Source of the DNA: Polyangia bacterium | Lineage (GTDB): Bacteria; Myxococcota_A; Polyangia; Fen-1088 | DNA: 64,000 bases | Assembly (NCBI GenBank): GCA_036268875.1 | Contig: DATATI010000020.1 | Coordinates: 1-64,000, forward strand | Reading direction: 5' to 3' | Part shown: positions 1 through 64,000 of the stretch, in pieces | Numbering within the stretch: the first letter of the stretch is position 1 | Layout: each line of letters starts with the position of its first letter | The notes under the pieces: generated by a model | What the model was told of the DNA's origin: nothing | The model's database searches: none | The model's input: only the letters and a program-made list of their open reading frames with translations | Position numbers and translations under genes: made by a program

Positions 1-119
1 ACGACGAACCGGCAGCCGCCGCAGCCGCGCCCAGCGAAGCCGCGCCCGCCGAAACGCGCAACGGCCGCTCGCAGACGCCGGTCCCCCCGCCGCCCGAGCC
101 GCCCAAACCCACCGAATAA
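1..119 (+). CDS. 3' end of an unidentified gene (partial)
   Basis: An open frame enters the window and stops at a TAA at 117-119. It encodes about 38 residues rich in Ala, Pro and Glu, ending PPKPTE. This is the low-complexity C-terminal tail of a protein whose body lies outside the window, so no function can be given. The composition (Ala/Pro/Glu tail) is common at the ends of secreted or nucleoid proteins in GC-rich bacteria. The next gene starts 26 bp downstream on the same strand, so the two may be co-transcribed. Confidence 0.5.
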   Translation, partial: DEPAAAAAAPSEAAPAETRNGRSQTPVPPPPEPPKPTE

Positions 120-145
120 GCGGACACCCAAGGGCAAGAGCGGCG

Positions 146-637
146 ATGGTTCGTCTCTGCTTCGTTTGCCTGGGCAACATCTGTCGCTCGCCGACCGCCG
201 AGGCGGTGATGCGTCACCTGGTCAAGCAAGCGGGTCTGGCGGCCCAGATCGCCATCACCAGCGCCGGCACCGGCGATTGGCACCTGGGCGAGCCGCGCGA
301 CCAGCGCAGCCAGGCCACTGGCCGCGCCCGCGGCATCCCTCTGTCTGGCGTGGCCCGGCAATTCACCGCCGCCAGCTTCGCCGGTTGCGATTACGTCCTG
401 GCCATGGACGCTGCCAACCGCAAGGCGCTGCTGGCGATGGCGCCCGACGACGAGGCGCGGGCCAAGATCGCCTTGTTGCGCGCCTTCGAGCCGGGCGCGC
501 CTGACGACCATGCCGCCGCCGCGGACGTGCCCGATCCGTACTATGGCGGCCCCGGTGGGTTCGAGCACGTCTTCGACATCTGCCAGGCCGCATGCGCCGG
601 CTTGCTGACCCAGATACGGCGCGAACACGGGATCTGA
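146..637 (+). CDS. Low-molecular-weight protein-tyrosine phosphatase
   Basis: Cytoplasmic phosphatase that removes phosphate from phosphotyrosine. The 163-residue protein has the family's usual length. The P-loop CLGNICRS is at residues 8-15 (nucleophile Cys8, Arg14), and the general-acid loop DPYYGG is near residue 130. In many bacteria this family acts as Wzb, dephosphorylating BY-kinases of the Wzc type that control polysaccharide polymerisation; such a kinase lies 11 kb downstream, so that pairing is plausible but inferred. The stop codon nearly abuts the GTG start of the next gene, suggesting one transcript. Confidence 0.92.
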   Translation: MVRLCFVCLGNICRSPTAEAVMRHLVKQAGLAAQIAITSAGTGDWHLGEPRDQRSQATGRARGIPLSGVARQFTAASFAGCDYVLAMDAANRKALLAMAPDDEARAKIALLRAFEPGAPDDHAAAADVPDPYYGGPGGFEHVFDICQAACAGLLTQIRREHGI

Positions 638-639
638 TC

Positions 640-1539
640 GTGCTATCCGCACCGTTGGCGGCGGTGGTTAGCCGCGTGCTGGGAAGCGCGGTGACGGGCA
701 GTCGGACATTGGCCGGCGGCGACATCAATCAGGCCTTCGCCGTCGCGCTGGCCGATGGACGGCAGGTTTTTCTGAAGACCAACCCCCGCGCGCCGCGAAG
801 CATGTTCGGCGCCGAGGCGTGCGGCCTCCGCTGGCTGGCGGACGCTGGTGCGCTGAGGGTGCCGTTGGTCCTCGCCGCCTCAGCCAGCGACGATCTCGGG
901 CCGGCGTATCTGATCTTAGAATTGCTCAAGCCCGGTCCGCCGGCGCGTGATTTTCACGAAACACTGGGGCGCGGTCTGGCGGCCCTGCATCGGGCCGGCG
1001 CGCCGCGGTTTGGCCTGGACCATGACAACTTCATCGGACGGCTGCCGCAATCCAATCAGCCGGTCGACGCCCGTGGCAGCCACGCCGATGCTGGCGACTG
1101 GGCGGCGTTTTATCGTGCCCGCCGTCTGGCACCACAGCTGAAATTGGCCGTCGACAACGGGTACGCCTCGCCTCGCATGCGCCAAGGGATCGAACGGCTG
1201 CTCGATCACCTCCCCTCGCTGGTCGGCCCTGCTGAACCTCCGGGGCGGCTGCACGGCGATCTGTGGGGCGGCAACCTCATGTGCACCGACGACGGCCAGC
1301 CGTGCCTGATCGATCCGGCGGCCTATGGCGGACACCGCGAGGTGGACCTGGCGATGATGCGCCTCTTTGGCGGGTTTCACGCCCGCACCTTCGACGCCTA
1401 CGCGGAGGCGTCGCCACTTTCCGACGGACACGCCGAACGCGTGCCGCTTTACCAGCTTTATCCGCTGCTTGTGCACGTGAACCTGTTCGGCGGTGGCTAC
1501 GTCGGTGCGGTCGAATCGGCCCTTGATCAGTTGGTCTAA
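640..1539 (+). CDS. Fructosamine kinase (FN3K) family protein
   Basis: Kinase of the fructosamine-3-kinase/aminoglycoside-phosphotransferase fold, which phosphorylates ketosamines on glycated proteins or small molecules. Visible landmarks are the N-terminal GGDINQAF segment, the ATP-lysine strand VFLKTN, the catalytic loop LHGDLWGGN with Asp and Asn, and the metal-binding IDPAAYGGHREVD. A GTG at 640, two bases after the upstream stop, gives 299 residues and starts just before the family N-terminus. An ATG at 592 inside the phosphatase gene is open too but adds residues unlike the family. It sits between a tyrosine phosphatase and a diguanylate cyclase; the physiological substrate is unknown. 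Confidence 0.88.
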   Translation: MLSAPLAAVVSRVLGSAVTGSRTLAGGDINQAFAVALADGRQVFLKTNPRAPRSMFGAEACGLRWLADAGALRVPLVLAASASDDLGPAYLILELLKPGPPARDFHETLGRGLAALHRAGAPRFGLDHDNFIGRLPQSNQPVDARGSHADAGDWAAFYRARRLAPQLKLAVDNGYASPRMRQGIERLLDHLPSLVGPAEPPGRLHGDLWGGNLMCTDDGQPCLIDPAAYGGHREVDLAMMRLFGGFHARTFDAYAEASPLSDGHAERVPLYQLYPLLVHVNLFGGGYVGAVESALDQLV

Positions 1540-1576
1540 AGACCGCCCCCGACTTGGCCGATGTACGGCAACGCGC

Positions 1577-2704
1577 GTGGGCTTCTCGTCTAAAAAAAAT
1601 CAGGCCGAAGCAGAGGCCGCCACAGCGGTCAGCCCGATCGAGATGGCCCTCGATACCCTGGCCAACGTGCTGCGCATCCTGGGCGAGTTCGCGCTTGATA
1701 CCGAGCAGCAAGAAGCCGCCGTCTTCACTCGGCTGTCGGAGCAGTGGGCCCAGCACGTGACGATGGCTTCGCCCCCGCCGGGACCGGACGTGCCGGGGCA
1801 AAAGGGCGCAGCCAGCAGCGATGCTTCGCGCCGCGACTGGACTGGCGTACGCGAGTTCGTGCGCGAGTACTGCAAGACCAGCACCGCCCACACCCAGACG
1901 GTGCTCACCGATCTGCGCCAGGTGATCTGGGTGTTCATCCAGAACCTCAACCATTCGTTCGCCCAGGACACGGAAGCCGACGGCCGCATCGGCGAGCAGC
2001 TGGCCAAGCTGGAGACGCTGGCCCAGTCGAGCTCGACCAGCGAGCTCAAGCGCGAAGTGTTGGCCACGGTGGTGGCGCTGGCCCAGATCGTCGAGCAGCG
2101 CAAGAAGCAGCATTCAGAGCGCGTCGAGGATCTGGGCAAGCAGGTGCGCACCTTGGGCAGCGAGCTGGATTCGGCGCGCAAGGACCGCGAGGTCGATCCG
2201 CTGAGCGGCCTTTACAACCGGCGCGCCTTCGACGAGTACGTCAACCGCAGCGTCGAGCTGTCGCGCGCCTTTGGCCAGCCGGTCTGCTTGCTGCTGGTCG
2301 ATCTCGACGGCTTCAAGCTGATCAACGACACCTTCGGCCATCCGGAAGGCGATACGGTGCTGCGTCGATTGTCCGACGCCATGGCCCGGACGTTTCCGCG
2401 CAAGAGCGACTTTGTGGCCCGCTTTGGCGGCGACGAATTCGCGGTCGTGCTGCGCGAGACATCGCTGAAGGACGGGATGTCCCTGGGCGAACGGCTGCTG
2501 AAGGCGGCGCGGGCCACCGAGATCGAACGCGAAGGCGTACGCGTGCGGCTGTCGGTGTCCATCGGCATCGGCACCCTGCAGACCACCGAAGACGTCTCAA
2601 GCTGGCTGCTGCGCACCGACCGGGCGCTTTACCAGGCCAAGCGAGCCGGCCGCGACCGAATGGTGGCGGCCGACGACATCTCCGGCGCGCTGGTCGTGCG
2701 CTAG
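1577..2704 (+). CDS. Diguanylate cyclase (GGDEF domain)
   Basis: Makes cyclic di-GMP from two GTP. The C-terminal domain carries RFGGDEF (about residues 281-287) and, exactly five residues upstream, RKSD, which fits the RxxD product-inhibition I-site. The segment DPLSGLYNRRAFDEY marks the domain start. The first ~190 residues are mostly predicted helix (a possible coiled coil before the GGDEF domain) with no recognised sensor and no membrane segment, so it is probably cytoplasmic. GTG 1577 is chosen because the open frame otherwise runs into the upstream gene; ATG 1643 is an alternative. The stop overlaps the stop of convergent aroE. Confidence 0.9.
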   Translation: MGFSSKKNQAEAEAATAVSPIEMALDTLANVLRILGEFALDTEQQEAAVFTRLSEQWAQHVTMASPPPGPDVPGQKGAASSDASRRDWTGVREFVREYCKTSTAHTQTVLTDLRQVIWVFIQNLNHSFAQDTEADGRIGEQLAKLETLAQSSSTSELKREVLATVVALAQIVEQRKKQHSERVEDLGKQVRTLGSELDSARKDREVDPLSGLYNRRAFDEYVNRSVELSRAFGQPVCLLLVDLDGFKLINDTFGHPEGDTVLRRLSDAMARTFPRKSDFVARFGGDEFAVVLRETSLKDGMSLGERLLKAARATEIEREGVRVRLSVSIGIGTLQTTEDVSSWLLRTDRALYQAKRAGRDRMVAADDISGALVVR

Positions 2705-3534
2705 GTCCGCGCGGCGCGAAACATCGGCGCCAGCGGCGGCGCCGTGCCCAAGGCCAGCGTGATGGCGTGAGCCGCCTGGTGCACCAGCATGCCCAGGCCG
2801 TCCGCATAGCGCGCGCTGCGGCCGCGAACCGCGGCGGCGAGCGGCGTCGGTTTTCCGTACGCCATTTCCAACACCGCCGTCTGCCGACCCAGCGCCGCCA
2901 GGCCGGCGCGCGCCACTTCGTCTTCCCAGGCCGCGGGCGGCACCGCCGAGATCAAGACGTCCGCCTCACGCAGCGCGCGTGCCAACGCCTTTTCAGTCCA
3001 CGCCGCCACGCTCACGCGCTGTCGCCGCCCCGCCGGAAAACGCGCGCGAATCTGCCGCCCCGCCGCCGGGTGCCGGGCCAAAAGACGCACCTCCGTGCGC
3101 GCTGCGGTCAGCGCTTCGACGGCGCCCGCCGCCGCGCCGCCCGCCCCGACCATCACCGCCACGCAGCCGGCCGCCACGCCGACATCCAGGTCAGCCAGCG
3201 CACCGATCAGGCCCGCCCCGTCGGTGTTCTCCGCGCGGGTGCGGCTACGCGCGTTCGCCGACGTGAAGATCAACGTGTTGGCCGCGCCTGCCGCCTTCAC
3301 CGCCGCCGACGATGACGTGGCCAACGCTGCGGCGGCCGCTTTGTGCGGAATCGTGACGTTGAGATAGCGAAAACCGCCGGCCCGCAGCCGGGCCACCAGC
3401 GCATCGAAGCCGGCGGCGTCGACGCTCAGCGCTTGATAGCGGCCTTCCACCCCGAGCGCTCGGTACGCGGCCTGATGAATGACGGGCGAGCGGCTCTTGC
3501 TGACGTCGGCGCCCAGGACGGCGGCGTTGATCAA
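2701..3534 (-). CDS. aroE: Shikimate dehydrogenase
   Basis: Reduces 3-dehydroshikimate to shikimate with NADPH in the chorismate pathway. The N-terminal substrate domain shows SKSRSP and NVTIPHK with the catalytic Lys, followed by ENTDGAG with the catalytic Asp. The Rossmann part has GAGGAAAGAVEAL, and the end has the family-typical Gln-containing segment GMLVHQA. It starts at TTG 3534, overlapping the xseA stop by 4 bp (TTGA), so translation is probably coupled. Length (277 residues) is normal. The dinucleotide-binding loop appears intact. Confidence 0.93.
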   Translation of the reverse strand: MINAAVLGADVSKSRSPVIHQAAYRALGVEGRYQALSVDAAGFDALVARLRAGGFRYLNVTIPHKAAAAALATSSSAAVKAAGAANTLIFTSANARSRTRAENTDGAGLIGALADLDVGVAAGCVAVMVGAGGAAAGAVEALTAARTEVRLLARHPAAGRQIRARFPAGRRQRVSVAAWTEKALARALREADVLISAVPPAAWEDEVARAGLAALGRQTAVLEMAYGKPTPLAAAVRGRSARYADGLGMLVHQAAHAITLALGTAPPLAPMFRAART

Positions 3535-5087
3535 GGCTTCCTTTCAGCGTCGGCGGCCCGCACCTCGCGCACCTCGGCGTCCAGCTCGCCTTGGTTCAGG
3601 CGCACGCGGACGGCGTCGCCGGGACGGAGCTGGGCGGCGTTCGTGACCAGGTGACCGTCGGGGCCGACGGTCAAGCTGAAGCCGCGCTCGAGCACGCGCA
3701 GCGGCGACAACGCTCCCAGCTTGGCGTGGCACGATTCAAGGACACGGTGCCGCCGATCGCGTTCCAGGCGCATGCGGTTTTGCAGCCGTTCGTTAAGGGC
3801 GATCAGCGCCGCGCGCTGGACCGCGATCCGTCGCTGAGGGTGCGAGCGATAAAGCGCCAGCTCGACCGTGCGCAGCGCCGTGCGATCGCCGATCAGCCGC
3901 CGGCGCCAGGCGCGGTGGCTGCGTTCGACCAGGTCGTCGATGACCTGCCGCCGGCTGCCCAACAATCGGCGCGGATCCCCGAGCCGCGCCCGCGCCCGCT
4001 CCATGATCAGACGGCCCTGGTGCAGGTTCGCCTGCACGCCCCGGGCGCCGCGCCGGGACAACAAGGTCAGCTCGGCGCGCAGGTCGTCCGCCACCGGCAC
4101 CGCCAGCGCGGCAGCGGCGGACGGCGTCGGGGCGCGCACGTCGGCCACGAAATCGGCGATGGTGAAATCCGTCTCGTGCCCGACCGCTGAGATCACCGGG
4201 ACCTTGCACGCCGCGATGGCGCGCGCCACCGGCTCTTCGTTGAAGGCCCACAGATCTTCCAGCGAACCACCACCCCGCGCGACAATGATGACGTCGACGT
4301 CGGGAACATCCTGCAGCTGCCGCAGCGCCGAGGCGATGCTCAGCGCCGCGCCATCGCCTTGCACCGGCGTCGGCGCCAGCAAGATCGGAACGGGAAAGCG
4401 CCGGTGGGCGACGCGGATGATGTCGCGCAGGACCGCGCCCGACGACGACGTCACCACGCCCAGCCGCCGCGGCAGAAACGGCAGCGATCGCTTGCGGGTG
4501 GCGTCGAACAGACCTTCGGCGGCCAGTTTCTTTTTCAGCTGCTCGAAAGCGACCGCCAGCGCACCCGCGCCGGTCGGTTCGATGTCGGTGACCGACATCT
4601 GAAATTTGCCGCGACCTTCGTAGATGGTCAGGCGGCCGCGCACGCGCACGGCCATCCCTTCATCGGGACGAAAGCGCAGCCGGCCGGCCTCGCGCGAGAA
4701 CATCACGCAGTCAAGCTGGGCCTCTTCGTCCTTCAAACAAAAATAGATGTGGCCCGGCCCCGAACGCTTGAGGCCAGAGATCTCGCCCTCCACGCGCACG
4801 TCGGCAAAACGCGCCTCCAGCACCAGGCGGGCGGCGCGCACCAACTCGGAGACCACGAAGATGCGCGGGGCCGCCGGCACCGGCGCGGGCAGCGACCCTT
4901 CACTGACTGCATCCGGCAGCGGCACCGGCGCTACGACGACCACCGGCCCTGACACGGCGGGCACCGGCAGGATCACCGCCACCGCGGGTATCGTCGCCGC
5001 GGACGCGGTGGGCGGAAACATCGCCAGGCGCGCCTCCAGGGTCAGCTGCTTAGGGGCTTCGCGCTCGGGCTTGGTCCGCGCGCTCAT
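3531..5087 (-). CDS. xseA: Exodeoxyribonuclease VII large subunit
   Basis: Large subunit of the single-strand-specific exonuclease that acts in mismatch repair and DNA damage tolerance. The OB-fold begins near residue 80 with VSELVRAARLVLE and RVEGEISGLK; the catalytic domain follows with TSSSGAVLRDII, RGGGSLEDLWAFN and SAVGHETDFTI. At 518 residues it is longer than usual because of a ~75-residue Ala/Pro/Val-rich N-terminal extension of low complexity. No xseB lies between it and its neighbours. Start ATG 5087 overlaps the upstream lipoprotein stop by 4 bp. Confidence 0.94.
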   Translation of the reverse strand: MSARTKPEREAPKQLTLEARLAMFPPTASAATIPAVAVILPVPAVSGPVVVVAPVPLPDAVSEGSLPAPVPAAPRIFVVSELVRAARLVLEARFADVRVEGEISGLKRSGPGHIYFCLKDEEAQLDCVMFSREAGRLRFRPDEGMAVRVRGRLTIYEGRGKFQMSVTDIEPTGAGALAVAFEQLKKKLAAEGLFDATRKRSLPFLPRRLGVVTSSSGAVLRDIIRVAHRRFPVPILLAPTPVQGDGAALSIASALRQLQDVPDVDVIIVARGGGSLEDLWAFNEEPVARAIAACKVPVISAVGHETDFTIADFVADVRAPTPSAAAALAVPVADDLRAELTLLSRRGARGVQANLHQGRLIMERARARLGDPRRLLGSRRQVIDDLVERSHRAWRRRLIGDRTALRTVELALYRSHPQRRIAVQRAALIALNERLQNRMRLERDRRHRVLESCHAKLGALSPLRVLERGFSLTVGPDGHLVTNAAQLRPGDAVRVRLNQGELDAEVREVRAADAERKP

Positions 5088-5674
5088 TTGCTGGCCGCCC
5101 GGGCGGCCGCACGTTCATAGTCGGCGGCACTGGCCCGCAGTCCTTCCAGATCGTGAAAGGCGCGGTTCTTTCTTTCTTCCGACTGCTCGGCCAGGCCGGC
5201 ATATCCCCAGCCGCCGTTTTCGCCCCGGCGCAGCGGCACGCGGACGCCCGACACCAGGACCGCCGCGGCGGTGTCGCCCGCCGGATCGACGGCGATGGTG
5301 GCGTCGGCGACGGCCAGCGCCGTCAACGTCGGCAGGGTGCCGGACATCTCGGCGCGGAACAATTCGCGACCGCTGGTCGCCGTGGCGCCGGCCTGGAACC
5401 GGCGCAGCTCGCGCTCGCGCGCGGGACCCTCGGGGAAATTGGAGAGCACGATGTCATAGGCCTCACGGTGCCACTTCTGCACGGTCATCCAGGCCCAGCG
5501 CGACGGCTGATCCAACGCGTCGAACAGCGCGCCCGCGTCGCCGGCCTGAACCGCCGCGGAGAATCGTCGATAGGCTTGGTCCGGCGTCTTGGCCTTTGAC
5601 CCGCAACCGACCAGGGTCGCCGCGGCCCATGCCCAGGCGACGAAGGCCCAAGCAGTCGACGCGCGCCCTCGCAT
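5084..5674 (-). CDS. Putative lipoprotein of unknown function
   Basis: A 196-residue protein with an N-terminal signal peptide ending in the lipobox LVGC (Cys24), so it is probably lipid-anchored in the envelope. After the lipobox comes TPDQAYRRFSAAVQAGD, which resembles the start of NTF2-like/DUF4878 lipoproteins (a helix preceding a cone-shaped domain), but this is only a similarity of style. The same frame stays open upstream to 6913, antisense to the next gene; ATG 5674 is chosen because it directly precedes the signal peptide. The stop overlaps the xseA start (ATGA), so it heads the lipoprotein-xseA-aroE operon. Confidence 0.75.
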   Translation of the reverse strand: MRGRASTAWAFVAWAWAAATLVGCGSKAKTPDQAYRRFSAAVQAGDAGALFDALDQPSRWAWMTVQKWHREAYDIVLSNFPEGPARERELRRFQAGATATSGRELFRAEMSGTLPTLTALAVADATIAVDPAGDTAAAVLVSGVRVPLRRGENGGWGYAGLAEQSEERKNRAFHDLEGLRASAADYERAAARAASK

Positions 5675-5749
5675 ACTCTCCGCAGATAGCGGAAAGAACG
5701 GGTGAGAGCAAGCCGGTATGGTAGTCTCTGCGCGCAAATCGGCGAATTC

Positions 5750-6858
5750 ATGACCGTATCCGCTCAGGACGAGTTCGCGCATGTTCCTTCGCCACACACC
5801 CGCCACCCGGCGCTGGCAGTGGGCGCGGCGGCGCTGGCTTTCTTCATCGTCTTTCACATCCGCCGCGACGTCGCGTACAGTCTGTCGTCGTCCACACCCA
5901 TCGAGCTCGGCGCTGCCAAATCGTTGTTCGTTACGCCCGCGAATGATCGCCTGGCGGCAGCCAGCAATCGGCTGGTCGTGCTGCGTGGAACGCCGGATCG
6001 CCAGAACGCCCTTGAACTGGACACCAAAGGCTCGTGGGTCTTCAGCCAGTTCTTCGCCGTCCTGCAGACGAACGGACGGCTGTTCTTGCACCGCCGCGAA
6101 AGCCCGCTGCCGGCGTTCCGCGCCGAGCGCGACGTGTTTGAAGGGCGGCTGATCCGTTTTGGCGACCTGTCGTTCGAAAGTGCCATCCGCCGCTATTACG
6201 GCAGCCACGTCAGCGCCACGCACTTCTTCTCCCCGGCCGAACTGGCCGCCGCGCTGAGCGGTGGCGGCGCCCTGCCGTCTGATGGTCTGGCCCTGCGCGA
6301 TCGGGCCGGCGACGAGGTCAAGCTGGGCGCCGCCGATTTGCTGGCCATCGATGTCGCGCGCCCGGGTGAAATCCGGGTCGCCATGCCGCGTGCAAAATTT
6401 CCCGACGAAGCCGACGCCCGCGCCGCCATCGAAAAACAAGGCGGCACCATCGTCGGGCTTGCCCCGCCAGCGGGCGGCGAGACAGCGCCCGCCCACCACG
6501 CCTTCCGCGTGAGGTTTCCCGCCGACAAACGCGACGCCGCGCTGGGCGCGCTGGGCGACAGCGATCCCGGCGTAGAGATCCGCGAGGCCCGCGATCAATA
6601 CAAAGTCCGGTTGGCCGACTTGGGCGTCGAAGGTCGGGACGCGCTGGTAGTGCGTGGCGCGCAGAATCAGCCGGCGCGCATTCCGCTTGCGTCGGTGGCC
6701 GCGGTAAGGACACTGGCTTCCGTACAGATCCCGGACGATGCCTATCTGCTCATCGAGGGGGACTACCCGCGTGAGCACTTTCACACGGTGTTCGCCAGCG
6801 CCCTGCTGATCCTGTTTGGGGCCGTCAACCTGATCGGCCTGCGCCGGGGACTCTCGCG

Positions 6859-6862
<4 letters not shown>
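5750..6862 (+). CDS. Hypothetical bitopic membrane protein
   Basis: Not recognised. The 370-residue protein has a hydrophobic segment near residues 23-37 (LAVGAAALAFFIVFHI), a long hydrophilic region of ~290 residues with no Cys pattern, and a second hydrophobic segment close to the C-terminus (FASALLILFGAVNLIGL) followed by a short basic tail. This implies a large extracytoplasmic domain held by two membrane anchors. ATG 5750 is preferred over 5702 because it sits close to the first helix. The stop overlaps the GTG start of cysS by 4 bp, so it is translationally coupled to a tRNA synthetase, with no evident functional link. Confidence 0.72.
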
Positions 6863-8339
<1,477 letters not shown>

Positions 8340-8343
<4 letters not shown>

Positions 8344-8684
8344 GAACCACTGGCGCCGCCGGTGCCCGATGCGGCGGCCGGGGCCGGCGCGGCGTCGGAA
8401 CCGGGCCGGCTGGCGTTCACGCGCTCGCGCAGTTCCTTGCCCACTTTGAAGAAAGCCAGGCGCTTGGGTTTGACGTGAACCGCCTCGCCGGTGCGCGGGT
8501 TCCGTCCCTCGTACTCGCGGTACTCGCGGATCGAGAAGCTGCCGAAGCCGCGAATTTCGATCCCTTCGCCCTTCTTCAAGGCGTCGACCATGCAATCGAA
8601 GACGTGGCCAACCAGCAGTTCAGCCCGGCCCCGCGGGACCTTGAGCTGCTCCGCCACGATATCGATCAAGTCCGCTTTGGTCAT
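8340..8684 (-). CDS. HU/IHF-family DNA-bending protein
   Basis: Small nucleoid protein (114 residues). The body matches the HU/IHF fold: MTKADLIDIVAEQ at the N-terminus, IEIRGFGSFSIREY, then the arm GRNPRTGEAVHVKPKR and the final helix GKELRERVN. The segments IEIRGFGSF and GKELRERVN resemble the beta subunit of IHF more than HU. A ~20-residue Ala/Gly/Ser-rich tail follows the fold. ATG 8684 is chosen over an upstream TTG (8693). It is monocistronic or follows the serS operon after ~115 bp. Confidence 0.92.
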
Positions 8685-8799
8685 CTGGCCCAAATCAGTG
8701 TATCCACCAATGACGAAGTAATCAAAAGTTACGGGGCCTTACGCCAGCGCGCGAACATTTTGCCAGTATCGCAATGCGATGTCGGCTCGCCCGCGGCCG

Positions 8800-9669
8800 T
8801 CACAGATCCTGACCGGGCGGCCGCGCCGGCAGCGGCGCGCTGGCGGCGGTGCGAAAGCGGTAGGCGGGAAAGAAGGCGTACTCCTCGCAGCTGTGGCGGG
8901 CATAAAAATCGATCACGTCGTGCCAGCCGAACTCGCCGCGATCGGCGCCGTCGCGGATGTCGCGCCAGGAAAACGTCTGCGGGCACAACCCGCCTTTGGG
9001 CGGCGCGTGCCCGGCCGACGTGCGCGCGCTGTAAAGGACCAGACCTGGCGCGAGGCGCGACAGATAAAACCCGGACAGGCGCGGGACCTCCATGACCTCC
9101 ACGCTCTTGACGTCGATGCGCTGATCGGCTCGGAAAAAACATTCGGTGCGGCTGATCGATTGATTGGGGCCAAGGACGATGGCGTTCTGCGGAATCACGC
9201 CCTTGGCGGCGCAGCGTTCCTCGTCGGGAACGGATGTGACCACCCGGTAGGCCAGCGTGTGACCGGTGAGGTTGTCGATGCGTAGGACCAGGTGATCGGC
9301 GCTGTAGGCCTGGCCTTCCATGCTGCCGGCTTCCTTGCGGACCAGCAGCGACAGCCGCAAGTGCGGCGTTTGGACTGTGCCGCCAACCTTCAATTTTCGC
9401 TCGGTGGTCAATTCGTTGAAGTACGGAAACGGGCGCGCCAGCTCGTCGGGTCTGGGCGCGGCGAGACCGAAGTTCTTGGCGTCCTGTTCGATCAGCGCGC
9501 GGTACAGCGTGGCCGAATATTTCATCACCGCGCCGGCCTGATCGGGCGTGGGCGGCTTTGGCCGCGGCGGCGCGGGCGGCGGACCGCCGGCATAAAGCAG
9601 CGCGGTGCCGATGGCGATGCTGGCCAGGCCCGCCACGGCGACACCCAGGCCCAGCGTGCGTCCTTCCAT
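8800..9669 (-). CDS. Hypothetical membrane-anchored protein
   Basis: Not recognised. The 289-residue protein has one N-terminal hydrophobic helix (about residues 6-26) followed by a Pro-rich linker with PPPAPPRPKPP and a soluble, probably periplasmic domain of ~240 residues. Four Cys are scattered in the domain (EERCAAK, RTECFF, GGLCPQ, RHSCEEY), enough for two disulphides. ATG 9669 is chosen because it precedes the membrane helix; the longer frame would overlap serS. It lies 22 bp downstream of serS on the same strand, so it is likely co-transcribed. Confidence 0.7.
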   Translation of the reverse strand: MEGRTLGLGVAVAGLASIAIGTALLYAGGPPPAPPRPKPPTPDQAGAVMKYSATLYRALIEQDAKNFGLAAPRPDELARPFPYFNELTTERKLKVGGTVQTPHLRLSLLVRKEAGSMEGQAYSADHLVLRIDNLTGHTLAYRVVTSVPDEERCAAKGVIPQNAIVLGPNQSISRTECFFRADQRIDVKSVEVMEVPRLSGFYLSRLAPGLVLYSARTSAGHAPPKGGLCPQTFSWRDIRDGADRGEFGWHDVIDFYARHSCEEYAFFPAYRFRTAASAPLPARPPGQDL

Positions 9670-9691
9670 CACGCGCGCCGCCTCACGGTCT

Positions 9692-10957
9692 TTACCCCAG
9701 CACCGTGGCACCGCCCAGATACGGGCGCAGCGCGGCCGGAACGTCAATGCGCCCATCGGCGCGCTGATAGGTCTCGAGGACGCCGATCAAGGTGCGCGGC
9801 AGGGCCAGGCCCGATCCGTTCAGCGTGTGAACGAAGCGGGCCTTGTCCTTTCCTTCCTTGAAGCGAATGCGGGTCCGCCGGGCCTGAAAATCGCCGAAGT
9901 TCGAGCACGAGCTGACCTCCAGCCATTCGTTGCACCCCGGCGCCCACAATTCCAAGTCCAGCTTGGCCATCGCCGAGAACGACAGGTCGCCGGTGCACAT
10001 CTGCACCACGCGGTACGGCAGCTCGAGGCCCTTCAGGACGTCCTCGGCATCGGCCAGCAGCGTGATCAGTTCGTCCATCGAGTTTTCCGGGCGCACGAAC
10101 TTCACCAGCTCGACCTTGTCGAACTGATGGCCGCGCTTGATGCCGCGGGTGTCGCGGCCGGCGGCCATCTGTTCGCGGCGGAAGCAGGCGGTGAAGGCGA
10201 CGTGGCGAATGGGCAGCGACGCCGCCTCCAAGATCTCGTCGCGGTAAAGATTGGTCACCGGCACCTCGGCGGTGGGGATGAACCACAGATCTTCCTCCGC
10301 GTCGCGGTAAAGGTTCTCGCTGAACTTGGGCAGGTTGCCGGTGCCTATCAGGCTCTCGCGCTTGACCATGTACGGCGGGTAAATCTCCCCGTAGCCGTGC
10401 TTGGTGGTGTGCAGGTCCAGCATGTACGTGATGAGCGCGCGCTGCAGCCGTGCGCCCCAGCTTTTCAGCACATAAAAGCGCGAGCCGGAAATCTTCACGC
10501 CCCGTTCGAAGTCGATGATCCCCAGCTTGGTCCCGAGATCCCAGTGCGGCTGCGGTGCAAAATCAAAGGCGCGCGGGGCGCCTTCTTGCCGCACGACCTT
10601 GTTCTCGCTGTCGTCCTTGCCGTCAGGCACCGAAGGGTGCGGCAGATTGGGCAGCTCCAGCAGCAGCGTGTCCAGCACGGCCTCGGCGTCGGCCAGCTGG
10701 TTGGCCATTCCTTCGATGCGCGCCTTCAGCGCCGCGCTGGCCGTCTTCAGGTGGTCGCGCGGCGCGCCCGGCTCGGCGCGGCCGATCTCCTTGGAGATGC
10801 GGTTCTGCTCGGCTTGCATCGTTTGCGATTCATTTTTCAGATCGCGAACGCGCGCGTCCTGGGCCAGCACCTTGTCCAGATCGATCGGTGTTCCCAGGCG
10901 CCGATAGCCTTCCCGAACCTCCTCCGGACGTTCACGAAGCAAGCGGATATCAATCAC
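9692..10957 (-). CDS. serS: Seryl-tRNA synthetase
   Basis: Class II synthetase that charges tRNA-Ser. The N-terminal helical hairpin (tRNA-binding arm) runs from IDIRLLRERPEEVREGYR to about residue 110. The catalytic core shows AEVPVTNLYRDE, ACFRREQMAAGRDTRG (motif 2) and NGSGLALPRTL (motif 3). GTG 10957 gives the family N-terminus and 421 residues; the frame is open further upstream, but the extra residues are unlike serS. The downstream gene follows after 22 bp. Confidence 0.96.
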   Translation of the reverse strand: MIDIRLLRERPEEVREGYRRLGTPIDLDKVLAQDARVRDLKNESQTMQAEQNRISKEIGRAEPGAPRDHLKTASAALKARIEGMANQLADAEAVLDTLLLELPNLPHPSVPDGKDDSENKVVRQEGAPRAFDFAPQPHWDLGTKLGIIDFERGVKISGSRFYVLKSWGARLQRALITYMLDLHTTKHGYGEIYPPYMVKRESLIGTGNLPKFSENLYRDAEEDLWFIPTAEVPVTNLYRDEILEAASLPIRHVAFTACFRREQMAAGRDTRGIKRGHQFDKVELVKFVRPENSMDELITLLADAEDVLKGLELPYRVVQMCTGDLSFSAMAKLDLELWAPGCNEWLEVSSCSNFGDFQARRTRIRFKEGKDKARFVHTLNGSGLALPRTLIGVLETYQRADGRIDVPAALRPYLGGATVLG

Positions 10958-11025
10958 GGCGCGGAGTTTACGCCGGGCCGCCCGCGCGCGGAACGCCAAT
11001 CAGCGCTCCGCGATCGGCGCACGGG

Positions 11026-13227
11026 CTAGGCTTTTCGTTCTTCCGGGTCGGCGCCGTACGCGTATCCGTACCGCGAGTAGTTTTGGTAGTAGTAGTACTG
11101 GTAGCCGTAGGCGGGATTGGAGAAGTCGATCTCGTTGAGGATGACGCCGAGAAGGCGCGCCTTCGCCGCCGTCAGATGGCGGCGGGCGTGCATCGCCGCC
11201 TCCCGCGTGGTGCCGCCGGCTTGCACGATCAGGATGACGCCGTCAGCGACGTTGCCCAGCACCGCGGGATCGGTGACCGCCGAGCACGGCGGCGAATCCA
11301 GAATCACGCGTTCATAGCGGCTGGCGCAGTCCTCCAGCACCTTGGCGAAACGGCCGGTGTGCAGCAGCTCGGACGGATTGGGCGGCGTGGGGCCGCACGG
11401 AAGGACGTCCAGGTTGGGAACGTCGGTGCTCTTGATGGCCTCGTCCAGGGTTGACTTGCCGACGATCACCGTCGAGATACCAATCTGGTTCGGCACGCCG
11501 AAGCTGCGGTGCAACCGCGGGCGGCGCAGATCGGTGTCGACCACCAGCACGCGTCCACCGGTCTCGGCCATGGTCACCGCTAGATTGATGGCGGTGGTGG
11601 TCTTGCCCTCGCGCGGGCTGGGGCTGGTCACCACCAGCGTGCGGATCGGGCGGTCCGGCGACATGAACAAGATGTTGGTGCGGATCGATCGGCAGCACTC
11701 GGCCGCCAGCGATCGTGGGTCCAAGTAGACGCCGAGATCGCGCTCGCGCAGCTTCTGCGGTTCGTCCTTGTCCTCTTGCTTGCCGCCGATGATGGGAATC
11801 AGACCCAGCACCGGCACACCGAGGGCCGCCTCGACGTTGGCCTGCGTCTTCAGGGTGTTGTCCAGCGCCTCGATCAAGAACGCCAGCGCGATGCCGGCGC
11901 CGAGCCCAATCAGAAGACCGATGCCCAGGTTCTGCATTGGCTTGGGGCGCACGGGCGCGACAGGAACCACCGCCCGCTCCAGCACGCGCACGTTGTTCAC
12001 TTTCATGAGGCCGGTCAGATCGATCTCCTTCTGACGAGAGGCGATGAGGGAGTAGACCTTGTTGTTCTCCTCGGCGGCGCGGCCCAGCGGTTTGTACTCG
12101 ACCTCGATCTTGGCCAGCTCGATGGCTTCCTTCTTCTCGCCCTCCATCATGCGCTCAAGCGCCTTCTCGGTGTCGACGGTGGCCTCGTAGTTTTTCTCGA
12201 ACGCCGATAGCATCTCGTCGATCTCGTGCTCCCACTGCTTGCGCACGGCCGCCAGCTCGCCGTCCAACGCCTTGAGGCGCGGGTGCTCAACGCCGTAACG
12301 GCTGGCCAGATCGGCGCGCTCTTTCTCGAGCGCTACATAGGTGTCCTTGATGCGGACGATACTGCCGCTCTTCTGTATTTCGGGGAGGCTGGCCTTCTCG
12401 TCGATGTTGCCGCGCGCCGCCAGGATGATCTTGCGCATCGATTCAAGCTCGATTCGCTGCACGCGGACCTCCGACAAACGCGTATTAACGTGCGTCAGGT
12501 TCGCCGTGATCATGTTGACCTTCTCGTCCAGGCCGACGGCGAGGAGGTTGCGGTTGCGCTTGTACTCGTAAAGCGCCAGCTCGGAATCTTCCAGCTTCTT
12601 GCGCAACTCACCTGCTTGTTCGCCCAGCCAGGCCTGCGCGGTGCGCGCGCCCTCTAACTTGTAGTCGAGGTTGTATTCCAGATACGCATCAGCCACCGCG
12701 TTGGAGATCATCGCCGCGCGTTCCGGCTTTCGATCCGAAACCACGATCTCGGCCAGGCGCGATTCTTTCACCGGCTTCAACTGCACCTGCGGCAGCAACA
12801 AACGAGCTATGTCCATGACGTCAGCCTTGCCGTTGGGTCCGCGGTACGCCGGATCGTTTTGTAACCCGAGCCGTTCCACCACGCCCTTCATGACGGCGGT
12901 TGATTGAATGATGCGGTACTGCGTCTCGAAGAATTCCTTGTTACCCCAGAACGTTCCGGTTCCCAGTTCGACCACGTCCTTGACCCCTTGCAACACCTGC
13001 GGGGCCAAGCTTTCGATCACCAACATGCAGCTGGCTTCGTAGATTTTTGGCTGTCGATAGGTCCAGATGAAGGCGATGCCCGCCGACAGTACCGCCGCCA
13101 GCGCGATGATCGGCCAGCGCTTGCGGATGGTGCGCCAGTAAACGCGCAGATCGATCTTGTTGTCGCCACCAACAATCTCCGGACCGCCCCCGTTTGCTTG
13201 ATCGGATTCCAGCTGGTCAGACGTCAT
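11026..13227 (-). CDS. Polysaccharide co-polymerase with tyrosine autokinase (Wzc/BY-kinase)
   Basis: Inner-membrane protein controlling chain length and export of a Wzy-dependent polysaccharide. Residues ~36-58 form the first membrane helix, a Wzz periplasmic domain with long coiled-coil helices follows, then the Pro-rich PVAPVRPKPMQN before the second helix (~427-445). The cytoplasmic BY-kinase has Walker A PREGKTTT (~535), Walker A' VVDTDLRRPRLH and Walker B VILDSPP (~640). The C-terminus has a dense tyrosine cluster (YQYYYYQNYSRYGYAYG), the expected autophosphorylation tail. ATG 13227 is preferred; the upstream frame is low-complexity. The polymerase and exporter genes are 38 kb away in this window. 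Confidence 0.93.
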   Translation of the reverse strand: MTSDQLESDQANGGGPEIVGGDNKIDLRVYWRTIRKRWPIIALAAVLSAGIAFIWTYRQPKIYEASCMLVIESLAPQVLQGVKDVVELGTGTFWGNKEFFETQYRIIQSTAVMKGVVERLGLQNDPAYRGPNGKADVMDIARLLLPQVQLKPVKESRLAEIVVSDRKPERAAMISNAVADAYLEYNLDYKLEGARTAQAWLGEQAGELRKKLEDSELALYEYKRNRNLLAVGLDEKVNMITANLTHVNTRLSEVRVQRIELESMRKIILAARGNIDEKASLPEIQKSGSIVRIKDTYVALEKERADLASRYGVEHPRLKALDGELAAVRKQWEHEIDEMLSAFEKNYEATVDTEKALERMMEGEKKEAIELAKIEVEYKPLGRAAEENNKVYSLIASRQKEIDLTGLMKVNNVRVLERAVVPVAPVRPKPMQNLGIGLLIGLGAGIALAFLIEALDNTLKTQANVEAALGVPVLGLIPIIGGKQEDKDEPQKLRERDLGVYLDPRSLAAECCRSIRTNILFMSPDRPIRTLVVTSPSPREGKTTTAINLAVTMAETGGRVLVVDTDLRRPRLHRSFGVPNQIGISTVIVGKSTLDEAIKSTDVPNLDVLPCGPTPPNPSELLHTGRFAKVLEDCASRYERVILDSPPCSAVTDPAVLGNVADGVILIVQAGGTTREAAMHARRHLTAAKARLLGVILNEIDFSNPAYGYQYYYYQNYSRYGYAYGADPEERKA

Positions 13228-13370
13228 TTCCACGGGTTCACCGTATATGACGGGGGCCGACCGCGCAACCGGCCGGCGCCCGCCACCAGCGAGAAAATCC
13301 CTCTCAACGAGGTCGGATAAATAACCGCACGAGTCCGATGGCGACAACCCAAAGTGCTCCCGCGCCGCGC

Positions 13371-14432
13371 TCAGGCCTTCGGGAATCCCAGACGTTCTTC
13401 CGCTGTGCGGCGCCCGAATCGTTTCAACGCCGCTTCCCGCACCAGGCGCCGGCCCTGCACCAGCAAATAGCGAGCGGCGTCCGGGGCGGCGTCGAAATGT
13501 TCCAGCTTGCGGCGCAACTGTTCGGCGCGCGGCACGCCCGTCACGGTCCCGAAGTGATCGATCACCCGCGCCGCGACGCCGTCGGGCTGGAATCGCCGCG
13601 CGGTGGCCGCCGCCGACCACCAAGGTAGAAACGCCGCCGTCAGGAGCAGGCTGGTTCGCCACGGCCGAAACAAGCGCCAGCGCGTCGCCAGCTCCTCGGC
13701 GGCGGCGCGCTGGGCGTCGTCATTGATCATCCGCGTCAGGTCCACCAAGTAGACGCCCGGCACGTCGAAGTGGTGAATCGCCATGTGTAGTACGTGATAG
13801 ACGACGTCGTGCGCGTCGGCCAGCCGCCACGCCGACGCCCCGTCGATGGACAGCGCCTGTTTTTCCTGCCAGACGGCGTCGTAGTCGATCCCGCAGCGAG
13901 GCAGCGGCGCCAGTGCAAAGTGCAGATCCAGAAAGACGCCGTCGCGCTTCCACTCCACCTCGTGATAGTCGGCCTCGTCGAATCCGGGCGCGGCAGCCAC
14001 CGGCGTCCAGCCCGCCGCCCGCAAGGTTTCGAACGCCGACCGGCGATGGCGATTCTCCACCAGCACGTCCAGATCGCTGGTCGGGCGTGCGCCCAGGCGG
14101 CCATACAGGCGCTCTTCGTACTCCATCCCTTTGAGGACGATGGTCCCGATCCCGTGCCCGCCAAACACGCTCACCACCTCCGCCAGTGATCGCCGCAGCA
14201 TCAGGTTGCGGGCCAGCGTGGCCACGTGGTCGCGGCGAAATCGTTCGGCCAGCGCCGGTGGGACGCCGGCCGGCCGCAACGCGCCCAGCAGCGCCGACAA
14301 CCGATGCGCGCGCGCCACCAGAACCAGATGGTCGTCGTAGAACCGTTCCAGATCGGGCCGCGCCCCGCCCGTGCCTTCGTCCGCCAGGCACAGCAACAGG
14401 CTGCGTAACATCTGGTGTTCGATGTTGGCCAC
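13371..14432 (-). CDS. PF14907-type nucleotidyltransferase family protein
   Basis: A 353-residue protein resembling the uncharacterised nucleotidyltransferase family PF14907 (NTP_transf_5), often found in capsule and exopolysaccharide loci. The pol-beta-like core is seen as VLKGMEYEERLYGRLGARPTSDLDVLV (read in two parts), where the DLD aspartates would bind metal, followed by RAAGWTPV. The remainder is helical. No substrate is known for the family. It lies upstream of the BY-kinase on the same strand (143 bp gap) and is divergent from the sugar aminotransferase, with an 81-bp shared promoter region. Confidence 0.8.
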   Translation of the reverse strand: MANIEHQMLRSLLLCLADEGTGGARPDLERFYDDHLVLVARAHRLSALLGALRPAGVPPALAERFRRDHVATLARNLMLRRSLAEVVSVFGGHGIGTIVLKGMEYEERLYGRLGARPTSDLDVLVENRHRRSAFETLRAAGWTPVAAAPGFDEADYHEVEWKRDGVFLDLHFALAPLPRCGIDYDAVWQEKQALSIDGASAWRLADAHDVVYHVLHMAIHHFDVPGVYLVDLTRMINDDAQRAAAEELATRWRLFRPWRTSLLLTAAFLPWWSAAATARRFQPDGVAARVIDHFGTVTGVPRAEQLRRKLEHFDAAPDAARYLLVQGRRLVREAALKRFGRRTAEERLGFPKA

Positions 14433-14513
14433 CGGCGTAGATTACCGGGAAATCGTCTCCGCCGCGCGGTTCGGCGGCGGCCCGCAGTATGATGGACGAT
14501 TCCCGCCACGACC

Positions 14514-15653
14514 ATGTCGTCCGCCGCGAACAAAAGCGAAATCCCTTTTCAGGACCTGCTTGGCCAGCACCGGCCTTTTGAAGACGAACTGGGCGCCGCC
14601 GTCGCGCGTGTGGTGCACTCGGGCCACTACCTCAATGGGCCGGAAGTGGCCGCCTTCGAACGCGAAGCAGCCGCCACGCTGGGAGTCATGCACGCGGTCG
14701 GCTTGTCGTCGGGGACGGACGCGCTGCTGGCGTCGCTGATGGCGCTGGTGGTGGGCCCCGGAGACGAGGTGGTGACCACGCCATTTTCGTTCTTCGCCGC
14801 CGCGGGGGCCATCGCCCGCCTGGGCGCGGTGCCGGTCTTCGCCGACATCGACAGCGAAACGTTGACCCTGGACGACGCCCGCGCCGCCGCGCACGTCGGG
14901 CCACGCACCAAGGCGGTCCTGACCGTGCACCTGTTCGGCCGGGTGGCGCGCACGACGATGCTGGAAAAAGTTTGCGCCGCCGCGCACGTCCCGATCCTCG
15001 AAGACGCCGCCCAGGCCATCGGCGCTTGCGGTGAGGGAAGTCGGTGGGGCCGGCGGGTCGGCACCATCGGACGGGCCGCAGCGCTTTCGTTTTTCCCGTC
15101 GAAGAATCTGGGCGCGCTGGGCGACGGCGGCATGGTCCTGACCAATGACGGCGCGCTGGCCGAACGCTTGCGCCTCTTGCGTGCGCAAGGCGCGTCGCCG
15201 AAGTATCACCACCCGCTGGTGGGCGGAAACTTTCGCCTCGACGAGATCCAGGCCGCCGCGTTGCGGGTCAAACTGCCGCGGCTATTCCTGTGGACCGAGC
15301 GGCGGCGCCAAATCGCCGCCCGTTACAGCGCGCAGCTGGGCGACATGCCGATGATCGCCGTGCCGCCCGACGACGCTGGCTGCGTGTGGAGCCAGTACGT
15401 CATCCGTGTGAGCAGCGGCCGACGCGACGCCTTGGCCCGGCACCTTCACGCCGCCAAGATCGCCACCGCCATTTATTATCCCGAACCTCTGCACGTCCAA
15501 CCGTGCTTCGCCTCGCTCGGCTATCGAAGCGGACAATTCCCCCACGCCGAGCGCGCCTGCGCCGAGGTGCTGGCGCTGCCGATCTATCCCGAGCTGCCCG
15601 ACGACGCCGTGGATCGGGTGTGCGCCACGGTGCGCGGTTTCTTCGCTGCATGA
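14514..15653 (+). CDS. Sugar aminotransferase, DegT/DnrJ/EryC1/StrS family (WbpE-like)
   Basis: PLP-dependent enzyme that transfers an amino group to a keto-sugar nucleotide. The 379-residue protein has SSGTDALLASL (PLP phosphate binding), the aspartate segment PILEDAAQAIGA, and SFFPSKNLGALGDGG with the PLP lysine at residue 197 (AAG 15102-15104). Together with the acetyltransferase and oxidoreductase at 16.4-18.1 kb it makes a WbpE-WbpD-WbpB set, which in Pseudomonas builds a 2,3-diacetamido uronic acid. A TATGAT at 14488-14493 may be its -10 box, but no good -35 is present. Confidence 0.93.
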   Translation: MSSAANKSEIPFQDLLGQHRPFEDELGAAVARVVHSGHYLNGPEVAAFEREAAATLGVMHAVGLSSGTDALLASLMALVVGPGDEVVTTPFSFFAAAGAIARLGAVPVFADIDSETLTLDDARAAAHVGPRTKAVLTVHLFGRVARTTMLEKVCAAAHVPILEDAAQAIGACGEGSRWGRRVGTIGRAAALSFFPSKNLGALGDGGMVLTNDGALAERLRLLRAQGASPKYHHPLVGGNFRLDEIQAAALRVKLPRLFLWTERRRQIAARYSAQLGDMPMIAVPPDDAGCVWSQYVIRVSSGRRDALARHLHAAKIATAIYYPEPLHVQPCFASLGYRSGQFPHAERACAEVLALPIYPELPDDAVDRVCATVRGFFAA

Positions 15654-15660
15654 AACGGCG

Positions 15661-16504
15661 ATGGCGGCGCCGGCGGTGGCGCCGGCGACGGTGGCAGGCG
15701 ACGGCGCCACCGTCGAGCCGTGCGGTGACCAGGCGTTCCTGGTTCGTCTGGGCACGCGGATCGATCCAGCGGTGAACACGCGCGCCCAGGCGCTGGCCAC
15801 GCGCCTGCGCGCCGAAGCGCCAGCCTGGTTGGTCGACTGCGTGCCCAGTTACGCCAACGCGCTGGTCGGCAGCCCGCCCGACGCCGCCGTCCTGGAGGTG
15901 ACCTGCCCCGGCGGCACGCCGACGTTCGCGCTGGAGGAGCCGCGCCTGGTGGCGCTCGCCGGCGCAGATCTGGGCGCTTTGATCAACGGCAAGCGCCAGC
16001 TTCGAAGGTCGGCCGCTGCGCGCGGGCGATCGTTTGCCCTTGGGTCCATCCGCCGCTGCGCGACCGTCACCGCACCCGCGCGCACTGCCGGAGGCGGCCG
16101 GCGCGTACGCTGATCCGCTTCGCTTGGGCTTCATCGCGGCGCCGGCGACGCCGAGCGCCCTGCTGGCGTCGTTCGCCGCGACCTGGTTCGTCGTGACGCC
16201 GCAATCGAATCGCATCGGTTTCCGTTTGTGCAGCGACAGCGGCGCGCCGGTGACGGCGGTGGTGCCCGCCGCTGAGCTAATCTCCGAGCCACTGGCGCCG
16301 GGAACGTTGCCGCTGCCGCCCGACGGACGACCCATTTTGCTGATGGCCGATCGGCAGACCGTCGGCGGTTATCCGATCCTGGGTCACGTCACCAGTGCCG
16401 ATCTGCCCAAGGCGGCCCAGCTGTGGCCGGGCGATCGGTTCGCTTTGGGTCCGTCACCCTCGTCGACGCGCGGGCGCGGCTGCAGGCACAGGCCGCGGCG
16501 ATGA
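15661..16504 (+). pseudogene. Decayed pxpB-pxpC (KipI-KipA) remnant
   Basis: Two overlapping open frames together read as fragments of 5-oxoprolinase subunits B and C. Frame 1 (15661 on) begins with the PxpB N-terminus (GDQAFLVRLG, about 50 residues), then jumps at about VPSY/ANALVG into PxpC (NALVGSPPDAAVLEV, ALAGADLGALING). The central part of PxpC is missing. From about 15990 the family match moves to another frame (EGRPLRAGDRLPLG, then VTPQSNRIGFRL, LMADRQTVGGYP and SADLPKAAQLWPGDR). So there are at least two deletions and one frameshift. The 3' end overlaps the end of the antisense acetyltransferase gene. No pxpA was seen. Confidence 0.8.
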
Positions 16505-17122
16505 CCGCTTGGTTGAACGAGCGCGACTTGCGGACGCGGCGGAGGCGGGCCGGAGCGATTCGCCGGCGCCGCGGCCGACGCGGCGGTAGCGCTCGGCGCA
16601 AGCCGCGCAGGTCAACAAGCGCCCCAGCCCGCGCGGCAGCACCTCGCCGCAGTGACAGATCCAGCCCACCCGACGGGCCGGGACGCCGCCCACCAGCGCG
16701 TACGGCGCCACGTCGCGCGTGACCACGGCACCCGCCGCCACCAAGGCATAGGCGCCCACGCTGTGTCCACACAGGATGGTAGCGTTGGCCCCGATGCTGG
16801 CCCCGCGATCGACGCGCGTCGGTTCGAACAAATGCTTGCGCTGGACGAAAGCCCGCGGCGTGGTGACGTTGGTGAACACCGCCGACGGTCCCACGAACAC
16901 ATCGTCGGCCAGCGAGACCCCGTCGTAAAGCGAGACGTTGTTCTGGATCTTGCAGCGATCGCCCACCACGGCGCCGCCGCTGACGAACACGTTCTGGCCC
17001 AGCGAACACCGGGCGCCGATGCGCGCGCCGGCCATGATGTGCGAAAAATGCCAGATCTTGGTGTCGTCTCCGATGCTGGCCGGCGAATCGACGACGCTGG
17101 TCGGGTGGGCCCAGAAGGTCAT
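16454..17122 (-). CDS. Sugar N-acetyltransferase with left-handed beta-helix (WbpD-like)
   Basis: Hexapeptide-repeat acyltransferase, probably acetylating the 3-amino group of a UDP-diamino-uronic acid. The repeats run through the first ~165 residues (TSVVDSPASIGDDTKIW, GARIGARCSLGQN, GDRCKIQNNVSLYDGV, GPSAVFTNV), ending VGGVPARRVGW. After the helix comes a four-Cys zinc-ribbon-like element (CHCGEVLP then CAAC). The C-terminal ~35 residues are low-complexity and lie antisense to the pxpBC remnant, so the true stop may have shifted. ATG 17122 overlaps the upstream oxidoreductase stop by 4 bp. Confidence 0.9.
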   Translation of the reverse strand: MTFWAHPTSVVDSPASIGDDTKIWHFSHIMAGARIGARCSLGQNVFVSGGAVVGDRCKIQNNVSLYDGVSLADDVFVGPSAVFTNVTTPRAFVQRKHLFEPTRVDRGASIGANATILCGHSVGAYALVAAGAVVTRDVAPYALVGGVPARRVGWICHCGEVLPRGLGRLLTCAACAERYRRVGRGAGESLRPASAASASRARSTKRSSPRPVPAAAPARRRG

Positions 17123-18138
17123 GCCACCGGCGTGGGCGCGCCGCCGGCGCGGATCGAGTGCTGGCCCGCTTCCAGGACGCGCACCACCGCCAACCCCTGT
17201 GCGCCGTCGGTGCGCGGGCGCTGGCCGGTGCGCACGCAGTCGACGAAGTGCGCGCACTGAGCGCCCAGCGGATCGGCCGGCGGCAGCACCGGCACATAAA
17301 CGTCGCCGTTGTGCACCGCCACCGCGTCGCCCAGGACCGCCCCCTCGCGATCGGGCACCACCCGCCGATCGAAGATCTTGATCCGTTGCTCGCTGGCCGA
17401 TTCTTCGAAGGTCAGCATCTTCTTGCTGCCCACCACGGTCAGTGTGCGCCGCCGCAGCGGATCCAGCCATGACACATGGACGTGGGCCAGGCGGCCGCCG
17501 CCGAAGCGCAAGGTGGCGAACGCCAGATCTTCCACCCCGCGACCGCGCTGCAAGAAACAGCCGGCCGTGGCGCTGATCTCCGTCGGTGATTCGCCCAGCA
17601 AATAAAGCGCGATGGCCACGTCGTGCGGGGCCAGCGACCACCAGGCGTTCTCGTCGCGGCGGACGGTGCCCAGGTTGGTGCGTTGGCTGTGCAGAGTGAG
17701 CACGTCGCCCAGCTCGCCCGAGTCGATCGCCTGCCGGGCCAGCGCCACTGCCGGATCGTAGAGCAGCAAGTGCCCGACCATCAGCGTGCGCTGGGTTCGT
17801 TCGGCCACCGCGCATAGATCGGCTGCGTCATCAGCCGACAAGGCCAGCGGCTTTTCCACCAGCACATGCCGCGCGGCCTGCAGCGCCCGACGGGCCAGCG
17901 GGTGGTGATTGCGCGGCTCGGCGGCGACCACCAGCGCGTCGACCTCGGCGTCGGCCAGCAGATCGTCAAAATGCGCCGTCAGCCGCACTCCCGGGTACAG
18001 CCCTGCCAGCCGCGCCAGGTGCGCCGGGTTGCGATCGCACACCCAGCGCAGCCGCGCGCCCGCCGTGGCGTGGAGTGCCCGCACCACCTGGCTGCCCCAG
18101 GCTCCCGCTCCGACGGCGGCGATTCCGATACTGGACAT
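17119..18138 (-). CDS. Gfo/Idh/MocA-family sugar-nucleotide oxidoreductase (WbpB-like)
   Basis: NAD(P)-dependent dehydrogenase, 339 residues. The Rossmann motif is AAVGAGAWGSQVVR at residues 7-20, the family's EKP is in VLVEKPLALS, and the C-terminal domain has the PHDVAIALYLLGE motif with the conserved His. In WbpB-type pathways it oxidises C3 of a UDP-N-acetyl-hexuronic acid to supply the keto substrate for the WbpE-type aminotransferase, which lies nearby on the opposite strand. Translation is coupled to the acetyltransferase downstream (ATGA overlap at 17119-17122). Confidence 0.9.
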   Translation of the reverse strand: MSSIGIAAVGAGAWGSQVVRALHATAGARLRWVCDRNPAHLARLAGLYPGVRLTAHFDDLLADAEVDALVVAAEPRNHHPLARRALQAARHVLVEKPLALSADDAADLCAVAERTQRTLMVGHLLLYDPAVALARQAIDSGELGDVLTLHSQRTNLGTVRRDENAWWSLAPHDVAIALYLLGESPTEISATAGCFLQRGRGVEDLAFATLRFGGGRLAHVHVSWLDPLRRRTLTVVGSKKMLTFEESASEQRIKIFDRRVVPDREGAVLGDAVAVHNGDVYVPVLPPADPLGAQCAHFVDCVRTGQRPRTDGAQGLAVVRVLEAGQHSIRAGGAPTPVA

Positions 18139-18174
18139 GAGCGCGCGGATACTAGCAAATACGCCCAGGACGCC

Positions 18175-18795
18175 ATGTACAGAAACAGCGCCGATCTGTC
18201 GATGGTTTTGCCCGCGGTGAACGGTCGACGGATCAAATCAACGGCAGGGGCGGCATTGGTCGGATTGGGCGCGGTCTGTACTGGCCTGCTGGCGGGCTGC
18301 GGAACCACGAAGGCGGCCGGCGGCAAGCGCAGCGAGCTGGTGCTGGCCTACGACGACAGCCGCGACACCGGCACGGTGGCGTTTCCCAATCAAGGCTACG
18401 AAAGCATCACCCGCTTTGAGTTGCCCGCCGGGGAACACCGCCCGCTGCGCCTGCGCCTGCAAGCAGAAGCCCCCGGCAGCGTGGAGATCACCATCTACGA
18501 CAGCACGCCCCTGGAAACACCGGGCGACGCCATCGTGTCCATCACCCGCCAGCTCGATAAACAAGACCTCTCCGACGGGCACGACGGCCGCTGGGTGGTG
18601 GAAGATTTGATGGACGCCAAGCCGCTCAAGGGCGTGGTCTGGGTGGGCATCCGCAAGGCCGGCGGCGAGCCGACCCTGTGGTCGAGCGGTGTATCGTCGG
18701 GTCAGTGCTACATCCGCAACAACGATCCCCAGAACCAGCTAGGCCTTTTGCCCACCAGGCGCACGCCGATGGTGCGCCTGGAAGTCGCGCCCTAG
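18175..18795 (+). CDS. Putative lipoprotein
   Basis: A 206-residue protein of unknown function. Residues ~18-40 form a signal peptide with an RRIK n-region, a Gly/Ala/Leu-rich core and lipobox LLAGC. The mature part is beta-rich in appearance with no recognised domain (for example VEITIYDSTPLE and GVVWVGIRKAGGEP), perhaps a jelly-roll-like envelope domain. ATG 18175 is used; ATG 18202 would put the start closer to the signal peptide and is as likely. It is divergent from the WbpB-like gene with a 36-bp gap and converges on thiD. Confidence 0.7.
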   Translation: MYRNSADLSMVLPAVNGRRIKSTAGAALVGLGAVCTGLLAGCGTTKAAGGKRSELVLAYDDSRDTGTVAFPNQGYESITRFELPAGEHRPLRLRLQAEAPGSVEITIYDSTPLETPGDAIVSITRQLDKQDLSDGHDGRWVVEDLMDAKPLKGVVWVGIRKAGGEPTLWSSGVSSGQCYIRNNDPQNQLGLLPTRRTPMVRLEVAP

Positions 18796-18826
18796 GGCGC
18801 CGCGGGCGCACGGGACGACGGGCGCC

Positions 18827-19654
18827 TCAAGGCAAGAAGCGCTGACCGCCAACCACGACGCCGGCGGCAATGCGCCCGGCCAGCCAGCGGCCGGCCCGAT
18901 CGACAGCCGCCGGCAACGTCGCTCCCCCGGCCAGCGCGGCGGCGATGGCGGTGGACAGCGCGCAGCCGGTGCCGCGCGGGCTCGGACCAGGAACGCGGAG
19001 GCGGGTAAACTTTCGAACGCCGCTTTCGTCCACCAACCGATCGGTGACGGTGTCCCGCGTTTCGCCCAGGTGGCCACCCTTGATCAGGACGGCGACGATT
19101 CCGCGCGCCAGCAGCGCCCGCCCGGCGGCCTCGGCGTCAGCGGGGGCGGCCACCGGTTTTCCGGACAGGCGCGCGGTCTCGCCGGCATTGGGCGTCACCA
19201 GCGTCGCCCGACGCAGCAGTGGCCACAAACCGTCAAGTGAACCCGACCACAGCGCCCCCCCGGCCGATGCGGTCAGCACTGGATCGACCACCAGCGGACC
19301 AGCGAAACCAGCGGCGTCGAGCGCGCCGACTATGGCGGCGGCGGCCGCGGCGTCGGGTACCATTCCGATTTTGACGGCCGCGTTCGGGTGGCGCGCCAAT
19401 GCCCGCCGCAGCGCCGCGCCGAGCTGCGCCGGGGCGCGCGGCTCGACGCTGAGAACACCGGTCGAACCGATAATGCCCACGCCGTCGCTGCTTGCTTCCT
19501 GCTCGGTCCAGGCCGTCCCGACGCACGCCACACCCGCCCCCAGCGCCGCACCGGTGAGGACGTCGCGCACCAGGCCGGCGCCGCCGCTTTGGTCGACGCC
19601 GGCCACGGCAATAACCAGCACCGGTCGTTCCGGGTCCATTTGCGGGCGATTCAC
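18827..19654 (-). CDS. thiD: Hydroxymethylpyrimidine/phosphomethylpyrimidine kinase
   Basis: Ribokinase-fold kinase of thiamine synthesis that phosphorylates HMP and HMP-phosphate. The N-terminus has AGVDQSGGAG (usually AGxDSSGGAG), the middle has VVDPVLTASAGG and TPNAGETARLSG, and the anion hole and catalytic Asp region is RGTGCALSTAIAAALA. KGGH is present before the ATP site. Length 275 is typical. No other thiamine gene lies in the window. It is divergent from the PEGA kinase, with a 91-bp intergenic region in which no convincing promoter pair was found. Confidence 0.88.
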   Translation of the reverse strand: MNRPQMDPERPVLVIAVAGVDQSGGAGLVRDVLTGAALGAGVACVGTAWTEQEASSDGVGIIGSTGVLSVEPRAPAQLGAALRRALARHPNAAVKIGMVPDAAAAAAIVGALDAAGFAGPLVVDPVLTASAGGALWSGSLDGLWPLLRRATLVTPNAGETARLSGKPVAAPADAEAAGRALLARGIVAVLIKGGHLGETRDTVTDRLVDESGVRKFTRLRVPGPSPRGTGCALSTAIAAALAGGATLPAAVDRAGRWLAGRIAAGVVVGGQRFLP

Positions 19655-19745
19655 AGGGCCGCTATCATAGACCGCCCCGAAGGACCAGACCTGCCGGCGC
19701 AGTTGCGCGCCGTGGATTCGGGCTTACACCAAACAAGTCATCGGC

Positions 19746-21437
19746 GTGGCCGTCCAACTTCCACAACCGATTCAGTTCGGGAAATACACGCTCTTCGAGC
19801 GCATCGGCCGGGGAGGGATGGCCGACGTGTACAAGGGCCGCATCCAAGGCCCGGAGGGGTTCGAGCGCGTCTTCGTCATCAAGCGCATCCTGCCCCATCT
19901 GTCCGATGAGCCAACGTTCATCAAGATGTTCGTCGAAGAAGCCAAGCTGTCGGCGCGCCTGTCGCACCCGAACATCGTGCAGGTCTTCGAGCTGGGCGCC
20001 GTTGAAGGCGAGTACTTCATCTCGATGGAGTACGTGCGCGGCCGCGACCTGGCCGAGACCATGCGCGCGATCTGGAAGACCATGCCGCCACCGCGGCCCG
20101 AGATGGTGGCGTACATCGGCCGCGAAGCGTGCCGGGCTCTGGCCTACGCGCACGATCTGGTCGACGACAACGGTCGTCCGCTGCGCATGATCCACCGCGA
20201 CGTCTCGCCGTCGAACATCATGCTGTCCTACGAAGGCGCGGTGAAGCTGCTGGACTTCGGCATCGCCAAGGCCTTGGGTGAAGCCCCCGAGACCACCAAG
20301 AGCGGAACGATGAAAGGCAAGTACGCCTATATGGCGCCCGAGCAGACCGAGGGCGACGACGTCGACCACCGCATTGACATTTTTTCCTGCGGCATCGTCC
20401 TGCACGAAGTATTGACCGGGCGCCGCCTGTTCAAGGGCGCCAACGACATGCAGACCATCGAGCGCGTGCGCAAGGGCGACGTGGCACCGCCCTCGTATCA
20501 AAATCCCCTCTGCCCGCCCGAGCTGGACGCCATCGTCCTGAAGGCGTTGGCCCGCAACCGCGACGACCGTTTTGCCCACGCGTCGGAGATGGCCGATGCG
20601 CTGGACGACGTGGTGCACGCGGCGCGTTTTCAACCCACCCACCTGGCGCAGCAACTGCACACGCTGTTCCCCACCGAGGGCACCGGCGCGGTGATCAGCC
20701 GCCCGACCACCAGCAGCAATGTCACCGGCTCAGGCGTGCCGTCGTCGGCGCGCTCGCCGACGGTGCCGCCGGTGCAAGTGCCGGGCGGCGCGCGCAACAC
20801 GTACAGCTTCTGGAATCAGGCCTCGCAAGAACCCGAAGAGAAGAAAAAAACCAAATGGATGGTCCCGGCCGCCGCGGCCCTGGCGCTGGCCATCGGCGGC
20901 GGCATCATCTGGGCGGCCACCAGCACCAATAACATCGCCTCCACCGCCCCCGGTTTCGCCGGCGGACGCGCTGCGGGGGCGCAAAAATTCAACGTCTTCG
21001 TCAAATCGGATCCGCCCGGCGCCGACATCTTCCTCAACCGCGGCGGCAAGCCCATCGCCGCCACGCCGGTGGCCTTGCCCATCGATCTGGACGGCGCGGG
21101 TTCGGTGCGGATCGTCCTCAAGAAGGCGGGCTACGAACCGTACGAGCAGATCATTTCTAACGACACGCCGCTGTCGATCAACTTGCGGCCCGAAGAGACC
21201 ACGCCGGCGCCGCGTGACGAACCGCCGGCCGTCAAGCCCAAGCCGCCGGCGCCCGTGGCGAAGCCGGAGCCGACGGAGAAGGCGGAGAAAACCTCCAGCC
21301 GCCCGCCGTCGTCATCGAAGCGCGCGCCATCGACAGCGGCCGAGAAATCATCCGCCTCCAGGCACCGCCCGGCCGCATCCGCCAAGCCCAAGCCCGCACC
21401 CGCGCCTCGAAACGGCGAGCTGGTCAACCCGTTCTGA
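19746..21437 (+). CDS. Membrane Ser/Thr protein kinase with PEGA domain
   Basis: Hanks-type kinase, 563 residues. The N-lobe has IGRGGMADVYKG (glycine loop) and VIKRIL with the ATP lysine near 46. The C-lobe has HRDVSPSNIM (catalytic Asp ~153), LDFGIAKA (~171) and YMAPEQ. The HRDVSPSN variant is typical of myxobacterial kinases. A single membrane helix lies at ~370-390 and an extracytoplasmic PEGA domain at ~415-475 (SDPPGADIFLN, then VRIVLKKAGYEPYEQ). A Lys/Pro/Ala-rich tail ends the protein. GTG 19746 places the kinase domain about 12 residues from the N-terminus. Its ligand and targets are unknown. Confidence 0.93.
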   Translation: MAVQLPQPIQFGKYTLFERIGRGGMADVYKGRIQGPEGFERVFVIKRILPHLSDEPTFIKMFVEEAKLSARLSHPNIVQVFELGAVEGEYFISMEYVRGRDLAETMRAIWKTMPPPRPEMVAYIGREACRALAYAHDLVDDNGRPLRMIHRDVSPSNIMLSYEGAVKLLDFGIAKALGEAPETTKSGTMKGKYAYMAPEQTEGDDVDHRIDIFSCGIVLHEVLTGRRLFKGANDMQTIERVRKGDVAPPSYQNPLCPPELDAIVLKALARNRDDRFAHASEMADALDDVVHAARFQPTHLAQQLHTLFPTEGTGAVISRPTTSSNVTGSGVPSSARSPTVPPVQVPGGARNTYSFWNQASQEPEEKKKTKWMVPAAAALALAIGGGIIWAATSTNNIASTAPGFAGGRAAGAQKFNVFVKSDPPGADIFLNRGGKPIAATPVALPIDLDGAGSVRIVLKKAGYEPYEQIISNDTPLSINLRPEETTPAPRDEPPAVKPKPPAPVAKPEPTEKAEKTSSRPPSSSKRAPSTAAEKSSASRHRPAASAKPKPAPAPRNGELVNPF

Positions 21438-21440
21438 CCG

Positions 21441-22814
21441 CTAGCGGAAGGCCACCGGCTGACCAGTGGCTTCCAGCACCGACATCCACAGGTCGGCGTT
21501 GATGTCGACTTGCTTGCGAAAGCGCGTCACCAGTGGCAGCGGAACCTGCACGAACCGTCCGTGCCAGCGGCCGATCAGCATCTCGGTGTTGCCCGCCATC
21601 GCGGCGTGCACGGCATTGCGGGCCATGTTCCAGCAGTACACGCTGTCTGAGGGCGACGCCGGCACGCTGCGAATCTGATAGCTGGGATCGATGTACTTGA
21701 GGGTGATCTCGACGCCGCGCTGACGGAAGTGATCGCTGATGCGATCGCGCAGCACCATCCCGATGTCCTTCAGCCGCACGTTGCCGCTGGCGTCGGTTCC
21801 CCCGCGATCGCCCGGCGAGGTGATGGCGGGATCGATGCAAAGATCCTGCCCGGCGCCTTCCGCCACGACGATCACCGCGTGCGACCGCTGCTCCAGACGT
21901 TGCTGGAGGTGGTGCAAAAATCCGTTGTCTCCTTCCAGGCGCAGCGGCACCTCCGGGATCAGCACAAAATTGGCGTCCGTGGAGGCCAGCGCCGCGTAAC
22001 AGGCGATGAAGCCCGAATGGCGTCCCATCAATTTCACCAGGCCGATCCCGTTGCGCGCGCCGTTCGCTTCCACGTGGGCGCTGCGGATGACCTCGACAGC
22101 GGCGTCGAACGCCGTCTCGAAACCGAAGCTTTGATCGATGAAGTGAATGTCGTTGTCGATGGTCTTCGGGATCCCGATGACCGACAGAGCGATCCCGCGG
22201 CGCTCGGCCTCGGCGACGATCTTGATCGCGGCGCGCAAGGTGCCGTCGCCGCCAATGATGAACAGCGCGCCGATGCCCATGCGGGCCAGCGTGTCGACCA
22301 TCTCGCCCGGGTCTTGCCCGCCGCGCGACGAGCCCAGCACGGTGCCGCCCTGGTGATGAATGGTGGCCACCATATCGGGACGCAAGCGCAACGGCGGGTG
22401 GCCGTAACGCGAGACCAGCCCTTCGAAGCCATAGCGGAAACCATAGATCTCGTCGACGCCATAGGCGTGCGTCAGCTCGAGGACCAGCCCGCGCACGACA
22501 TTGTTGATGCCCGGGCACAGGCCGCCACAGGTGACGATGCCGGCGCGCAGCTCGCCCGGGCGAAAGAAGATCTTGCTGCGCGGGCCGGCCAGCTCGAACG
22601 TCGGCAAATCTTGGGGCGCGGTGTGGGCCAGGCGCGACCACCGATCGTCTAACAGCACGCGGTCCGCCTTGCCGGGCGCGAAGAGGGGCATCTGGCCCAG
22701 GCGCGCCGCCAGCGGCGATTCGTGCCGGCAGGGGCCCAGGTTCTTGATCAACAGATCCTGAGATTCGACCCGCTGGGTGCGCTCGGGGACCGTGAGATTG
22801 ACCGGCTTGGTCAT
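21441..22814 (-). CDS. 6-phosphofructokinase, ATP type
   Basis: Phosphorylates fructose 6-phosphate. The 457-residue protein is longer than E. coli PfkA and matches the plant/trypanosome-like group. Key motifs are VTCGGLCPGIN, IIGGDGTLRAA, IPKTIDND and LMGRHSGFIA. GGDGT, rather than GGDD, predicts ATP as donor, even with the Lys of PKTIDND that is also seen in pyrophosphate enzymes; this is inference from motif knowledge. ATG 22814 is chosen; the frame is open upstream to 22934 but adds no family residues. It converges on the PEGA kinase with a 3-bp gap. Confidence 0.9.
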   Translation of the reverse strand: MTKPVNLTVPERTQRVESQDLLIKNLGPCRHESPLAARLGQMPLFAPGKADRVLLDDRWSRLAHTAPQDLPTFELAGPRSKIFFRPGELRAGIVTCGGLCPGINNVVRGLVLELTHAYGVDEIYGFRYGFEGLVSRYGHPPLRLRPDMVATIHHQGGTVLGSSRGGQDPGEMVDTLARMGIGALFIIGGDGTLRAAIKIVAEAERRGIALSVIGIPKTIDNDIHFIDQSFGFETAFDAAVEVIRSAHVEANGARNGIGLVKLMGRHSGFIACYAALASTDANFVLIPEVPLRLEGDNGFLHHLQQRLEQRSHAVIVVAEGAGQDLCIDPAITSPGDRGGTDASGNVRLKDIGMVLRDRISDHFRQRGVEITLKYIDPSYQIRSVPASPSDSVYCWNMARNAVHAAMAGNTEMLIGRWHGRFVQVPLPLVTRFRKQVDINADLWMSVLEATGQPVAFR

Positions 22815-22996
22815 CGTCGACGGGTCGGAAGAGACAGGAAACGGGATGGTCACTGCGGCTTGCCTTTCAAAAACGAAACGGTCACCTCTGAGTCTGCACC
22901 CCCGGGACCCATTTTGTCGACCCGACGGCAGCAAGATTGACGCGACGGCCGCCGATCGCCGTTGACAAACCGCGGGCTGATTTGTTGATTAGGGTC

Positions 22997-23800
22997 GTGT
23001 TTCGCGGTCGCACCGTCGCCGTCGTCGTTCCCGCCTTCAACGAAGCGGACAAGTTGGCCGGGACCATCCGCTCGATCCCGGGCTTCATCGACATCGTCAT
23101 CGTCGTCGACGACGCCAGCACCGACGGCACGGCGCGCATCGCCCGGCGGCTGGCGCGGCGAACCAGCAACGGCGACGGGCGCCGCGGGCTGGTGGTCATC
23201 GTTCACCCGCGCAACCGCGGCGTCGGCGCGGCCATCGCGTCCGGATACATCCGCGCGTTGGAGCTGGGCGCCGACGTCACCGCGGTGATGGCGGGCGACG
23301 GGCAGATGGACCCGGCCGATCTGCCGCGCCTGCTGGCGCCCGTCGCGACGGGCGCCGCCGATTACGCCAAGGGCAATCGCTTTGCGTGGCCCGGGTATTG
23401 GCGAGCGATGCCGCCGCAGCGCCTGTTCGGGAACGTGGCGCTGTCGTTGATGACGCGATTGTCGTCCGGGTACGGAAAGATGTTTGATTCGCAGTGCGGA
23501 TACACGGCGGCGTCGCGGCGTGCTCTGCTGGCCATCGATCCGCGCCGCATGTTCGAACGTTACGGTTATCCCAATGATCTGCTGGGCCGGCTACGGGTGG
23601 CGGGCGCGCGGGTGGTCGATGTGCCGGTGCGGCCCGTGTACGGCGAAAACTGGCGCTCAGGGATCCGTCCGCTGCGGGTGATGCTGCCCATCACCTTCGT
23701 CCTCTTGCGCTCGGGGCTGGCGCGGCTGGCGCACGCCTGGCGCCGCGCCCCGCGCGCGCTGGCGGCGCTGGAGGAACGGCCGTGGTCGTCGGCGTCCTGA
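22997..23800 (+). CDS. Glycosyltransferase family 2 (DPM1-like)
   Basis: GT-A-fold glycosyltransferase, 267 residues, probably acting on a polyprenyl-phosphate or nucleotide sugar at the inner face of the membrane. Landmarks are VAVVVPAFNEADKL, VVDDASTDGTARI, the metal-binding region VMAGDGQMDP, and the acceptor-side segment SQCGYTAASRRAL. GTG 22997 gives the N-terminus MFRGRTVAVVVP seen in the family; the frame is open to TTG 22937. The end overlaps the next glycosyltransferase by 19 bp, indicating a two-gene unit. Confidence 0.88.
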   Translation: MFRGRTVAVVVPAFNEADKLAGTIRSIPGFIDIVIVVDDASTDGTARIARRLARRTSNGDGRRGLVVIVHPRNRGVGAAIASGYIRALELGADVTAVMAGDGQMDPADLPRLLAPVATGAADYAKGNRFAWPGYWRAMPPQRLFGNVALSLMTRLSSGYGKMFDSQCGYTAASRRALLAIDPRRMFERYGYPNDLLGRLRVAGARVVDVPVRPVYGENWRSGIRPLRVMLPITFVLLRSGLARLAHAWRRAPRALAALEERPWSSAS

Positions 23801-24912
23801 CCACGTCTTACCCACGCCACGCCGACGATTACGCCGGCTCGTTCGTCGGCGATCGCGTGCGGGCGTTGTTGGCCGAAGGTCACGCGGTCGAGGTCTTCGC
23901 CGCCGCCGACACCCGCGCCACCACGCGGTCCGTCGAGGGCGCATTGACGATCACGCGCATCGGCTTGGATCCGCAAGGCGGCGAGCCGCTTTTTTACGGC
24001 GACGGCGGGCCCGAAGCGCTGGAACGCGGCGGTGCGCGCGCCTGGTGGCAGGCGCTGCGCTTCTCGACCGATCTTGCCACCGCGGTGCGCGCGCGTCTGC
24101 CTCACCTCGATGCGCTGGAAGCACACTGGCTGGTGCCTTGCGTCGCCGTGGCGGCAACGGTGGCGCCACAAAAACCGCTGCGCGCCTTCTCCCACTCCGG
24201 CGATGTGGCGCTGCTCGAGCGACTTCCCGCCGGCGACGCGCTGGCGCGGACGCTGGCGGCGCGGATCGCGGGCGCGGATCTCCTCTTCGTCACCGACGAT
24301 CTGCGCAGGCGCTTTGCGGCGCTGGTCGGCCGGGCGATCGGTCGCGTTCAGCACCTGGCAGCGCCCGCCGATCTGTTTCCGCCCATCACGCCGGCGTCGC
24401 GCCAGGCTGCACGCGCCGCTTTGGGCCTGGCCGGCCCGACGGTGATCGCCGTTGGGCGCCTGGTTCCGATCAAGGGATTTCACCGTTTGATCGACGCGTG
24501 CGCGGAGGCGGCGGCGATCGGCGGGCAAGGCCTGCCTCTGACGGCGATCATTGTCGGCGACGGCCCTGAACGCGGGGCGCTGGCTGCGGCGGCGCGCGTG
24601 GCGGGCGTGCGCCTGACGTTGCCTGGTTGGGTGCCGCGATCAAACCTGGCGCACTGGCTGCATGCCGCCGACGCGTACGCGCAGCCGTCGCTGGCACTGC
24701 CATCGGCGCGGCGCGAGGGATTGCCGGTGGCCACGCTGGAAGCTCTCGCCGTTGGTCTGCCGGTGATCGCCAGCGACGAACCCGGCCTGCGCGAGCTGGA
24801 TGTCGATAAAAACCGGCTGCTGCTGATCGAAACCAAGAATCGCCGGGCCTTCGGCGATGCCCTGATTGGCACCCTGTCAAGAAATTGTGTTGGCGTTGTA
24901 ACGGCCGTGTAA
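23782..24912 (+). CDS. Glycosyltransferase family 4
   Basis: GT-B-fold retaining glycosyltransferase, 376 residues. The N-terminal domain begins VVGVLTTSYPRHADDYAGSF. The C-terminal domain has VIAVGRLVPIKGFHRLID, IIVGDGPERGAL, LPGWVPRSNLAHWLHAADAY and the E-x7-E region REGLPVATLEALAVGLPVI. The last ~20 residues (after FGDAL) do not form the usual closing helix, so the C-terminus may be slightly truncated. The GTG start lies inside the end of the upstream GT2 gene. Confidence 0.88.
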   Translation: MVVGVLTTSYPRHADDYAGSFVGDRVRALLAEGHAVEVFAAADTRATTRSVEGALTITRIGLDPQGGEPLFYGDGGPEALERGGARAWWQALRFSTDLATAVRARLPHLDALEAHWLVPCVAVAATVAPQKPLRAFSHSGDVALLERLPAGDALARTLAARIAGADLLFVTDDLRRRFAALVGRAIGRVQHLAAPADLFPPITPASRQAARAALGLAGPTVIAVGRLVPIKGFHRLIDACAEAAAIGGQGLPLTAIIVGDGPERGALAAAARVAGVRLTLPGWVPRSNLAHWLHAADAYAQPSLALPSARREGLPVATLEALAVGLPVIASDEPGLRELDVDKNRLLLIETKNRRAFGDALIGTLSRNCVGVVTAV

Positions 24913-25069
24913 CCAAGTTCACACCCGCCCAGGGAAAACCCGCGCAAGGCCTTACGCGGTTCCCGGAAGAGTTACCTGAACCCCGCGACTTTCCTGGACC
25001 CGCGATCCGGCACGCATTGTGCTGCGTGTAGTCCATGTAGGGTCGATTGGATCTCAGGAGGTCAAGCGG

Positions 25070-25627
25070 ATGTTGTCTCGCCCCCAGCGCCAGCCTGAAA
25101 TCTCTGTCGTTCTCGCCGTGCGCGACAACGAGGAGACCGTCGGACATCTGATCCGGGCCGTCGCTGCGCACCTGCGTGCGCTGGCCCGTTCGTTTGAAAT
25201 TTTGGTGGTGAACGACGGCTCGCGCGACAACAGCCTGTCTATCGCCCGGCTGCTGTCGGCCCAGGTTCCCGAGCTGCGGCTGGTGACACGCAACTCGTCC
25301 GGACGCGCGTTCCTGCGCGGTGCCGCCGAGGCGCACGGTGACGTGGTGGTTCTGGTCGAAGCGCACCGGACGGTTTCGCTGGCGCCGCTCGGCTGGGCCC
25401 TCTCGCGCCTGGCCGCCGGGCGCGAGGCGGTGATCTTGCGCGGCCGTTACATCGTCGCGCGCCGCCTCCTGGCGCTGCCGATCATCGTGCGGGCCAGCGG
25501 TCCAGGGATCTTGTTCGAGGCGGTCTTCGAGCGACGCGCCGAAGAACTGGGAATCGACGTGGTGGGCAGCCGCCCGCAACGCACGCCCCTGTTGCTGCGT
25601 CCCTTCCTGCGTTTTCTCGCCGCCTAG
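25070..25627 (+). CDS. Short GT2-like (GT-A) protein
   Basis: A 185-residue protein with the N-terminal half of a family 2 glycosyltransferase: ISVVLAVRDNEETVGHLI, ILVVNDGSRDNSLSI, then a shortened domain with VVVLVEAHRTV where the DxD metal site would be; the acidic pair there is not obvious. It may be an inactive or regulatory GT-A protein. The start at ATG 25070 is decided by a strong Shine-Dalgarno, AGGAGGT at 25056-25062, seven bases upstream. The preceding 157 bp hold no gene; an imperfect inverted repeat (GGGAAAACCCGCG/CGCGGTTCCC) lies at 24936-24967. Confidence 0.7.
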   Translation: MLSRPQRQPEISVVLAVRDNEETVGHLIRAVAAHLRALARSFEILVVNDGSRDNSLSIARLLSAQVPELRLVTRNSSGRAFLRGAAEAHGDVVVLVEAHRTVSLAPLGWALSRLAAGREAVILRGRYIVARRLLALPIIVRASGPGILFEAVFERRAEELGIDVVGSRPQRTPLLLRPFLRFLAA

Positions 25628-25674
25628 CCGCGCGGATCCGCCATCCGCCGACGGCCCATGCTAGGCTTGCTGCA

Positions 25675-26706
25675 ATGACGATTCTCGTCGCGATCATTGG
25701 CCTAGGTCTGCTCATCGTGCTGCACGAGGGCGGCCATTTCCTGGTTGCCCGCCTGTGCGGGATGAAGGTCGAGCGGTTCTCGATCGGCTTCGGCCCCACC
25801 TTGATTGGGTTCAAGCGGGGCGGAACCCTGTTCCAGATCGCGCCGATTCCCTTGGGAGGGTTCGTGCAGATCACCGGCATGAACCCCCAAGAAGAAGTCG
25901 ACCCTAACGATCCTTACGTCTATCCGAACCGGCCGACCTGGATGCGCTTTGCCACCATCGTGGCCGGCCCGGCGGCGAACTACGTGACGTCGATTTTGTT
26001 GATGTTGGGCATCCTGCTGACGTTCGGAACGCTGGCCAACACCAAGACCCAGAAGGTCCTCGAGCCGGTAGCAGGAAAGCCGGCGGCGCTGGCTGGAATG
26101 GCCGCGGGCGACGTGCTGGTCCAAGCCAACGGCCGGCCCATCTCGGCCGACGCGCCGGTCAGCGACGTCATCAATGGAGGCCACGGCGCGCCGGTGACGA
26201 TCAAGGTGCTGCGCGACGGACAGCCGCTGTCGTTCACGGTGACGCCGGAAAAACAGAGCTCGGGCGTTTACCAGATCGGCATCCAGATCGGGCCGGTGAA
26301 CAAGCGCGTGCCGGTGGGCGTGGGTACCGCCGTGAAAGAGGCGGTGGTCTATCCGTACTACACCTCGCTGGGGATCCTGGGCGGCCTTTACGACATGATC
26401 CGCGGCCGCGTGCACGCCGATCTGTCCGGACCGATCGGCATCACCAGGCAGATCGCCAAGGCCGTCAAGCGCGGCCCCGACGAGTTTCTGGGCATCATCG
26501 CCCTGCTGTCGACGTACCTCGGCCTTTTCAACCTGCTGCCGCTCCCGGCGCTGGACGGCGGGCGGGCGTTGTTCTTGGCCATCGAATCGATCATTCGCCG
26601 CCGCGTGAACCCGCGCATCGAAGCGACGGTTCACACCGTCGGGCTGGTGTTCCTGCTGGGCGTCTTGTTGTTGGTCAGCGTTAAAGACGTCCTCGGCAAA
26701 GGCTAG
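25675..26706 (+). CDS. rseP: RIP metalloprotease RseP (site-2 protease)
   Basis: Intramembrane zinc protease that cleaves anti-sigma factors and signal-peptide remnants. HEGGH in the first membrane helix supplies His17, Glu18 and His21, and the third ligand is in PALDGGR near residue 290. A single PDZ domain covers about 125-205 (KPAALAGMAAGDVLVQANG). Four hydrophobic segments are visible. Length 343 is short for the family (one PDZ rather than two). The usual neighbours dxr and bamA are absent. Confidence 0.93.
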   Translation: MTILVAIIGLGLLIVLHEGGHFLVARLCGMKVERFSIGFGPTLIGFKRGGTLFQIAPIPLGGFVQITGMNPQEEVDPNDPYVYPNRPTWMRFATIVAGPAANYVTSILLMLGILLTFGTLANTKTQKVLEPVAGKPAALAGMAAGDVLVQANGRPISADAPVSDVINGGHGAPVTIKVLRDGQPLSFTVTPEKQSSGVYQIGIQIGPVNKRVPVGVGTAVKEAVVYPYYTSLGILGGLYDMIRGRVHADLSGPIGITRQIAKAVKRGPDEFLGIIALLSTYLGLFNLLPLPALDGGRALFLAIESIIRRRVNPRIEATVHTVGLVFLLGVLLLVSVKDVLGKG

Positions 26707-26720
26707 GGGACGGCGCGGTC

Positions 26721-27725
26721 GTGGCCCGGGAAAGCCGGGGCGGCCGGCCGCCCGCGCGTGGTGACGTCGGCGGCCAGGCGGTGGCGCGGGTTCATCGAGG
26801 ATTGGTGGGTGAGCGTGCGCTGATCGGCACGCCATACCTTGGCGACGCCGGCCTGCGACGGGCCTATGACGACACCATTGCGCCGCGCACGCGCGCGGCG
26901 CTGGCGAAGATTCTCGCTGAAGTGGCGCCCGAGCCGGCCACGGGGGCGACACGGCGCCTGCGACTGCTGGATCTGGGCGCTGGCACCGGCGCGGCCAGTG
27001 AAGCCTTTCGCGCCCACTTCGGGCAGGTCGATGTGGTGGCGGTCGATCAGGTGCCGGCGCCCGGCGTGTTGACCGCCGATCTCGAGCGCTACGACATTCC
27101 GCCGCGGTTAGAAGGACGGTTCGACTTCATCGTCGCCGCCCACGTCCTGAACGAATTGCACGCGCGCGAACCGCTGGCCACGCGCGTCGCCGCCCGCGCG
27201 CGCAAGGCGCAGGTGTGGTGCAACCGTTTGCTGGACGACGGCGGAACGCTGCTCCTTCTCGAGCCCGCGCTGCGCGAAACCTCGCGCGAGCTTTTGGCTG
27301 TGCGCGATCAGCTGGTGGCCGCCGGTTTGGTGGTGGTGGCGCCGTGCCTGTGGACCGGCCCCTGTCCCGCGCTGGGCCGCGAGCGCGACTGGTGCCACGA
27401 CACCGCCGTGCGCTCCGACGTCAAGGGTCCGGCGGCGCGCGTTGACTTCAGTTATCTGGCCGTGCGAACCCAGGGCGAGCCGGTGACCGATCCAACCTTG
27501 TTCCGCATCGTCAGCTCCCCCCTGGCCGAGAAGGGCCGCCTGCGCATCTTTGGCTGCGGCCCGGCTGGGCGCCAGCCGCTGGTGCGCCTGACCCGACACG
27601 AAAGCGACAGCAACGCCGCCTTCGCGGATCTCGAGCGCGGCGACCTGGCCCGCGTCGCGCGGACCAGCTACGCGCGCGACGGCCTGCGGATCACCGAGGA
27701 GACGATCGTCTCCGCAGCGAAGTAG
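26721..27725 (+). CDS. Rsm22-family ribosomal small-subunit methyltransferase-like protein
   Basis: Resembles PF09243 (Rsm22; human METTL17), a methyltransferase-fold family tied to small-subunit ribosome assembly. The N-terminal helical segment has TPYLGDAGLRRAYDDTIAPRT, and the SAM motif is LDLGAGTGAASEAF. The later segments CLWTGPCPAL, RDWCHDTA and FGCGPAG supply Cys209, Cys215, Cys225 and Cys279. Their arrangement recalls the four cysteines that hold an iron-sulfur cluster in METTL17; that part is inference. GTG 26721 follows rseP by 14 bp, so it is probably co-transcribed. It converges on ahcY. Confidence 0.82.
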   Translation: MARESRGGRPPARGDVGGQAVARVHRGLVGERALIGTPYLGDAGLRRAYDDTIAPRTRAALAKILAEVAPEPATGATRRLRLLDLGAGTGAASEAFRAHFGQVDVVAVDQVPAPGVLTADLERYDIPPRLEGRFDFIVAAHVLNELHAREPLATRVAARARKAQVWCNRLLDDGGTLLLLEPALRETSRELLAVRDQLVAAGLVVVAPCLWTGPCPALGRERDWCHDTAVRSDVKGPAARVDFSYLAVRTQGEPVTDPTLFRIVSSPLAEKGRLRIFGCGPAGRQPLVRLTRHESDSNAAFADLERGDLARVARTSYARDGLRITEETIVSAAK

Positions 27726-27743
27726 CGCCGCCGCCGTGCCCGG

Positions 27744-29000
<1,257 letters not shown>

Positions 29001-29063
29001 TCGCGGGACCCTACTTTCCGTTCCGAGCCTAGTCAAGGCAGTGATACTGTTTGGCTGACCGAT

Positions 29064-30593
29064 ATGGGTGCACGTCTCTGGCAGGAGTGGTCAGGGCAGT
29101 GGCCGTTGCCGATTCTGGCAGTCTTCTTGGTGGCGATCCTGGCGGCGTTGCGCCTGGTGCTGCCGGTGATCGAGCGCGGCCGTATCAAGGCCGGCATCTT
29201 CTTCGCCGGCACCTACCTGGTGTCGCTGTTCGCCATTGGCCTGATGGCTCCGTCCGGCAGCTTGGCCCCGCACCAGCACTACTGGCTGCGGGTCTTGTCG
29301 ATGCTGCTGTTCTCGTTTTCAGGCGTCATCACGGCGGGCCTGGTGGTGTTCGATCTGGTCCTCGGCAAGCGCGAGGTGCCGCGCATCCTGCGCGATCTGG
29401 TCCACGGCGTGGGGTATCTGATCGTCGCCGCTATCGTCCTCACCCGTTCGGATGTCGACGTCACCAAGGTCTTCACGGCGTCGGTGCTGACCACGGCGGT
29501 GATCGGCTTGGCCCTGCAGGAAACCTTGGGCAACATCATGGCCGGCCTGGCCTTGCAGCTAGAGCGCGATTTCGAAGTGGGCGACTGGATTCGCCTGGAC
29601 GACAAGATGTCCGGACGCATCCGCGAGGTGCGCTGGCGAGCCACGACGCTGGTGACGAAGAACGGCGACCTGATGCTGGTGCCGAACGGCGTGGTGGCGC
29701 GCGCGGTGCTGACCAACTTCAGCCGGCCCACCAGCTCGCACCGGCAGTGGGTTTACTTTCGCGCCCACTTTCGTTACCCGCCGGCGCGGGTGCGCGAACT
29801 GGTGATGGAAGCGGTGGCAGGGTTGCCCAGCATCCGCAAGGACCCGGCGCCCGATTGCTTGCTGTGGGAGTTCCGTGAGGACTCGGTCAATTACGCCTGT
29901 CGATACTGGATCGACGACTTCCGGCGCGACGACGGCCATGACAGCGAGGTCCGCAGCACCATCTGGTACGCCTTGCACCGCCAGGGCATGGAGCTGCCTT
30001 ATCCGTCGCTGAACGTGAACATGACCGAGATGAACGAGGACCGCGTGCGCCGAAAGCTGGACGAGGACTACGCGCGGCGGGTGGACGCCCTTTCGCGCGT
30101 GGACGTGTTTCGAGCACTGGACGCCCAAAAGATCGATCGGCTGGCGCGCCGCCTGCGCCGGGTGATCTTCGGCCCCAGCGAGACCGTCCTGCGCCAGGGC
30201 GATCCGGGCGATTCGCTGTACGTCGTGCAGTCGGGGCAGGTGGCCGTGCGCATCGACGTGCACGGCCAGCAGCGCGAAGTGGCCACACTGTCCGCCGGGC
30301 AATTTTTCGGCGAGATGTCGCTGATGACCGGTGAATCGCGCGCCGCCACCGTCGTCGCCAAGTCAGACGTCGAGTGCTACATCGTCGACAAGGAAGCGTT
30401 CCAGGAGATCCTGGACACGCAGCCCGAGCTGGCCGGCATCATCAGCGACATCCTCTCGCAACGTCAGTTGACCTTGGGCGCGTCTTCGCACACCTTGCCG
30501 GGCACCGAGGCCGTGCCGAAGAAAGAGCTGCGCACGCGCATCGCCGCGTTCTTCGGCATTGGTATCGGTGGCGGCGGCAAGGACAAGCCGTAG
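29064..30593 (+). CDS. MscS-family channel with C-terminal cyclic-nucleotide-binding domain
   Basis: A 509-residue membrane channel. Five hydrophobic segments lie at about 14-34, 43-63, 73-95, 108-124 and 131-163; the last, rich in Gly/Ala with ETLGNIMAGLALQLE, is the pore helix. The MscS beta domain follows with GDWIRLDD and VPNGVVARAVLTNFSRP. Residues ~350-480 form a cNMP domain: QGDPGDSLYVVQSG, then FFGEMSLMTGESRAATVV, which holds the Glu and Arg of the phosphate-binding cassette. This is the bCNG architecture. ATG 29064 is chosen; the frame remains open upstream, antisense to ahcY. Confidence 0.92.
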   Translation: MGARLWQEWSGQWPLPILAVFLVAILAALRLVLPVIERGRIKAGIFFAGTYLVSLFAIGLMAPSGSLAPHQHYWLRVLSMLLFSFSGVITAGLVVFDLVLGKREVPRILRDLVHGVGYLIVAAIVLTRSDVDVTKVFTASVLTTAVIGLALQETLGNIMAGLALQLERDFEVGDWIRLDDKMSGRIREVRWRATTLVTKNGDLMLVPNGVVARAVLTNFSRPTSSHRQWVYFRAHFRYPPARVRELVMEAVAGLPSIRKDPAPDCLLWEFREDSVNYACRYWIDDFRRDDGHDSEVRSTIWYALHRQGMELPYPSLNVNMTEMNEDRVRRKLDEDYARRVDALSRVDVFRALDAQKIDRLARRLRRVIFGPSETVLRQGDPGDSLYVVQSGQVAVRIDVHGQQREVATLSAGQFFGEMSLMTGESRAATVVAKSDVECYIVDKEAFQEILDTQPELAGIISDILSQRQLTLGASSHTLPGTEAVPKKELRTRIAAFFGIGIGGGGKDKP

Positions 30594-30595
30594 GG

Positions 30596-31561
30596 TCACT
30601 CGACGCCGAACACCCGTCGGGCGGCCAGCAAGCGGCCGCGCAACGCCGCCGGCGCCGCCTCCAATTCAAAGCCAGCGCGGCGCGCGACCGGCGCCAGCAA
30701 CATCGGCACCAGGCCCGGCGCTCGACGCTCACCGATGGTGAGCAGGTACGAGAAGGCCAGCGCGCTGTGAAACAGCGGCAAGCGGCGCAGGGCCACGCGC
30801 GCGTGATTGTACGAATACCAGTGGACCGCATCGCCGTCCGCCGCCGGCCGCATCCCCACCGTCTGCCGCGGCGCCGAGTAGTGCCGGATGCCGAGCTGCG
30901 GATCGAAGATCACCTTCCAGCCCATCCGCTTGACCTGCAACCCGAGATCAACCTCGTAACCTTGGGCGACGTTGCGATTGAGCTCGAGGTCGAACTCCAG
31001 GCGGCCGACCACCTCGCGTCGAAAGCTCATGTTGCCGCCCATCAGAAAATCCACTTCGACCGGCTCGGCGAAGTCGGGCTCGCGGTACATGTTGCCGACA
31101 AAACGGCCGAAGGCGGTGACATAGCCGACCCGACGGGTCTTGCTGACCGGCGTCGGCACATCGCCCTGCATGTTGATGATGCGGCCGCCGACCGCGCCCG
31201 CCGTCGGGTCGGCGTAATCTTCCAGCAGCCGCCGCGCCCAGCCCGTCTCGGCCTCGGCGTCGTCGTCCATGATGGCCACCACATCGCCCGAGGCCACCGC
31301 CACGCCGGCCTTCACCGGGGGCATGAATCCGGGATCGTTGACCAGTTCACGCAGCAGCCGGAACGGCAAGCCTTCGGCCTGCAAGGCGGCGATCGCCTGA
31401 TGGGTTGGCGTGTCGGTGTCGCGGGTCACGGCGATCACCTCGTCGGGCGGGCGGGTCTGGACGGCCAGCGATCGCACCGCGCGCCCGATCCAATCGGGAC
31501 GCTGGAAGGTCGGGACGATCACCGACAATGTCTGTGGCGGCGCACCAGCCATCTTCGTCAT
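30596..31561 (-). CDS. Glycosyltransferase family 2
   Basis: Inverting GT-A glycosyltransferase, 321 residues. It has LSVIVPTFQRPDWIGRAV, the metal-binding cluster AIMDDDAEAETGW, the acceptor/metal region FLMGGNMSFRREV, and a C-terminal His in GIRHYSAP. The arrangement resembles rhamnosyl- or galactosyltransferase-like GT2 proteins, though the sugar cannot be read from sequence. ATG 31561 is used (MTKMAGAPPQ); ATG 31552 is also possible. It is divergent from the exopolysaccharide train starting at 31763 and converges on the MscS gene with a 2-bp gap. Confidence 0.88.
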   Translation of the reverse strand: MTKMAGAPPQTLSVIVPTFQRPDWIGRAVRSLAVQTRPPDEVIAVTRDTDTPTHQAIAALQAEGLPFRLLRELVNDPGFMPPVKAGVAVASGDVVAIMDDDAEAETGWARRLLEDYADPTAGAVGGRIINMQGDVPTPVSKTRRVGYVTAFGRFVGNMYREPDFAEPVEVDFLMGGNMSFRREVVGRLEFDLELNRNVAQGYEVDLGLQVKRMGWKVIFDPQLGIRHYSAPRQTVGMRPAADGDAVHWYSYNHARVALRRLPLFHSALAFSYLLTIGERRAPGLVPMLLAPVARRAGFELEAAPAALRGRLLAARRVFGVE

Positions 31562-31619
31562 CAGGTGGCGACCTGCCTGCCGGGCATGCCCATATTTCGG
31601 CTGCAACATAGGCATGTCT

Positions 31620-31655
31620 GCCCGGGCCGGTCAAAAGGGCCGGCGCCGCCCGGGC
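31620..31655. repeat. Inverted repeat in the 31562-31762 divergent region
   Basis: GCCCGGGC occurs at 31620-31627 and again at 31648-31655. Since each is self-complementary, they can pair as an 8-bp stem around a 20-base loop. There is no T-tract, so it is unlike a classical terminator. It lies between two divergent glycosyltransferase genes, where an operator or an attenuating RNA hairpin could act. Chance occurrence in GC-rich DNA cannot be excluded. Confidence 0.25.
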
Positions 31656-31762
31656 CAGATTGGGCGGCACGTCTTGTGTGTCCCCCGGCGCGGATCTAAA
31701 GTAGTCGCTTGTCCGGCGGATGCTCGCTCTGCGTCAGAAGCCCTTTGCAGATCGGAAATTGA

Positions 31763-32650
31763 ATGATCAACGGGAAAAAGGTCGTGGTGGTGATGCCCGC
31801 GTACAACGCGGAGCGGACCCTGGAAAAGACGGTGGCGGAGATCCCGAGCTCGGTTGACGAGGTGATCTTGGTTGACGATCGGTCGAACGATCGCACAGTG
31901 GAGCTTGCCCGCGAGCTGGGCTTGCGGACACTAGTGCACCCGCAGAACCGCGGCTACGGCGGCAACCAGAAGACCTGCTACGCAGAAGCCCTGCGCGCCG
32001 GCGCCGACATCGTGGTGATGGTGCACCCCGATTATCAGTACACCCCCAAGCTGGTGCCGGCCCTGGCCCACTGCATCACCAGCGGCCTTTACGACGTGGC
32101 CCTGGGCTCGCGCATCCTGGGCGGGCGCAGCATCGCCGGCGGAATGCCGCGGTACAAGTATGTCGCCAATCGGCTGCTGACCGCCGCCGAGAATCTTTTG
32201 GTCCGCGAGAAGCTGTCCGAGTATCACACCGGCTACCGGGCTTTTTCGCGCCGTCTGCTGTTGACCTTGCCGCTCAACGAGAATGAAGACGGCTTCGTGT
32301 TCGACAACCAAATGTTGGTGCAGGCAATCTACTTCGGATTTCGCATCGCCGAGATCACCTGCCCGACGGCGTACTTCGAAGAGGCGTCGTCGATCGGCTT
32401 TCTGCGCAGCATGGAATACGGCATCGGCGTGATGCAGGCAGCATTGGAATGTCGGTTCGCCCGCATGGGCCTGCGCCGCCCCGCCTTCCTTTCGGACACC
32501 GGACGCCGGCTGACCGATCCGCGCCAGCCGCCCGTCCATAACGAGGCGCCGCTGGGCGCGCTTCGCCGCCGGCGCGAGGATCGGTTGTCGACATCGACGG
32601 ACGAAGTGCGTGTGGCGGTTGACGGAGCGGTCAACGCCGCGCTTCACTAG
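31763..32650 (+). CDS. Glycosyltransferase family 2 (polyprenyl-phosphate sugar transferase-like)
   Basis: First gene of the plus-strand exopolysaccharide train, 295 residues. Motifs: VVVVMPAYNAERTLEKT, LVDDRSNDRTVELA, HPQNRGYGGNQKTCY, VMVHPDYQYTP and TGYRAFSRRLL. These match the DPM1-like group that has no C-terminal membrane anchor. The last ~60 residues are Arg-rich and low in conservation. ATG 31763 is the evident start, directly before the first strand. It is followed after 56 bp by a sugar-nucleotide epimerase. Confidence 0.9.
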   Translation: MINGKKVVVVMPAYNAERTLEKTVAEIPSSVDEVILVDDRSNDRTVELARELGLRTLVHPQNRGYGGNQKTCYAEALRAGADIVVMVHPDYQYTPKLVPALAHCITSGLYDVALGSRILGGRSIAGGMPRYKYVANRLLTAAENLLVREKLSEYHTGYRAFSRRLLLTLPLNENEDGFVFDNQMLVQAIYFGFRIAEITCPTAYFEEASSIGFLRSMEYGIGVMQAALECRFARMGLRRPAFLSDTGRRLTDPRQPPVHNEAPLGALRRRREDRLSTSTDEVRVAVDGAVNAALH

Positions 32651-32706
32651 CGACACGGCGCCAGCCCGGCGATCCCACGGGCGCGCGAGAGCCGAGGAGA
32701 CCTATT

Positions 32707-33744
32707 TTGCGTATCGTTATCACTGGCGGAGCCGGGTTCATCGGCTGCAACGCGGCCGCCCGATTCAAGCGGGCCAACCATGACGTCACCGTGGTCGACA
32801 ACCTCTCGCGCGTGGGCAGCAACGCCAACGCCCGCTGGTTGACCGACGAGCTCTCCATCCCCGTCACGCGCCTGGACCTGCGCGACGCCGAACCGATCGA
32901 CGCCGTGATCGGCCGCCTCGCGCCTGACGTGGTCCTGCACTGCGCGGGTCAAGTGGCCGTCACCACCTCGGTCACCGACCCACGGCGCGACTTTGAGGAC
33001 AACGCCCTGGGCACCCTGAACATGCTGGAGGCCGTGCGCCGTCGCGCGCCGGGGGCCATCGTCCTTTACACATCGACCAACAAAGTCTACGGCGGCATGG
33101 AAGACATCGGCGTGGTCCTGCGCGATGGGCGCTATCAGTACGATGACCTGGCGCGTGGCTGCGACGAACGCCGGCCGCTGGATTTTCATTCGCCCTACGG
33201 CTGCTCGAAGGGCGCCGCCGATCAGTACGTGCGCGATTACGCCCGCATCTACGGTCTGCGCACGGTGGTGTTCCGGCAATCGTGCATCTACGGCTACCGG
33301 CAATTCGGCGTGGAGGATCAGGGCTGGGTGGCCTGGTTCACCATTCGCGCGGCGTTCGGCGCGCCGGTGACCATCTTCGGCGACGGCCGCCAGGTGCGCG
33401 ACGTGCTGTTCATCGACGATCTGGTCGACGCTTTCACCGCGGCCATCGAGCGCATCGACGTCAGCGCTGGCCGCATCTACAACATCGGCGGCGGCCCGCA
33501 GAATCAAATGTCGCTGCTCGAGCTGGTGGCGCGCCTGGATTCGCTGACCGGACGCAAGCTGGCGGTCAGCTTCGCCGACTGGCGCCCCGGCGACCAGCGC
33601 GTGTTCATCTGCGACATCGCCAAGGCCAAGACAGAACTTGGCTGGGCGCCGCGCACCGGCAGCCACGAAGGCGTCGAGCTGCTTTACCGCTGGGTGGACG
33701 CCAACCGCGCGTTGTTCGGCGCCGCGGTGGGCGGCGGCGCTTAA
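32707..33744 (+). CDS. CDP-paratose 2-epimerase-like SDR
   Basis: Extended short-chain dehydrogenase, 345 residues, that probably epimerises or dehydrates a nucleotide sugar. GGAGFIG at residues 7-13 binds NAD. The active site is YTSTNKVYG together with FHSPYGCSKGAADQYV, which holds the catalytic YxxxK. The run RQSCIYGYRQFGVEDQGWVAWF is characteristic of the TyvE-like group. It starts at TTG 32707, supported by GAGGAG about ten bases upstream. The exact sugar is not readable from sequence. Confidence 0.9.
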   Translation: MRIVITGGAGFIGCNAAARFKRANHDVTVVDNLSRVGSNANARWLTDELSIPVTRLDLRDAEPIDAVIGRLAPDVVLHCAGQVAVTTSVTDPRRDFEDNALGTLNMLEAVRRRAPGAIVLYTSTNKVYGGMEDIGVVLRDGRYQYDDLARGCDERRPLDFHSPYGCSKGAADQYVRDYARIYGLRTVVFRQSCIYGYRQFGVEDQGWVAWFTIRAAFGAPVTIFGDGRQVRDVLFIDDLVDAFTAAIERIDVSAGRIYNIGGGPQNQMSLLELVARLDSLTGRKLAVSFADWRPGDQRVFICDIAKAKTELGWAPRTGSHEGVELLYRWVDANRALFGAAVGGGA

Positions 33745-33764
33745 ATCAAGCTGACCCGCGACGC

Positions 33765-34955
33765 ATGCGCTCGCTGATCCTGACCCTGGATCCCGCCATG
33801 GGCGGCGGCGTGGGAACCATGCAGCGGGTGATGCGCCTGGCGCACCGGCGTCTGGGGCTGGACGTCACGCTTGGTTTCGCTCGCCACGATCGCCGCAGCC
33901 GCTGGCACCCGGGCGTGCGCAGCGGCCAGTTCGAAGGCCACCCCACCCTGTCCAGCGGCTACTGGCCGTCGGTGGAGTATCTGAACTACCTGGTGCCGGC
34001 CCTGGCGATGCGCGCGCAGATTCGCCAGTTCCCGATCATCCAGGTGGTGAGCGGCATGCACTCCAATAGCCTGATGCCGATCCTGGCCGGCGTGCCGTTC
34101 GTGTCGTGGGTGGCCACGCCGTTTCTTGATGAAGTGGCCAGCCGGCGCCAAGGGCCGATACCGACCCTGTCGGTGCGTCTGAACCATGGCCTGCGCGCCG
34201 TCAACCAGCGCCTGGAGCGCTGGTCGCTGCGTTTCCCGTCGCTGGTGCTGGCGCTGTCCGAATACACCGCGCGCCGCCTGCAAGTGCTGACCGGCCTTTC
34301 GCGCAACCGCCTGGAGATCCTGCGCTGCCCGGTCGATCACCAGCTTTTCCGTCCGGACGGTCCGCGCTGGCCGGCGGCGCCCGGCCGTTACCTGATCTCC
34401 GTCGGTCGCGTCGACGACGATCGCAAGAACTATGCAGCGTTGGTGCGGGCGTTCGGGCCGGTGGCGGCGCGGTTTCCCGATCTGCACCTGGTGATCGTCG
34501 GCCCGGCAGAGCGCGCGGACAACGCGGTGGTCGCCTTGGCGCGCTCAGCGGGCCTGGGCGAGCGCATCCATTTTCCCGGCCCGCTGGGCGGCGAAGCGCT
34601 GGCTGCCGTCTATCGGGGAGCCGAAGCGTACGTGATGACGTCGCGCCAAGAGGGCCTGGGCATCGTGGTGATCGAAGCCCAGGCGGCCGGCCTTCCTGTG
34701 ATCATCATGCGCTGCGGGGGCAGTGACGAGCTGGTGTCCGACGGCGACGACGGCCGGCTGATCGACCAGGGTGACGAAGCCGGCTTTGCCCGCGTCCTGG
34801 GCGACGCCCTGACCACCCCGGTTTGGCTGTCCGCCGCCGGCGCCGCCGCCCGACAAAAGGTTCTGGCGCACTCGACTTACGAAGTCTTTACAGAGCGGGT
34901 ACGCGCGGTGTATCGCCGGGTCTTCCCCGTCGCCGGGGCCGAGTTGGCCGCGTGA
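33765..34955 (+). CDS. Glycosyltransferase family 4
   Basis: GT-B retaining glycosyltransferase, 396 residues. It begins RSLILTLDPAMGGGVGTMQR with the Gly-rich acceptor loop, and the C-terminal domain shows YLISVGRVDDDRKNYAALV, HFPGPLGGEALAAVYRGAEAYV and REGLGIVVIEAQAAGLPVI with the two conserved Glu. ATG 33765 is chosen, 20 bp after the epimerase; the open frame upstream is antiparallel noise. Its stop overlaps the GTG of the next gene (GTGA). Confidence 0.9.
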   Translation: MRSLILTLDPAMGGGVGTMQRVMRLAHRRLGLDVTLGFARHDRRSRWHPGVRSGQFEGHPTLSSGYWPSVEYLNYLVPALAMRAQIRQFPIIQVVSGMHSNSLMPILAGVPFVSWVATPFLDEVASRRQGPIPTLSVRLNHGLRAVNQRLERWSLRFPSLVLALSEYTARRLQVLTGLSRNRLEILRCPVDHQLFRPDGPRWPAAPGRYLISVGRVDDDRKNYAALVRAFGPVAARFPDLHLVIVGPAERADNAVVALARSAGLGERIHFPGPLGGEALAAVYRGAEAYVMTSRQEGLGIVVIEAQAAGLPVIIMRCGGSDELVSDGDDGRLIDQGDEAGFARVLGDALTTPVWLSAAGAAARQKVLAHSTYEVFTERVRAVYRRVFPVAGAELAA

Positions 34956-36208
34956 GCGCGTCCGCCGCCGCCAGCGATGGGGCGGAGCCGCGCCTGCTGG
35001 TTTGCTATCACTTCTTCCATCCCGACCAGGTGGTCAGCGCCCGGATGTTCAGCGACCTGGCTGCGCAGCAACAACGGCGCGGCTGGCGGGTCAGCGCCCT
35101 GACCAGCAATCGCCTGTGGCACGCCCCGGCGGAAAGCTTGCCGGCCCGGCAGACCTGGTCTGGCGTGGACATCCATCGTCTTTACCGCCCCCCGTTTGAT
35201 CAGGCGCGCCCGGCGCAGCGGCTGGCCAACAGCGCTTGGATGATCGCCGGCTGGCTGACGCAGGCGCTGGCGCTGCAAAAGTTCGACGCGGTGGTGATCG
35301 GATCGGATCCAGCCTTCGCCGCGCTGCTGGCGGTGCCGCTGCGGCGGGTACGTCCCAAGACCGCCATCGTGCACTGGTGTTTCGATCTGTACCCGGAGGC
35401 GATCTACGCCGAAGGGATGGGCCGCGGCGTGAAAGTGGCGGGCCCGGTGGCCGAATCCTTGATGGGCGCGGCGTATCGCAGCTGCGACGCCATCGTCGAC
35501 ATCGGCGCAGGCATGCGGACGCGGCTCGCGCGTTATGGCGGCGGCTGGCGCAGCGAGACCATCACGCCGTGGGCGCTGCTGGAACCACCGGCGGTGGCGG
35601 CGCCCGATCCGGTCGAGCGGGCCCGGCTGTTCGGCGACGCCAAGCTGGCGTTGCTGTATGCCGGCACCATGGGGCGCGCGCACGATTTCGCATTGTTTTT
35701 GGAACTGGCGCGCCGCTGCCGGGCACGGTCAGGTGACGCCATTCGCCTGTGTTTTGCCTGTCGGGGCAATCGTCACGCCGAGCTGCGGGCCGCCGTGGGC
35801 GCCGATGACAGCAACGTCACCCTGGTGCCGTTCACCGACGAGGGGGCTTTGCCGGCGCGCCTGCAAAGCGCGGACATTCACCTTCTCAGCCTGCGGCCCG
35901 AATGGGCGGGCGTGGTGGTGCCGTCGAAGTTCTTCGCCTCGCTGGCGGTGGGCCGCCCGGTCCTGTACGCCGGCCCGCCCGAGTCGGAGATCGCCTCGTG
36001 GATCGACACGCACGATCTAGGATTGGTCCTGGAGGCCGGCGGGATTGATGCCGCCATCGATCGCCTGCACGGGTTCTTGCAAGCGCCAGCCGCGCTGGCG
36101 GCGTGGCAAAAAAACGCCCAGGAGGTCTATCGCGGACATTTTTCCCAGAGCATCGGCAACGATCGCTGGAACGACCTTCTGCGCGCGCTGGTGGCCGAGC
36201 GCGGCTGA
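34952..36208 (+). CDS. Glycosyltransferase family 4 (WbuB-like N-terminus)
   Basis: A 418-residue GT-B protein. The N-terminal domain, with [20 protein letters not shown] and TSNRLWH, is of the kind found in WbuB/WcaI-like enzymes. [17 protein letters not shown] follows, and the C-terminal domain has [34 protein letters not shown] and [25 protein letters not shown]. The GTG at 34952 overlaps the previous stop by 4 bp, so it is translationally coupled. The donor sugar is unknown. Confidence 0.88.
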
Positions 36209-36242
36209 CCGTGCCGCGACGGTGGAGTATAGTGCCGGCCTC

Positions 36243-37298
36243 ATGCGCGTTTTAGTGACGGGATCGAACGGCCTCATCGGTTCGGAGGCAGTGGGTTACT
36301 TCGATAGGCTGGGCGCAGAGGTCACGGGCGTCGACAACAACATGCGCGCCGTTTTCTTCGGCCCCGACGGCGACACTCGCTGGAACCAGCAGCGCTTGCA
36401 GGCGCAGGCTCCGCGCTTTCACCACGTCGAGCTGGACATCCGCAACCGCGAGGCGGTGCTGGCCTTGCTAGCCGAGCGCCCGTTCGATCTGATCGTCCAC
36501 TGCGCCGCGCAGCCGTCCCACGATCTGGCGGCGAAGATGCCGTTCGAAGACTTCGACGTCAACGCGGTGGGCACACTGAATTTGCTGGAGGCCCTGCGCC
36601 GCCACCGCCCGGACGCGGTGTTCATCATGATGAGCACCAACAAGGTCTATGGCGACGCGCCCAACGAAGTGCCGCTGGAGGAACGCCCGACGCGCTGGGA
36701 GTATGCGCGGCCGGAAGACTTCGCCGGCATTTCAGAATCGTGCCGCATCGATCGCTGTTTGCACTCGCTGTTCGGCGCTTCGAAGGTGGCGGCGGACGTC
36801 ATGGCCCAGGAATACGGCCGCTATTTCGGCCTGAAAGTGGGCATTTTCCGCGGCGGCTGCTTGACCGGCCCGCAACACAGCGGCGTCGAGCTGCACGGGT
36901 TTTTGTCCTACCTGGTGAAGGCGGCCATGACTGGCATCACCTATCGGATCTATGGTTACAAGGGCAAGCAGGTACGCGACAACATCCACGCTCGCGACGT
37001 GCTGCGGGCCATCCATCGTTTCTATGAGGCGCCGCGGCCGGGCGAGGTTTACAACCTGGGCGGCGGGCGCGACAACAGCGTGTCGTTGCTGGAAGCGGCT
37101 GATCTGGTGGCCGAGATGGGCGGTGGCAAACTGAAGACCGAGTACGTCGACGTCCCCCGGCGCGGCGATCACATCTGTTACATCTCCGACCTCCGCAAGC
37201 TGAAGGCGCACTACCCGGGCTGGAAGATCGAGGTCTCGTTGCGCGAGATCCTGACCGAGATCGTCGACGGCTGGAAAGTCCGCCACCAGGCCGGCTAG
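36243..37298 (+). CDS. NAD-dependent epimerase (TyvE/RfbE-like) with Phe in place of catalytic Tyr
   Basis: Extended SDR of 351 residues. NAD binds at TGSNGLIG (residues 6-13), and the Ser/Thr of the active site is in [12 protein letters not shown]. Where YxxxK should stand the sequence reads LFGASK: Phe177 and Lys181. The remainder ([48 protein letters not shown]) matches a subgroup of CDP-paratose 2-epimerase-like proteins. It may use a different acid/base or have lost the redox step. ATG 36243 follows the upstream stop by 34 bp. Confidence 0.88.
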
Positions 37299-37317
37299 CC
37301 GGCGGCACCGAACGCGG

Positions 37318-38478
37318 ATGCCCGACAAACGATCGATCGTCATCTTCAGCCCGTACTCGCCGCGCATCGGTGGCGGCGGGGCCATCTTGCGCAGCCTGAT
37401 TCCGCGCCTGGCCGACTTTCAAGTCACCTGGCTTTACACCGCCGATCGCGATCAGGAATTGCCGGGCGCCGAATGGATCGGCCCGGGCCTGGCTGGCGGA
37501 TCAACGGCGCATGATCTGTCGCGGGCGCTGTTGCTGTGGTCGCGCGTGGAGATCGCCCGCTTGCGCGAAATTTCCGAGCTACTTCTAGCGCAGTCGGCGG
37601 ACGGTTATTGGATCCTGGCCCATAACGAAGGGACGCTGGTGGCGCGCGCGCTGTTGCGGCGCGGGGCGGCCGTGCATCTGTCGGTGCAGGACGATGTGCC
37701 CGACGGGATCTTCGGTCGCTCGAACCGCTATCGCTGGCTGGCGCCGCTGGCCCGGCCCACCTATGACGAGACCATGAAAAGCGCGGCCTCGGTCGACGTT
37801 ATCTGCGAAGGCATGCGCCGCTATTACAAAAGCCGGCTGGATGTCGACGGCGCGGTGGTGCACCGCTGGCTGCCGCCGCTGGGCGCGCCGCAACCGCGAC
37901 AGACCGTCGCCGGCGAGCTGCACGTCGGCCACATCGGGACCATCTACGCCGAAAACGAATGGCGCGCGTTCCTGACCGCCTTGCGCGCCTACGCCAGTGC
38001 GCGACGATTGAAACCGCGCATGACCATGGTCGGGTTGGCCGACCGTTACCACGCCTTGGCGGCAGAGTTTTCGAACATGGTGGAGCTGGTAGCCGACACA
38101 CCCGAGGACCAAGCGGTCGAACGGCTGCGGCACTGCGATTTCATGTACGCGATGTATCCCTTCGACCGGCGCGCCGACGTTTTTCGCCGCACCAGCCTGC
38201 CCACCAAGATCAGCAGCTATCTGCTTTGCCAGCGGCCGATATTTGGCCAGGCCCCGGCGGCCAGCAGCCTGGCCGACGTGCTGCGCGCGCATCCCATCGG
38301 CGTGCTGTTCTCGTCGGCGGAGGGCAGCGCGACGGCGTTCGAGGCGGCCTTTGACGCTGTCACCGATCTCGGCCCGACCGTCCCCCCGGTGGCATACGAA
38401 AACGCGCGCGAAACGCTGTTCGGCGATGGCAACGTCCGGCGGCTGACCGACTGTCTCATGCGGCTTGTCAATCGTTGA
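37318..38478 (+). CDS. Putative GT-B glycosyltransferase
   Basis: A 386-residue protein whose overall layout looks GT-B-like but with weak motifs: IVIFSPYSPRIGGGGAILRSLIPRL at the N-terminus (read in parts, a Gly-rich acceptor loop), HVGHIGTIYAENEWRAFL at the domain junction, and SLPTKISSYLLCQRPIFGQ where the donor-binding loop would be. The usual E-x7-E motif is not clear. Position within the exopolysaccharide train and the loop pattern support a glycosyltransferase. It starts 19 bp after the epimerase gene. Confidence 0.72.
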   Translation: MPDKRSIVIFSPYSPRIGGGGAILRSLIPRLADFQVTWLYTADRDQELPGAEWIGPGLAGGSTAHDLSRALLLWSRVEIARLREISELLLAQSADGYWILAHNEGTLVARALLRRGAAVHLSVQDDVPDGIFGRSNRYRWLAPLARPTYDETMKSAASVDVICEGMRRYYKSRLDVDGAVVHRWLPPLGAPQPRQTVAGELHVGHIGTIYAENEWRAFLTALRAYASARRLKPRMTMVGLADRYHALAAEFSNMVELVADTPEDQAVERLRHCDFMYAMYPFDRRADVFRRTSLPTKISSYLLCQRPIFGQAPAASSLADVLRAHPIGVLFSSAEGSATAFEAAFDAVTDLGPTVPPVAYENARETLFGDGNVRRLTDCLMRLVNR

Positions 38479-38570
38479 CAGAGCGCGCGCGTCGACGATT
38501 TCAGCCTGGCGCGCTCCGGCGCTGACGGCGTGCTATCGTTCGGCCCGAAATGGGCGGGGAGGTCTAGAGC

Positions 38571-39791
38571 ATGGAGGCTGTGCTGGTCAGCCATCCGCAC
38601 GCAGCGGCCTTCGCCAACGGCGTCGCGGCGGCGTTCGAACGCCGGAGCAAGCTGGCTCTTTACGTCAGCGGCGTGGTCGCTTCGCGCGCGACGCTGTCCG
38701 GGCAGCTGATGAATCAGTTCGCCGCCGCCACGCCGGTGGTGCGCAATCGCATCATCGCTGGCGTGCGCCCGAAGCGGGTGCGGTCGCTGGCCCCCGTCGA
38801 GCTGGCGGCGCGTCTGGTGGCGCGCGCCTTCGGGAGCACCAACCGCCCGCGCTCGCTGTACGACGCCATGTTCGTCTCGCACGACACGGCGGTCGAGCTT
38901 TTGGAATGGCCGCGGCGCACGGACATGGTTTACGCGTACGAGGACGCCGCCCTGCGCACGTTCGTGCGCGCCGCTCGCCGCGGGCTGGCCCGGGTTTGGG
39001 ATCTACCGCTGCCGCACTATCAAACCCTGGAAAAAATGTGGATCGCCGAGATGGCCCGCTGGCCGGGCGCGCACGGCTCTGATCCGCCCACGCCGATCGA
39101 ACCGGACTGGAAGAAGCGCCGCAAGGACGCCGAGTTGGGCTTGGCCACGGCAGTTTCGGTGGCGTCAGCGCACACCCGCGCGTCGCTGGAAGACCTGGGC
39201 GTGAAGATCCCGGTCGTCGTCACCCCGTACGGTTTTCCCGTCGAGGCATTCCAGCCGAAGACCGCCATGAATGACGGCCCGTTCACAGTGCTGGCGGTGG
39301 GCACCCAGGATCTGCGCAAGGGAACGCCGTACCTGCTGGAGGCCTGGAAGAAGGCCGGCCTCAAGAACGCCCACCTGCGCCTGATCGGCCGCTTGAACCT
39401 GTCGAGCAGTTTTCTCGATCGCTACGCCGGCTTGTTCGAGCACGTTCCCTACGAAGCCAACGCTGGGCTGGGCGCCATCTACCGCGCCGCCGATTTGCTG
39501 ATGTTCCCGACGCTGGGCGACGGCTACGGTCTGGTCATTCAGGAAGCGATGTCGTGCGCCACGCCGGTGGTCACCACACCCTGTGGCGGCGGCCCCGAAT
39601 CCATTCGCCACGGCGAGACCGGCTGGATCGTGCCCCCGCGCGACATCGACGCGCTGGTGGAACACCTGCGCTTTGCCGCCGCCAACCGCGACAAGATCTT
39701 TGCCGTCGGCCAGGCCGCCCGCGCCCGGGCCGAGCAGTGGACCTGGCGCCAAGCCGGCGAAGCGCTGGTGCGCGCGCTGTCGCAGCTTTAA
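38571..39791 (+). CDS. Glycosyltransferase family 4, paralogue A
   Basis: A 406-residue GT-B protein. Recognisable parts are SHPHAAAFANGVAAAF, YEDAALRTF, TPYGFPVEAF, GTQDLRKGTPYLLEAW, YRAADLLMFPTLGDGYGLVIQEAMSC and GGGPESIRHGETGW. It is a clear paralogue of the protein encoded at 48425-49645 on the opposite strand, with shared blocks over nearly the whole length. A Shine-Dalgarno-like GGGGAGGT at 38553-38560 supports ATG 38571. The 92-bp gap upstream holds no gene. Confidence 0.92.
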   Translation: MEAVLVSHPHAAAFANGVAAAFERRSKLALYVSGVVASRATLSGQLMNQFAAATPVVRNRIIAGVRPKRVRSLAPVELAARLVARAFGSTNRPRSLYDAMFVSHDTAVELLEWPRRTDMVYAYEDAALRTFVRAARRGLARVWDLPLPHYQTLEKMWIAEMARWPGAHGSDPPTPIEPDWKKRRKDAELGLATAVSVASAHTRASLEDLGVKIPVVVTPYGFPVEAFQPKTAMNDGPFTVLAVGTQDLRKGTPYLLEAWKKAGLKNAHLRLIGRLNLSSSFLDRYAGLFEHVPYEANAGLGAIYRAADLLMFPTLGDGYGLVIQEAMSCATPVVTTPCGGGPESIRHGETGWIVPPRDIDALVEHLRFAAANRDKIFAVGQAARARAEQWTWRQAGEALVRALSQL

Positions 39792-39800
39792 TCAGAACGG

Positions 39801-40001
39801 ATGCTTCCGACCAAGGACGATCGGGCCGCCTGGCGAGACAAAGCGGTCTCGACGGCACGCCGGTTTTTTCGCTGCACCGGGTTCGATCTGTTTCGCTTTC
39901 ACCACACCAGCCACCCGGGGCGCGGACAAACCAGCGTGTTCATTCGTGGTCAGCTCACTTCTGGGCCCCCCCTGAATGAATGCCGCAAATTGACCGAATG
40001 A
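39801..40001 (+). pseudogene. Truncated gene start, possibly an FkbM-type methyltransferase
   Basis: A 66-codon frame opens 9 bp after paralogue A. Its first ~40 residues (for example AVSTARRFFRCTGFDLFRF) look like the N-terminus of FkbM-type sugar methyltransferases, but the match ends near 39935, where the base composition drops and the lower-GC segment begins. The rest of the frame is unrelated. I read it as the 5' stub of a gene cut off by the incoming segment; the FkbM identity is tentative. Confidence 0.35.
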
Positions 40002-40019
40002 TGAACTAAGTCATATAAA
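39990..40019 (+). promoter_or_regulatory. Sigma-70-type promoter for the methyltransferase-glycosyltransferase gene
   Basis: TTGACC at 39990-39995 and TATAAA at 40014-40019 with an 18-bp spacer give a good housekeeping promoter in a locally AT-rich stretch. Transcription would start near 40026, leaving a ~48-base leader with AAGGA at 40063-40067 before ATG 40074. It suggests that the inserted gene brought its own promoter. Confidence 0.6.
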
Positions 40020-40073
40020 TTGGGCGGCAATTTTTTCCTTCCAGGCGTCTGCAAAAATTAACAAGGAACGAGG

Positions 40074-42170
40074 ATGTCGGGAGCACTATATGAGCGTCTC
40101 GGATTGCAGACGATCGGACTCGAGTACTGCGAAGCTTGCGCTACCGAATCGCCCCATGCGTTGCAAAGAGGCGACCTCAGAGGGCCATGGACCGAATTTG
40201 CAATTAGGCGTTGCCTAGGTTGCGGTCTCGGCAGAACCGATCCAGGTCCCGGAGATCCATACCGCGAAGCTGCCGCCAAACAGACAGAGGAAAAGGCAGA
40301 CGATCTGACCGACAAGCGGTCGCCGAGCGCAGACGCCGGTTCTCCTTGGTCTCGGGAGTTCGGCCGCGCGCTTGTCGAGCAACAAGTTCCACAACCTATA
40401 TTGGATCTCGGGTGCGGAGAGGGAGAACTCTTGGAGGTCCTGGCTCGTGCCGGCTTGGACTGTGAGGGCACTGAAATGCGTCCGCTCTGTGCAGCGTTGA
40501 GCCGGCGTCGCGCTGGCGTCCCAGTCGAGATCGGAACCATAGAATCATTCCTAAGCCGCCCCCGGCCCATGGGCACAATCGTTCTTTCGCACGTATTGGA
40601 GCACCTTCCCAAGCCAGTGGAGACACTCCGCGCTCTTTCCGAACATGCCGAAGCGATCGCCGTGGCAGTTCCCAACTCTTTGTCGGCGCGTGCGTTATTG
40701 CAGTGGTCCGGCATCCCAGGACGATTTGCTTATGCTCCTGGTGAGCATGTCTGGCAGATGACCCCCGCCGCGCTCCGTGGGATTTTCAACCAGGCAGGGC
40801 TCCGTTTGATGTATCTGCGTGCCCACGCCAACGCTCCGGCGCGTGCAGGTTTTCGATCTGCGATCATGCGCCGCCTGCGCTTCAACGGACCGACCACGAA
40901 CGGCGGTTCGCCAGCCATGTCCGTCGGTGCTGATGGACACCATGTTTCTGACCAAGTACCGACAGCGGTTCCATCCGGGGCGCCCTCTAAGGCGCAGAGC
41001 CTGGCGCCCCGGGTCGCCGCACGCGCGGCCGATCGAACTCTATTCGAAATTGAACGTCGGTTGCACCCGCCATGGGTGGGCGAGCAGGTTGTTGCGATCG
41101 GACGGACACGGAAAGTGGCGGCGGTCTGCGTTTCGAAACACGTACGTCCGAGCCGGCTTCCCGACGCTTCTTCTCGGCCGCGACTGAAAAGAAAACTGGT
41201 GGTCCTCACGACCACCAGTTCGGCTGTCTGGGACTACACCATCCTCGCTCTTGAACGCAATCTTGCGGAGACCGGTGTTGCACAACTGAACGCCCGTCGC
41301 CTCGGGGCGAATAGCCTGGGCGCGCGGGCAGCGGCCAAACTCGGACTATTGCGCAACTATGGACGGCTTGAAACGTTAGTCTTCTTTAAGGCGTTGATGA
41401 CCCCCTCAGCTCCAAGCCTCTTTCCTACCGAGTTCCTGTTTGAGACGGTCTTGTACTGCATGGACTGCTTTCCGCCAGCCTACCCACAATGGGAAAAGTT
41501 GCTTCGCGCGCTCCGGCCAAAAGTCCTCTTTATCTCATCTCGCCAATCAGCCGCCCATTTCCACGACCGACTGGGCGCAACTGAATCTGTCTGGATGCCC
41601 GAAGCCACAGATCCTACCGAATATCGCCCAGAGCGCTCTCTCGCCAAACGACGGATTGATGTGCTCGAAATTGGACGCCGACACGACTCATTTCACGAAA
41701 AGATCACGGATAAGCTCAGCGCAGCGGGGAAGGTCCATTTCTTCGAGCTGACGCCCGGACAGGTTGTCTTTCCCTTGAAATCTGATTTCGTCAGCGGACT
41801 GGGAGATAGCAAAATTTCGATCTGCTTCCCTTGTTCGATGACCCATCCGGCGCGGTCGGGTGATTGCGAGACGACAACACACCGCTACTTCGAGTCAATC
41901 GCGTCTCGATCATTGATCGTCGGACGATGCCCTCGCGAATTGCACGACCTTTTCGGCTATGACCCTGTTATCGCGGTCGATTGGAGCGACCCATCAGGCC
42001 AGATTCTAGAGATTCTTGGCCATATCGCCGAATATCAGGAACAGGTGGAACGAAACTATCGGCGGTTGCTGGAAGTCGGGACTTGGAAGGTCCGCACGCG
42101 TGCAATGCTCGATTTTCTCCGCCAGCGTGCGATCGGAATAAGTTGGCCGTGGGCGGGAGCCAATCGTTGA
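40074..42170 (+). CDS. Methyltransferase-CgeB-like glycosyltransferase fusion
   Basis: A 698-residue two-domain protein. An N-terminal four-Cys zinc ribbon (Cys19, 22, 47, 50) leads into a class I SAM methyltransferase with ILDLGCGEGELLE near residue 109 and LSHVLEHLPKPVE. After a linker (~290-365) comes a GT-B region resembling CgeB/YkvP spore-type glycosyltransferases (DVLEIGRRHDSFHEK, then HRYFESIASRSLIVGRCPRELHDLFGYDP). Both domains would act in sugar assembly. GC content is visibly lower (about 55% in a sampled 60-bp line at 41401) and synonymous codon use is more mixed than in neighbours, pointing to recent transfer. Confidence 0.82.
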   Translation: MSGALYERLGLQTIGLEYCEACATESPHALQRGDLRGPWTEFAIRRCLGCGLGRTDPGPGDPYREAAAKQTEEKADDLTDKRSPSADAGSPWSREFGRALVEQQVPQPILDLGCGEGELLEVLARAGLDCEGTEMRPLCAALSRRRAGVPVEIGTIESFLSRPRPMGTIVLSHVLEHLPKPVETLRALSEHAEAIAVAVPNSLSARALLQWSGIPGRFAYAPGEHVWQMTPAALRGIFNQAGLRLMYLRAHANAPARAGFRSAIMRRLRFNGPTTNGGSPAMSVGADGHHVSDQVPTAVPSGAPSKAQSLAPRVAARAADRTLFEIERRLHPPWVGEQVVAIGRTRKVAAVCVSKHVRPSRLPDASSRPRLKRKLVVLTTTSSAVWDYTILALERNLAETGVAQLNARRLGANSLGARAAAKLGLLRNYGRLETLVFFKALMTPSAPSLFPTEFLFETVLYCMDCFPPAYPQWEKLLRALRPKVLFISSRQSAAHFHDRLGATESVWMPEATDPTEYRPERSLAKRRIDVLEIGRRHDSFHEKITDKLSAAGKVHFFELTPGQVVFPLKSDFVSGLGDSKISICFPCSMTHPARSGDCETTTHRYFESIASRSLIVGRCPRELHDLFGYDPVIAVDWSDPSGQILEILGHIAEYQEQVERNYRRLLEVGTWKVRTRAMLDFLRQRAIGISWPWAGANR

Positions 42171-42516
42171 CGCTTGTTAGGCCGTGTGCGAAGAAACAGC
42201 GATGTTGATCCTCGTGACAGGGGGCCTCGGCGCCAACTTCGACTGGGCCGAGGCGCTGGTGCCGATGCCGTTCGAAGCTACCGATCTCAGGGAGATCTCG
42301 GATTGCCGCCCCTGGCCGGCATGACGGCGCGCAACCCGCAGCTGGGCGAGTTGGCCAGGCTGGTGGACTCAACGACTGAGGGCAGGACCGGAGCGTTTTC
42401 GGGGCTCGTGTCCCCCCGGACCAATCCGCTCGCGTGCCTGCGCATCGCGGCCGCGGATTGACATAAACGAGCCGGACGATTTCTTCATCGACGGCGGCGA
42501 ACCAACGGGCGGCCGA
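42171..42516. other. Gene-free convergent region with an 8-bp inverted repeat
   Basis: This 346-bp stretch separates the two converging exopolysaccharide trains. Six-frame reading shows no recognisable gene; short open frames (for example ATG 42202) match nothing I know. GCCTCGGC at 42224-42231 and GCCGAGGC at 42247-42254 form a perfect 8-bp stem with a 15-base loop about 55 bp past the upstream stop. Without a T-tract it may still serve as a transcription end or RNA-stability hairpin. GC content returns to the chromosomal level here, so the right edge of the foreign segment lies at about 42170-42200. Confidence 0.45.
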
Positions 42517-43647
42517 TCAGGGCGCCAGCACCGCTCGGCGAAATTCCGCGCCGGTGGTGCGATTGTTCATGTATTTGACAGCGAACGCAAAGGCCGCCTG
42601 CGACCACGCGCGCAGGTCAGCGTTCGAGCTACGCGCCAGTCTTTCGACTGCAGCGCGCGTCGACGCCTCGTCGTTCGCCACCAACCCCCAACCGCCCTGA
42701 ATGGCGATATCGACGATGCCATAATCGGGGGGCGCAATGCACAGCACCGGGCGGCCCACCGACAGGTACTCGCGTAACTTGGTCGGCCACACCACCTGCA
42801 ATGGCGCCCGGTTGAGCGCTTCTGGATCGAGCGCGGCGATCACACAAGTGGCGCTGGCCACCTCGGCCATCACTTGCTCAGGTGGAACCGATTTGATCGA
42901 CCAGCGTGCCGGATCCAGGCCCATGGCTGCCACGTCGGCAGGTTTCATGTGTGTGAGTAGACGCAGTTCGATGTCGGGCGTAATCTCTGCCACCGCGCGC
43001 TGCAACCAGGCCAGCGCCTTGCCTTGCGCCTGATAGAGCCAGCCCACGAACAACAGCGATCGTTGGCCTTCCGGGATCGGCACCGGTCCGATGGAATCGA
43101 TGTTGATCAAAGGCGGCAGCAACTCCACCTGGCCGGCGGCACCGTCGGCGCGCATCCACTCGTTCATTCGCGGCGACAGACCGAAACAACGCGATGCCCG
43201 ACCAAGGGTCTGTCGGCGCCAGCGCGCCAACGTGCCTTGCAGAAACGATCCGGCGCCCCAGAATGTCGACGCGTGCAGATCGATGCCGTAAACCCACAAA
43301 TCGGCGCCGGTGGCTCGCGCCCAGCGCTCGGCGACGATCATCGTGGGATCCAAGGTCGCGAAGATGCGTCGGATGTTGGGGAACAGTCGCCGCAGTACCG
43401 ACGGGCCCAGGTAGCGCGTCGCCGCCATCACCGATGCCGCCAATACCGATTCCGACTGCCGGCTGGGCTGGCGGAGGAACGGCAATGGCACCCGCACGCG
43501 GCTTCCCCACGGCCCACCGCCAATCCCCACCAGGGCCAGTTGGTCTTCGGGCAACGCGGCGAACAGCTCGCTCAACATGATGGTGTAGCCGTCGCGGCCG
43601 GGCGGAAGATTGTGCGCCACCAGCGCCACCGTCTGCGTGTCCCACAT
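42517..43647 (-). CDS. Putative GT-B glycosyltransferase
   Basis: A 376-residue protein at the downstream end of the minus-strand train. The N-terminus has VALVAHNLPPGRDGYTIMLSEL, the inter-domain region has SLLFVGWLYQAQGKALAWLQ, and the donor loop has PTKLREYLSVGRPVLCIAPPDYG. These fit family 4-like enzymes with degenerate signature residues. ATG 43647 starts just before the first strand; the open frame extends to 43722. Sugar and linkage are unknown. Confidence 0.78.
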   Translation of the reverse strand: MWDTQTVALVAHNLPPGRDGYTIMLSELFAALPEDQLALVGIGGGPWGSRVRVPLPFLRQPSRQSESVLAASVMAATRYLGPSVLRRLFPNIRRIFATLDPTMIVAERWARATGADLWVYGIDLHASTFWGAGSFLQGTLARWRRQTLGRASRCFGLSPRMNEWMRADGAAGQVELLPPLINIDSIGPVPIPEGQRSLLFVGWLYQAQGKALAWLQRAVAEITPDIELRLLTHMKPADVAAMGLDPARWSIKSVPPEQVMAEVASATCVIAALDPEALNRAPLQVVWPTKLREYLSVGRPVLCIAPPDYGIVDIAIQGGWGLVANDEASTRAAVERLARSSNADLRAWSQAAFAFAVKYMNNRTTGAEFRRAVLAP

Positions 43648-43731
43648 TCGGGGCCGCAATTTAGCAGAAGGGTGTCGGCGGTTATAGCGAGGAGCGACAG
43701 CAGCGGACGAAGGTGACGACACCGTCGTGAT

Positions 43732-44637
43732 TCAGGCGGGCGCGCGTGCCACCATCAGCATGTGGTCGACGCTGTAAGGAGACGAGGCGTACGGAGGCCG
43801 GACGGCGTCCAGTAGCCGCAGCGCGCCGATGCGATTGGCCAGCCGCAGCGGCAACTCGCGCACTCGGCGGCGCAGCGTCGGCGTGTCGTGCATGTAGACC
43901 AGGCTGTCGATAGACTCACGCGAAAGATTCATTCCCTGCAGCAACGTGCCAAGGCCGGTGGCGCTGAAGCACGAAAGGTGCCCTGCCCAGCCGTGATACC
44001 ACCACCGAATCCCCCAGCGGCGCGACCAGGCCGACCCGGCGTCGCCGGTGAAGATCACCAGGCGCCCGCCCGGGTTCAGCCGCCGCAGTAACCGGCGAAC
44101 GAACGGGCCAGGCGTGCGCAGGTGCTCGATCACGTCAAACAGGGCGATCACATCGACGGCGTCCGGCAGATCGGCCGACCATCCTTCGGCGTCGGGCGCG
44201 AAAATGCGCCGGCCGCGCGCCCGCCCGAATGCCGCGCTTTTTAGCGACGGCTCAAGCCCGAAGCCCTGAATGTCGGGCGGCAACAGATCGAGAAACGTGC
44301 CACCGCCGCATCCGATGTCGACCAGCGTTGCCTTGCCAATGGAACGCAGACGCTCGGTGGCGCGGCGGTGGCCTTCCGAGATCACATCGCCGGCAGCATA
44401 GCTTTGCTGGGCATACCATGATGACAGCAGCGCTTCCGACGGGCGGCGAAAAGGCCCTTGCGAGCCGCAGCGCCCGCAACGAATCAAAAGCGCGGTGTCG
44501 TGGCACCAGGCAAGCCAGGCGTCGGGAACAAAGCCGCCCTGCCACGGCAGAAAGTGATAGGCCCCGACCGGCTGAAGGCCACTGGCGCCGCAGGCAAAAC
44601 AGCGCTCCAACCAATCGAAATCGGGCGGCGCGCTCAC
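43732..44637 (-). CDS. SAM-dependent methyltransferase with N-terminal zinc ribbon
   Basis: A 301-residue class I methyltransferase. Cys13, Cys16, Cys54 and Cys57 form a CxxC...CxxC ribbon, followed by LVDIGCGGGTFLDLLP (SAM motif), VIALFDVIEHLRTPGPFV and LNPGGRLVIFTGD. It has the same ribbon-plus-methyltransferase order as the first half of the fusion at 40074. A role in methylating a polysaccharide residue is inferred from context. GTG 44637 overlaps the flippase stop by 4 bp; the frame is open far upstream but antisense to nothing useful. Confidence 0.88.
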   Translation of the reverse strand: MSAPPDFDWLERCFACGASGLQPVGAYHFLPWQGGFVPDAWLAWCHDTALLIRCGRCGSQGPFRRPSEALLSSWYAQQSYAAGDVISEGHRRATERLRSIGKATLVDIGCGGGTFLDLLPPDIQGFGLEPSLKSAAFGRARGRRIFAPDAEGWSADLPDAVDVIALFDVIEHLRTPGPFVRRLLRRLNPGGRLVIFTGDAGSAWSRRWGIRWWYHGWAGHLSCFSATGLGTLLQGMNLSRESIDSLVYMHDTPTLRRRVRELPLRLANRIGALRLLDAVRPPYASSPYSVDHMLMVARAPA

Positions 44638-46190
44638 GGCGACAAGCTCTCGGTGGTGACCGGGGCCGGCGCGCGTCGGCGCAGGGTGCGCACCAGCGTT
44701 TCGATCCCTTCGCGTCCGACGACCACACGCACGAAGACCAGCGTGACTGCCACCGACGCCACGCCGCCGATCAGCGTCGCCGCCAGCGGCTGTAAAGCCA
44801 ATGGGCCGGTCAAGAGTCGGTGAATACCCACGCCAGACGCGATGCTGAGCACGACCGTCGTCAGCGATCGCGTCCAAAACGGCGGGCGCGACCCCTTCAC
44901 AACCAGCCGCCACGAAAAGATCTGCTGCGGCAAGAACGTGCAGGTCGCATAGGCCACCAGCGTTCCCAAACCAACCCCCGTATAGCCAATCCGGCGCGCC
45001 AGCAGCACGCTGAGGGTGAGGTTCAGGATCGCGTCGAACCCGACGGTGACCACCTGCTGCCGGATCTTCTCGGCACCGTTCAAGATCGACGCATCGATCA
45101 TCGTGTGCCCCAGCAACGCGTAGTAGGTTCCCAGAGCGACCGGCAGCCAAGGATCGATCAAGAGCCGCCCGCCGGTCCAGAGGGCGATCACCGGCGCGCC
45201 GACGGCGGCGAATCCGCCGGCGATAACCGCCATCCACAAGGTGCCAAGACGCCGCATCCGACTGGCTTCGGTGCGGATCCATTCGATGTCGCCGCTGCCA
45301 ATGGCCTGCGCGACGCCGCCCCAGAAGCTCACGCCCAGCGAATAAACCATCGAGAAGGCCAGAGTGATCGCGCGAGAGGTGAGGCTGTAAAGGGCGACCG
45401 CCTGCACACCCAGCAGCTTGGCGATGACCACGTTGTCGATACTACCGATGATCAGCACTTCGATCTGCAGCAGGTAATAAACGAACCCCGAACGCAACAG
45501 GTGCCACCCTTCGGCGGCGTAACGCAGACCGAAGAGCGGCCGCGTGGCGGGGGCCAGCGCGCACCCCAGGCGCGCCGCGCCGGCGGCGCCGAGCAGGCTG
45601 AGGATCGCCTGCCCGCCCAACGCCAGGTCCAGCCGACGCGTGGCGGTCGCCACCGCCACCGTCACCGTCTGCGTGACCAGCGCGCTGCCGACACTCCATC
45701 GCACCAGCAGATGGGTGATCTGCATGCCGGCGTGCGCGCTGGAGAAGACCGACAGCAGCATGCGAACCGAGAAGGCGGCGACGACGATCAAGCAGCCATG
45801 CTGCGCCTGCACTTGCAGCGACAACGGGACTTTTAGATACGCCGGCACGTCCCAGATCCGCAGCGCCGCCACGGCTAGCCCGGCGACGACCACGACAACG
45901 GCCGCGATCACCAGCAGCGCCCCGCCCACCGTTTGCCGGATCTGATCATGCTGGCCCGCGCCCGCCAGTTGCCCGACGCGCGTGAGGACCGCCAAGCCCA
46001 GGCCAGCGTCGGCAAAGGCGGCAATGTTGCCCAACGATGTCAGCACCTGGAAGGTGCCATAGCCCTCGGTGCCCAGCGCGCGGAGCGTTAGCGGCACGGC
46101 CACCAGCCCCACCATCAGGCTGGCCACGTTGCTCATCATGGACGCCCAGGCGTTGGCAGCGACCCGGGTGCTTCGCTCAGCCCGGCTCAT
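44634..46190 (-). CDS. Oligosaccharide-lipid flippase (Wzx-like)
   Basis: Polytopic inner-membrane protein, 518 residues with about 12-14 hydrophobic segments, of the MVF/polysaccharide-transporter type. It would move undecaprenyl-linked repeat units across the membrane. The N-terminus NVASLMVGLVAVPLTLRALG, followed by GTEGYGTFQVL, is the typical first-helix signature, and GVQAVALYSLTSRA occurs mid-protein. With the two Wzy-like proteins and the OPX gene it marks a Wzx/Wzy-dependent pathway. Confidence 0.92.
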   Translation of the reverse strand: MSRAERSTRVAANAWASMMSNVASLMVGLVAVPLTLRALGTEGYGTFQVLTSLGNIAAFADAGLGLAVLTRVGQLAGAGQHDQIRQTVGGALLVIAAVVVVVAGLAVAALRIWDVPAYLKVPLSLQVQAQHGCLIVVAAFSVRMLLSVFSSAHAGMQITHLLVRWSVGSALVTQTVTVAVATATRRLDLALGGQAILSLLGAAGAARLGCALAPATRPLFGLRYAAEGWHLLRSGFVYYLLQIEVLIIGSIDNVVIAKLLGVQAVALYSLTSRAITLAFSMVYSLGVSFWGGVAQAIGSGDIEWIRTEASRMRRLGTLWMAVIAGGFAAVGAPVIALWTGGRLLIDPWLPVALGTYYALLGHTMIDASILNGAEKIRQQVVTVGFDAILNLTLSVLLARRIGYTGVGLGTLVAYATCTFLPQQIFSWRLVVKGSRPPFWTRSLTTVVLSIASGVGIHRLLTGPLALQPLAATLIGGVASVAVTLVFVRVVVGREGIETLVRTLRRRAPAPVTTESLSP

Positions 46191-46227
46191 CGAAGGGTTG
46201 ATCTGAAGATGGTTGGGTGATCCAATG

Positions 46228-46993
46228 TTACCGCCTGCGCAAGTACGCGCCCGGCCAGTGTGTCACGCGCTCGGTCACCTGGCCCTCCTTGAAAGGAAAC
46301 GGCGGCTCTTCCAGGACGAACTCCGGGTGGGTGTCGGCGAATTCAAAAGCCGCCACCGTGGGGTTGTCGCCGGTCCATTCTTTTTTGCCGCCCGGAGCGT
46401 CGTGGACCAAGCTCATCACGCCGTCGGTAGCAACGATGTACGAGCCCGCCGTCACCAGCGGCGCACAGGCCGAAAGCTCGCCGGCCACGTGCGCCTTGGT
46501 GTGGTTGGAATCCAGCACCACCAGCACCGTCTCGCCGGGCTTTACCAGCGTCTTCACTTGTTCGATGATCCCGCTGTCGATTGACGATCCCTCGATCAGG
46601 GTGATGAACGGCTTCAATTCGTGCGCTTCGATGGCCTGGCGGTTGTGTGGGCGGATCTCGATGTCCACGTCCACCACTCGACCGCGACCCATCGCCTTGA
46701 ACAGACTGGCGTAGAAGACCAGCGAACCGCCGTGAGCCACACCGGTTTCGATCAAGACGTCCGGACGCAGCCGGTAGATCACCTCCTGGATGCGGATCAT
46801 GTCGTCGGGCAGTTGGATCATCGGCCGCCCCCATCCAGGTGAAGCCGTAGGTGTACCGCACGCCCCAGCCGACCTTGATCCACGCGTCCGACAGCAAGGA
46901 AAACGCTTGCGCCGAATACAGCGGCAGCTCGCGGACCTCGCCGTCGATCTGGGTGGTCAGCGTCTTCGTTTCGGTGTCTATGCTGATTTTCAT
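46228..46993 (-). pseudogene. CmcI-type (cephalosporin hydroxylase family) protein, frameshifted
   Basis: Two frames join into one protein of the CmcI/PF04989 methyltransferase-like family found in polysaccharide loci. The 5' part from ATG 46993 reads MKISIDTETKTL to YTYGFTWMG; the rest (RPMIQLPDDMIRIQE, ETGVAHGGSLVFY, LDSNHTKAHV, ATDGVMS, EEPPFPF) is in the next frame. Removing one base from the five-C run at 46828-46832 (five G on the coding strand) restores the reading frame at exactly the expected residue. It is either a real single-base mutation, a phase-variable tract or a sequencing error. Confidence 0.78.
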
Positions 46994-47010
46994 GGCGCGG
47001 CGACGATATC

Positions 47011-47692
47011 TCAAAAATATCCGCGAAGCGCATCTTCAAGGCCGTCCCGCAGACCAAATTGTGGCGACCAGCCCAGCCCCGCAGGCGGGTCGAATCGCCG
47101 GCCAGGAACCTGATCTCGTTCTGGCGATGCGGCGGCGCCCCGAATTTCAGCAACGGCCTGCCCCCCCATGATGTCGGCCACGGTTTCAAGGACCTGCCTG
47201 AGCCTGGCCGGCTGGCCGGCGCACACGTTGAAAATCCCCGTGGCGCCCGGCGACAGCAGCGCCACCAGGCCACTGGCCACTTCGGCGACGTGCAGATGAT
47301 CGCGCACCTGGGTCCGTCGGTCAGTTCGACCGCCGCGCCCGCGCGCAGCTGGCTGGCCACCCAGGGCAAAAGCCGTCGCCGATCTTCGCCGGGCCGTGCA
47401 AGTGAAAGATCCGCGCCCAGGCCAGCTCGACCTCGGCCTCGGCGGACAGGGCGTGCGCCACGTGCCAGGCGGCGCGCTTGCACGCCGCGTACAGCGTGCG
47501 CGGATCGGCCGCGGCGCTTTCCACCAGCGGTCGATCGGGCGGCGCGTTCTCGACGCACGATCCACCCATCACCAACTTGTGGCATCCCGCCGCCTGGACC
47601 AGCCTAATGTTGCTAGGCGTGCAGGCGACGATGAGTCCCGCCGTTCCCAGCGCGGCGACGGCCAGATAAAACACAACGTCGACTCCCAACCT
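47011..47692 (-). pseudogene. NAD-dependent epimerase remnant with several frameshifts
   Basis: Fragments of an extended SDR are spread over three frames: GVDVVFYLAVAALG and GGSCVENAPPDRPLVES with LYAACKRAAWH, then LLPWVASQLRAGAAVELTDG, then QVRDHLHVAEVASGLVALL and GIFNVCAGQPARLRQV, then LLKFGAPPHRQNEIRFLAGD, ending LGWSPQFGLRDGLEDAL. At least four frame changes are needed, near 47368, 47310, 47165 (a seven-C run at 47161-47167) and 47095. The NAD-binding N-terminus is absent: sequence upstream of ~47692 belongs to another gene. It cannot make an intact enzyme. Confidence 0.78.
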
Positions 47693-48424
47693 ACCATGGG
47701 GTGGCGTAAAAAATCGCCGCCGCCAGCAACCCAGTGGTCGGCCCGGCCAGCCGAGCGGCCAGGAGAAACGCCGCCGCCGCGGAAAGCAAACCCGTCGCGG
47801 CGCACAACACCGCTGCGCCTTTGGAACTTCCGAAGGCCAGCGAAACCAAATAAAGCAACTCCTGCGCCATTAGCTGGTAGTGCTGCCAGATCCCGTGCAG
47901 TTCGATCAGGGCGTGCGCCAGCAGGAACTGTTGCGGTACATACAAGTGGGACCAGGACGTCGACAAAGTTGGGTGGCGTCAGCGCCCCGATCAGATTCGC
48001 CGCCGCCAAAACCGCCAGCAGGATCAAGACCAGGCCGGCGGTGGCACGCGTGGCGAACGTCTGACCGGCGCTGGTTCCACCCGTCGAATCCAGTCGGTTC
48101 CGGCGGGCCGACCGAATCGACCAGGCGCCCAGCACCGCGGCTGGTAGAACGAGCACCGCGATCACCGGCCTGAAGAAAAAAACCCCGATCCCCACCGCGA
48201 AGATGAGGCATCGCCAGACATCCAAAGCCCAAACCAATCGCGGTGCAAAGCCGCTCTGCGCCACGGCAGGTCGTCGAGGTCTAGAAGATGAAGCAGTATC
48301 GAACCGTATCCGGCGCAGGCCAGTAAGCCGCGCCAGCGTGGCGCGGCCGGCTTCGGCGAATTGTCGCACCGGCAAAGATTAACCAGAGGGCCAGCAACAG
48401 ATCGATGGTGAAACGCCGGATGCG
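47693..48424 (-). pseudogene. Membrane glycosyltransferase (GT39/ArnT-like) remnant
   Basis: Hydrophobic fragments in several frames read as the N-terminal half of a polytopic lipid-linked sugar transferase: FTIDLLLALWLIFAGA, GYGSILLHLLDLDDLPW, VWRCLIFAVGIGVFFF, LVLILLAVLAAANLIGAL, then YVPQQFLLAHALIELHGIW and AGLLAAAIFYATP. Several frame changes are needed between them. The match ends at about 47693, where an epimerase begins in mid-protein, so a deletion seems to have joined two broken genes. The start abuts the stop of the glycosyltransferase at 48425. Confidence 0.65.
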
Positions 48425-49645
48425 TCAGGCCAACTCCCGGGTCAGTGCGGCCACCAACGCGTCGCCGGCCTCCCGCCAGGTCCAGCGCTCGGCGCGAGCG
48501 CGGGCCAACTTGCCCATGGTGTACAACTGGTCGCGGTCGGCAGCGCAGGCCCGCAACCGTGCCACCAGGGCGTCCACGTCCCGCGAAGGCACCAGCCAGC
48601 CGTCGTGGCCGTCGGTGATGGATTCCGGCCCGCCGCTGGCCGGCGTGGTAATGACCGGCGTTCCGCAACACATGGCTTCTTGAATAACCAGGCCGAAGCC
48701 GTCGCCCAGTGTTGGAAATGCCAGCACATCGGCGGCCCGGTATTCTTCACCCAGCTTGGGCTTGGGCACATACGCCACGTGCTCGAACAGGCCAGCGTAG
48801 TCTTGCAGAAATCGTTGCGACAGTCGCATGGGACCCACCAATCGTAGTCGAGCGTCTTTGATGGCAGCTTTCTTCCAGGCTTGCAAAAGGTAGTGCGTCC
48901 CTTTTCCCAACCCTTGTAGACCGACCGACAAGACTGTGAAGGGCCCCTGATTTGGCTTCTCCTTGGGCGCAAAATCAAAGACAGGAAAGCCGTAAGGATT
49001 GACGATGACGGGAACTCTCACGTCGGCATTTTCCAAAGAACGGCGAGTGTGATTGGAGGCCACTGAGATGACCGTGGCCAAAGCCAGCTCGGAGTCTTTG
49101 CGGTGTTTTTTCCATTCCGGCGTGACAACCGGCCCGGTGGTTGCGGCGCCGGCCCATTGTCTTTGCTCGGTCTTCCACATTTGTTCGACCACCCGGTAGT
49201 GCGGAATGGGCAAATCCCACACTCGGCCAATCGCGCGCGCCGAGGCGTGCTGGAACGTTCGCAAGGCGGCGTCCTCGTATGCATAGATCGCCGTGATGTC
49301 TTTGGACCACGAGACGCGCGCCACCGCTTCGTCGTGTGCCACGAAGATCGCATCGTATAAGCTTGGGCTGTCAAGGCCGATCGATTCTGCGAGCAGGGCC
49401 ACCAGGCGCGCGCCAGCCTCGACGGGAAACAGCGATCGCAGGCTATCATGGTGAATATCCAGCACCCGATTGCGCCACACCGGACCCAGCGGCGACAGGA
49501 AATGCAGCGCCCGCCCCAGTAGTGTCGACTGACCGGCGATGATTCCGGTCATGTAAACGCCCAGCTTCCCGTGTCGATCCAGAGCAACGGCCGTGGCATT
49601 GGCCACCGCTGCCGCGTGCGGATGACTAATCAGAAAGGACGTCAA
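48425..49645 (-). CDS. Glycosyltransferase family 4, paralogue B
   Basis: A 406-residue GT-B protein, equal in length to and clearly paralogous with the one at 38571-39791: SHPHAAAVANATAVAL, YEDAALRTFQ, NPYGFPVFDF, GLGKGTHYLLQAWKKAA, YRAADVLAFPTLGDGFGLVIQEAM and GGPESITDGHDGW. The start ATG 49645 overlaps the upstream gene's stop by 4 bp. Codon use is slightly less GC-biased than in paralogue A. Confidence 0.92.
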   Translation of the reverse strand: MTSFLISHPHAAAVANATAVALDRHGKLGVYMTGIIAGQSTLLGRALHFLSPLGPVWRNRVLDIHHDSLRSLFPVEAGARLVALLAESIGLDSPSLYDAIFVAHDEAVARVSWSKDITAIYAYEDAALRTFQHASARAIGRVWDLPIPHYRVVEQMWKTEQRQWAGAATTGPVVTPEWKKHRKDSELALATVISVASNHTRRSLENADVRVPVIVNPYGFPVFDFAPKEKPNQGPFTVLSVGLQGLGKGTHYLLQAWKKAAIKDARLRLVGPMRLSQRFLQDYAGLFEHVAYVPKPKLGEEYRAADVLAFPTLGDGFGLVIQEAMCCGTPVITTPASGGPESITDGHDGWLVPSRDVDALVARLRACAADRDQLYTMGKLARARAERWTWREAGDALVAALTRELA

Positions 49646-51066
49646 GCGCCCTTACTGGTCGGCTCCGGCAAGCGGCTCTTTAGCGGTACGCGACTCGGCG
49701 AGGGGTGCAACAAGGGCCAGATCTGGACCAATTCGCTCAAGATAAATCCGCAGCCGGTGAAATAGAGTGCCTGCCAGATATGATCAAACGAAAGGTTCCC
49801 GTAAAAATTCAGCAGCGCGTATGCGAGCGCGGCGCCGGTGGCCGCCCGGCGCCTGGCCCGTCTGAAGAAGTTGGCCGCGCGGAGGAGCGCGACCAACAGA
49901 CCGAACCGGACTAACCAGATCAAGATGTAACCGACAGCGCCAAGCTCGATGAGATACCGCCCCACTTCCATTTCGCTCTCGTACTCACCAAAGCCGACGC
50001 CAAACAGAATGCGGAAGTTCTGCTGCATCCCGGTACCCAACCCCAATACGGGATAATTCAGCTTGGCCAGGGAGTACGGCGGAAAGAGGGTATAGATCTC
50101 TTCAAAGCGATCGCGGGTATCATCCGAATCGAAGCGGTCCATGACCCCCTGGAGAGAGTCCGGGAAAATGTAGAGCACCATCATGATGGCCAAGGTCCCG
50201 CCGATAATCACGCGGCGCCCCACCGCCGTGAACAAAAAGCCCGCTTGTTGAGCCACCAGCGCCAGCAGGGCCAAGCCGACCACGAACGGCGCCCGCGAAC
50301 CGGACATCGGCAGCGCCGCCGCCGACAGCATGGCGGTGGTGGTGGCGATGGTGCGCGCGCGGCGGTTGGGATCGGCCAGACCCAAAGACAGCAGCAGCGG
50401 CGGCACCAACACCACGAAGTTGGTGAAGCCGGTAATAAACGTAAATGTCGAGGACACGCGTGCGCGGCCGGTGCTTCCGACCTCGAAGGCAGCAACCTCG
50501 TTTCCGGCCTGGACGGCATAGGTGTTCGTGGCGCTGGTGGCGGGCGAACCAAACTGGACCATCGCGAAGATGGCCACCACCGCCGAAACCCACGCCATGG
50601 CCACCATCCCGCGACGCCGAACCGTGGGCGTCAAGACGACATTAGCCACCACAGGCACGGCGATCCACCACAGCCAATAGGCACGGAGGCCGAGGATTCC
50701 CAGGACAAACGACTCTCGAAGTCCTGTGTTGATGGCCTCCAGCAAGGAAACCGCGATTGCCAGACCCAGGATCTTGTCGAAGGGATGGAACAGCACCTTC
50801 ATCACCTGCTTGACCCGGGGATTCATCGGGAAGGTGACCAGGCCATAAATCAGGACGATGTCTTTGAGAAAGTAGAAGGCCTCGCCAGGAATGAACGACA
50901 GATACTTGCGGCCCAAGCCCTCGAAGCAGATCGAACAGAAAAGCAGGGCGAACCAGCGCGATTTTTTCCTCTCCAGCCGTCCTTGCTTGGTCAGAACGGC
51001 CACTTTGTTGAGCACCGGGCGGTTGCCGAGGACAATCGGCGGCTGCGAAACAGCGGGTACAGACAT
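49642..51066 (-). CDS. Wzy-like O-antigen polymerase/ligase family membrane protein
   Basis: A ~474-residue polytopic inner-membrane protein with about ten hydrophobic segments. The region GSRAPFVVGLALLALVAQQ and the loop ending FGVGFGEYESEMEVG, followed by YLIELGAVGYILIW, resemble the Wzy_C/O-antigen ligase superfamily; the long periplasmic loop lies before it. It is likely the repeat-unit polymerase. ATG 51066 is preferred, 2 bp after the upstream stop; a TTG at 51072 would overlap it. Confidence 0.82.
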   Translation of the reverse strand: MSVPAVSQPPIVLGNRPVLNKVAVLTKQGRLERKKSRWFALLFCSICFEGLGRKYLSFIPGEAFYFLKDIVLIYGLVTFPMNPRVKQVMKVLFHPFDKILGLAIAVSLLEAINTGLRESFVLGILGLRAYWLWWIAVPVVANVVLTPTVRRRGMVAMAWVSAVVAIFAMVQFGSPATSATNTYAVQAGNEVAAFEVGSTGRARVSSTFTFITGFTNFVVLVPPLLLSLGLADPNRRARTIATTTAMLSAAALPMSGSRAPFVVGLALLALVAQQAGFLFTAVGRRVIIGGTLAIMMVLYIFPDSLQGVMDRFDSDDTRDRFEEIYTLFPPYSLAKLNYPVLGLGTGMQQNFRILFGVGFGEYESEMEVGRYLIELGAVGYILIWLVRFGLLVALLRAANFFRRARRRAATGAALAYALLNFYGNLSFDHIWQALYFTGCGFILSELVQIWPLLHPSPSRVPLKSRLPEPTSKGA

Positions 51067-51068
51067 CG

Positions 51069-53714
51069 TCAACGTCCCAGAAGGAGCATCCGACTGCGCG
51101 CCGTTTCTTCCAGCTGCGCCTTGTGGTCGTTCATGCGTTTGATCGCTGCCGCGATATCAGAGTTTTGGGGGGCTTGATCCTGAGCTTCCTGCATGGCTTT
51201 CAACGCGTCGTCATTTCGCGAAATCGATTCATAGTATTGCGCCAGATTCATCCACAGACCGGCGTTGTGGCTGTCTTGATTGATCGCCGCCCGGAACTCC
51301 GTGATGGCCGCCTTGCTCTCACCCATTGCCGCGGCTAGCCGCGCGCGAGCATTGTGAACGCTGGCGGTCGACGCTCCTGCGTGAAACAACGCGGTCTCCA
51401 ATCCTTCGATGGCCGGCTGGGCACGCGACCACTTCTGAGCGCTCATGATGACCTGCACCCGCCGATCTTGGAGCGACAGATCGTACGGATCGACGGCGGC
51501 CCCCTGATCCAAAATATCCAGCGCGCGGTTGAGGTCGCCGGCACGGAGCGCCAGCTCGGCGCGAAGCAAGAATGCGCGAGGTTGATTGGCGCCTGCCCGA
51601 TCAAGCTGGGCCAGGTCTTGGTTGGCGAGGTCCGGCTTACCATCCTCAAGATCAAGCTCCGCCCGCAAAAGCAACGCATCCGTGGAGGTGCCTGGTCCCA
51701 TTGGGACGAAATCTAACACCTTCCGCGCGCCGCTCCGGTTGGATTTGCTGAGCAGCAGATTGGCAATTCGGATCAACCTGTCGGAATCGCCTCGGGCCAA
51801 GGTGGCCATTTCCTCGGGACGCGCGCCGGATCGCCAGGCTTCCTCCAAGATGAAACTGGTCAGGACCGGACGCGTGGACATCGCGGTGGTCCATTCGTTG
51901 AGGGCTTGCTGACGCTTGCCCAGCGACCACAGTGAACGGCCGATCTCGGCGTGCACCTCAGGACAGTTGGGGCAAAGCAACAGCGCCCGATTGAGGACCG
52001 CCATCCGCGGCGAACGCCGGGTATCAGCCTGGATCAGAGGTTCGGTCGCTCCCTGCTGGAGGAAATAGTAGTAGTCAAAAGGATGCGCGGCCTCTGCGTG
52101 CAACATAACGGCGCGGCGCTCGGCCAGCGTCGTGGTGCCGCGTAGCCGGGCGTCAAAATCGGCGCTGGCCGGACGAGCCAACGCAATCACGCCGAACAGC
52201 AGGCCGGACCCAGCCACGCTGGCCACGATCACCGCGTGGCGTTTTCGCAGCCTTCGTCCGCTCCACTCCTTCGTCCGGCCCAACAGTGATCCAAGAAGGA
52301 CAGAGAACGGCAGCAGCACGCCGAGGGTTTCGAGACCAAAGTCGACCACGCTGTGGACCAGCGCCGCGACCAGACCGCATCCCAGGGCCAGTTCGACCTT
52401 GTCGGCTCGGCGAAATTTCCAGATCTGGCGCACCAGCAACGCAAGACAGACAACGATGGCGAGCTCCCCCAGCCAACCGGTGTCGATGAGAAACTGCAGT
52501 GGCTCGTTTTCGACGAGAGAGAACCGCGCAGAGATGGGAACCTCGAGAGTCCGCACGGTCGGGTAAGCCCGATCGAACGCGCCTCGGCCAATCCCCAGGG
52601 GGTGAGCGAAGAGCAGCTTGAGACTGTCGCGCCACAACTGAAATCGCATCTCCTGGCTGAGGCTGGACTGACTGAACTTGGCCAGAATCTGACTGGCGCC
52701 CAGGCTCAAGGCCACCAGCGCGCAAACCGCGGCCACCAGGGCAAAGGAAAGCCAGGTGCGGCGGCGAGGGGGCCGTATTTCCCCTTCCGCCTGTTGGGTG
52801 CGCGGGTAGAAGCCCACGAACAACGCAGTGGAGATGCCGAGGCCGAGAACGCCGCCGCGCGACAGCGTTCCGACGGCGCCGGCGGCCACGAAGACACCGG
52901 CGGCGATCCAGCCGACGCGATTGATGACGCTCGATTTGGCGAGCGCCAAGGCCAACGAAGCGAAGAACGCCAGCTCCAGGAATTCTGCGGTGTGGTTCGG
53001 ATTGATGAAAGGGCCGTTCAGAATCCCGCGGCTGCCAGGATAGATGCCGTAGATGCGATCTTCTCCGAGAATTCGATGACCCACCCCGACCACCACCGAG
53101 GCGATCCCTGACACGACGATGGCCCGCAGCAACAGGTAGCGGGATGAACGTCCCGACATCACGTGGGCCGAGATGATCACGGTGGCCATGGCAGCCGCCG
53201 CTTGGCCCAGGCACAACCAGGTAGCGGGAGGATCAAGGCTCAAAGGGCGGAACGCGTTTGAAACACCGATCAGATCGGCGGCCGCCGGATCCAGGCGGTT
53301 CGCCAGCGCAGCGGGGAGCGGAAGGCTCTCCACGAACGGCAACAGAACGAATACCAGGCACGCAACGGCTGCTGTGAAGGAAAAGCGAATCGGCACACCG
53401 GAGCCGAGTTCGTTGGTGACCACCAACCCTAACGCCACCAAGGTCAGAGCGAAGGCCCCCAGGGCTGTCGAGCGATGAACGGCGCCCGTTGCCAAAGGAG
53501 CGGCCGCCACCACAAATGCGAGGAGGCCCAAGCCCAAGAATGTCCCCAGCCGTGCAATGCCGTTGGCGCCCCTGTGTTTACCTTTGCCCTTGGCCTTGTT
53601 GGATCGCCGACGGCGACTGGCCGAATCCGTTGTCAGACCGGATCGGGAGGCGGGCATGTCTGGAGACGGGCCGCCATTCGTCGGTGTCCCGAGCCCGTGC
53701 GTTTCGCTAACCAT
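51069..53714 (-). CDS. O-antigen ligase/polymerase domain protein with C-terminal TPR repeats
   Basis: An 881-residue protein. A basic, Ser/Arg/Lys-rich cytoplasmic N-terminus (~1-50) leads into about ten to twelve membrane segments up to ~residue 505. The Wzy_C-like signature is INPNHTAEFLELAFFASLALAL plus TLSRGGVLGLGIS and PLGIGRGAFDRAYPTV. The last ~350 residues are helical TPR-type repeats (for example NRALDILDQGAAVDPYD and NAGLWMNLAQYYESISRNDDALKAMQEA, read in parts). This layout is common in exopolysaccharide loci of Deltaproteobacteria-related bacteria. It precedes a second Wzy-like protein. Confidence 0.88.
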   Translation of the reverse strand: MVSETHGLGTPTNGGPSPDMPASRSGLTTDSASRRRRSNKAKGKGKHRGANGIARLGTFLGLGLLAFVVAAAPLATGAVHRSTALGAFALTLVALGLVVTNELGSGVPIRFSFTAAVACLVFVLLPFVESLPLPAALANRLDPAAADLIGVSNAFRPLSLDPPATWLCLGQAAAAMATVIISAHVMSGRSSRYLLLRAIVVSGIASVVVGVGHRILGEDRIYGIYPGSRGILNGPFINPNHTAEFLELAFFASLALALAKSSVINRVGWIAAGVFVAAGAVGTLSRGGVLGLGISTALFVGFYPRTQQAEGEIRPPRRRTWLSFALVAAVCALVALSLGASQILAKFSQSSLSQEMRFQLWRDSLKLLFAHPLGIGRGAFDRAYPTVRTLEVPISARFSLVENEPLQFLIDTGWLGELAIVVCLALLVRQIWKFRRADKVELALGCGLVAALVHSVVDFGLETLGVLLPFSVLLGSLLGRTKEWSGRRLRKRHAVIVASVAGSGLLFGVIALARPASADFDARLRGTTTLAERRAVMLHAEAAHPFDYYYFLQQGATEPLIQADTRRSPRMAVLNRALLLCPNCPEVHAEIGRSLWSLGKRQQALNEWTTAMSTRPVLTSFILEEAWRSGARPEEMATLARGDSDRLIRIANLLLSKSNRSGARKVLDFVPMGPGTSTDALLLRAELDLEDGKPDLANQDLAQLDRAGANQPRAFLLRAELALRAGDLNRALDILDQGAAVDPYDLSLQDRRVQVIMSAQKWSRAQPAIEGLETALFHAGASTASVHNARARLAAAMGESKAAITEFRAAINQDSHNAGLWMNLAQYYESISRNDDALKAMQEAQDQAPQNSDIAAAIKRMNDHKAQLEETARSRMLLLGR

Positions 53715-53751
53715 CGATCTTTCCGCGACGGAGGACGATGGAATGATTGCC

Positions 53752-54387
53752 TCAGAAAAGTCGTTCCTCGACGACTACCACATCCCCCGGCAACACGGGA
53801 ATGTTCGGGTACCGTCCCTCGCTGATGTCGGCGACGGGGAAGGTGCGCGTTTCGACCTTCCCCGAAACCTCACGCCGCAAGGTCACAGTGTTCTTGTCGG
53901 CGATCGAGGTAAAGCCCCCCGCCTGCGCGATGGCGTCGACGATGGTCATATTGGGAAAGAAATCCACGGAGCCGGGCCTGGTCACCTGGCCCAGCACGGA
54001 GATCTTCCGGCTGTTCCAGCTTTTGATCATGACCGACACTTGCGGGTCCCGGAGATAGCCGGCCTTCAGCTTTTGCACCAGAGCGGCCTGAACCTCGTTG
54101 ATCCGCATTCCCGCCACCTTCAAGCGGCCCGCCAGCGGAAAATCGATCGTTCCCTCGGCGGAGACTCGGTAGGATCCCGACAGTTCAGTTTCGCCAAAGA
54201 CGCGAACGTCGAAGACGTCATCGAATCCGAGTCGATCTTCGGGCGGGGGAAGACCAATAATGCCTGCCGCAGACTGCTGTCGATTCTTCTGATGAGAGCA
54301 ACCGCCCAGACTGGCAATTGCGAACAACACCAGCAGCAATTGCCGAGACCAAGGACGCACAGGCCCCGCCAGAGACATCACGCGCAC
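53752..54387 (-). CDS. Polysaccharide export (OPX/Wza-like) lipoprotein
   Basis: A 211-residue lipoprotein with signal peptide and lipobox LGGC, then the export (PES) domain with YRVSAEGTIDFPLAGRLKVAG and one SLBB domain (ISVLGQVTRPGSVDFF, DAIAQAGGFTSIADKNTV). It lacks the long C-terminal part that forms the outer-membrane helical barrel in E. coli Wza. In Myxococcus such short OPX proteins work with a separate beta-barrel porin, and the next gene upstream here encodes a beta-barrel. The start is ATG 54387, 1 bp after that gene's stop. Confidence 0.92.
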   Translation of the reverse strand: MRVMSLAGPVRPWSRQLLLVLFAIASLGGCSHQKNRQQSAAGIIGLPPPEDRLGFDDVFDVRVFGETELSGSYRVSAEGTIDFPLAGRLKVAGMRINEVQAALVQKLKAGYLRDPQVSVMIKSWNSRKISVLGQVTRPGSVDFFPNMTIVDAIAQAGGFTSIADKNTVTLRREVSGKVETRTFPVADISEGRYPNIPVLPGDVVVVEERLF

Positions 54388-54388
54388 G

Positions 54389-55753
54389 TTAATAGATTAC
54401 GCCAACGCGAGCGAAGATTTGCTGTTTTAGATAGCTTGCGCCCACCGGGCCGTTGGGGTTGGAGCCAGCTTGGTTATCCAAAAGCGAATACCCCACGCCA
54501 AAGTAAAGCCAGCCCTTCGGGTGATAGTCCGCCAATGCGCCAACCTGAAGGAAGTTGTCGGTACGGCTCGACGCCGTGAATTGAAATGCACGACGCTCAT
54601 ATCGACCGCTCAACGATGCCACCACCCGTCCGGCGATCTGCTGCTGAATCCAGGCGGTCACAGCGTCGATATTGTAGAAATTGCCGACGATGGAGTTCTG
54701 GAAATCGTGGTGGTAACCCAGCCCCAACGAGCTGAAGAACGTGGGCGTGACGCTCACTTCGGCATTGGCAGAGAGGTGACCGGCAATTCCTTCTGGATTT
54801 GGGCCGTCCGCATAAAAGGCATTTGCATAGCCGGCGTAGAGGTTCACGGACGTCTTTTGCGTAACAAGGCCACGCAACCCAGCGACCACTCGCATCGGGT
54901 ATGAATCATGCTTCACAAAATCACTCGGCGAGGCGCCTGTTCCGGCCGTTGGCGCACTGGCATTGGGGTTCAGATACGTGATGTAACCCTGGGCTGCCTG
55001 CACAAAAAGCGCGGTCTTGGGTAGCCATTTCCAACTGACATCAACAGCCAGTTCCTGGAACAGCGAGTCGGCGAAATTGTAGCTGCTGGCAGCGTTGAAC
55101 GCGTCATAGATGTTCGAATAGCGAAGGATTCCGTCGAGGCGTCCGCCTCCGGGGGCCCAATGAAGTTCAGCGGCGCCGAAATTGGAATAGTGAATCAACG
55201 ATTCAGATGGCGCTGGGCTGCCAACATAAGGCGGATCCTGGGCGCGAACGAAGTAGTCGCGAAATACGAGGCTGAGCACCTGACGGGAACTGAAAACCAA
55301 TTGACCATCGGCAGTAGGCAGAAATCCTGGCTGATCGGATACTTTTTTGCCCATCGCGGCGCCGGTCTGATCCGGTTGTTCCGCATTCGAGAGGTAGTGG
55401 CGATATCCGGCGGTCGCCTCCAAGTTGTAGAACACGCCCGACGGAGCCACGCCGGCGCGGGTCGCGTTGGTCAGCCCAAGATAGGGAAGGACCAACACAA
55501 CGGGAGATCCGACCACTGCGTTTCCCTTGTCGCCGTAAAAAACGTTGGTGTCGTAGCCTCCCTCGACACCAACACCGGCGTGCAAAACAGCGCTGTCGCT
55601 CAGCTGCATGCCCGTTCCCTTCCCCAGCGGGGAACGGGCAGGCAAGTTGGTGTAGCTCAGTGAGACGTCGCCCGCCTGCTGCGCGAAACCACCACGCGAC
55701 ACGCCAAGCGCGGCACAGCAAGCGAGGATCTGCAGTGGTCGGCGAATGGTCAT
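54389..55753 (-). CDS. Outer-membrane beta-barrel protein (Wzp-like polysaccharide porin)
   Basis: A 454-residue protein with a signal peptide ending at AFAQ-like FAQQAG (~25). The mature part alternates polar and hydrophobic residues in ~10-residue strands with aromatic girdles (for example YNLEATAGYRHYL, LHWAPGGGRLDGILRYS, SSLGLGYHHDFQ) and ends in an aromatic residue (VGVIY), as expected of a BAM substrate. Size is consistent with a 16-18-stranded barrel. Paired with the short OPX gene it fits the Wzp-type porin that completes the outer-membrane channel. Confidence 0.85.
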   Translation of the reverse strand: MTIRRPLQILACCAALGVSRGGFAQQAGDVSLSYTNLPARSPLGKGTGMQLSDSAVLHAGVGVEGGYDTNVFYGDKGNAVVGSPVVLVLPYLGLTNATRAGVAPSGVFYNLEATAGYRHYLSNAEQPDQTGAAMGKKVSDQPGFLPTADGQLVFSSRQVLSLVFRDYFVRAQDPPYVGSPAPSESLIHYSNFGAAELHWAPGGGRLDGILRYSNIYDAFNAASSYNFADSLFQELAVDVSWKWLPKTALFVQAAQGYITYLNPNASAPTAGTGASPSDFVKHDSYPMRVVAGLRGLVTQKTSVNLYAGYANAFYADGPNPEGIAGHLSANAEVSVTPTFFSSLGLGYHHDFQNSIVGNFYNIDAVTAWIQQQIAGRVVASLSGRYERRAFQFTASSRTDNFLQVGALADYHPKGWLYFGVGYSLLDNQAGSNPNGPVGASYLKQQIFARVGVIY

Positions 55754-55829
55754 GGATAGAAAGATTTGAAGATGGGTGAGGTTAGAGAATCGGAGCGGTT
55801 AGAGAGCCGAGCGTTCACAGCGGCTAGAG

Positions 55830-56453
55830 TCAGGGAGAGATGGATTGATAGTTGCTGGCCGGCGGAGGCCGATCGACAGGAGTGACCGGAATCGGCGGCT
55901 GAGTGGGGTCGGTTTGCGGAATGTTCGGATCGATTTCGACGTCGACCCGGGTCGCTCCGACAAAGCTCAAATCCTCGCCGATGCAATTCTCCGCCTCCGC
56001 CCCTAGAACCAGGACCTTCTGGTTGACGATGGTGAGCCGGGTGAACTCATGCGTACGTGCACCTTCATCGGCACGCGCGATGCTCTCCTGAAGGGCGGTC
56101 ATTGACTGCTCGGCCAGGTTCAAGTTGACCTTGCCTTGCACCAGCTTGTCCTTCACGCAGTTGAGCTTGATGATGTCCTTCTGATTTTTGGCCGTGTCTT
56201 CGAGCACCTGAATGCGTTTCAGGGTGTCGTTCATGGTCTGAAAATAGGCTTGCCCCTGGTTCAGCATTTCCTGGGGGGTCAAGGTCGGCAGCTGCTTCAC
56301 GGAAACGTCGACCTGGCCACCGGCCGCGGGAGGCGTGGCCACCGGAGTGGCAGCGGGTACTGGCGCAGGCGGCGGCGGGGTACCGGGCCCCTGGGCAAAG
56401 ACCGTGCTGGTGACAAGCAGCAACGGAAGCAGCAACGGCGGGATCTTTGCCAC
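55830..56453 (-). CDS. Secreted two-cysteine protein of unknown function
   Basis: A 207-residue protein not recognised by name. An N-terminal signal peptide ends near VFAQG (~21), then a Pro/Ala-rich linker of ~30 residues. A helical core follows with Cys99 in KLNCVKDKL and Cys157 in AENCIGEDLSFVG, likely a disulphide in the periplasm. It ends in a Pro-rich tail. GTG 56453 is the start, with AAAGGA nine to ten bases upstream. It is the first gene after the consensus promoter and precedes the beta-barrel by 76 bp, so it is probably part of the export apparatus. Confidence 0.8.
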   Translation of the reverse strand: MAKIPPLLLPLLLVTSTVFAQGPGTPPPPAPVPAATPVATPPAAGGQVDVSVKQLPTLTPQEMLNQGQAYFQTMNDTLKRIQVLEDTAKNQKDIIKLNCVKDKLVQGKVNLNLAEQSMTALQESIARADEGARTHEFTRLTIVNQKVLVLGAEAENCIGEDLSFVGATRVDVEIDPNIPQTDPTQPPIPVTPVDRPPPASNYQSISP

Positions 56454-56517
56454 GGTTTTGGGTCCTTTCTCAGCTGCCGGAACAGAGTGAAATCAAATAC
56501 TTACAGGTTTGGCAGGG

Positions 56518-56546
56518 ATTATAGGCACGTGGTACGGATGTGTCAA
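56518..56546 (-). promoter_or_regulatory. Perfect sigma-70 consensus promoter of the exopolysaccharide operon
   Basis: On the minus strand TTGACA (56546-56541) and TATAAT (56523-56518) are separated by exactly 17 bp, the full consensus. The start would be near 56511, giving a ~58-base leader to GTG 56453. It lies in the only sizeable gap between the Glt-like block and the exopolysaccharide genes, so it probably drives the whole minus-strand train. Confidence 0.8.
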
Positions 56547-56557
56547 CGTCAGACGTT
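56545..56557. promoter_or_regulatory. 13-bp palindrome at the exopolysaccharide promoter (operator-like)
   Basis: AACGTC and GACGTT flank one central base, forming a perfect inverted repeat at 56545-56557. It overlaps the last two bases of the -35 box and ends directly against the stop codon of the upstream gene. A dimeric regulator bound here would touch RNA polymerase, as repressor or activator. No cognate regulator was identified. Confidence 0.5.
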
Positions 56558-57976
56558 CTACTGAGAAGCTGTGAAGGCGAAGGGATACGACACATCCACC
56601 GAACCACCGGAAGGCGCCGGGAACCTCCAGCGCGCCACCAGCGATTTGATGCAGCTCGACACTTCGGCATCACCCAGTGTGTCTTGTTCGATGTCCACAC
56701 CTGAGACGGTGCCAGCCGCGGTAATGGTCCAGTGCAGGACCACTTTTCCACTCAGTTGAGGGTTCCGTTTTAGGGCTCGGTCATAACAGGCCTTGATGGC
56801 GCCGAGGCGCTGCTTGACCTCTTTGGTCACCACGCTGGGATCCAAGGAGCCATCCACGGCCGGTGGCTCACTCTTCACGATGCCTGAAACCCGCTTTTCG
56901 GTGGCGGCCTCGCCGGTTCCGCCGCCGGCGATGCTGCCGCCACCACGCAATCCGCCAACGGTGGCCACCCGCCCCGATCCGTTGCCGCCAGTCTTGATGC
57001 CGTGCAGCTGATCGTTGCCGCTGGCGACGCCGAGGCCAGTCACGCCCTGGAACGCCTTTTCCTGATCGCGATCGACGTCGCCTTTTCCGAGAACGTCGGC
57101 GATGGAGCCGCTAGCGTCGGTCTTGGCGCCCAGCAACTTCAGCAAGCCGGTCGATTTCACTTGGTCGGCGATGCGGGCCCGGCGCTCGGCGTCCGCGCGC
57201 GCCTTCTCCTCGGCCAATTTGGCCTTTTCTTCGGGCGTCAGCTCTTTTTTGGGAGCGGGAGCAGCCTTCTTCTCTTGCGCGACCTTCTTTTCAGCCTTCT
57301 TCTCTTCGGGCTTGTCCTCGGCCTTCTTCTCGACCGGCTTCTCCGGGGGCTTCTCGACCTTCTTGATAACCATCTGCACGAATCGGTCGGGGATGGCCTC
57401 GATGTCGGGCTTACGTGGCCAGTCGACATTGCGAAGATAAATGACCAGCAAAAGGTGCAGCAGGAATGACGCCACGGCGATGGTGGTGAAAAACCAATCG
57501 ATGTCAGAGGTCAGCGACCCGCGCACCGACGCTGGAAGCTGCGGCCGCGGCTGAGGCGGTGGGGGCGTGACGAACTGGAACAGGATCGTCATGTCGCCGA
57601 CGGTGATCTTGCCGCGCGAACGCTCGTCGAGAGGCAGCACCCAGCCCGGACCGCGCTTCTGGATCTTGCCGGTCTGCTTCAGCTGGGCCAGCGAGATGAT
57701 CTCGTTGCCCACGGCGATGCGCGCGTCCATGCCGTCGGAAAAGTGCGCGATATAATGATTGCCGGTCATCTCGAACAGCAGCCAGTGGCGTGGCAATGCG
57801 TCCGACGGCACGACGAACATGTTCTTGGCCGACTGACCGATGGTGATGCTCTCGCGCTTGCGGACCAGACGCTCCTCAACAATGCGTCCACCCTGGATGA
57901 TCCCCATGCGGAGGATCTTGATCTTGGGGGCGGCACCGGCCTGTTGCGGACTGCGAGGGGCTACCTGGCTTGCCAT
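56558..57976 (-). CDS. FHA-like/TonB-like envelope protein with AgmX/PglI C-terminal domain (GltG-like)
   Basis: A 472-residue bitopic protein. Residues ~30-145 look FHA-like (RESITIGQSAKNMFVVP, SRGKITVGDMTILFQF). One membrane helix lies at ~163-182 (IAVASFLLHLLLVIYL), then a Lys/Glu/Ala/Pro-rich periplasmic stalk of ~90 residues, a Gly-rich linker, and the AgmX/PglI tail with AIKACYDRALKRNPQLSG and GKVVLHWTITAAGTV, a TonB-like fold with two Cys (ACYD, SSCIK). In Myxococcus such proteins link the inner-membrane motor to outer-membrane partners of the gliding machinery. A function in gliding here is inferred. Confidence 0.88.
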   Translation of the reverse strand: MASQVAPRSPQQAGAAPKIKILRMGIIQGGRIVEERLVRKRESITIGQSAKNMFVVPSDALPRHWLLFEMTGNHYIAHFSDGMDARIAVGNEIISLAQLKQTGKIQKRGPGWVLPLDERSRGKITVGDMTILFQFVTPPPPQPRPQLPASVRGSLTSDIDWFFTTIAVASFLLHLLLVIYLRNVDWPRKPDIEAIPDRFVQMVIKKVEKPPEKPVEKKAEDKPEEKKAEKKVAQEKKAAPAPKKELTPEEKAKLAEEKARADAERRARIADQVKSTGLLKLLGAKTDASGSIADVLGKGDVDRDQEKAFQGVTGLGVASGNDQLHGIKTGGNGSGRVATVGGLRGGGSIAGGGTGEAATEKRVSGIVKSEPPAVDGSLDPSVVTKEVKQRLGAIKACYDRALKRNPQLSGKVVLHWTITAAGTVSGVDIEQDTLGDAEVSSCIKSLVARWRFPAPSGGSVDVSYPFAFTASQ

Positions 57977-57993
57977 GCAATTGGTCCTTGGGT

Positions 57994-58365
57994 TTAGAAG
58001 GGAGCGCGCGAAACGCTGTCAAGAATCTTGGGGATCACGTCCTGCTTCAGTTCCTGCCAGTCATAGTTGATGCTGGATTTCTGGTAGAAAAAGAACGCCT
58101 CGGGTTTCTGAATCTTGCCTTCGATGCGGATCTCCTCGGTGATGCGGTAGACCTTCTTGCCCCCGGCCCCGCGCTCGACTTTGACCTTGGGCGCATCGCT
58201 GCCGCCAGCGCCACCAGCTCCGGCGTTCGCCGCTGGTCCGGGCGCGGCTGGAGCGGCGGGAATCTTCTTCGGGGACGGCGTCTGAGCGAAGGCGGGCGCC
58301 GTCAGGAGCCAGGCCACTGCTGCCACGCCTACGGCCAAGCACTTGAATGATTGGTTCATGGCCAC
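57994..58365 (-). CDS. Small periplasmic protein (GltF-like position)
   Basis: A 123-residue protein with a signal peptide ending APAFAQ (~28), an Ala/Gly/Pro-rich linker and a compact domain, EEIRIEGKIQKPEAFFFY followed by INYDWQELKQDVIPKIL. I know this type only as a partner of AgmX/PglI and Glt TPR genes in myxobacterial relatives; no biochemical role is known to me. It sits 17 bp before the FHA-TonB-like gene and 11 bp after the TPR gene, clearly in one operon. Confidence 0.78.
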   Translation of the reverse strand: MAMNQSFKCLAVGVAAVAWLLTAPAFAQTPSPKKIPAAPAAPGPAANAGAGGAGGSDAPKVKVERGAGGKKVYRITEEIRIEGKIQKPEAFFFYQKSSINYDWQELKQDVIPKILDSVSRAPF

Positions 58366-58376
58366 CCGATTTTGCC

Positions 58377-59516
58377 TTATTTCCCTGCTGCAGGGGGTGG
58401 GGCCGGCTGAGCCGGCTTCATGATGCCGTTGCCGGTGCCCGCCGGGGCCGGCGTTCCCGCTGGGGCGCCAGGGGCAGGTGCGCCGCCGACGGGAGCGCCA
58501 GCTTTCTTGGCATCAGTAGCGGCCTTTTGCGCGGCCCGCTGCCGTTCACGCTCCTCGTTCTTCTTCTGCCGCTCGATGCGCTTCTCTTCTTTTTTGATCG
58601 CGTCCTGCGCCTCGACGATGTAGCCGTCGGACGGGTCGGTCGATGGAATGTTCCCGCCCATCATCTGCCGGTAGCGCTGAAAATATTGAATCGCGGTGTT
58701 CTCTTTCGCCGGTAGATCCATGTTGGGCATCTTGTCAGCGTCCAGGTACAGGATGCCGAGGTTGAACACCGCGTCGGCATAATTGGGAAAGAGCTGGAGG
58801 GCTTTTTGGTACTCGACCAGCGCGCGGTCATATTCCTTGTTGCCACGGTAGGCGTCGCCCAAGTTCAGGTGAGCCTTGGCAAAGCCGGGCTGAAGCTGCG
58901 CCGCCCGCTCGAGCACGGGCGCCGCGTCCTTGTAGTTCTTGGCGGTCAGATATTGGGCGCCGAGGTTGCTCCACAGGATGGCGTTGTCCGGACGCGCTTC
59001 GGCCGCTTTCTTGAAAAGCTCGATCGCTCCCGGCGTGTTCTTCTGATCGACCTCTAGAAATCCCAGCATCTGGTAGATCTCCGACTTCTCCGCGTCGGAG
59101 GCACCATTGGCCTGCATCATCTCCCACAGCTTCTTCGTCCACTCGTACTTGTGCAGCTTGTAATAGGCCTTGGCCATCACCAGCATCGCCGGCGTGTAGC
59201 GTTCGTTCTTGTTCAGCGCCGCTTTGGCCTGCGCCACCGCTTGATCGTAGCGACCGGCGCGCAATAGTTGGTCGGCTTGCTCAGTCTCGGCGGTGGGGAT
59301 CACCGCCGGCGGCGGTTGCCGGCGCTTGTGGGGCGCGTCCGGGCTGGCGGCCGCGGGTGCGGCGGCGGCGGCGGGCGCGGCGGGCGCGGCGGCGGATGCG
59401 GGTGGCGCTGGTTTCTGCGCCAGGGCCGATGGAGGTACCAGCAACGATGCCAAGACCAGGGCGCCCCCCGTGATGGTCAACCGTTGGCTCCCCATTCCCG
59501 TCCCCACCCGCGTCAT
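58377..59516 (-). CDS. TPR protein (AglT/GltE-like)
   Basis: A 379-residue exported protein. The signal peptide ends near ALAQ (~34), an Ala/Pro linker covers ~35-70, and about six TPR repeats run to ~290 (ADQLLRAGRYDQAVAQAKAAL, AILWSNLGAQYLTAKNYKDA, AKAHLNLGDAYRGNKEYDRAL). A charged coiled coil (Lys/Glu/Arg) and a Gly/Ala/Pro tail close the protein. Length and order resemble AglT (GltE). ATG 59516 overlaps the upstream gene's stop by 4 bp. Confidence 0.85.
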   Translation of the reverse strand: MTRVGTGMGSQRLTITGGALVLASLLVPPSALAQKPAPPASAAAPAAPAAAAAPAAASPDAPHKRRQPPPAVIPTAETEQADQLLRAGRYDQAVAQAKAALNKNERYTPAMLVMAKAYYKLHKYEWTKKLWEMMQANGASDAEKSEIYQMLGFLEVDQKNTPGAIELFKKAAEARPDNAILWSNLGAQYLTAKNYKDAAPVLERAAQLQPGFAKAHLNLGDAYRGNKEYDRALVEYQKALQLFPNYADAVFNLGILYLDADKMPNMDLPAKENTAIQYFQRYRQMMGGNIPSTDPSDGYIVEAQDAIKKEEKRIERQKKNEERERQRAAQKAATDAKKAGAPVGGAPAPGAPAGTPAPAGTGNGIMKPAQPAPPPAAGK

Positions 59517-62500
59517 GGGTACTCTAATCCGATCTTCTCGTCTTTGATGAAGGGGAACTCGTCGGGCAAGTACTTGGACAAATTCTCGCGCGCCTTCTTG
59601 ACGTACTCGTTGGTCACGCCCAGTTGCGAAGCGCGCGCCAAGGTGTCCTTCCAGCGCTTCTTCGCCTCGTCCTCGACCGGCGTGACGAACTGGTAGACAG
59701 CGTCCTTGTATTGACCCTCGACCATGCCGCAGTCGTCGGGGTTGGCCTTGCACGCCATCTTGGCCAGCTTCTTGACGTCATCGGGCGGGTTATTGGCCGC
59801 CTTGATCAGCTTCTGGGCGAACTCGTAGTAGATGTCGCCGCTACGCAGGAACGCCGCTAACGTCCAGGTGGCGTCTTTGTAATTCCAGATCTTCTGGTAC
59901 TCGTCGTTCAGCGCCTTTGATTCCGCGGTGAACGAATCGAACGTCTTCTTGATCTGCTCCGGCTTGCTGCCGAACTTCAGTTCCTTCTTCTGGAAGGCCT
60001 TGAATTTCTCCTCGAGGATCAGGAAGTCAGCCTTGGCGGCGAAGCCAGCCGCCGGCGTCGCGGCCGGCAGCTTGCGAGAGATGAACTCGTCGCGCACCCG
60101 CTTGTACGCAGCCAACGTGGCGTTCTTGTCGCGCGATGACTGTTCGGTGATCACCGCCTGTTTCATGTAGGCCTGGACCACGAACTCGCCCGCCGGCGGC
60201 TGCGCGCTGTACTTCTTGATGAAGTCTTTCAAGCAGGCGGACTGCTTGACGTTGTCGTGCGCCTTCTCGTAGGCGTTGCAGGCGAAGAAGTACGCCTGGG
60301 CGCTGTCCTGCGGCTTGTCGGAGATCGCCTCGGAGTATTTCTTGTACAGGTCCGCGGCGCGCAGGTACTGCTGATCGTTGTCCAGCAGCGAAGCCGCCAA
60401 CCCCAGTGCTTCCTTGCGATGTTCGGACCCGGCGAACGTCGGGTCCTGGGCCACGGTCAGATAACCCTTCACCGCCTGATCGAACTCGAAGAAACGATAG
60501 TGGTTGCGCGAAGAGTTCCACAGCGCTTCCTTGCCCCACTCCGAATCCGGGTACGACGAGTACAGGCGCTCGTAGCACTTGGTGGCCTCGCCGAACTGGA
60601 ACAGCTTTTCGTAGATCACGCAGGCGTTGTTCAGGGCCGTGGGCGCGCCCGGATCCTTCGGGTTGGCGTTGACCACGTCGATGAGGTCCAGGGCCAAGCC
60701 GACGTCCAGTTCGGTGGAGATCTTGCTGGGCTTGGGCGCCTCCCCTGGCTTCGTCGGCGCAGTGGAGATGCCGGTGACCGTCGCGATACCACCGGTGCTT
60801 TCGCGGCAGACCGTCAACTCTTTGTTGGTTCCCTTCTCTTCGTTCTCCATCGACAGCTGCAGACGCTTGGTGATGATGGTGGTCTTCACCGATGCCTTGA
60901 TCTGGGCGATGCGCTCCAGATAAGGCGCCGCCATGGGCGATTTGCCGCAAGGCGATCCGCTGAACTGGTCGGCGACGCTGAGCAGCTTGCCCAACGCGCA
61001 ATCCTTCTGCTCTTCGTCCTGAACGTTGAAGTCGATAAAGTAGGTCTGCAAGATCGCGTCGTAGGCCTTGAAGCCAACCTCCGGCTTCGATCCGCAGTAA
61101 AGTTCGGTGATCTCGCCCAGGCGCTTCCGGGCCTCGGGCCAGTTGTGGTAGCGCAGGTTGATGACCGCCGCCGCGTACTTCAGATCCGACACGCGATCGT
61201 TCTTGATGTACGTGACGTACCAGTCGATGGCCTCGACGTACTTGGTGTAAATCTCCGGCATCGGCAGCGGGCTCACCGGCGGCTTGGTGTTTTTCTCGTC
61301 GGGGATGGGCGGGTCCTCGATCTTCTTGTCCCGCTTCATCTCGTCGATGATCTCTTCGTAGGCCTTGATCATCCGGAACGAAGCGTCTTCTTGATACCGG
61401 TTGTCCAGCTGCGAATCGCGGACCGCCTGGTACGCGACGATCGCCTGGGGCATCTGACCCGAATAAAACAGGGCGTCGGCGTAGAACGCCGAGAACTCAT
61501 AGCTGCGCTTCGAGTTCGGGTAGGCAGCCAAATACTTTTCGTAAAGCTCGGCGGCGGTGCGGTAGAGGAGCTTGCACTCGTCCATCTTCTTCGTGTCTTT
61601 GGGCGTCTCCAGCGCCTTGGTCTTGCACGCTTGCGCGCCGGCGTGGACGTTGGTGGCGGCGGTCAGCAGCGCGTCTTCCGCCAGTTGCTGGGCGGCCGCC
61701 AACGCTTCCGGGTTTTCTCGGTTCTTCTGGTACCAATCGCTGCCCTTGGTGTAGTTGCGGCCCAGCGCTTCGCGCTCTTTCGCCGCCTGCAACAGGTTGC
61801 GGTCGCGTTCATAGCTGCGGATGATCTTGTCCTGCACCTTGGGCGCGTCGGTGTAGTACGGCCATTTTTGCAGGATGACCTTGTAGACAGCGACGGCGTC
61901 GGAGTACTTGGTGGAGTCAAAGTAGATGTCGCCCAGGCGCTGGAAGACCTCGCGCACGTGCGGCTCGTCCTCGCGGCCTTTGTAGAACTCCTGCGCGCGT
62001 TGCAGGCCGTTGATCGGATCGGGCAGCGAATCGCCGTCCCAATCAGGCTCGGAGAAGCTGACGCCCAAGTACTGGATGGCCTCGGGCCGCAGATCCGACC
62101 CCACCTTTTGACCGGCCGCCTTTTTCGCGTCGGCGTACTTGACCAGGTTGTCAAACTCGCGCACCGCCTCCGGGAAGCGGTTGTCGCGATAATACGACCA
62201 GGCCAGCTTGTAAAGCGCGCGGTCGTAATACGGCGAATCCTTGAAATCGAGCACCTTCCTGAAGGCGGCGATCGCCAGCTTCAGCTCGTTCGGGTTGTCG
62301 AAGTGAAACTCGCCGATACGGGTCCAGGACTCGGGGATGAACTTCGAACCTTTCCGGACCGGCGTGCAGTCCTTGTAGGACTGCTCGTCGCCTTTGGTTT
62401 GGTTCGCCGGCGGATCCAGCGGCTTGAATTGGTTTTCGCAGACCAGGGCCAGCAGCGCCTGCTTGGCCTCCGCTTCCTGCCCCATCTCGCCGAGACAGAA

Positions 62501-63097
62501 CCCTAGCAAGTAATAGGTGGCGTCCAAAAAGCGATAGCTGGGGAATTCGGTCAGCAGGCGTTTGTACAGGCTGATGGTCGGCGTGTAGTCCACTTTGGGC
62601 GGCGGCGTGGTGGGCGGGTTCGCCGATTCGATGGCCTTCTTGTACATCTCGTCCGCGTCCAGGAAATCTTCGGCGGACCTTTCGTAATAAAGCTCGGCCA
62701 GCCGGAACATGGCGTCCGGCGTCCAACGCTTGTCGTTCGGGTAGCGTTGCAAGAACGCTTCGAACACGGCGATGGCGTCACGCCGACGGTCGCGCGCCTC
62801 TTTCTCGTTTAGGTTGATCTGCGCGTCGTACTTGGCGTTGATCTCCTTGATCTTGTCGGCATAGGCGCGCTTCAAAACCATGCGCGCGGTGCCGCGATAC
62901 TCGGCGACCATCTCGGAGAAGTGCTGAACGTCCTTGGTCAGCTCGTCCAGCATGCGCGCATCGACCGGCGCCGCCGTTGAAGACGCCGCCGACGCCGTCA
63001 CGGCCCTCGCGACGCTGCCGGTGCCCATCGCCAGCGACGACGCCAATAACGCCGCCACCGCCGTGCCGCTCATCCACCCACGCCGGCGCCGCCTCAC
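59513..63097 (-). CDS. Large periplasmic TPR protein (AgmU/GltD-like)
   Basis: A 1194-residue exported protein. An Arg-rich n-region and hydrophobic core (VAALLASSLAMG) form the signal peptide. Almost all the rest is helical repeats of TPR type with many aromatic and Lys/Asp positions (YPNDKRWTPDAMFRLAELYYE, LYKLAWSYYRDNRFPEAVREF, VFQRLGDIYFDSTKYSDAVAVY). Size and place next to the smaller TPR gene resemble AgmU (GltD) of Myxococcus, a periplasmic part of gliding complexes. It starts at GTG 63097, overlapping the upstream stop by 4 bp. Confidence 0.86.
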   Translation of the reverse strand: MRRRRRGWMSGTAVAALLASSLAMGTGSVARAVTASAASSTAAPVDARMLDELTKDVQHFSEMVAEYRGTARMVLKRAYADKIKEINAKYDAQINLNEKEARDRRRDAIAVFEAFLQRYPNDKRWTPDAMFRLAELYYERSAEDFLDADEMYKKAIESANPPTTPPPKVDYTPTISLYKRLLTEFPSYRFLDATYYLLGFCLGEMGQEAEAKQALLALVCENQFKPLDPPANQTKGDEQSYKDCTPVRKGSKFIPESWTRIGEFHFDNPNELKLAIAAFRKVLDFKDSPYYDRALYKLAWSYYRDNRFPEAVREFDNLVKYADAKKAAGQKVGSDLRPEAIQYLGVSFSEPDWDGDSLPDPINGLQRAQEFYKGREDEPHVREVFQRLGDIYFDSTKYSDAVAVYKVILQKWPYYTDAPKVQDKIIRSYERDRNLLQAAKEREALGRNYTKGSDWYQKNRENPEALAAAQQLAEDALLTAATNVHAGAQACKTKALETPKDTKKMDECKLLYRTAAELYEKYLAAYPNSKRSYEFSAFYADALFYSGQMPQAIVAYQAVRDSQLDNRYQEDASFRMIKAYEEIIDEMKRDKKIEDPPIPDEKNTKPPVSPLPMPEIYTKYVEAIDWYVTYIKNDRVSDLKYAAAVINLRYHNWPEARKRLGEITELYCGSKPEVGFKAYDAILQTYFIDFNVQDEEQKDCALGKLLSVADQFSGSPCGKSPMAAPYLERIAQIKASVKTTIITKRLQLSMENEEKGTNKELTVCRESTGGIATVTGISTAPTKPGEAPKPSKISTELDVGLALDLIDVVNANPKDPGAPTALNNACVIYEKLFQFGEATKCYERLYSSYPDSEWGKEALWNSSRNHYRFFEFDQAVKGYLTVAQDPTFAGSEHRKEALGLAASLLDNDQQYLRAADLYKKYSEAISDKPQDSAQAYFFACNAYEKAHDNVKQSACLKDFIKKYSAQPPAGEFVVQAYMKQAVITEQSSRDKNATLAAYKRVRDEFISRKLPAATPAAGFAAKADFLILEEKFKAFQKKELKFGSKPEQIKKTFDSFTAESKALNDEYQKIWNYKDATWTLAAFLRSGDIYYEFAQKLIKAANNPPDDVKKLAKMACKANPDDCGMVEGQYKDAVYQFVTPVEDEAKKRWKDTLARASQLGVTNEYVKKARENLSKYLPDEFPFIKDEKIGLEYP

Positions 63098-64000
63098 TTG
63101 TCTTCCTCCAAGACCTTGCGAAAGTCTTCGTCCAACGCCTTGAGCTCAAGATTCTTCTGGTTGGTCAGCTTGGTCACCGACACCGTCTTCTGATCCTTCA
63201 AGCCCCATGAAACGTCGATGATGCCGACGTCGGACTGCACCACCAGCTCGTAAAAGCGATTGGCAACCTTGTTGAACATCGCCTGGGCAAGGCCCCCGCC
63301 CAGGTTCTGCGACTCATTCACCACGCCACCCAGCTTGGTGCTGGCCGACGCCAGCTCTTCCTTCTCGCTGGCCAGGAATGTTTTCACCGTCTCCAGTCGC
63401 ACGTCGACCTGATTGTCGACCCGCTTGTCGAAATCCACCAACTGTTTGTCGATGACGTCGGCGCGCGCCAGAACGCCGTTCATGCGGTCGACCTTTTCCT
63501 GATCGTTCCAGGGCAGCCGGTACTTTGCCTTGTTCTGGATGTCCTCTTCCTGGTGCAGGAGCTCGGTTAACCGGGTGGCCTGCGCCCGCTCGGACTGGCC
63601 GGCGGCGCCGGAAGCGGCGGCCTCCCGGCTGGCGTCGGCGATCCCCTCGCGCAGCTTGTCGTGCAGCGCGCGCAGCTGGTCCAGCGCGGCCCGCATGTCG
63701 GCGACCGGACCCTGGATGTCCTCGGGCCGGATCTTCTGCTCGGCGCGCGAGCTGCGGTAATACTGCTCGACCGCCACCAGCTGCGCTTCCAGCGACTGGA
63801 TCTCCACGTTCAGATCCGATGCCTGCAGATCCATCGCTTTGAAGCTGTCGGCGATGCTCTTCTCGCGCGCCTTGATCCCTTCCTGCGTGGTGGGCAGGTT
63901 GGCCAGCTGGCGCAGCAAGGCGTCCCGTTCGATCGCGATGTGGTCCAGGCTCTTGCGCTCGTCGGGCGAGAGGATGGGATTCAGCACCGCGCGCACCTTG
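63094..64000 (-). CDS. Coiled-coil protein (5' part outside the window)
   Basis: At least 301 residues in the window, probably more, as the frame is open to the edge. It is nearly all helix with heptad-like Leu/Ala spacing (RKSLDHIAIERDALLRQLA, KAMDLQASDLNVEIQSLEAQL, ALDQLRALHDKLREGIADA) and a short beta-like C-terminus (VSWGLKDQKTVSVTKL). No membrane segment is seen in this part. It is translationally coupled to the large TPR gene (GTGA overlap), so it likely belongs to the same envelope complex. No function can be named. Confidence 0.78.
   Translation of the reverse strand, partial: KVRAVLNPILSPDERKSLDHIAIERDALLRQLANLPTTQEGIKAREKSIADSFKAMDLQASDLNVEIQSLEAQLVAVEQYYRSSRAEQKIRPEDIQGPVADMRAALDQLRALHDKLREGIADASREAAASGAAGQSERAQATRLTELLHQEEDIQNKAKYRLPWNDQEKVDRMNGVLARADVIDKQLVDFDKRVDNQVDVRLETVKTFLASEKEELASASTKLGGVVNESQNLGGGLAQAMFNKVANRFYELVVQSDVGIIDVSWGLKDQKTVSVTKLTNQKNLELKALDEDFRKVLEEDK

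Follow-up and report, generated by a model that had tools for sequence, protein, structure and literature searches.

Gene content of the locus

The window, a 64-kb stretch at the start of contig DATATI010000020.1 from a Polyangia bacterium (GenBank accession number GCA_036268875.1), was found to carry two head-to-tail units on the minus strand, a block of Glt-like genes and then a polysaccharide export unit. The features, in the direction of transcription, are as follows.

63094–64000, minus strand (gene runs on to contig position 65391): GltC-like TPR protein, 765 aa (NCBIfam GltC NF033756, E=3.7e-14)
59513–63097, minus strand: GltD-like TPR protein, 1194 aa, assigned by its position in the block; start 4 bp inside the GltC-like gene
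58377–59516, minus strand: GltE-like TPR protein (NF033758 GltE, E=1.9e-21; start codon checked)
57994–58365, minus strand: GltF-like small secreted protein, 123 aa (positional homologues in named loci, with E-values as low as 3e-15)
56558–57976, minus strand: GltG-like (G4-type) protein, 472 aa (NF033760, E=2.4e-51; NF033768, E=4.6e-31; G4 branch of the GltG tree)
56518–56546, minus strand: sigma-70 promoter TTGACA-17-TATAAT, 12/12 consensus, heading the export operon
55830–56453, minus strand: 207-aa secreted protein, the third component encoded by the export operon; predicted three-helix bundle with two cysteines, C99 and C157, that are invariant in an alignment of 32
54389–55753, minus strand: outer-membrane beta-barrel, 454 aa, WzpB/EpsX/ExoB type (AlphaFold2 pLDDT 82, pTM 0.81; weak PF10082 BBP2_2)
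53752–54387, minus strand: short OPX lipoprotein (D1D2 type), 211 aa (Poly_export PF02563, 4.7e-22; SLBB PF10531, 6.3e-13)
51069–53714, minus strand: O-antigen ligase/polymerase-like (Wzy_C) protein with C-terminal TPRs (PF04932, 4.2e-15), 37 bp past the OPX gene
48425–51072, minus strand: 476-aa protein and GT4 glycosyltransferase, each gene overlapping its preceding gene by 4 bp
44634–46190, minus strand: Wzx-like flippase (PF01943, 1.9e-8; PF01554, 1.6e-8)
11026–13662, minus strand: Wzc-like co-polymerase carrying a BY-kinase domain; its true start is probably within the ORF

The open reading frames on which the sequence-only reading was built, from the OPX gene to the GltG-like gene, were all recovered at their positions. 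No family match was found for the 476-aa protein in the libraries searched, and an Rfam search of 44–64 kb gave no matches. The Wzc-like gene, about 40 kb from the exporter, is the sole Wzz-domain gene above the family cut-off in this genome.

The Glt-like block

The Glt-like genes form a tight operon, encoding a 268-aa protein followed by GltC-, D-, E-, F- and G-like proteins and ending at 56558, in which the GltE-like start and the GltD-like stop share an ATGA overlap. Earlier identification of a GltD/E/F/G-like set is upheld by the GltG and GltE family matches and by a 1194-aa TPR protein where GltD is expected (M. xanthus GltD has 1191 aa, PMC3169522), but that set was incomplete, as the GltC-like gene and the gene for the 268-aa secreted protein also belong to the block. 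A GltC-like homologue was present at the equivalent place in all intact named loci, and the clustering of GltC, GltD, GltE and GltG homologues is that of a Glt/Nfs core complex. The GltG-like protein has a degenerate FHA-like N-terminus, a proline/lysine-rich linker and an AgmX/PglI TonB-like C-terminal domain. MotA/ExbB genes number 14 elsewhere in the genome, and none is at the locus.

The gene for the 268-aa protein heads the block outside the 64-kb window, on a contig that extends to 66209. Its product was considered as a GltA/B barrel, which was rejected as it has no family match and its sequence resembles a secreted coiled-coil/Ala-Pro protein. Upstream of the block on this contig lies obg, and no mglBA genes adjoin the block in this genome.

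The export unit and its promoter

The OPX and barrel genes are separated by 1 bp. The OPX protein has an LGGC lipobox at Cys30, invariant in an alignment of 10, and its SLBB_2 domain ends at residue 206 of 211, leaving no room for a C-terminal outer-membrane helix. The barrel model contains 18 strands of at least 13 residues, and a Foldseek search with it returned generic outer-membrane barrels at low TM-scores and no specific porin. An OPX protein of no more than 280 aa with PES and SLBB domains, of D1D2-only lipoprotein type and with an adjoining 18-strand barrel gene, is the combination expected of a composite translocon; OPX–barrel interaction and mutual stabilisation have been shown for EpsX/EpsY only (PMC9601211). 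The 207-aa protein, with AlphaFold2 helices at residues 60–90, 94–126 and 130–158, is probably disulphide-bonded, judging from the model and the invariant cysteines. It has no Pfam or NCBIfam family, and Foldseek found helical bundles only, with no significant match.

The -35 hexamer of the promoter starts at 56546, leaving 11 bp to the GltG-like stop, within the 12 bp first proposed. It is the only 12/12 sigma-70 match in the whole 6.15-Mb genome (0 for a reversed-pattern control). Of 46 loci, 22 have a promoter of at least 10/12 upstream of the 207-aa gene (0.33 expected), whereas none was found upstream of gltG-like genes (0/30) or of the barrel gene (0/32). As judged from these motif counts, the export unit is shown to stand under its own strong housekeeping promoter, conserved and separate from the Glt-like block. 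The two units therefore need not be co-transcribed, which counts against coupling. Adjacency to gltG first pointed to the 207-aa protein as a part of the Glt block, but this was set aside given the separate promoter and the continued company of the barrel gene in loci where the Glt genes are displaced; the same observations bear out the grouping of two-Cys protein, barrel and OPX in one export operon.

Conservation of the linkage

The linkage was counted over 97 relative genomes. The order gltG-like, 207-aa, barrel, OPX was found in 33 of them, from 13 families, so that it is not confined to this genome, and an OPX gene lies close downstream of gltG-like in 36–39 genomes (up to 16 families), where about 0.9–1 genome is expected by chance. 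In 44 genomes (13 families) the 207-aa gene comes immediately after gltG, and pairwise links extend to as many as 55 genomes and 18 families. The linkage is thus far more frequent than chance would give. Named genomes were reached via an MglA scan, as a GltG equivalog search of a phylum sample gave none over the cut-off. The gene set is present in Sorangium, Minicystis, Nannocystis, Enhygromyxa, Labilithrix, Archangium, Hyalangium and Myxococcus MAG MY1, and the order mglA-268aa-GltC-D-E-F-G-207-barrel-OPX in the last three. The flanks differ, with obg upstream on the window's contig, Wzy/GT genes downstream in the window and mglBA upstream in Myxococcaceae. In one family of relatives (f12) the export trio is separated from the Glt genes, as it is in Hyalangium, by 10 kb, and in Anaeromyxobacter, by 5 kb.

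All 12 G4-linked OPX proteins fall on one side of a 100/100 branch, apart from other OPX copies of the same genomes, in a tree rebuilt without two long misaligned rows that broke the group when included. A single 97/95 branch, distinct from the Glt/Nfs type, takes in every G4-linked GltG protein; the window protein belongs to this G4 branch and not to the Nfs/Glt branch expected of an Nfs (spore coat) system. Judged from gene order, the arrangement is old, recurring from Sorangium and Nannocystis to relatives of M. xanthus. The co-inheritance suggested by the sequence-only reading is borne out by an order kept in 13–18 families and in named Polyangia and Myxococcia genera, and by the single OPX clade; on this sequence evidence, ancient co-inheritance of block and exporter is shown. 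Across 55 genera, only a weak presence–absence association was obtained (Fisher p 0.002–0.05, depending on the threshold, uncorrected for kinship).

Relationship to the M. xanthus G4 and WzpB/WzaB loci

Luciano et al. (2011, PMC3169522) describe the Glt paralogue cluster G4 of M. xanthus, with gltD homologue MXAN_1922, as of unknown function. WzpB/WzaB (MXAN_1916/1915) is known as an 'orphan' exporter of biosurfactant polysaccharide (BPS) with a composite D1D2-OPX/beta-barrel translocon (Islam 2020; Perez-Burgos 2020; Schwabe 2022; Saidi 2022), the OPX WzaB being 'orphan-like', 1 Mb from its biosynthesis cluster. The published order MXAN_1925 (mglA), MXAN_1922 (G4 gltD), MXAN_1916 (wzpB) and MXAN_1915 (wzaB) matches the gene order in Archangium, Hyalangium and Myxococcus MAG MY1, where the linked OPX has 203–205 aa, in agreement with WzaB (204 aa, PMC9601211). 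The G4 genes of M. xanthus fall in MXAN_1919–1924, and its 207-aa homologue is probably MXAN_1917. The sequence-only reading placed polysaccharide secretion and Glt complexes at separate loci in Myxococcus; this is right for the gliding Glt and Nfs/Exo systems but wrong for G4, which by published tags lies a few genes from WzpB/WzaB. On locus tags, OPX length and gene order in Myxococcus, Archangium and Hyalangium, the locus would be an orthologue of the G4 cluster joined to a WzpB/WzaB-type exporter, as part of an overall explanation that we consider fairly probable.

Proposed function and alternatives

That explanation as a whole is a transducer plus a translocon. The first unit, from the 268-aa protein and GltC to GltG, would encode a Glt/Nfs-like transducer spanning the envelope. 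The second would encode a composite outer-membrane translocon, in which the 18-strand barrel forms the pore, the D1D2 OPX a periplasmic ring and the probably disulphide-bonded three-helix protein a third part. A TolQR/ExbBD-type motor encoded elsewhere may drive the GltG-like protein, and the transducer may act either on the translocon or on polymer leaving it, as Agl-Nfs moves spore-coat polymer that Exo has exported. Our best inference from sequence and analogy is that the two units are functionally coupled and that a transducer of the Glt/Nfs type would handle the polymer on export. Counted against this explanation are the absence of a motor gene at the locus, the finding that Agl-Nfs does not itself export polymer (Wartel 2013, PMC3858216), and the weak presence–absence association together with the split loci (f12, Hyalangium, Anaeromyxobacter).

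That the block is the organism's gliding machine and the exporter secretes gliding slime, the example offered in the sequence-only reading, is highly improbable despite the homology to GltD/E/F/G. The window GltG-like protein scores 175 bits against the 650-bit equivalog cut-off of NF033760 (true Myxococcus GltG, 1096 bits) and lies in the G4 branch, and gliding GltG identity was rejected on these grounds; a separate Glt-type cluster occurs elsewhere in the genome, with a full-length GltG-type gene (423–425 bits). By score and branching the window gene is a GltG paralogue, not the gliding GltG itself. A polar insertion in MXAN_1922 also left gliding and twitching normal (PMC3169522), whereas wzaB mutants show less pili-dependent spreading (PMC7310880); BPS export may therefore not depend on G4, a further point against the proposed coupling. 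The same MXAN_1922 mutant, the strong promoter of the export unit and the lineages that split the units would all fit a conserved neighbourhood without working contact, in which an ancestral adjacency was kept by rare rearrangement or shared constitutive envelope expression and the two units do separate jobs. We regard this as possible but doubtful, given a link kept across families in both Myxococcia and Polyangia despite changed flanks (obg or mglBA upstream), other OPX copies of the same genomes that fall outside the G4-linked clade, and the example of Nfs, in which a Glt-type machine acts on exported polymer.

Two further alternatives were considered. The G4 block could serve to assemble or maintain the barrel/OPX translocon, inserting or positioning it, and not to move polymer; TPR-rich periplasmic proteins are typical scaffolds, the barrel gene is adjacent, and the adjoining MglBA polarity genes of Myxococcaceae could position an exporter, but the TonB-like GltG suggests work by a proton-motive-force motor, and this reading is held only tentatively. 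It is unlikely that the 207-aa protein is a GltH-like part of the Glt-like machine bridging machine and exporter. Its gene directly follows gltG in many families and M. xanthus GltH also has about 209 aa, but GltH is described as membrane/autotransporter-like (PMC3169522 for both) and a three-helix bundle is predicted here, and the 207-aa gene has its own promoter and, in split clusters, stays with the barrel and not with gltG. Within the transducer-plus-translocon explanation, a more specific form, which is conceivable though not favoured, makes G4 a dedicated accessory driven by the proton-motive force that pulls, opens or moves the WzpB/WzaB translocon or the polymer, with the 207-aa protein as the coupling and MglA setting the pole in Myxococcaceae; if true, energy would be fed into the outer-membrane step of a Wzx/Wzy exporter.

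Sequence and analogy indicate a probable joint function for the orphan exporter and the gliding-like cluster. Deep adjacency, a conserved promoter between the units and a small conserved third protein provide a directly testable partner for both G4 and WzaB. Coupling would supply a possible energy source for the outer-membrane step of the Wzx/Wzy pathway, and would suggest that Glt/Nfs machines originated as polymer-handling accessories of an exporter; Agrebi et al. are said to have proposed in 2015 that these machines derive from a capsule assembly system.

Comparison with known systems

Two literatures meet at this locus without mutual mention in the parts surveyed, one on G4 'of unknown function' and one on the 'orphan-like' OPX WzaB; the adjacency of G4 to wzpB/wzaB is not discussed in either set of papers, nor the 207-aa protein mentioned in those on WzaB/WzpB, within those parts. 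The genes for the 268-aa protein and for GltC, D, E, F and G recur together and in the same order in Myxococcus-type genomes, at the G4 locus by published tags, whereas the window genome lacks the adjoining mglBA of G4-type loci in Myxococcaceae. With WzaB/WzpB the window shares a short OPX lipoprotein, an 18-strand barrel and adjoining genes, the same lineage by gene order and length, but it has polymerase, glycosyltransferase and flippase genes downstream, and Wzc about 40 kb off, where the M. xanthus exporter is orphan-like. The Agl-Glt gliding machinery (G1/G2/M1) has homologous GltC, D, E, F and G, but the window GltG lies below the equivalog cut-off and this genome has its separate Glt-type cluster. 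Agl-Nfs, which transports the Exo-exported spore-coat polymer (Wartel et al. 2013, PMC3858216), is a Glt paralogue acting on exported polysaccharide and so a precedent for the proposed coupling, although nfs and exo are separate loci in M. xanthus by locus tag, and both the GltG branch and the OPX differ from those of the window.

Organization of the Glt-like and export gene runs

Two tight gene runs were found on the minus strand of the window. The upstream run opens past the window end, on the same contig (C20), with:

65403–66209 (L004:5403–6209), minus strand, gene for a 268-aa secreted protein

This protein is an Ala/Pro-rich coiled coil without a match in Pfam or NCBIfam, and its gene was kept as the opening gene in every intact cluster examined of the type of G4, the M. 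xanthus Glt paralogue cluster. It is followed, with −4 to 17 bp between genes, by genes for proteins related to GltC (765 aa; NCBIfam match 3.7e-14), GltD (1194 aa), GltE (NCBIfam match 1.9e-21), GltF (123 aa) and GltG (472 aa; NCBIfam match 2.4e-51, AgmX/PglI C-terminal domain 4.6e-31), the last with its stop codon at 56558. The 207-aa gene starts 104 bp past this stop, followed by the barrel gene after 76 bp, the OPX gene after 1 bp and a Wzy_C/TPR protein gene after 37 bp, then via 4-bp overlaps by genes for a 476-aa protein and a GT4 glycosyltransferase. Further polysaccharide genes in the window are:

44634, Wzx-like gene
11026–13662, Wzc with BY-kinase

The Wzc gene is the sole Wzz-domain gene above cut-off in the window genome. 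Overlapping short ORFs, two of which were tested and gave no family match, lie between Wzx and GT4 (46818–48375) and are possibly decayed sugar-enzyme genes.

The sequence TTGACA-17-TATAAT is located 11 bp past the GltG-like stop (56518–56546, minus strand). A scan for TTGACA-(16–18)-TATAAT identified one 12/12 sigma-70 match in the whole 6.15-Mb genome, versus none for the reversed control pattern. Matches of at least 10/12 were present in the 350 bp preceding the 207-aa gene at 22 of 46 loci, many of them close kin and not independent, versus 0.33 expected from shuffles, and at none of 30 gltG-like and 32 barrel genes of relatives. As the promoter is conserved ahead of the 207-aa gene, the export trio (207-aa, barrel and OPX genes) most likely forms a separate transcription unit, and the sequence-only reading was right to group the two-Cys protein with the barrel and OPX. 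Near-consensus promoters recur at this position across families, which is unusual for a GC-rich genome.

Conservation and paralogy

Collinear same-strand pairs were counted in 97 genomes, comprising the window genome and same-class relatives, mostly MAGs with broken contigs, with presence called by E-value and hence distance-dependent. The gltG-207 pair was found in 44 genomes (13 families), 207-barrel in 54 (18 families), barrel-OPX in 55 (18 families) and gltG-OPX in 39 (16 families; about 0.9 genomes expected by chance on a generous estimate). The complete gltG-207-barrel-OPX order occurs in 33 of the 97 (13 families), and the linkage proposed from the sequence is thus not confined to this genome.

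Named genera were reached by an MglA scan, followed by 207-aa, OPX and GltG searches and annotation of the stretches. The order 268aa-GltC-D-E-(F)-G-207-barrel-OPX was found in Sorangium cellulosum, Minicystis rosea, Nannocystis bainbridge and Enhygromyxa salina, and in one MAG each of Labilithrix, Archangium and Myxococcus; no separate GltF match was listed in the annotated stretches of Sorangium, Minicystis and Labilithrix. Hyalangium carries the set, but with gltG and the 207-aa gene 10 kb apart and large kinase genes in the gap, and an Anaeromyxobacter MAG carries the stretch from GltD to OPX, interrupted at that position by a 5-kb gap containing FG-GAP genes. The set is broken by contig ends in Corallococcus and Myxococcus sp. 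CA023, where the remaining pieces are consistent.

In the OPX tree, a 100/100 branch separated 12/12 G4-linked proteins (encoded beside such a Glt-like block) from 18 other OPX, among them same-genome copies. Similarly, a 97/95 branch with 17 rows contained 12/12 G4-linked GltG and excluded the Glt/Nfs-type sequences, which include the true Myxococcus GltG (1096 bits, above the 650-bit cut-off) and the full-length GltG of a second cluster in the window genome:

C79:175000–194900 (L203), Glt-type cluster with full-length FHA-GltG (714 aa, 425 bits)

The two trees thus show an ancient, mostly vertical association and a window block that is a paralogue of the gliding machine, not the machine itself. 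The C79 cluster may serve in true gliding or in an Nfs role.

Translocon components

An alignment of the 207-aa family (n=32) has six invariant columns, two of them Cys. In the AlphaFold2 model, which has three confident helices, C99 opens helix 2 and C157 closes helix 3, placements that would suit a disulphide. A distant second family member (27% identity) is encoded elsewhere in the window genome at C1:177580–178143 (L204:12539–13147), away from any OPX match. Relatives of genus g2 lacked a barrel match, and their 207-family matches were no more than weakly similar. The modelled barrel is built of 18 long strands, as described for EpsX/ExoB/WzpB. As the OPX has a lipobox and ends 5 residues past its SLBB domain, it belongs to the D1D2 type.

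Relationship to M. xanthus and possible coupling

MXAN locus tags, on which the comparison rests rather than on DK1622 sequence, agree gene for gene with the order in the present loci. MXAN_1922 is described as the gltD homologue of G4, of unknown function, with gliding and twitching normal in a polar mutant (Luciano 2011, PMC3169522), MXAN_1915 (WzaB) as an orphan among OPX proteins, encoded 1.016 Mb away from the BPS (biosurfactant polysaccharide) cluster (Islam 2020; Perez-Burgos 2020), and the barrel MXAN_1916 (WzpB) as its partner (Saidi 2022).

Among the papers searched in full text, none joins WzaB or WzpB with GltG. Agrebi 2015 reportedly has priority for the general idea that capsule and motility are linked.

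The analysis establishes the gene order, its antiquity, the separate promoter and the translocon's family identity. A MotA/ExbB-type motor encoded elsewhere, for which the window genome holds 14 candidates, might drive the TonB-like GltG, with TPR proteins spanning the periplasm and the output acting on the translocon or its polymer. There is precedent in Agl-Nfs, which moves the Exo polymer after export and does not export it (PMC3858216). Against such coupling stand the separate promoters of the two units, their splitting in some lineages, a weak presence-absence association and the finding that the G4 polar mutant twitches normally whereas wzaB mutants spread less.

MXAN_1925 is mglA, and in Archangium, Hyalangium and the Myxococcus MAG (L195) mglA lies 2 to ~100 bp upstream of the 268-aa gene, preceded in the last by mglB:

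L195:1281–2362, mglA with mglB
L194:3116–3709, mglA
L192:5002–5685, mglA

In Myxococcaceae, polarity GTPase, Glt paralogue and polysaccharide exporter share one neighbourhood, whereas in the window genome obg takes the place of mglA upstream of the Glt-like cluster.
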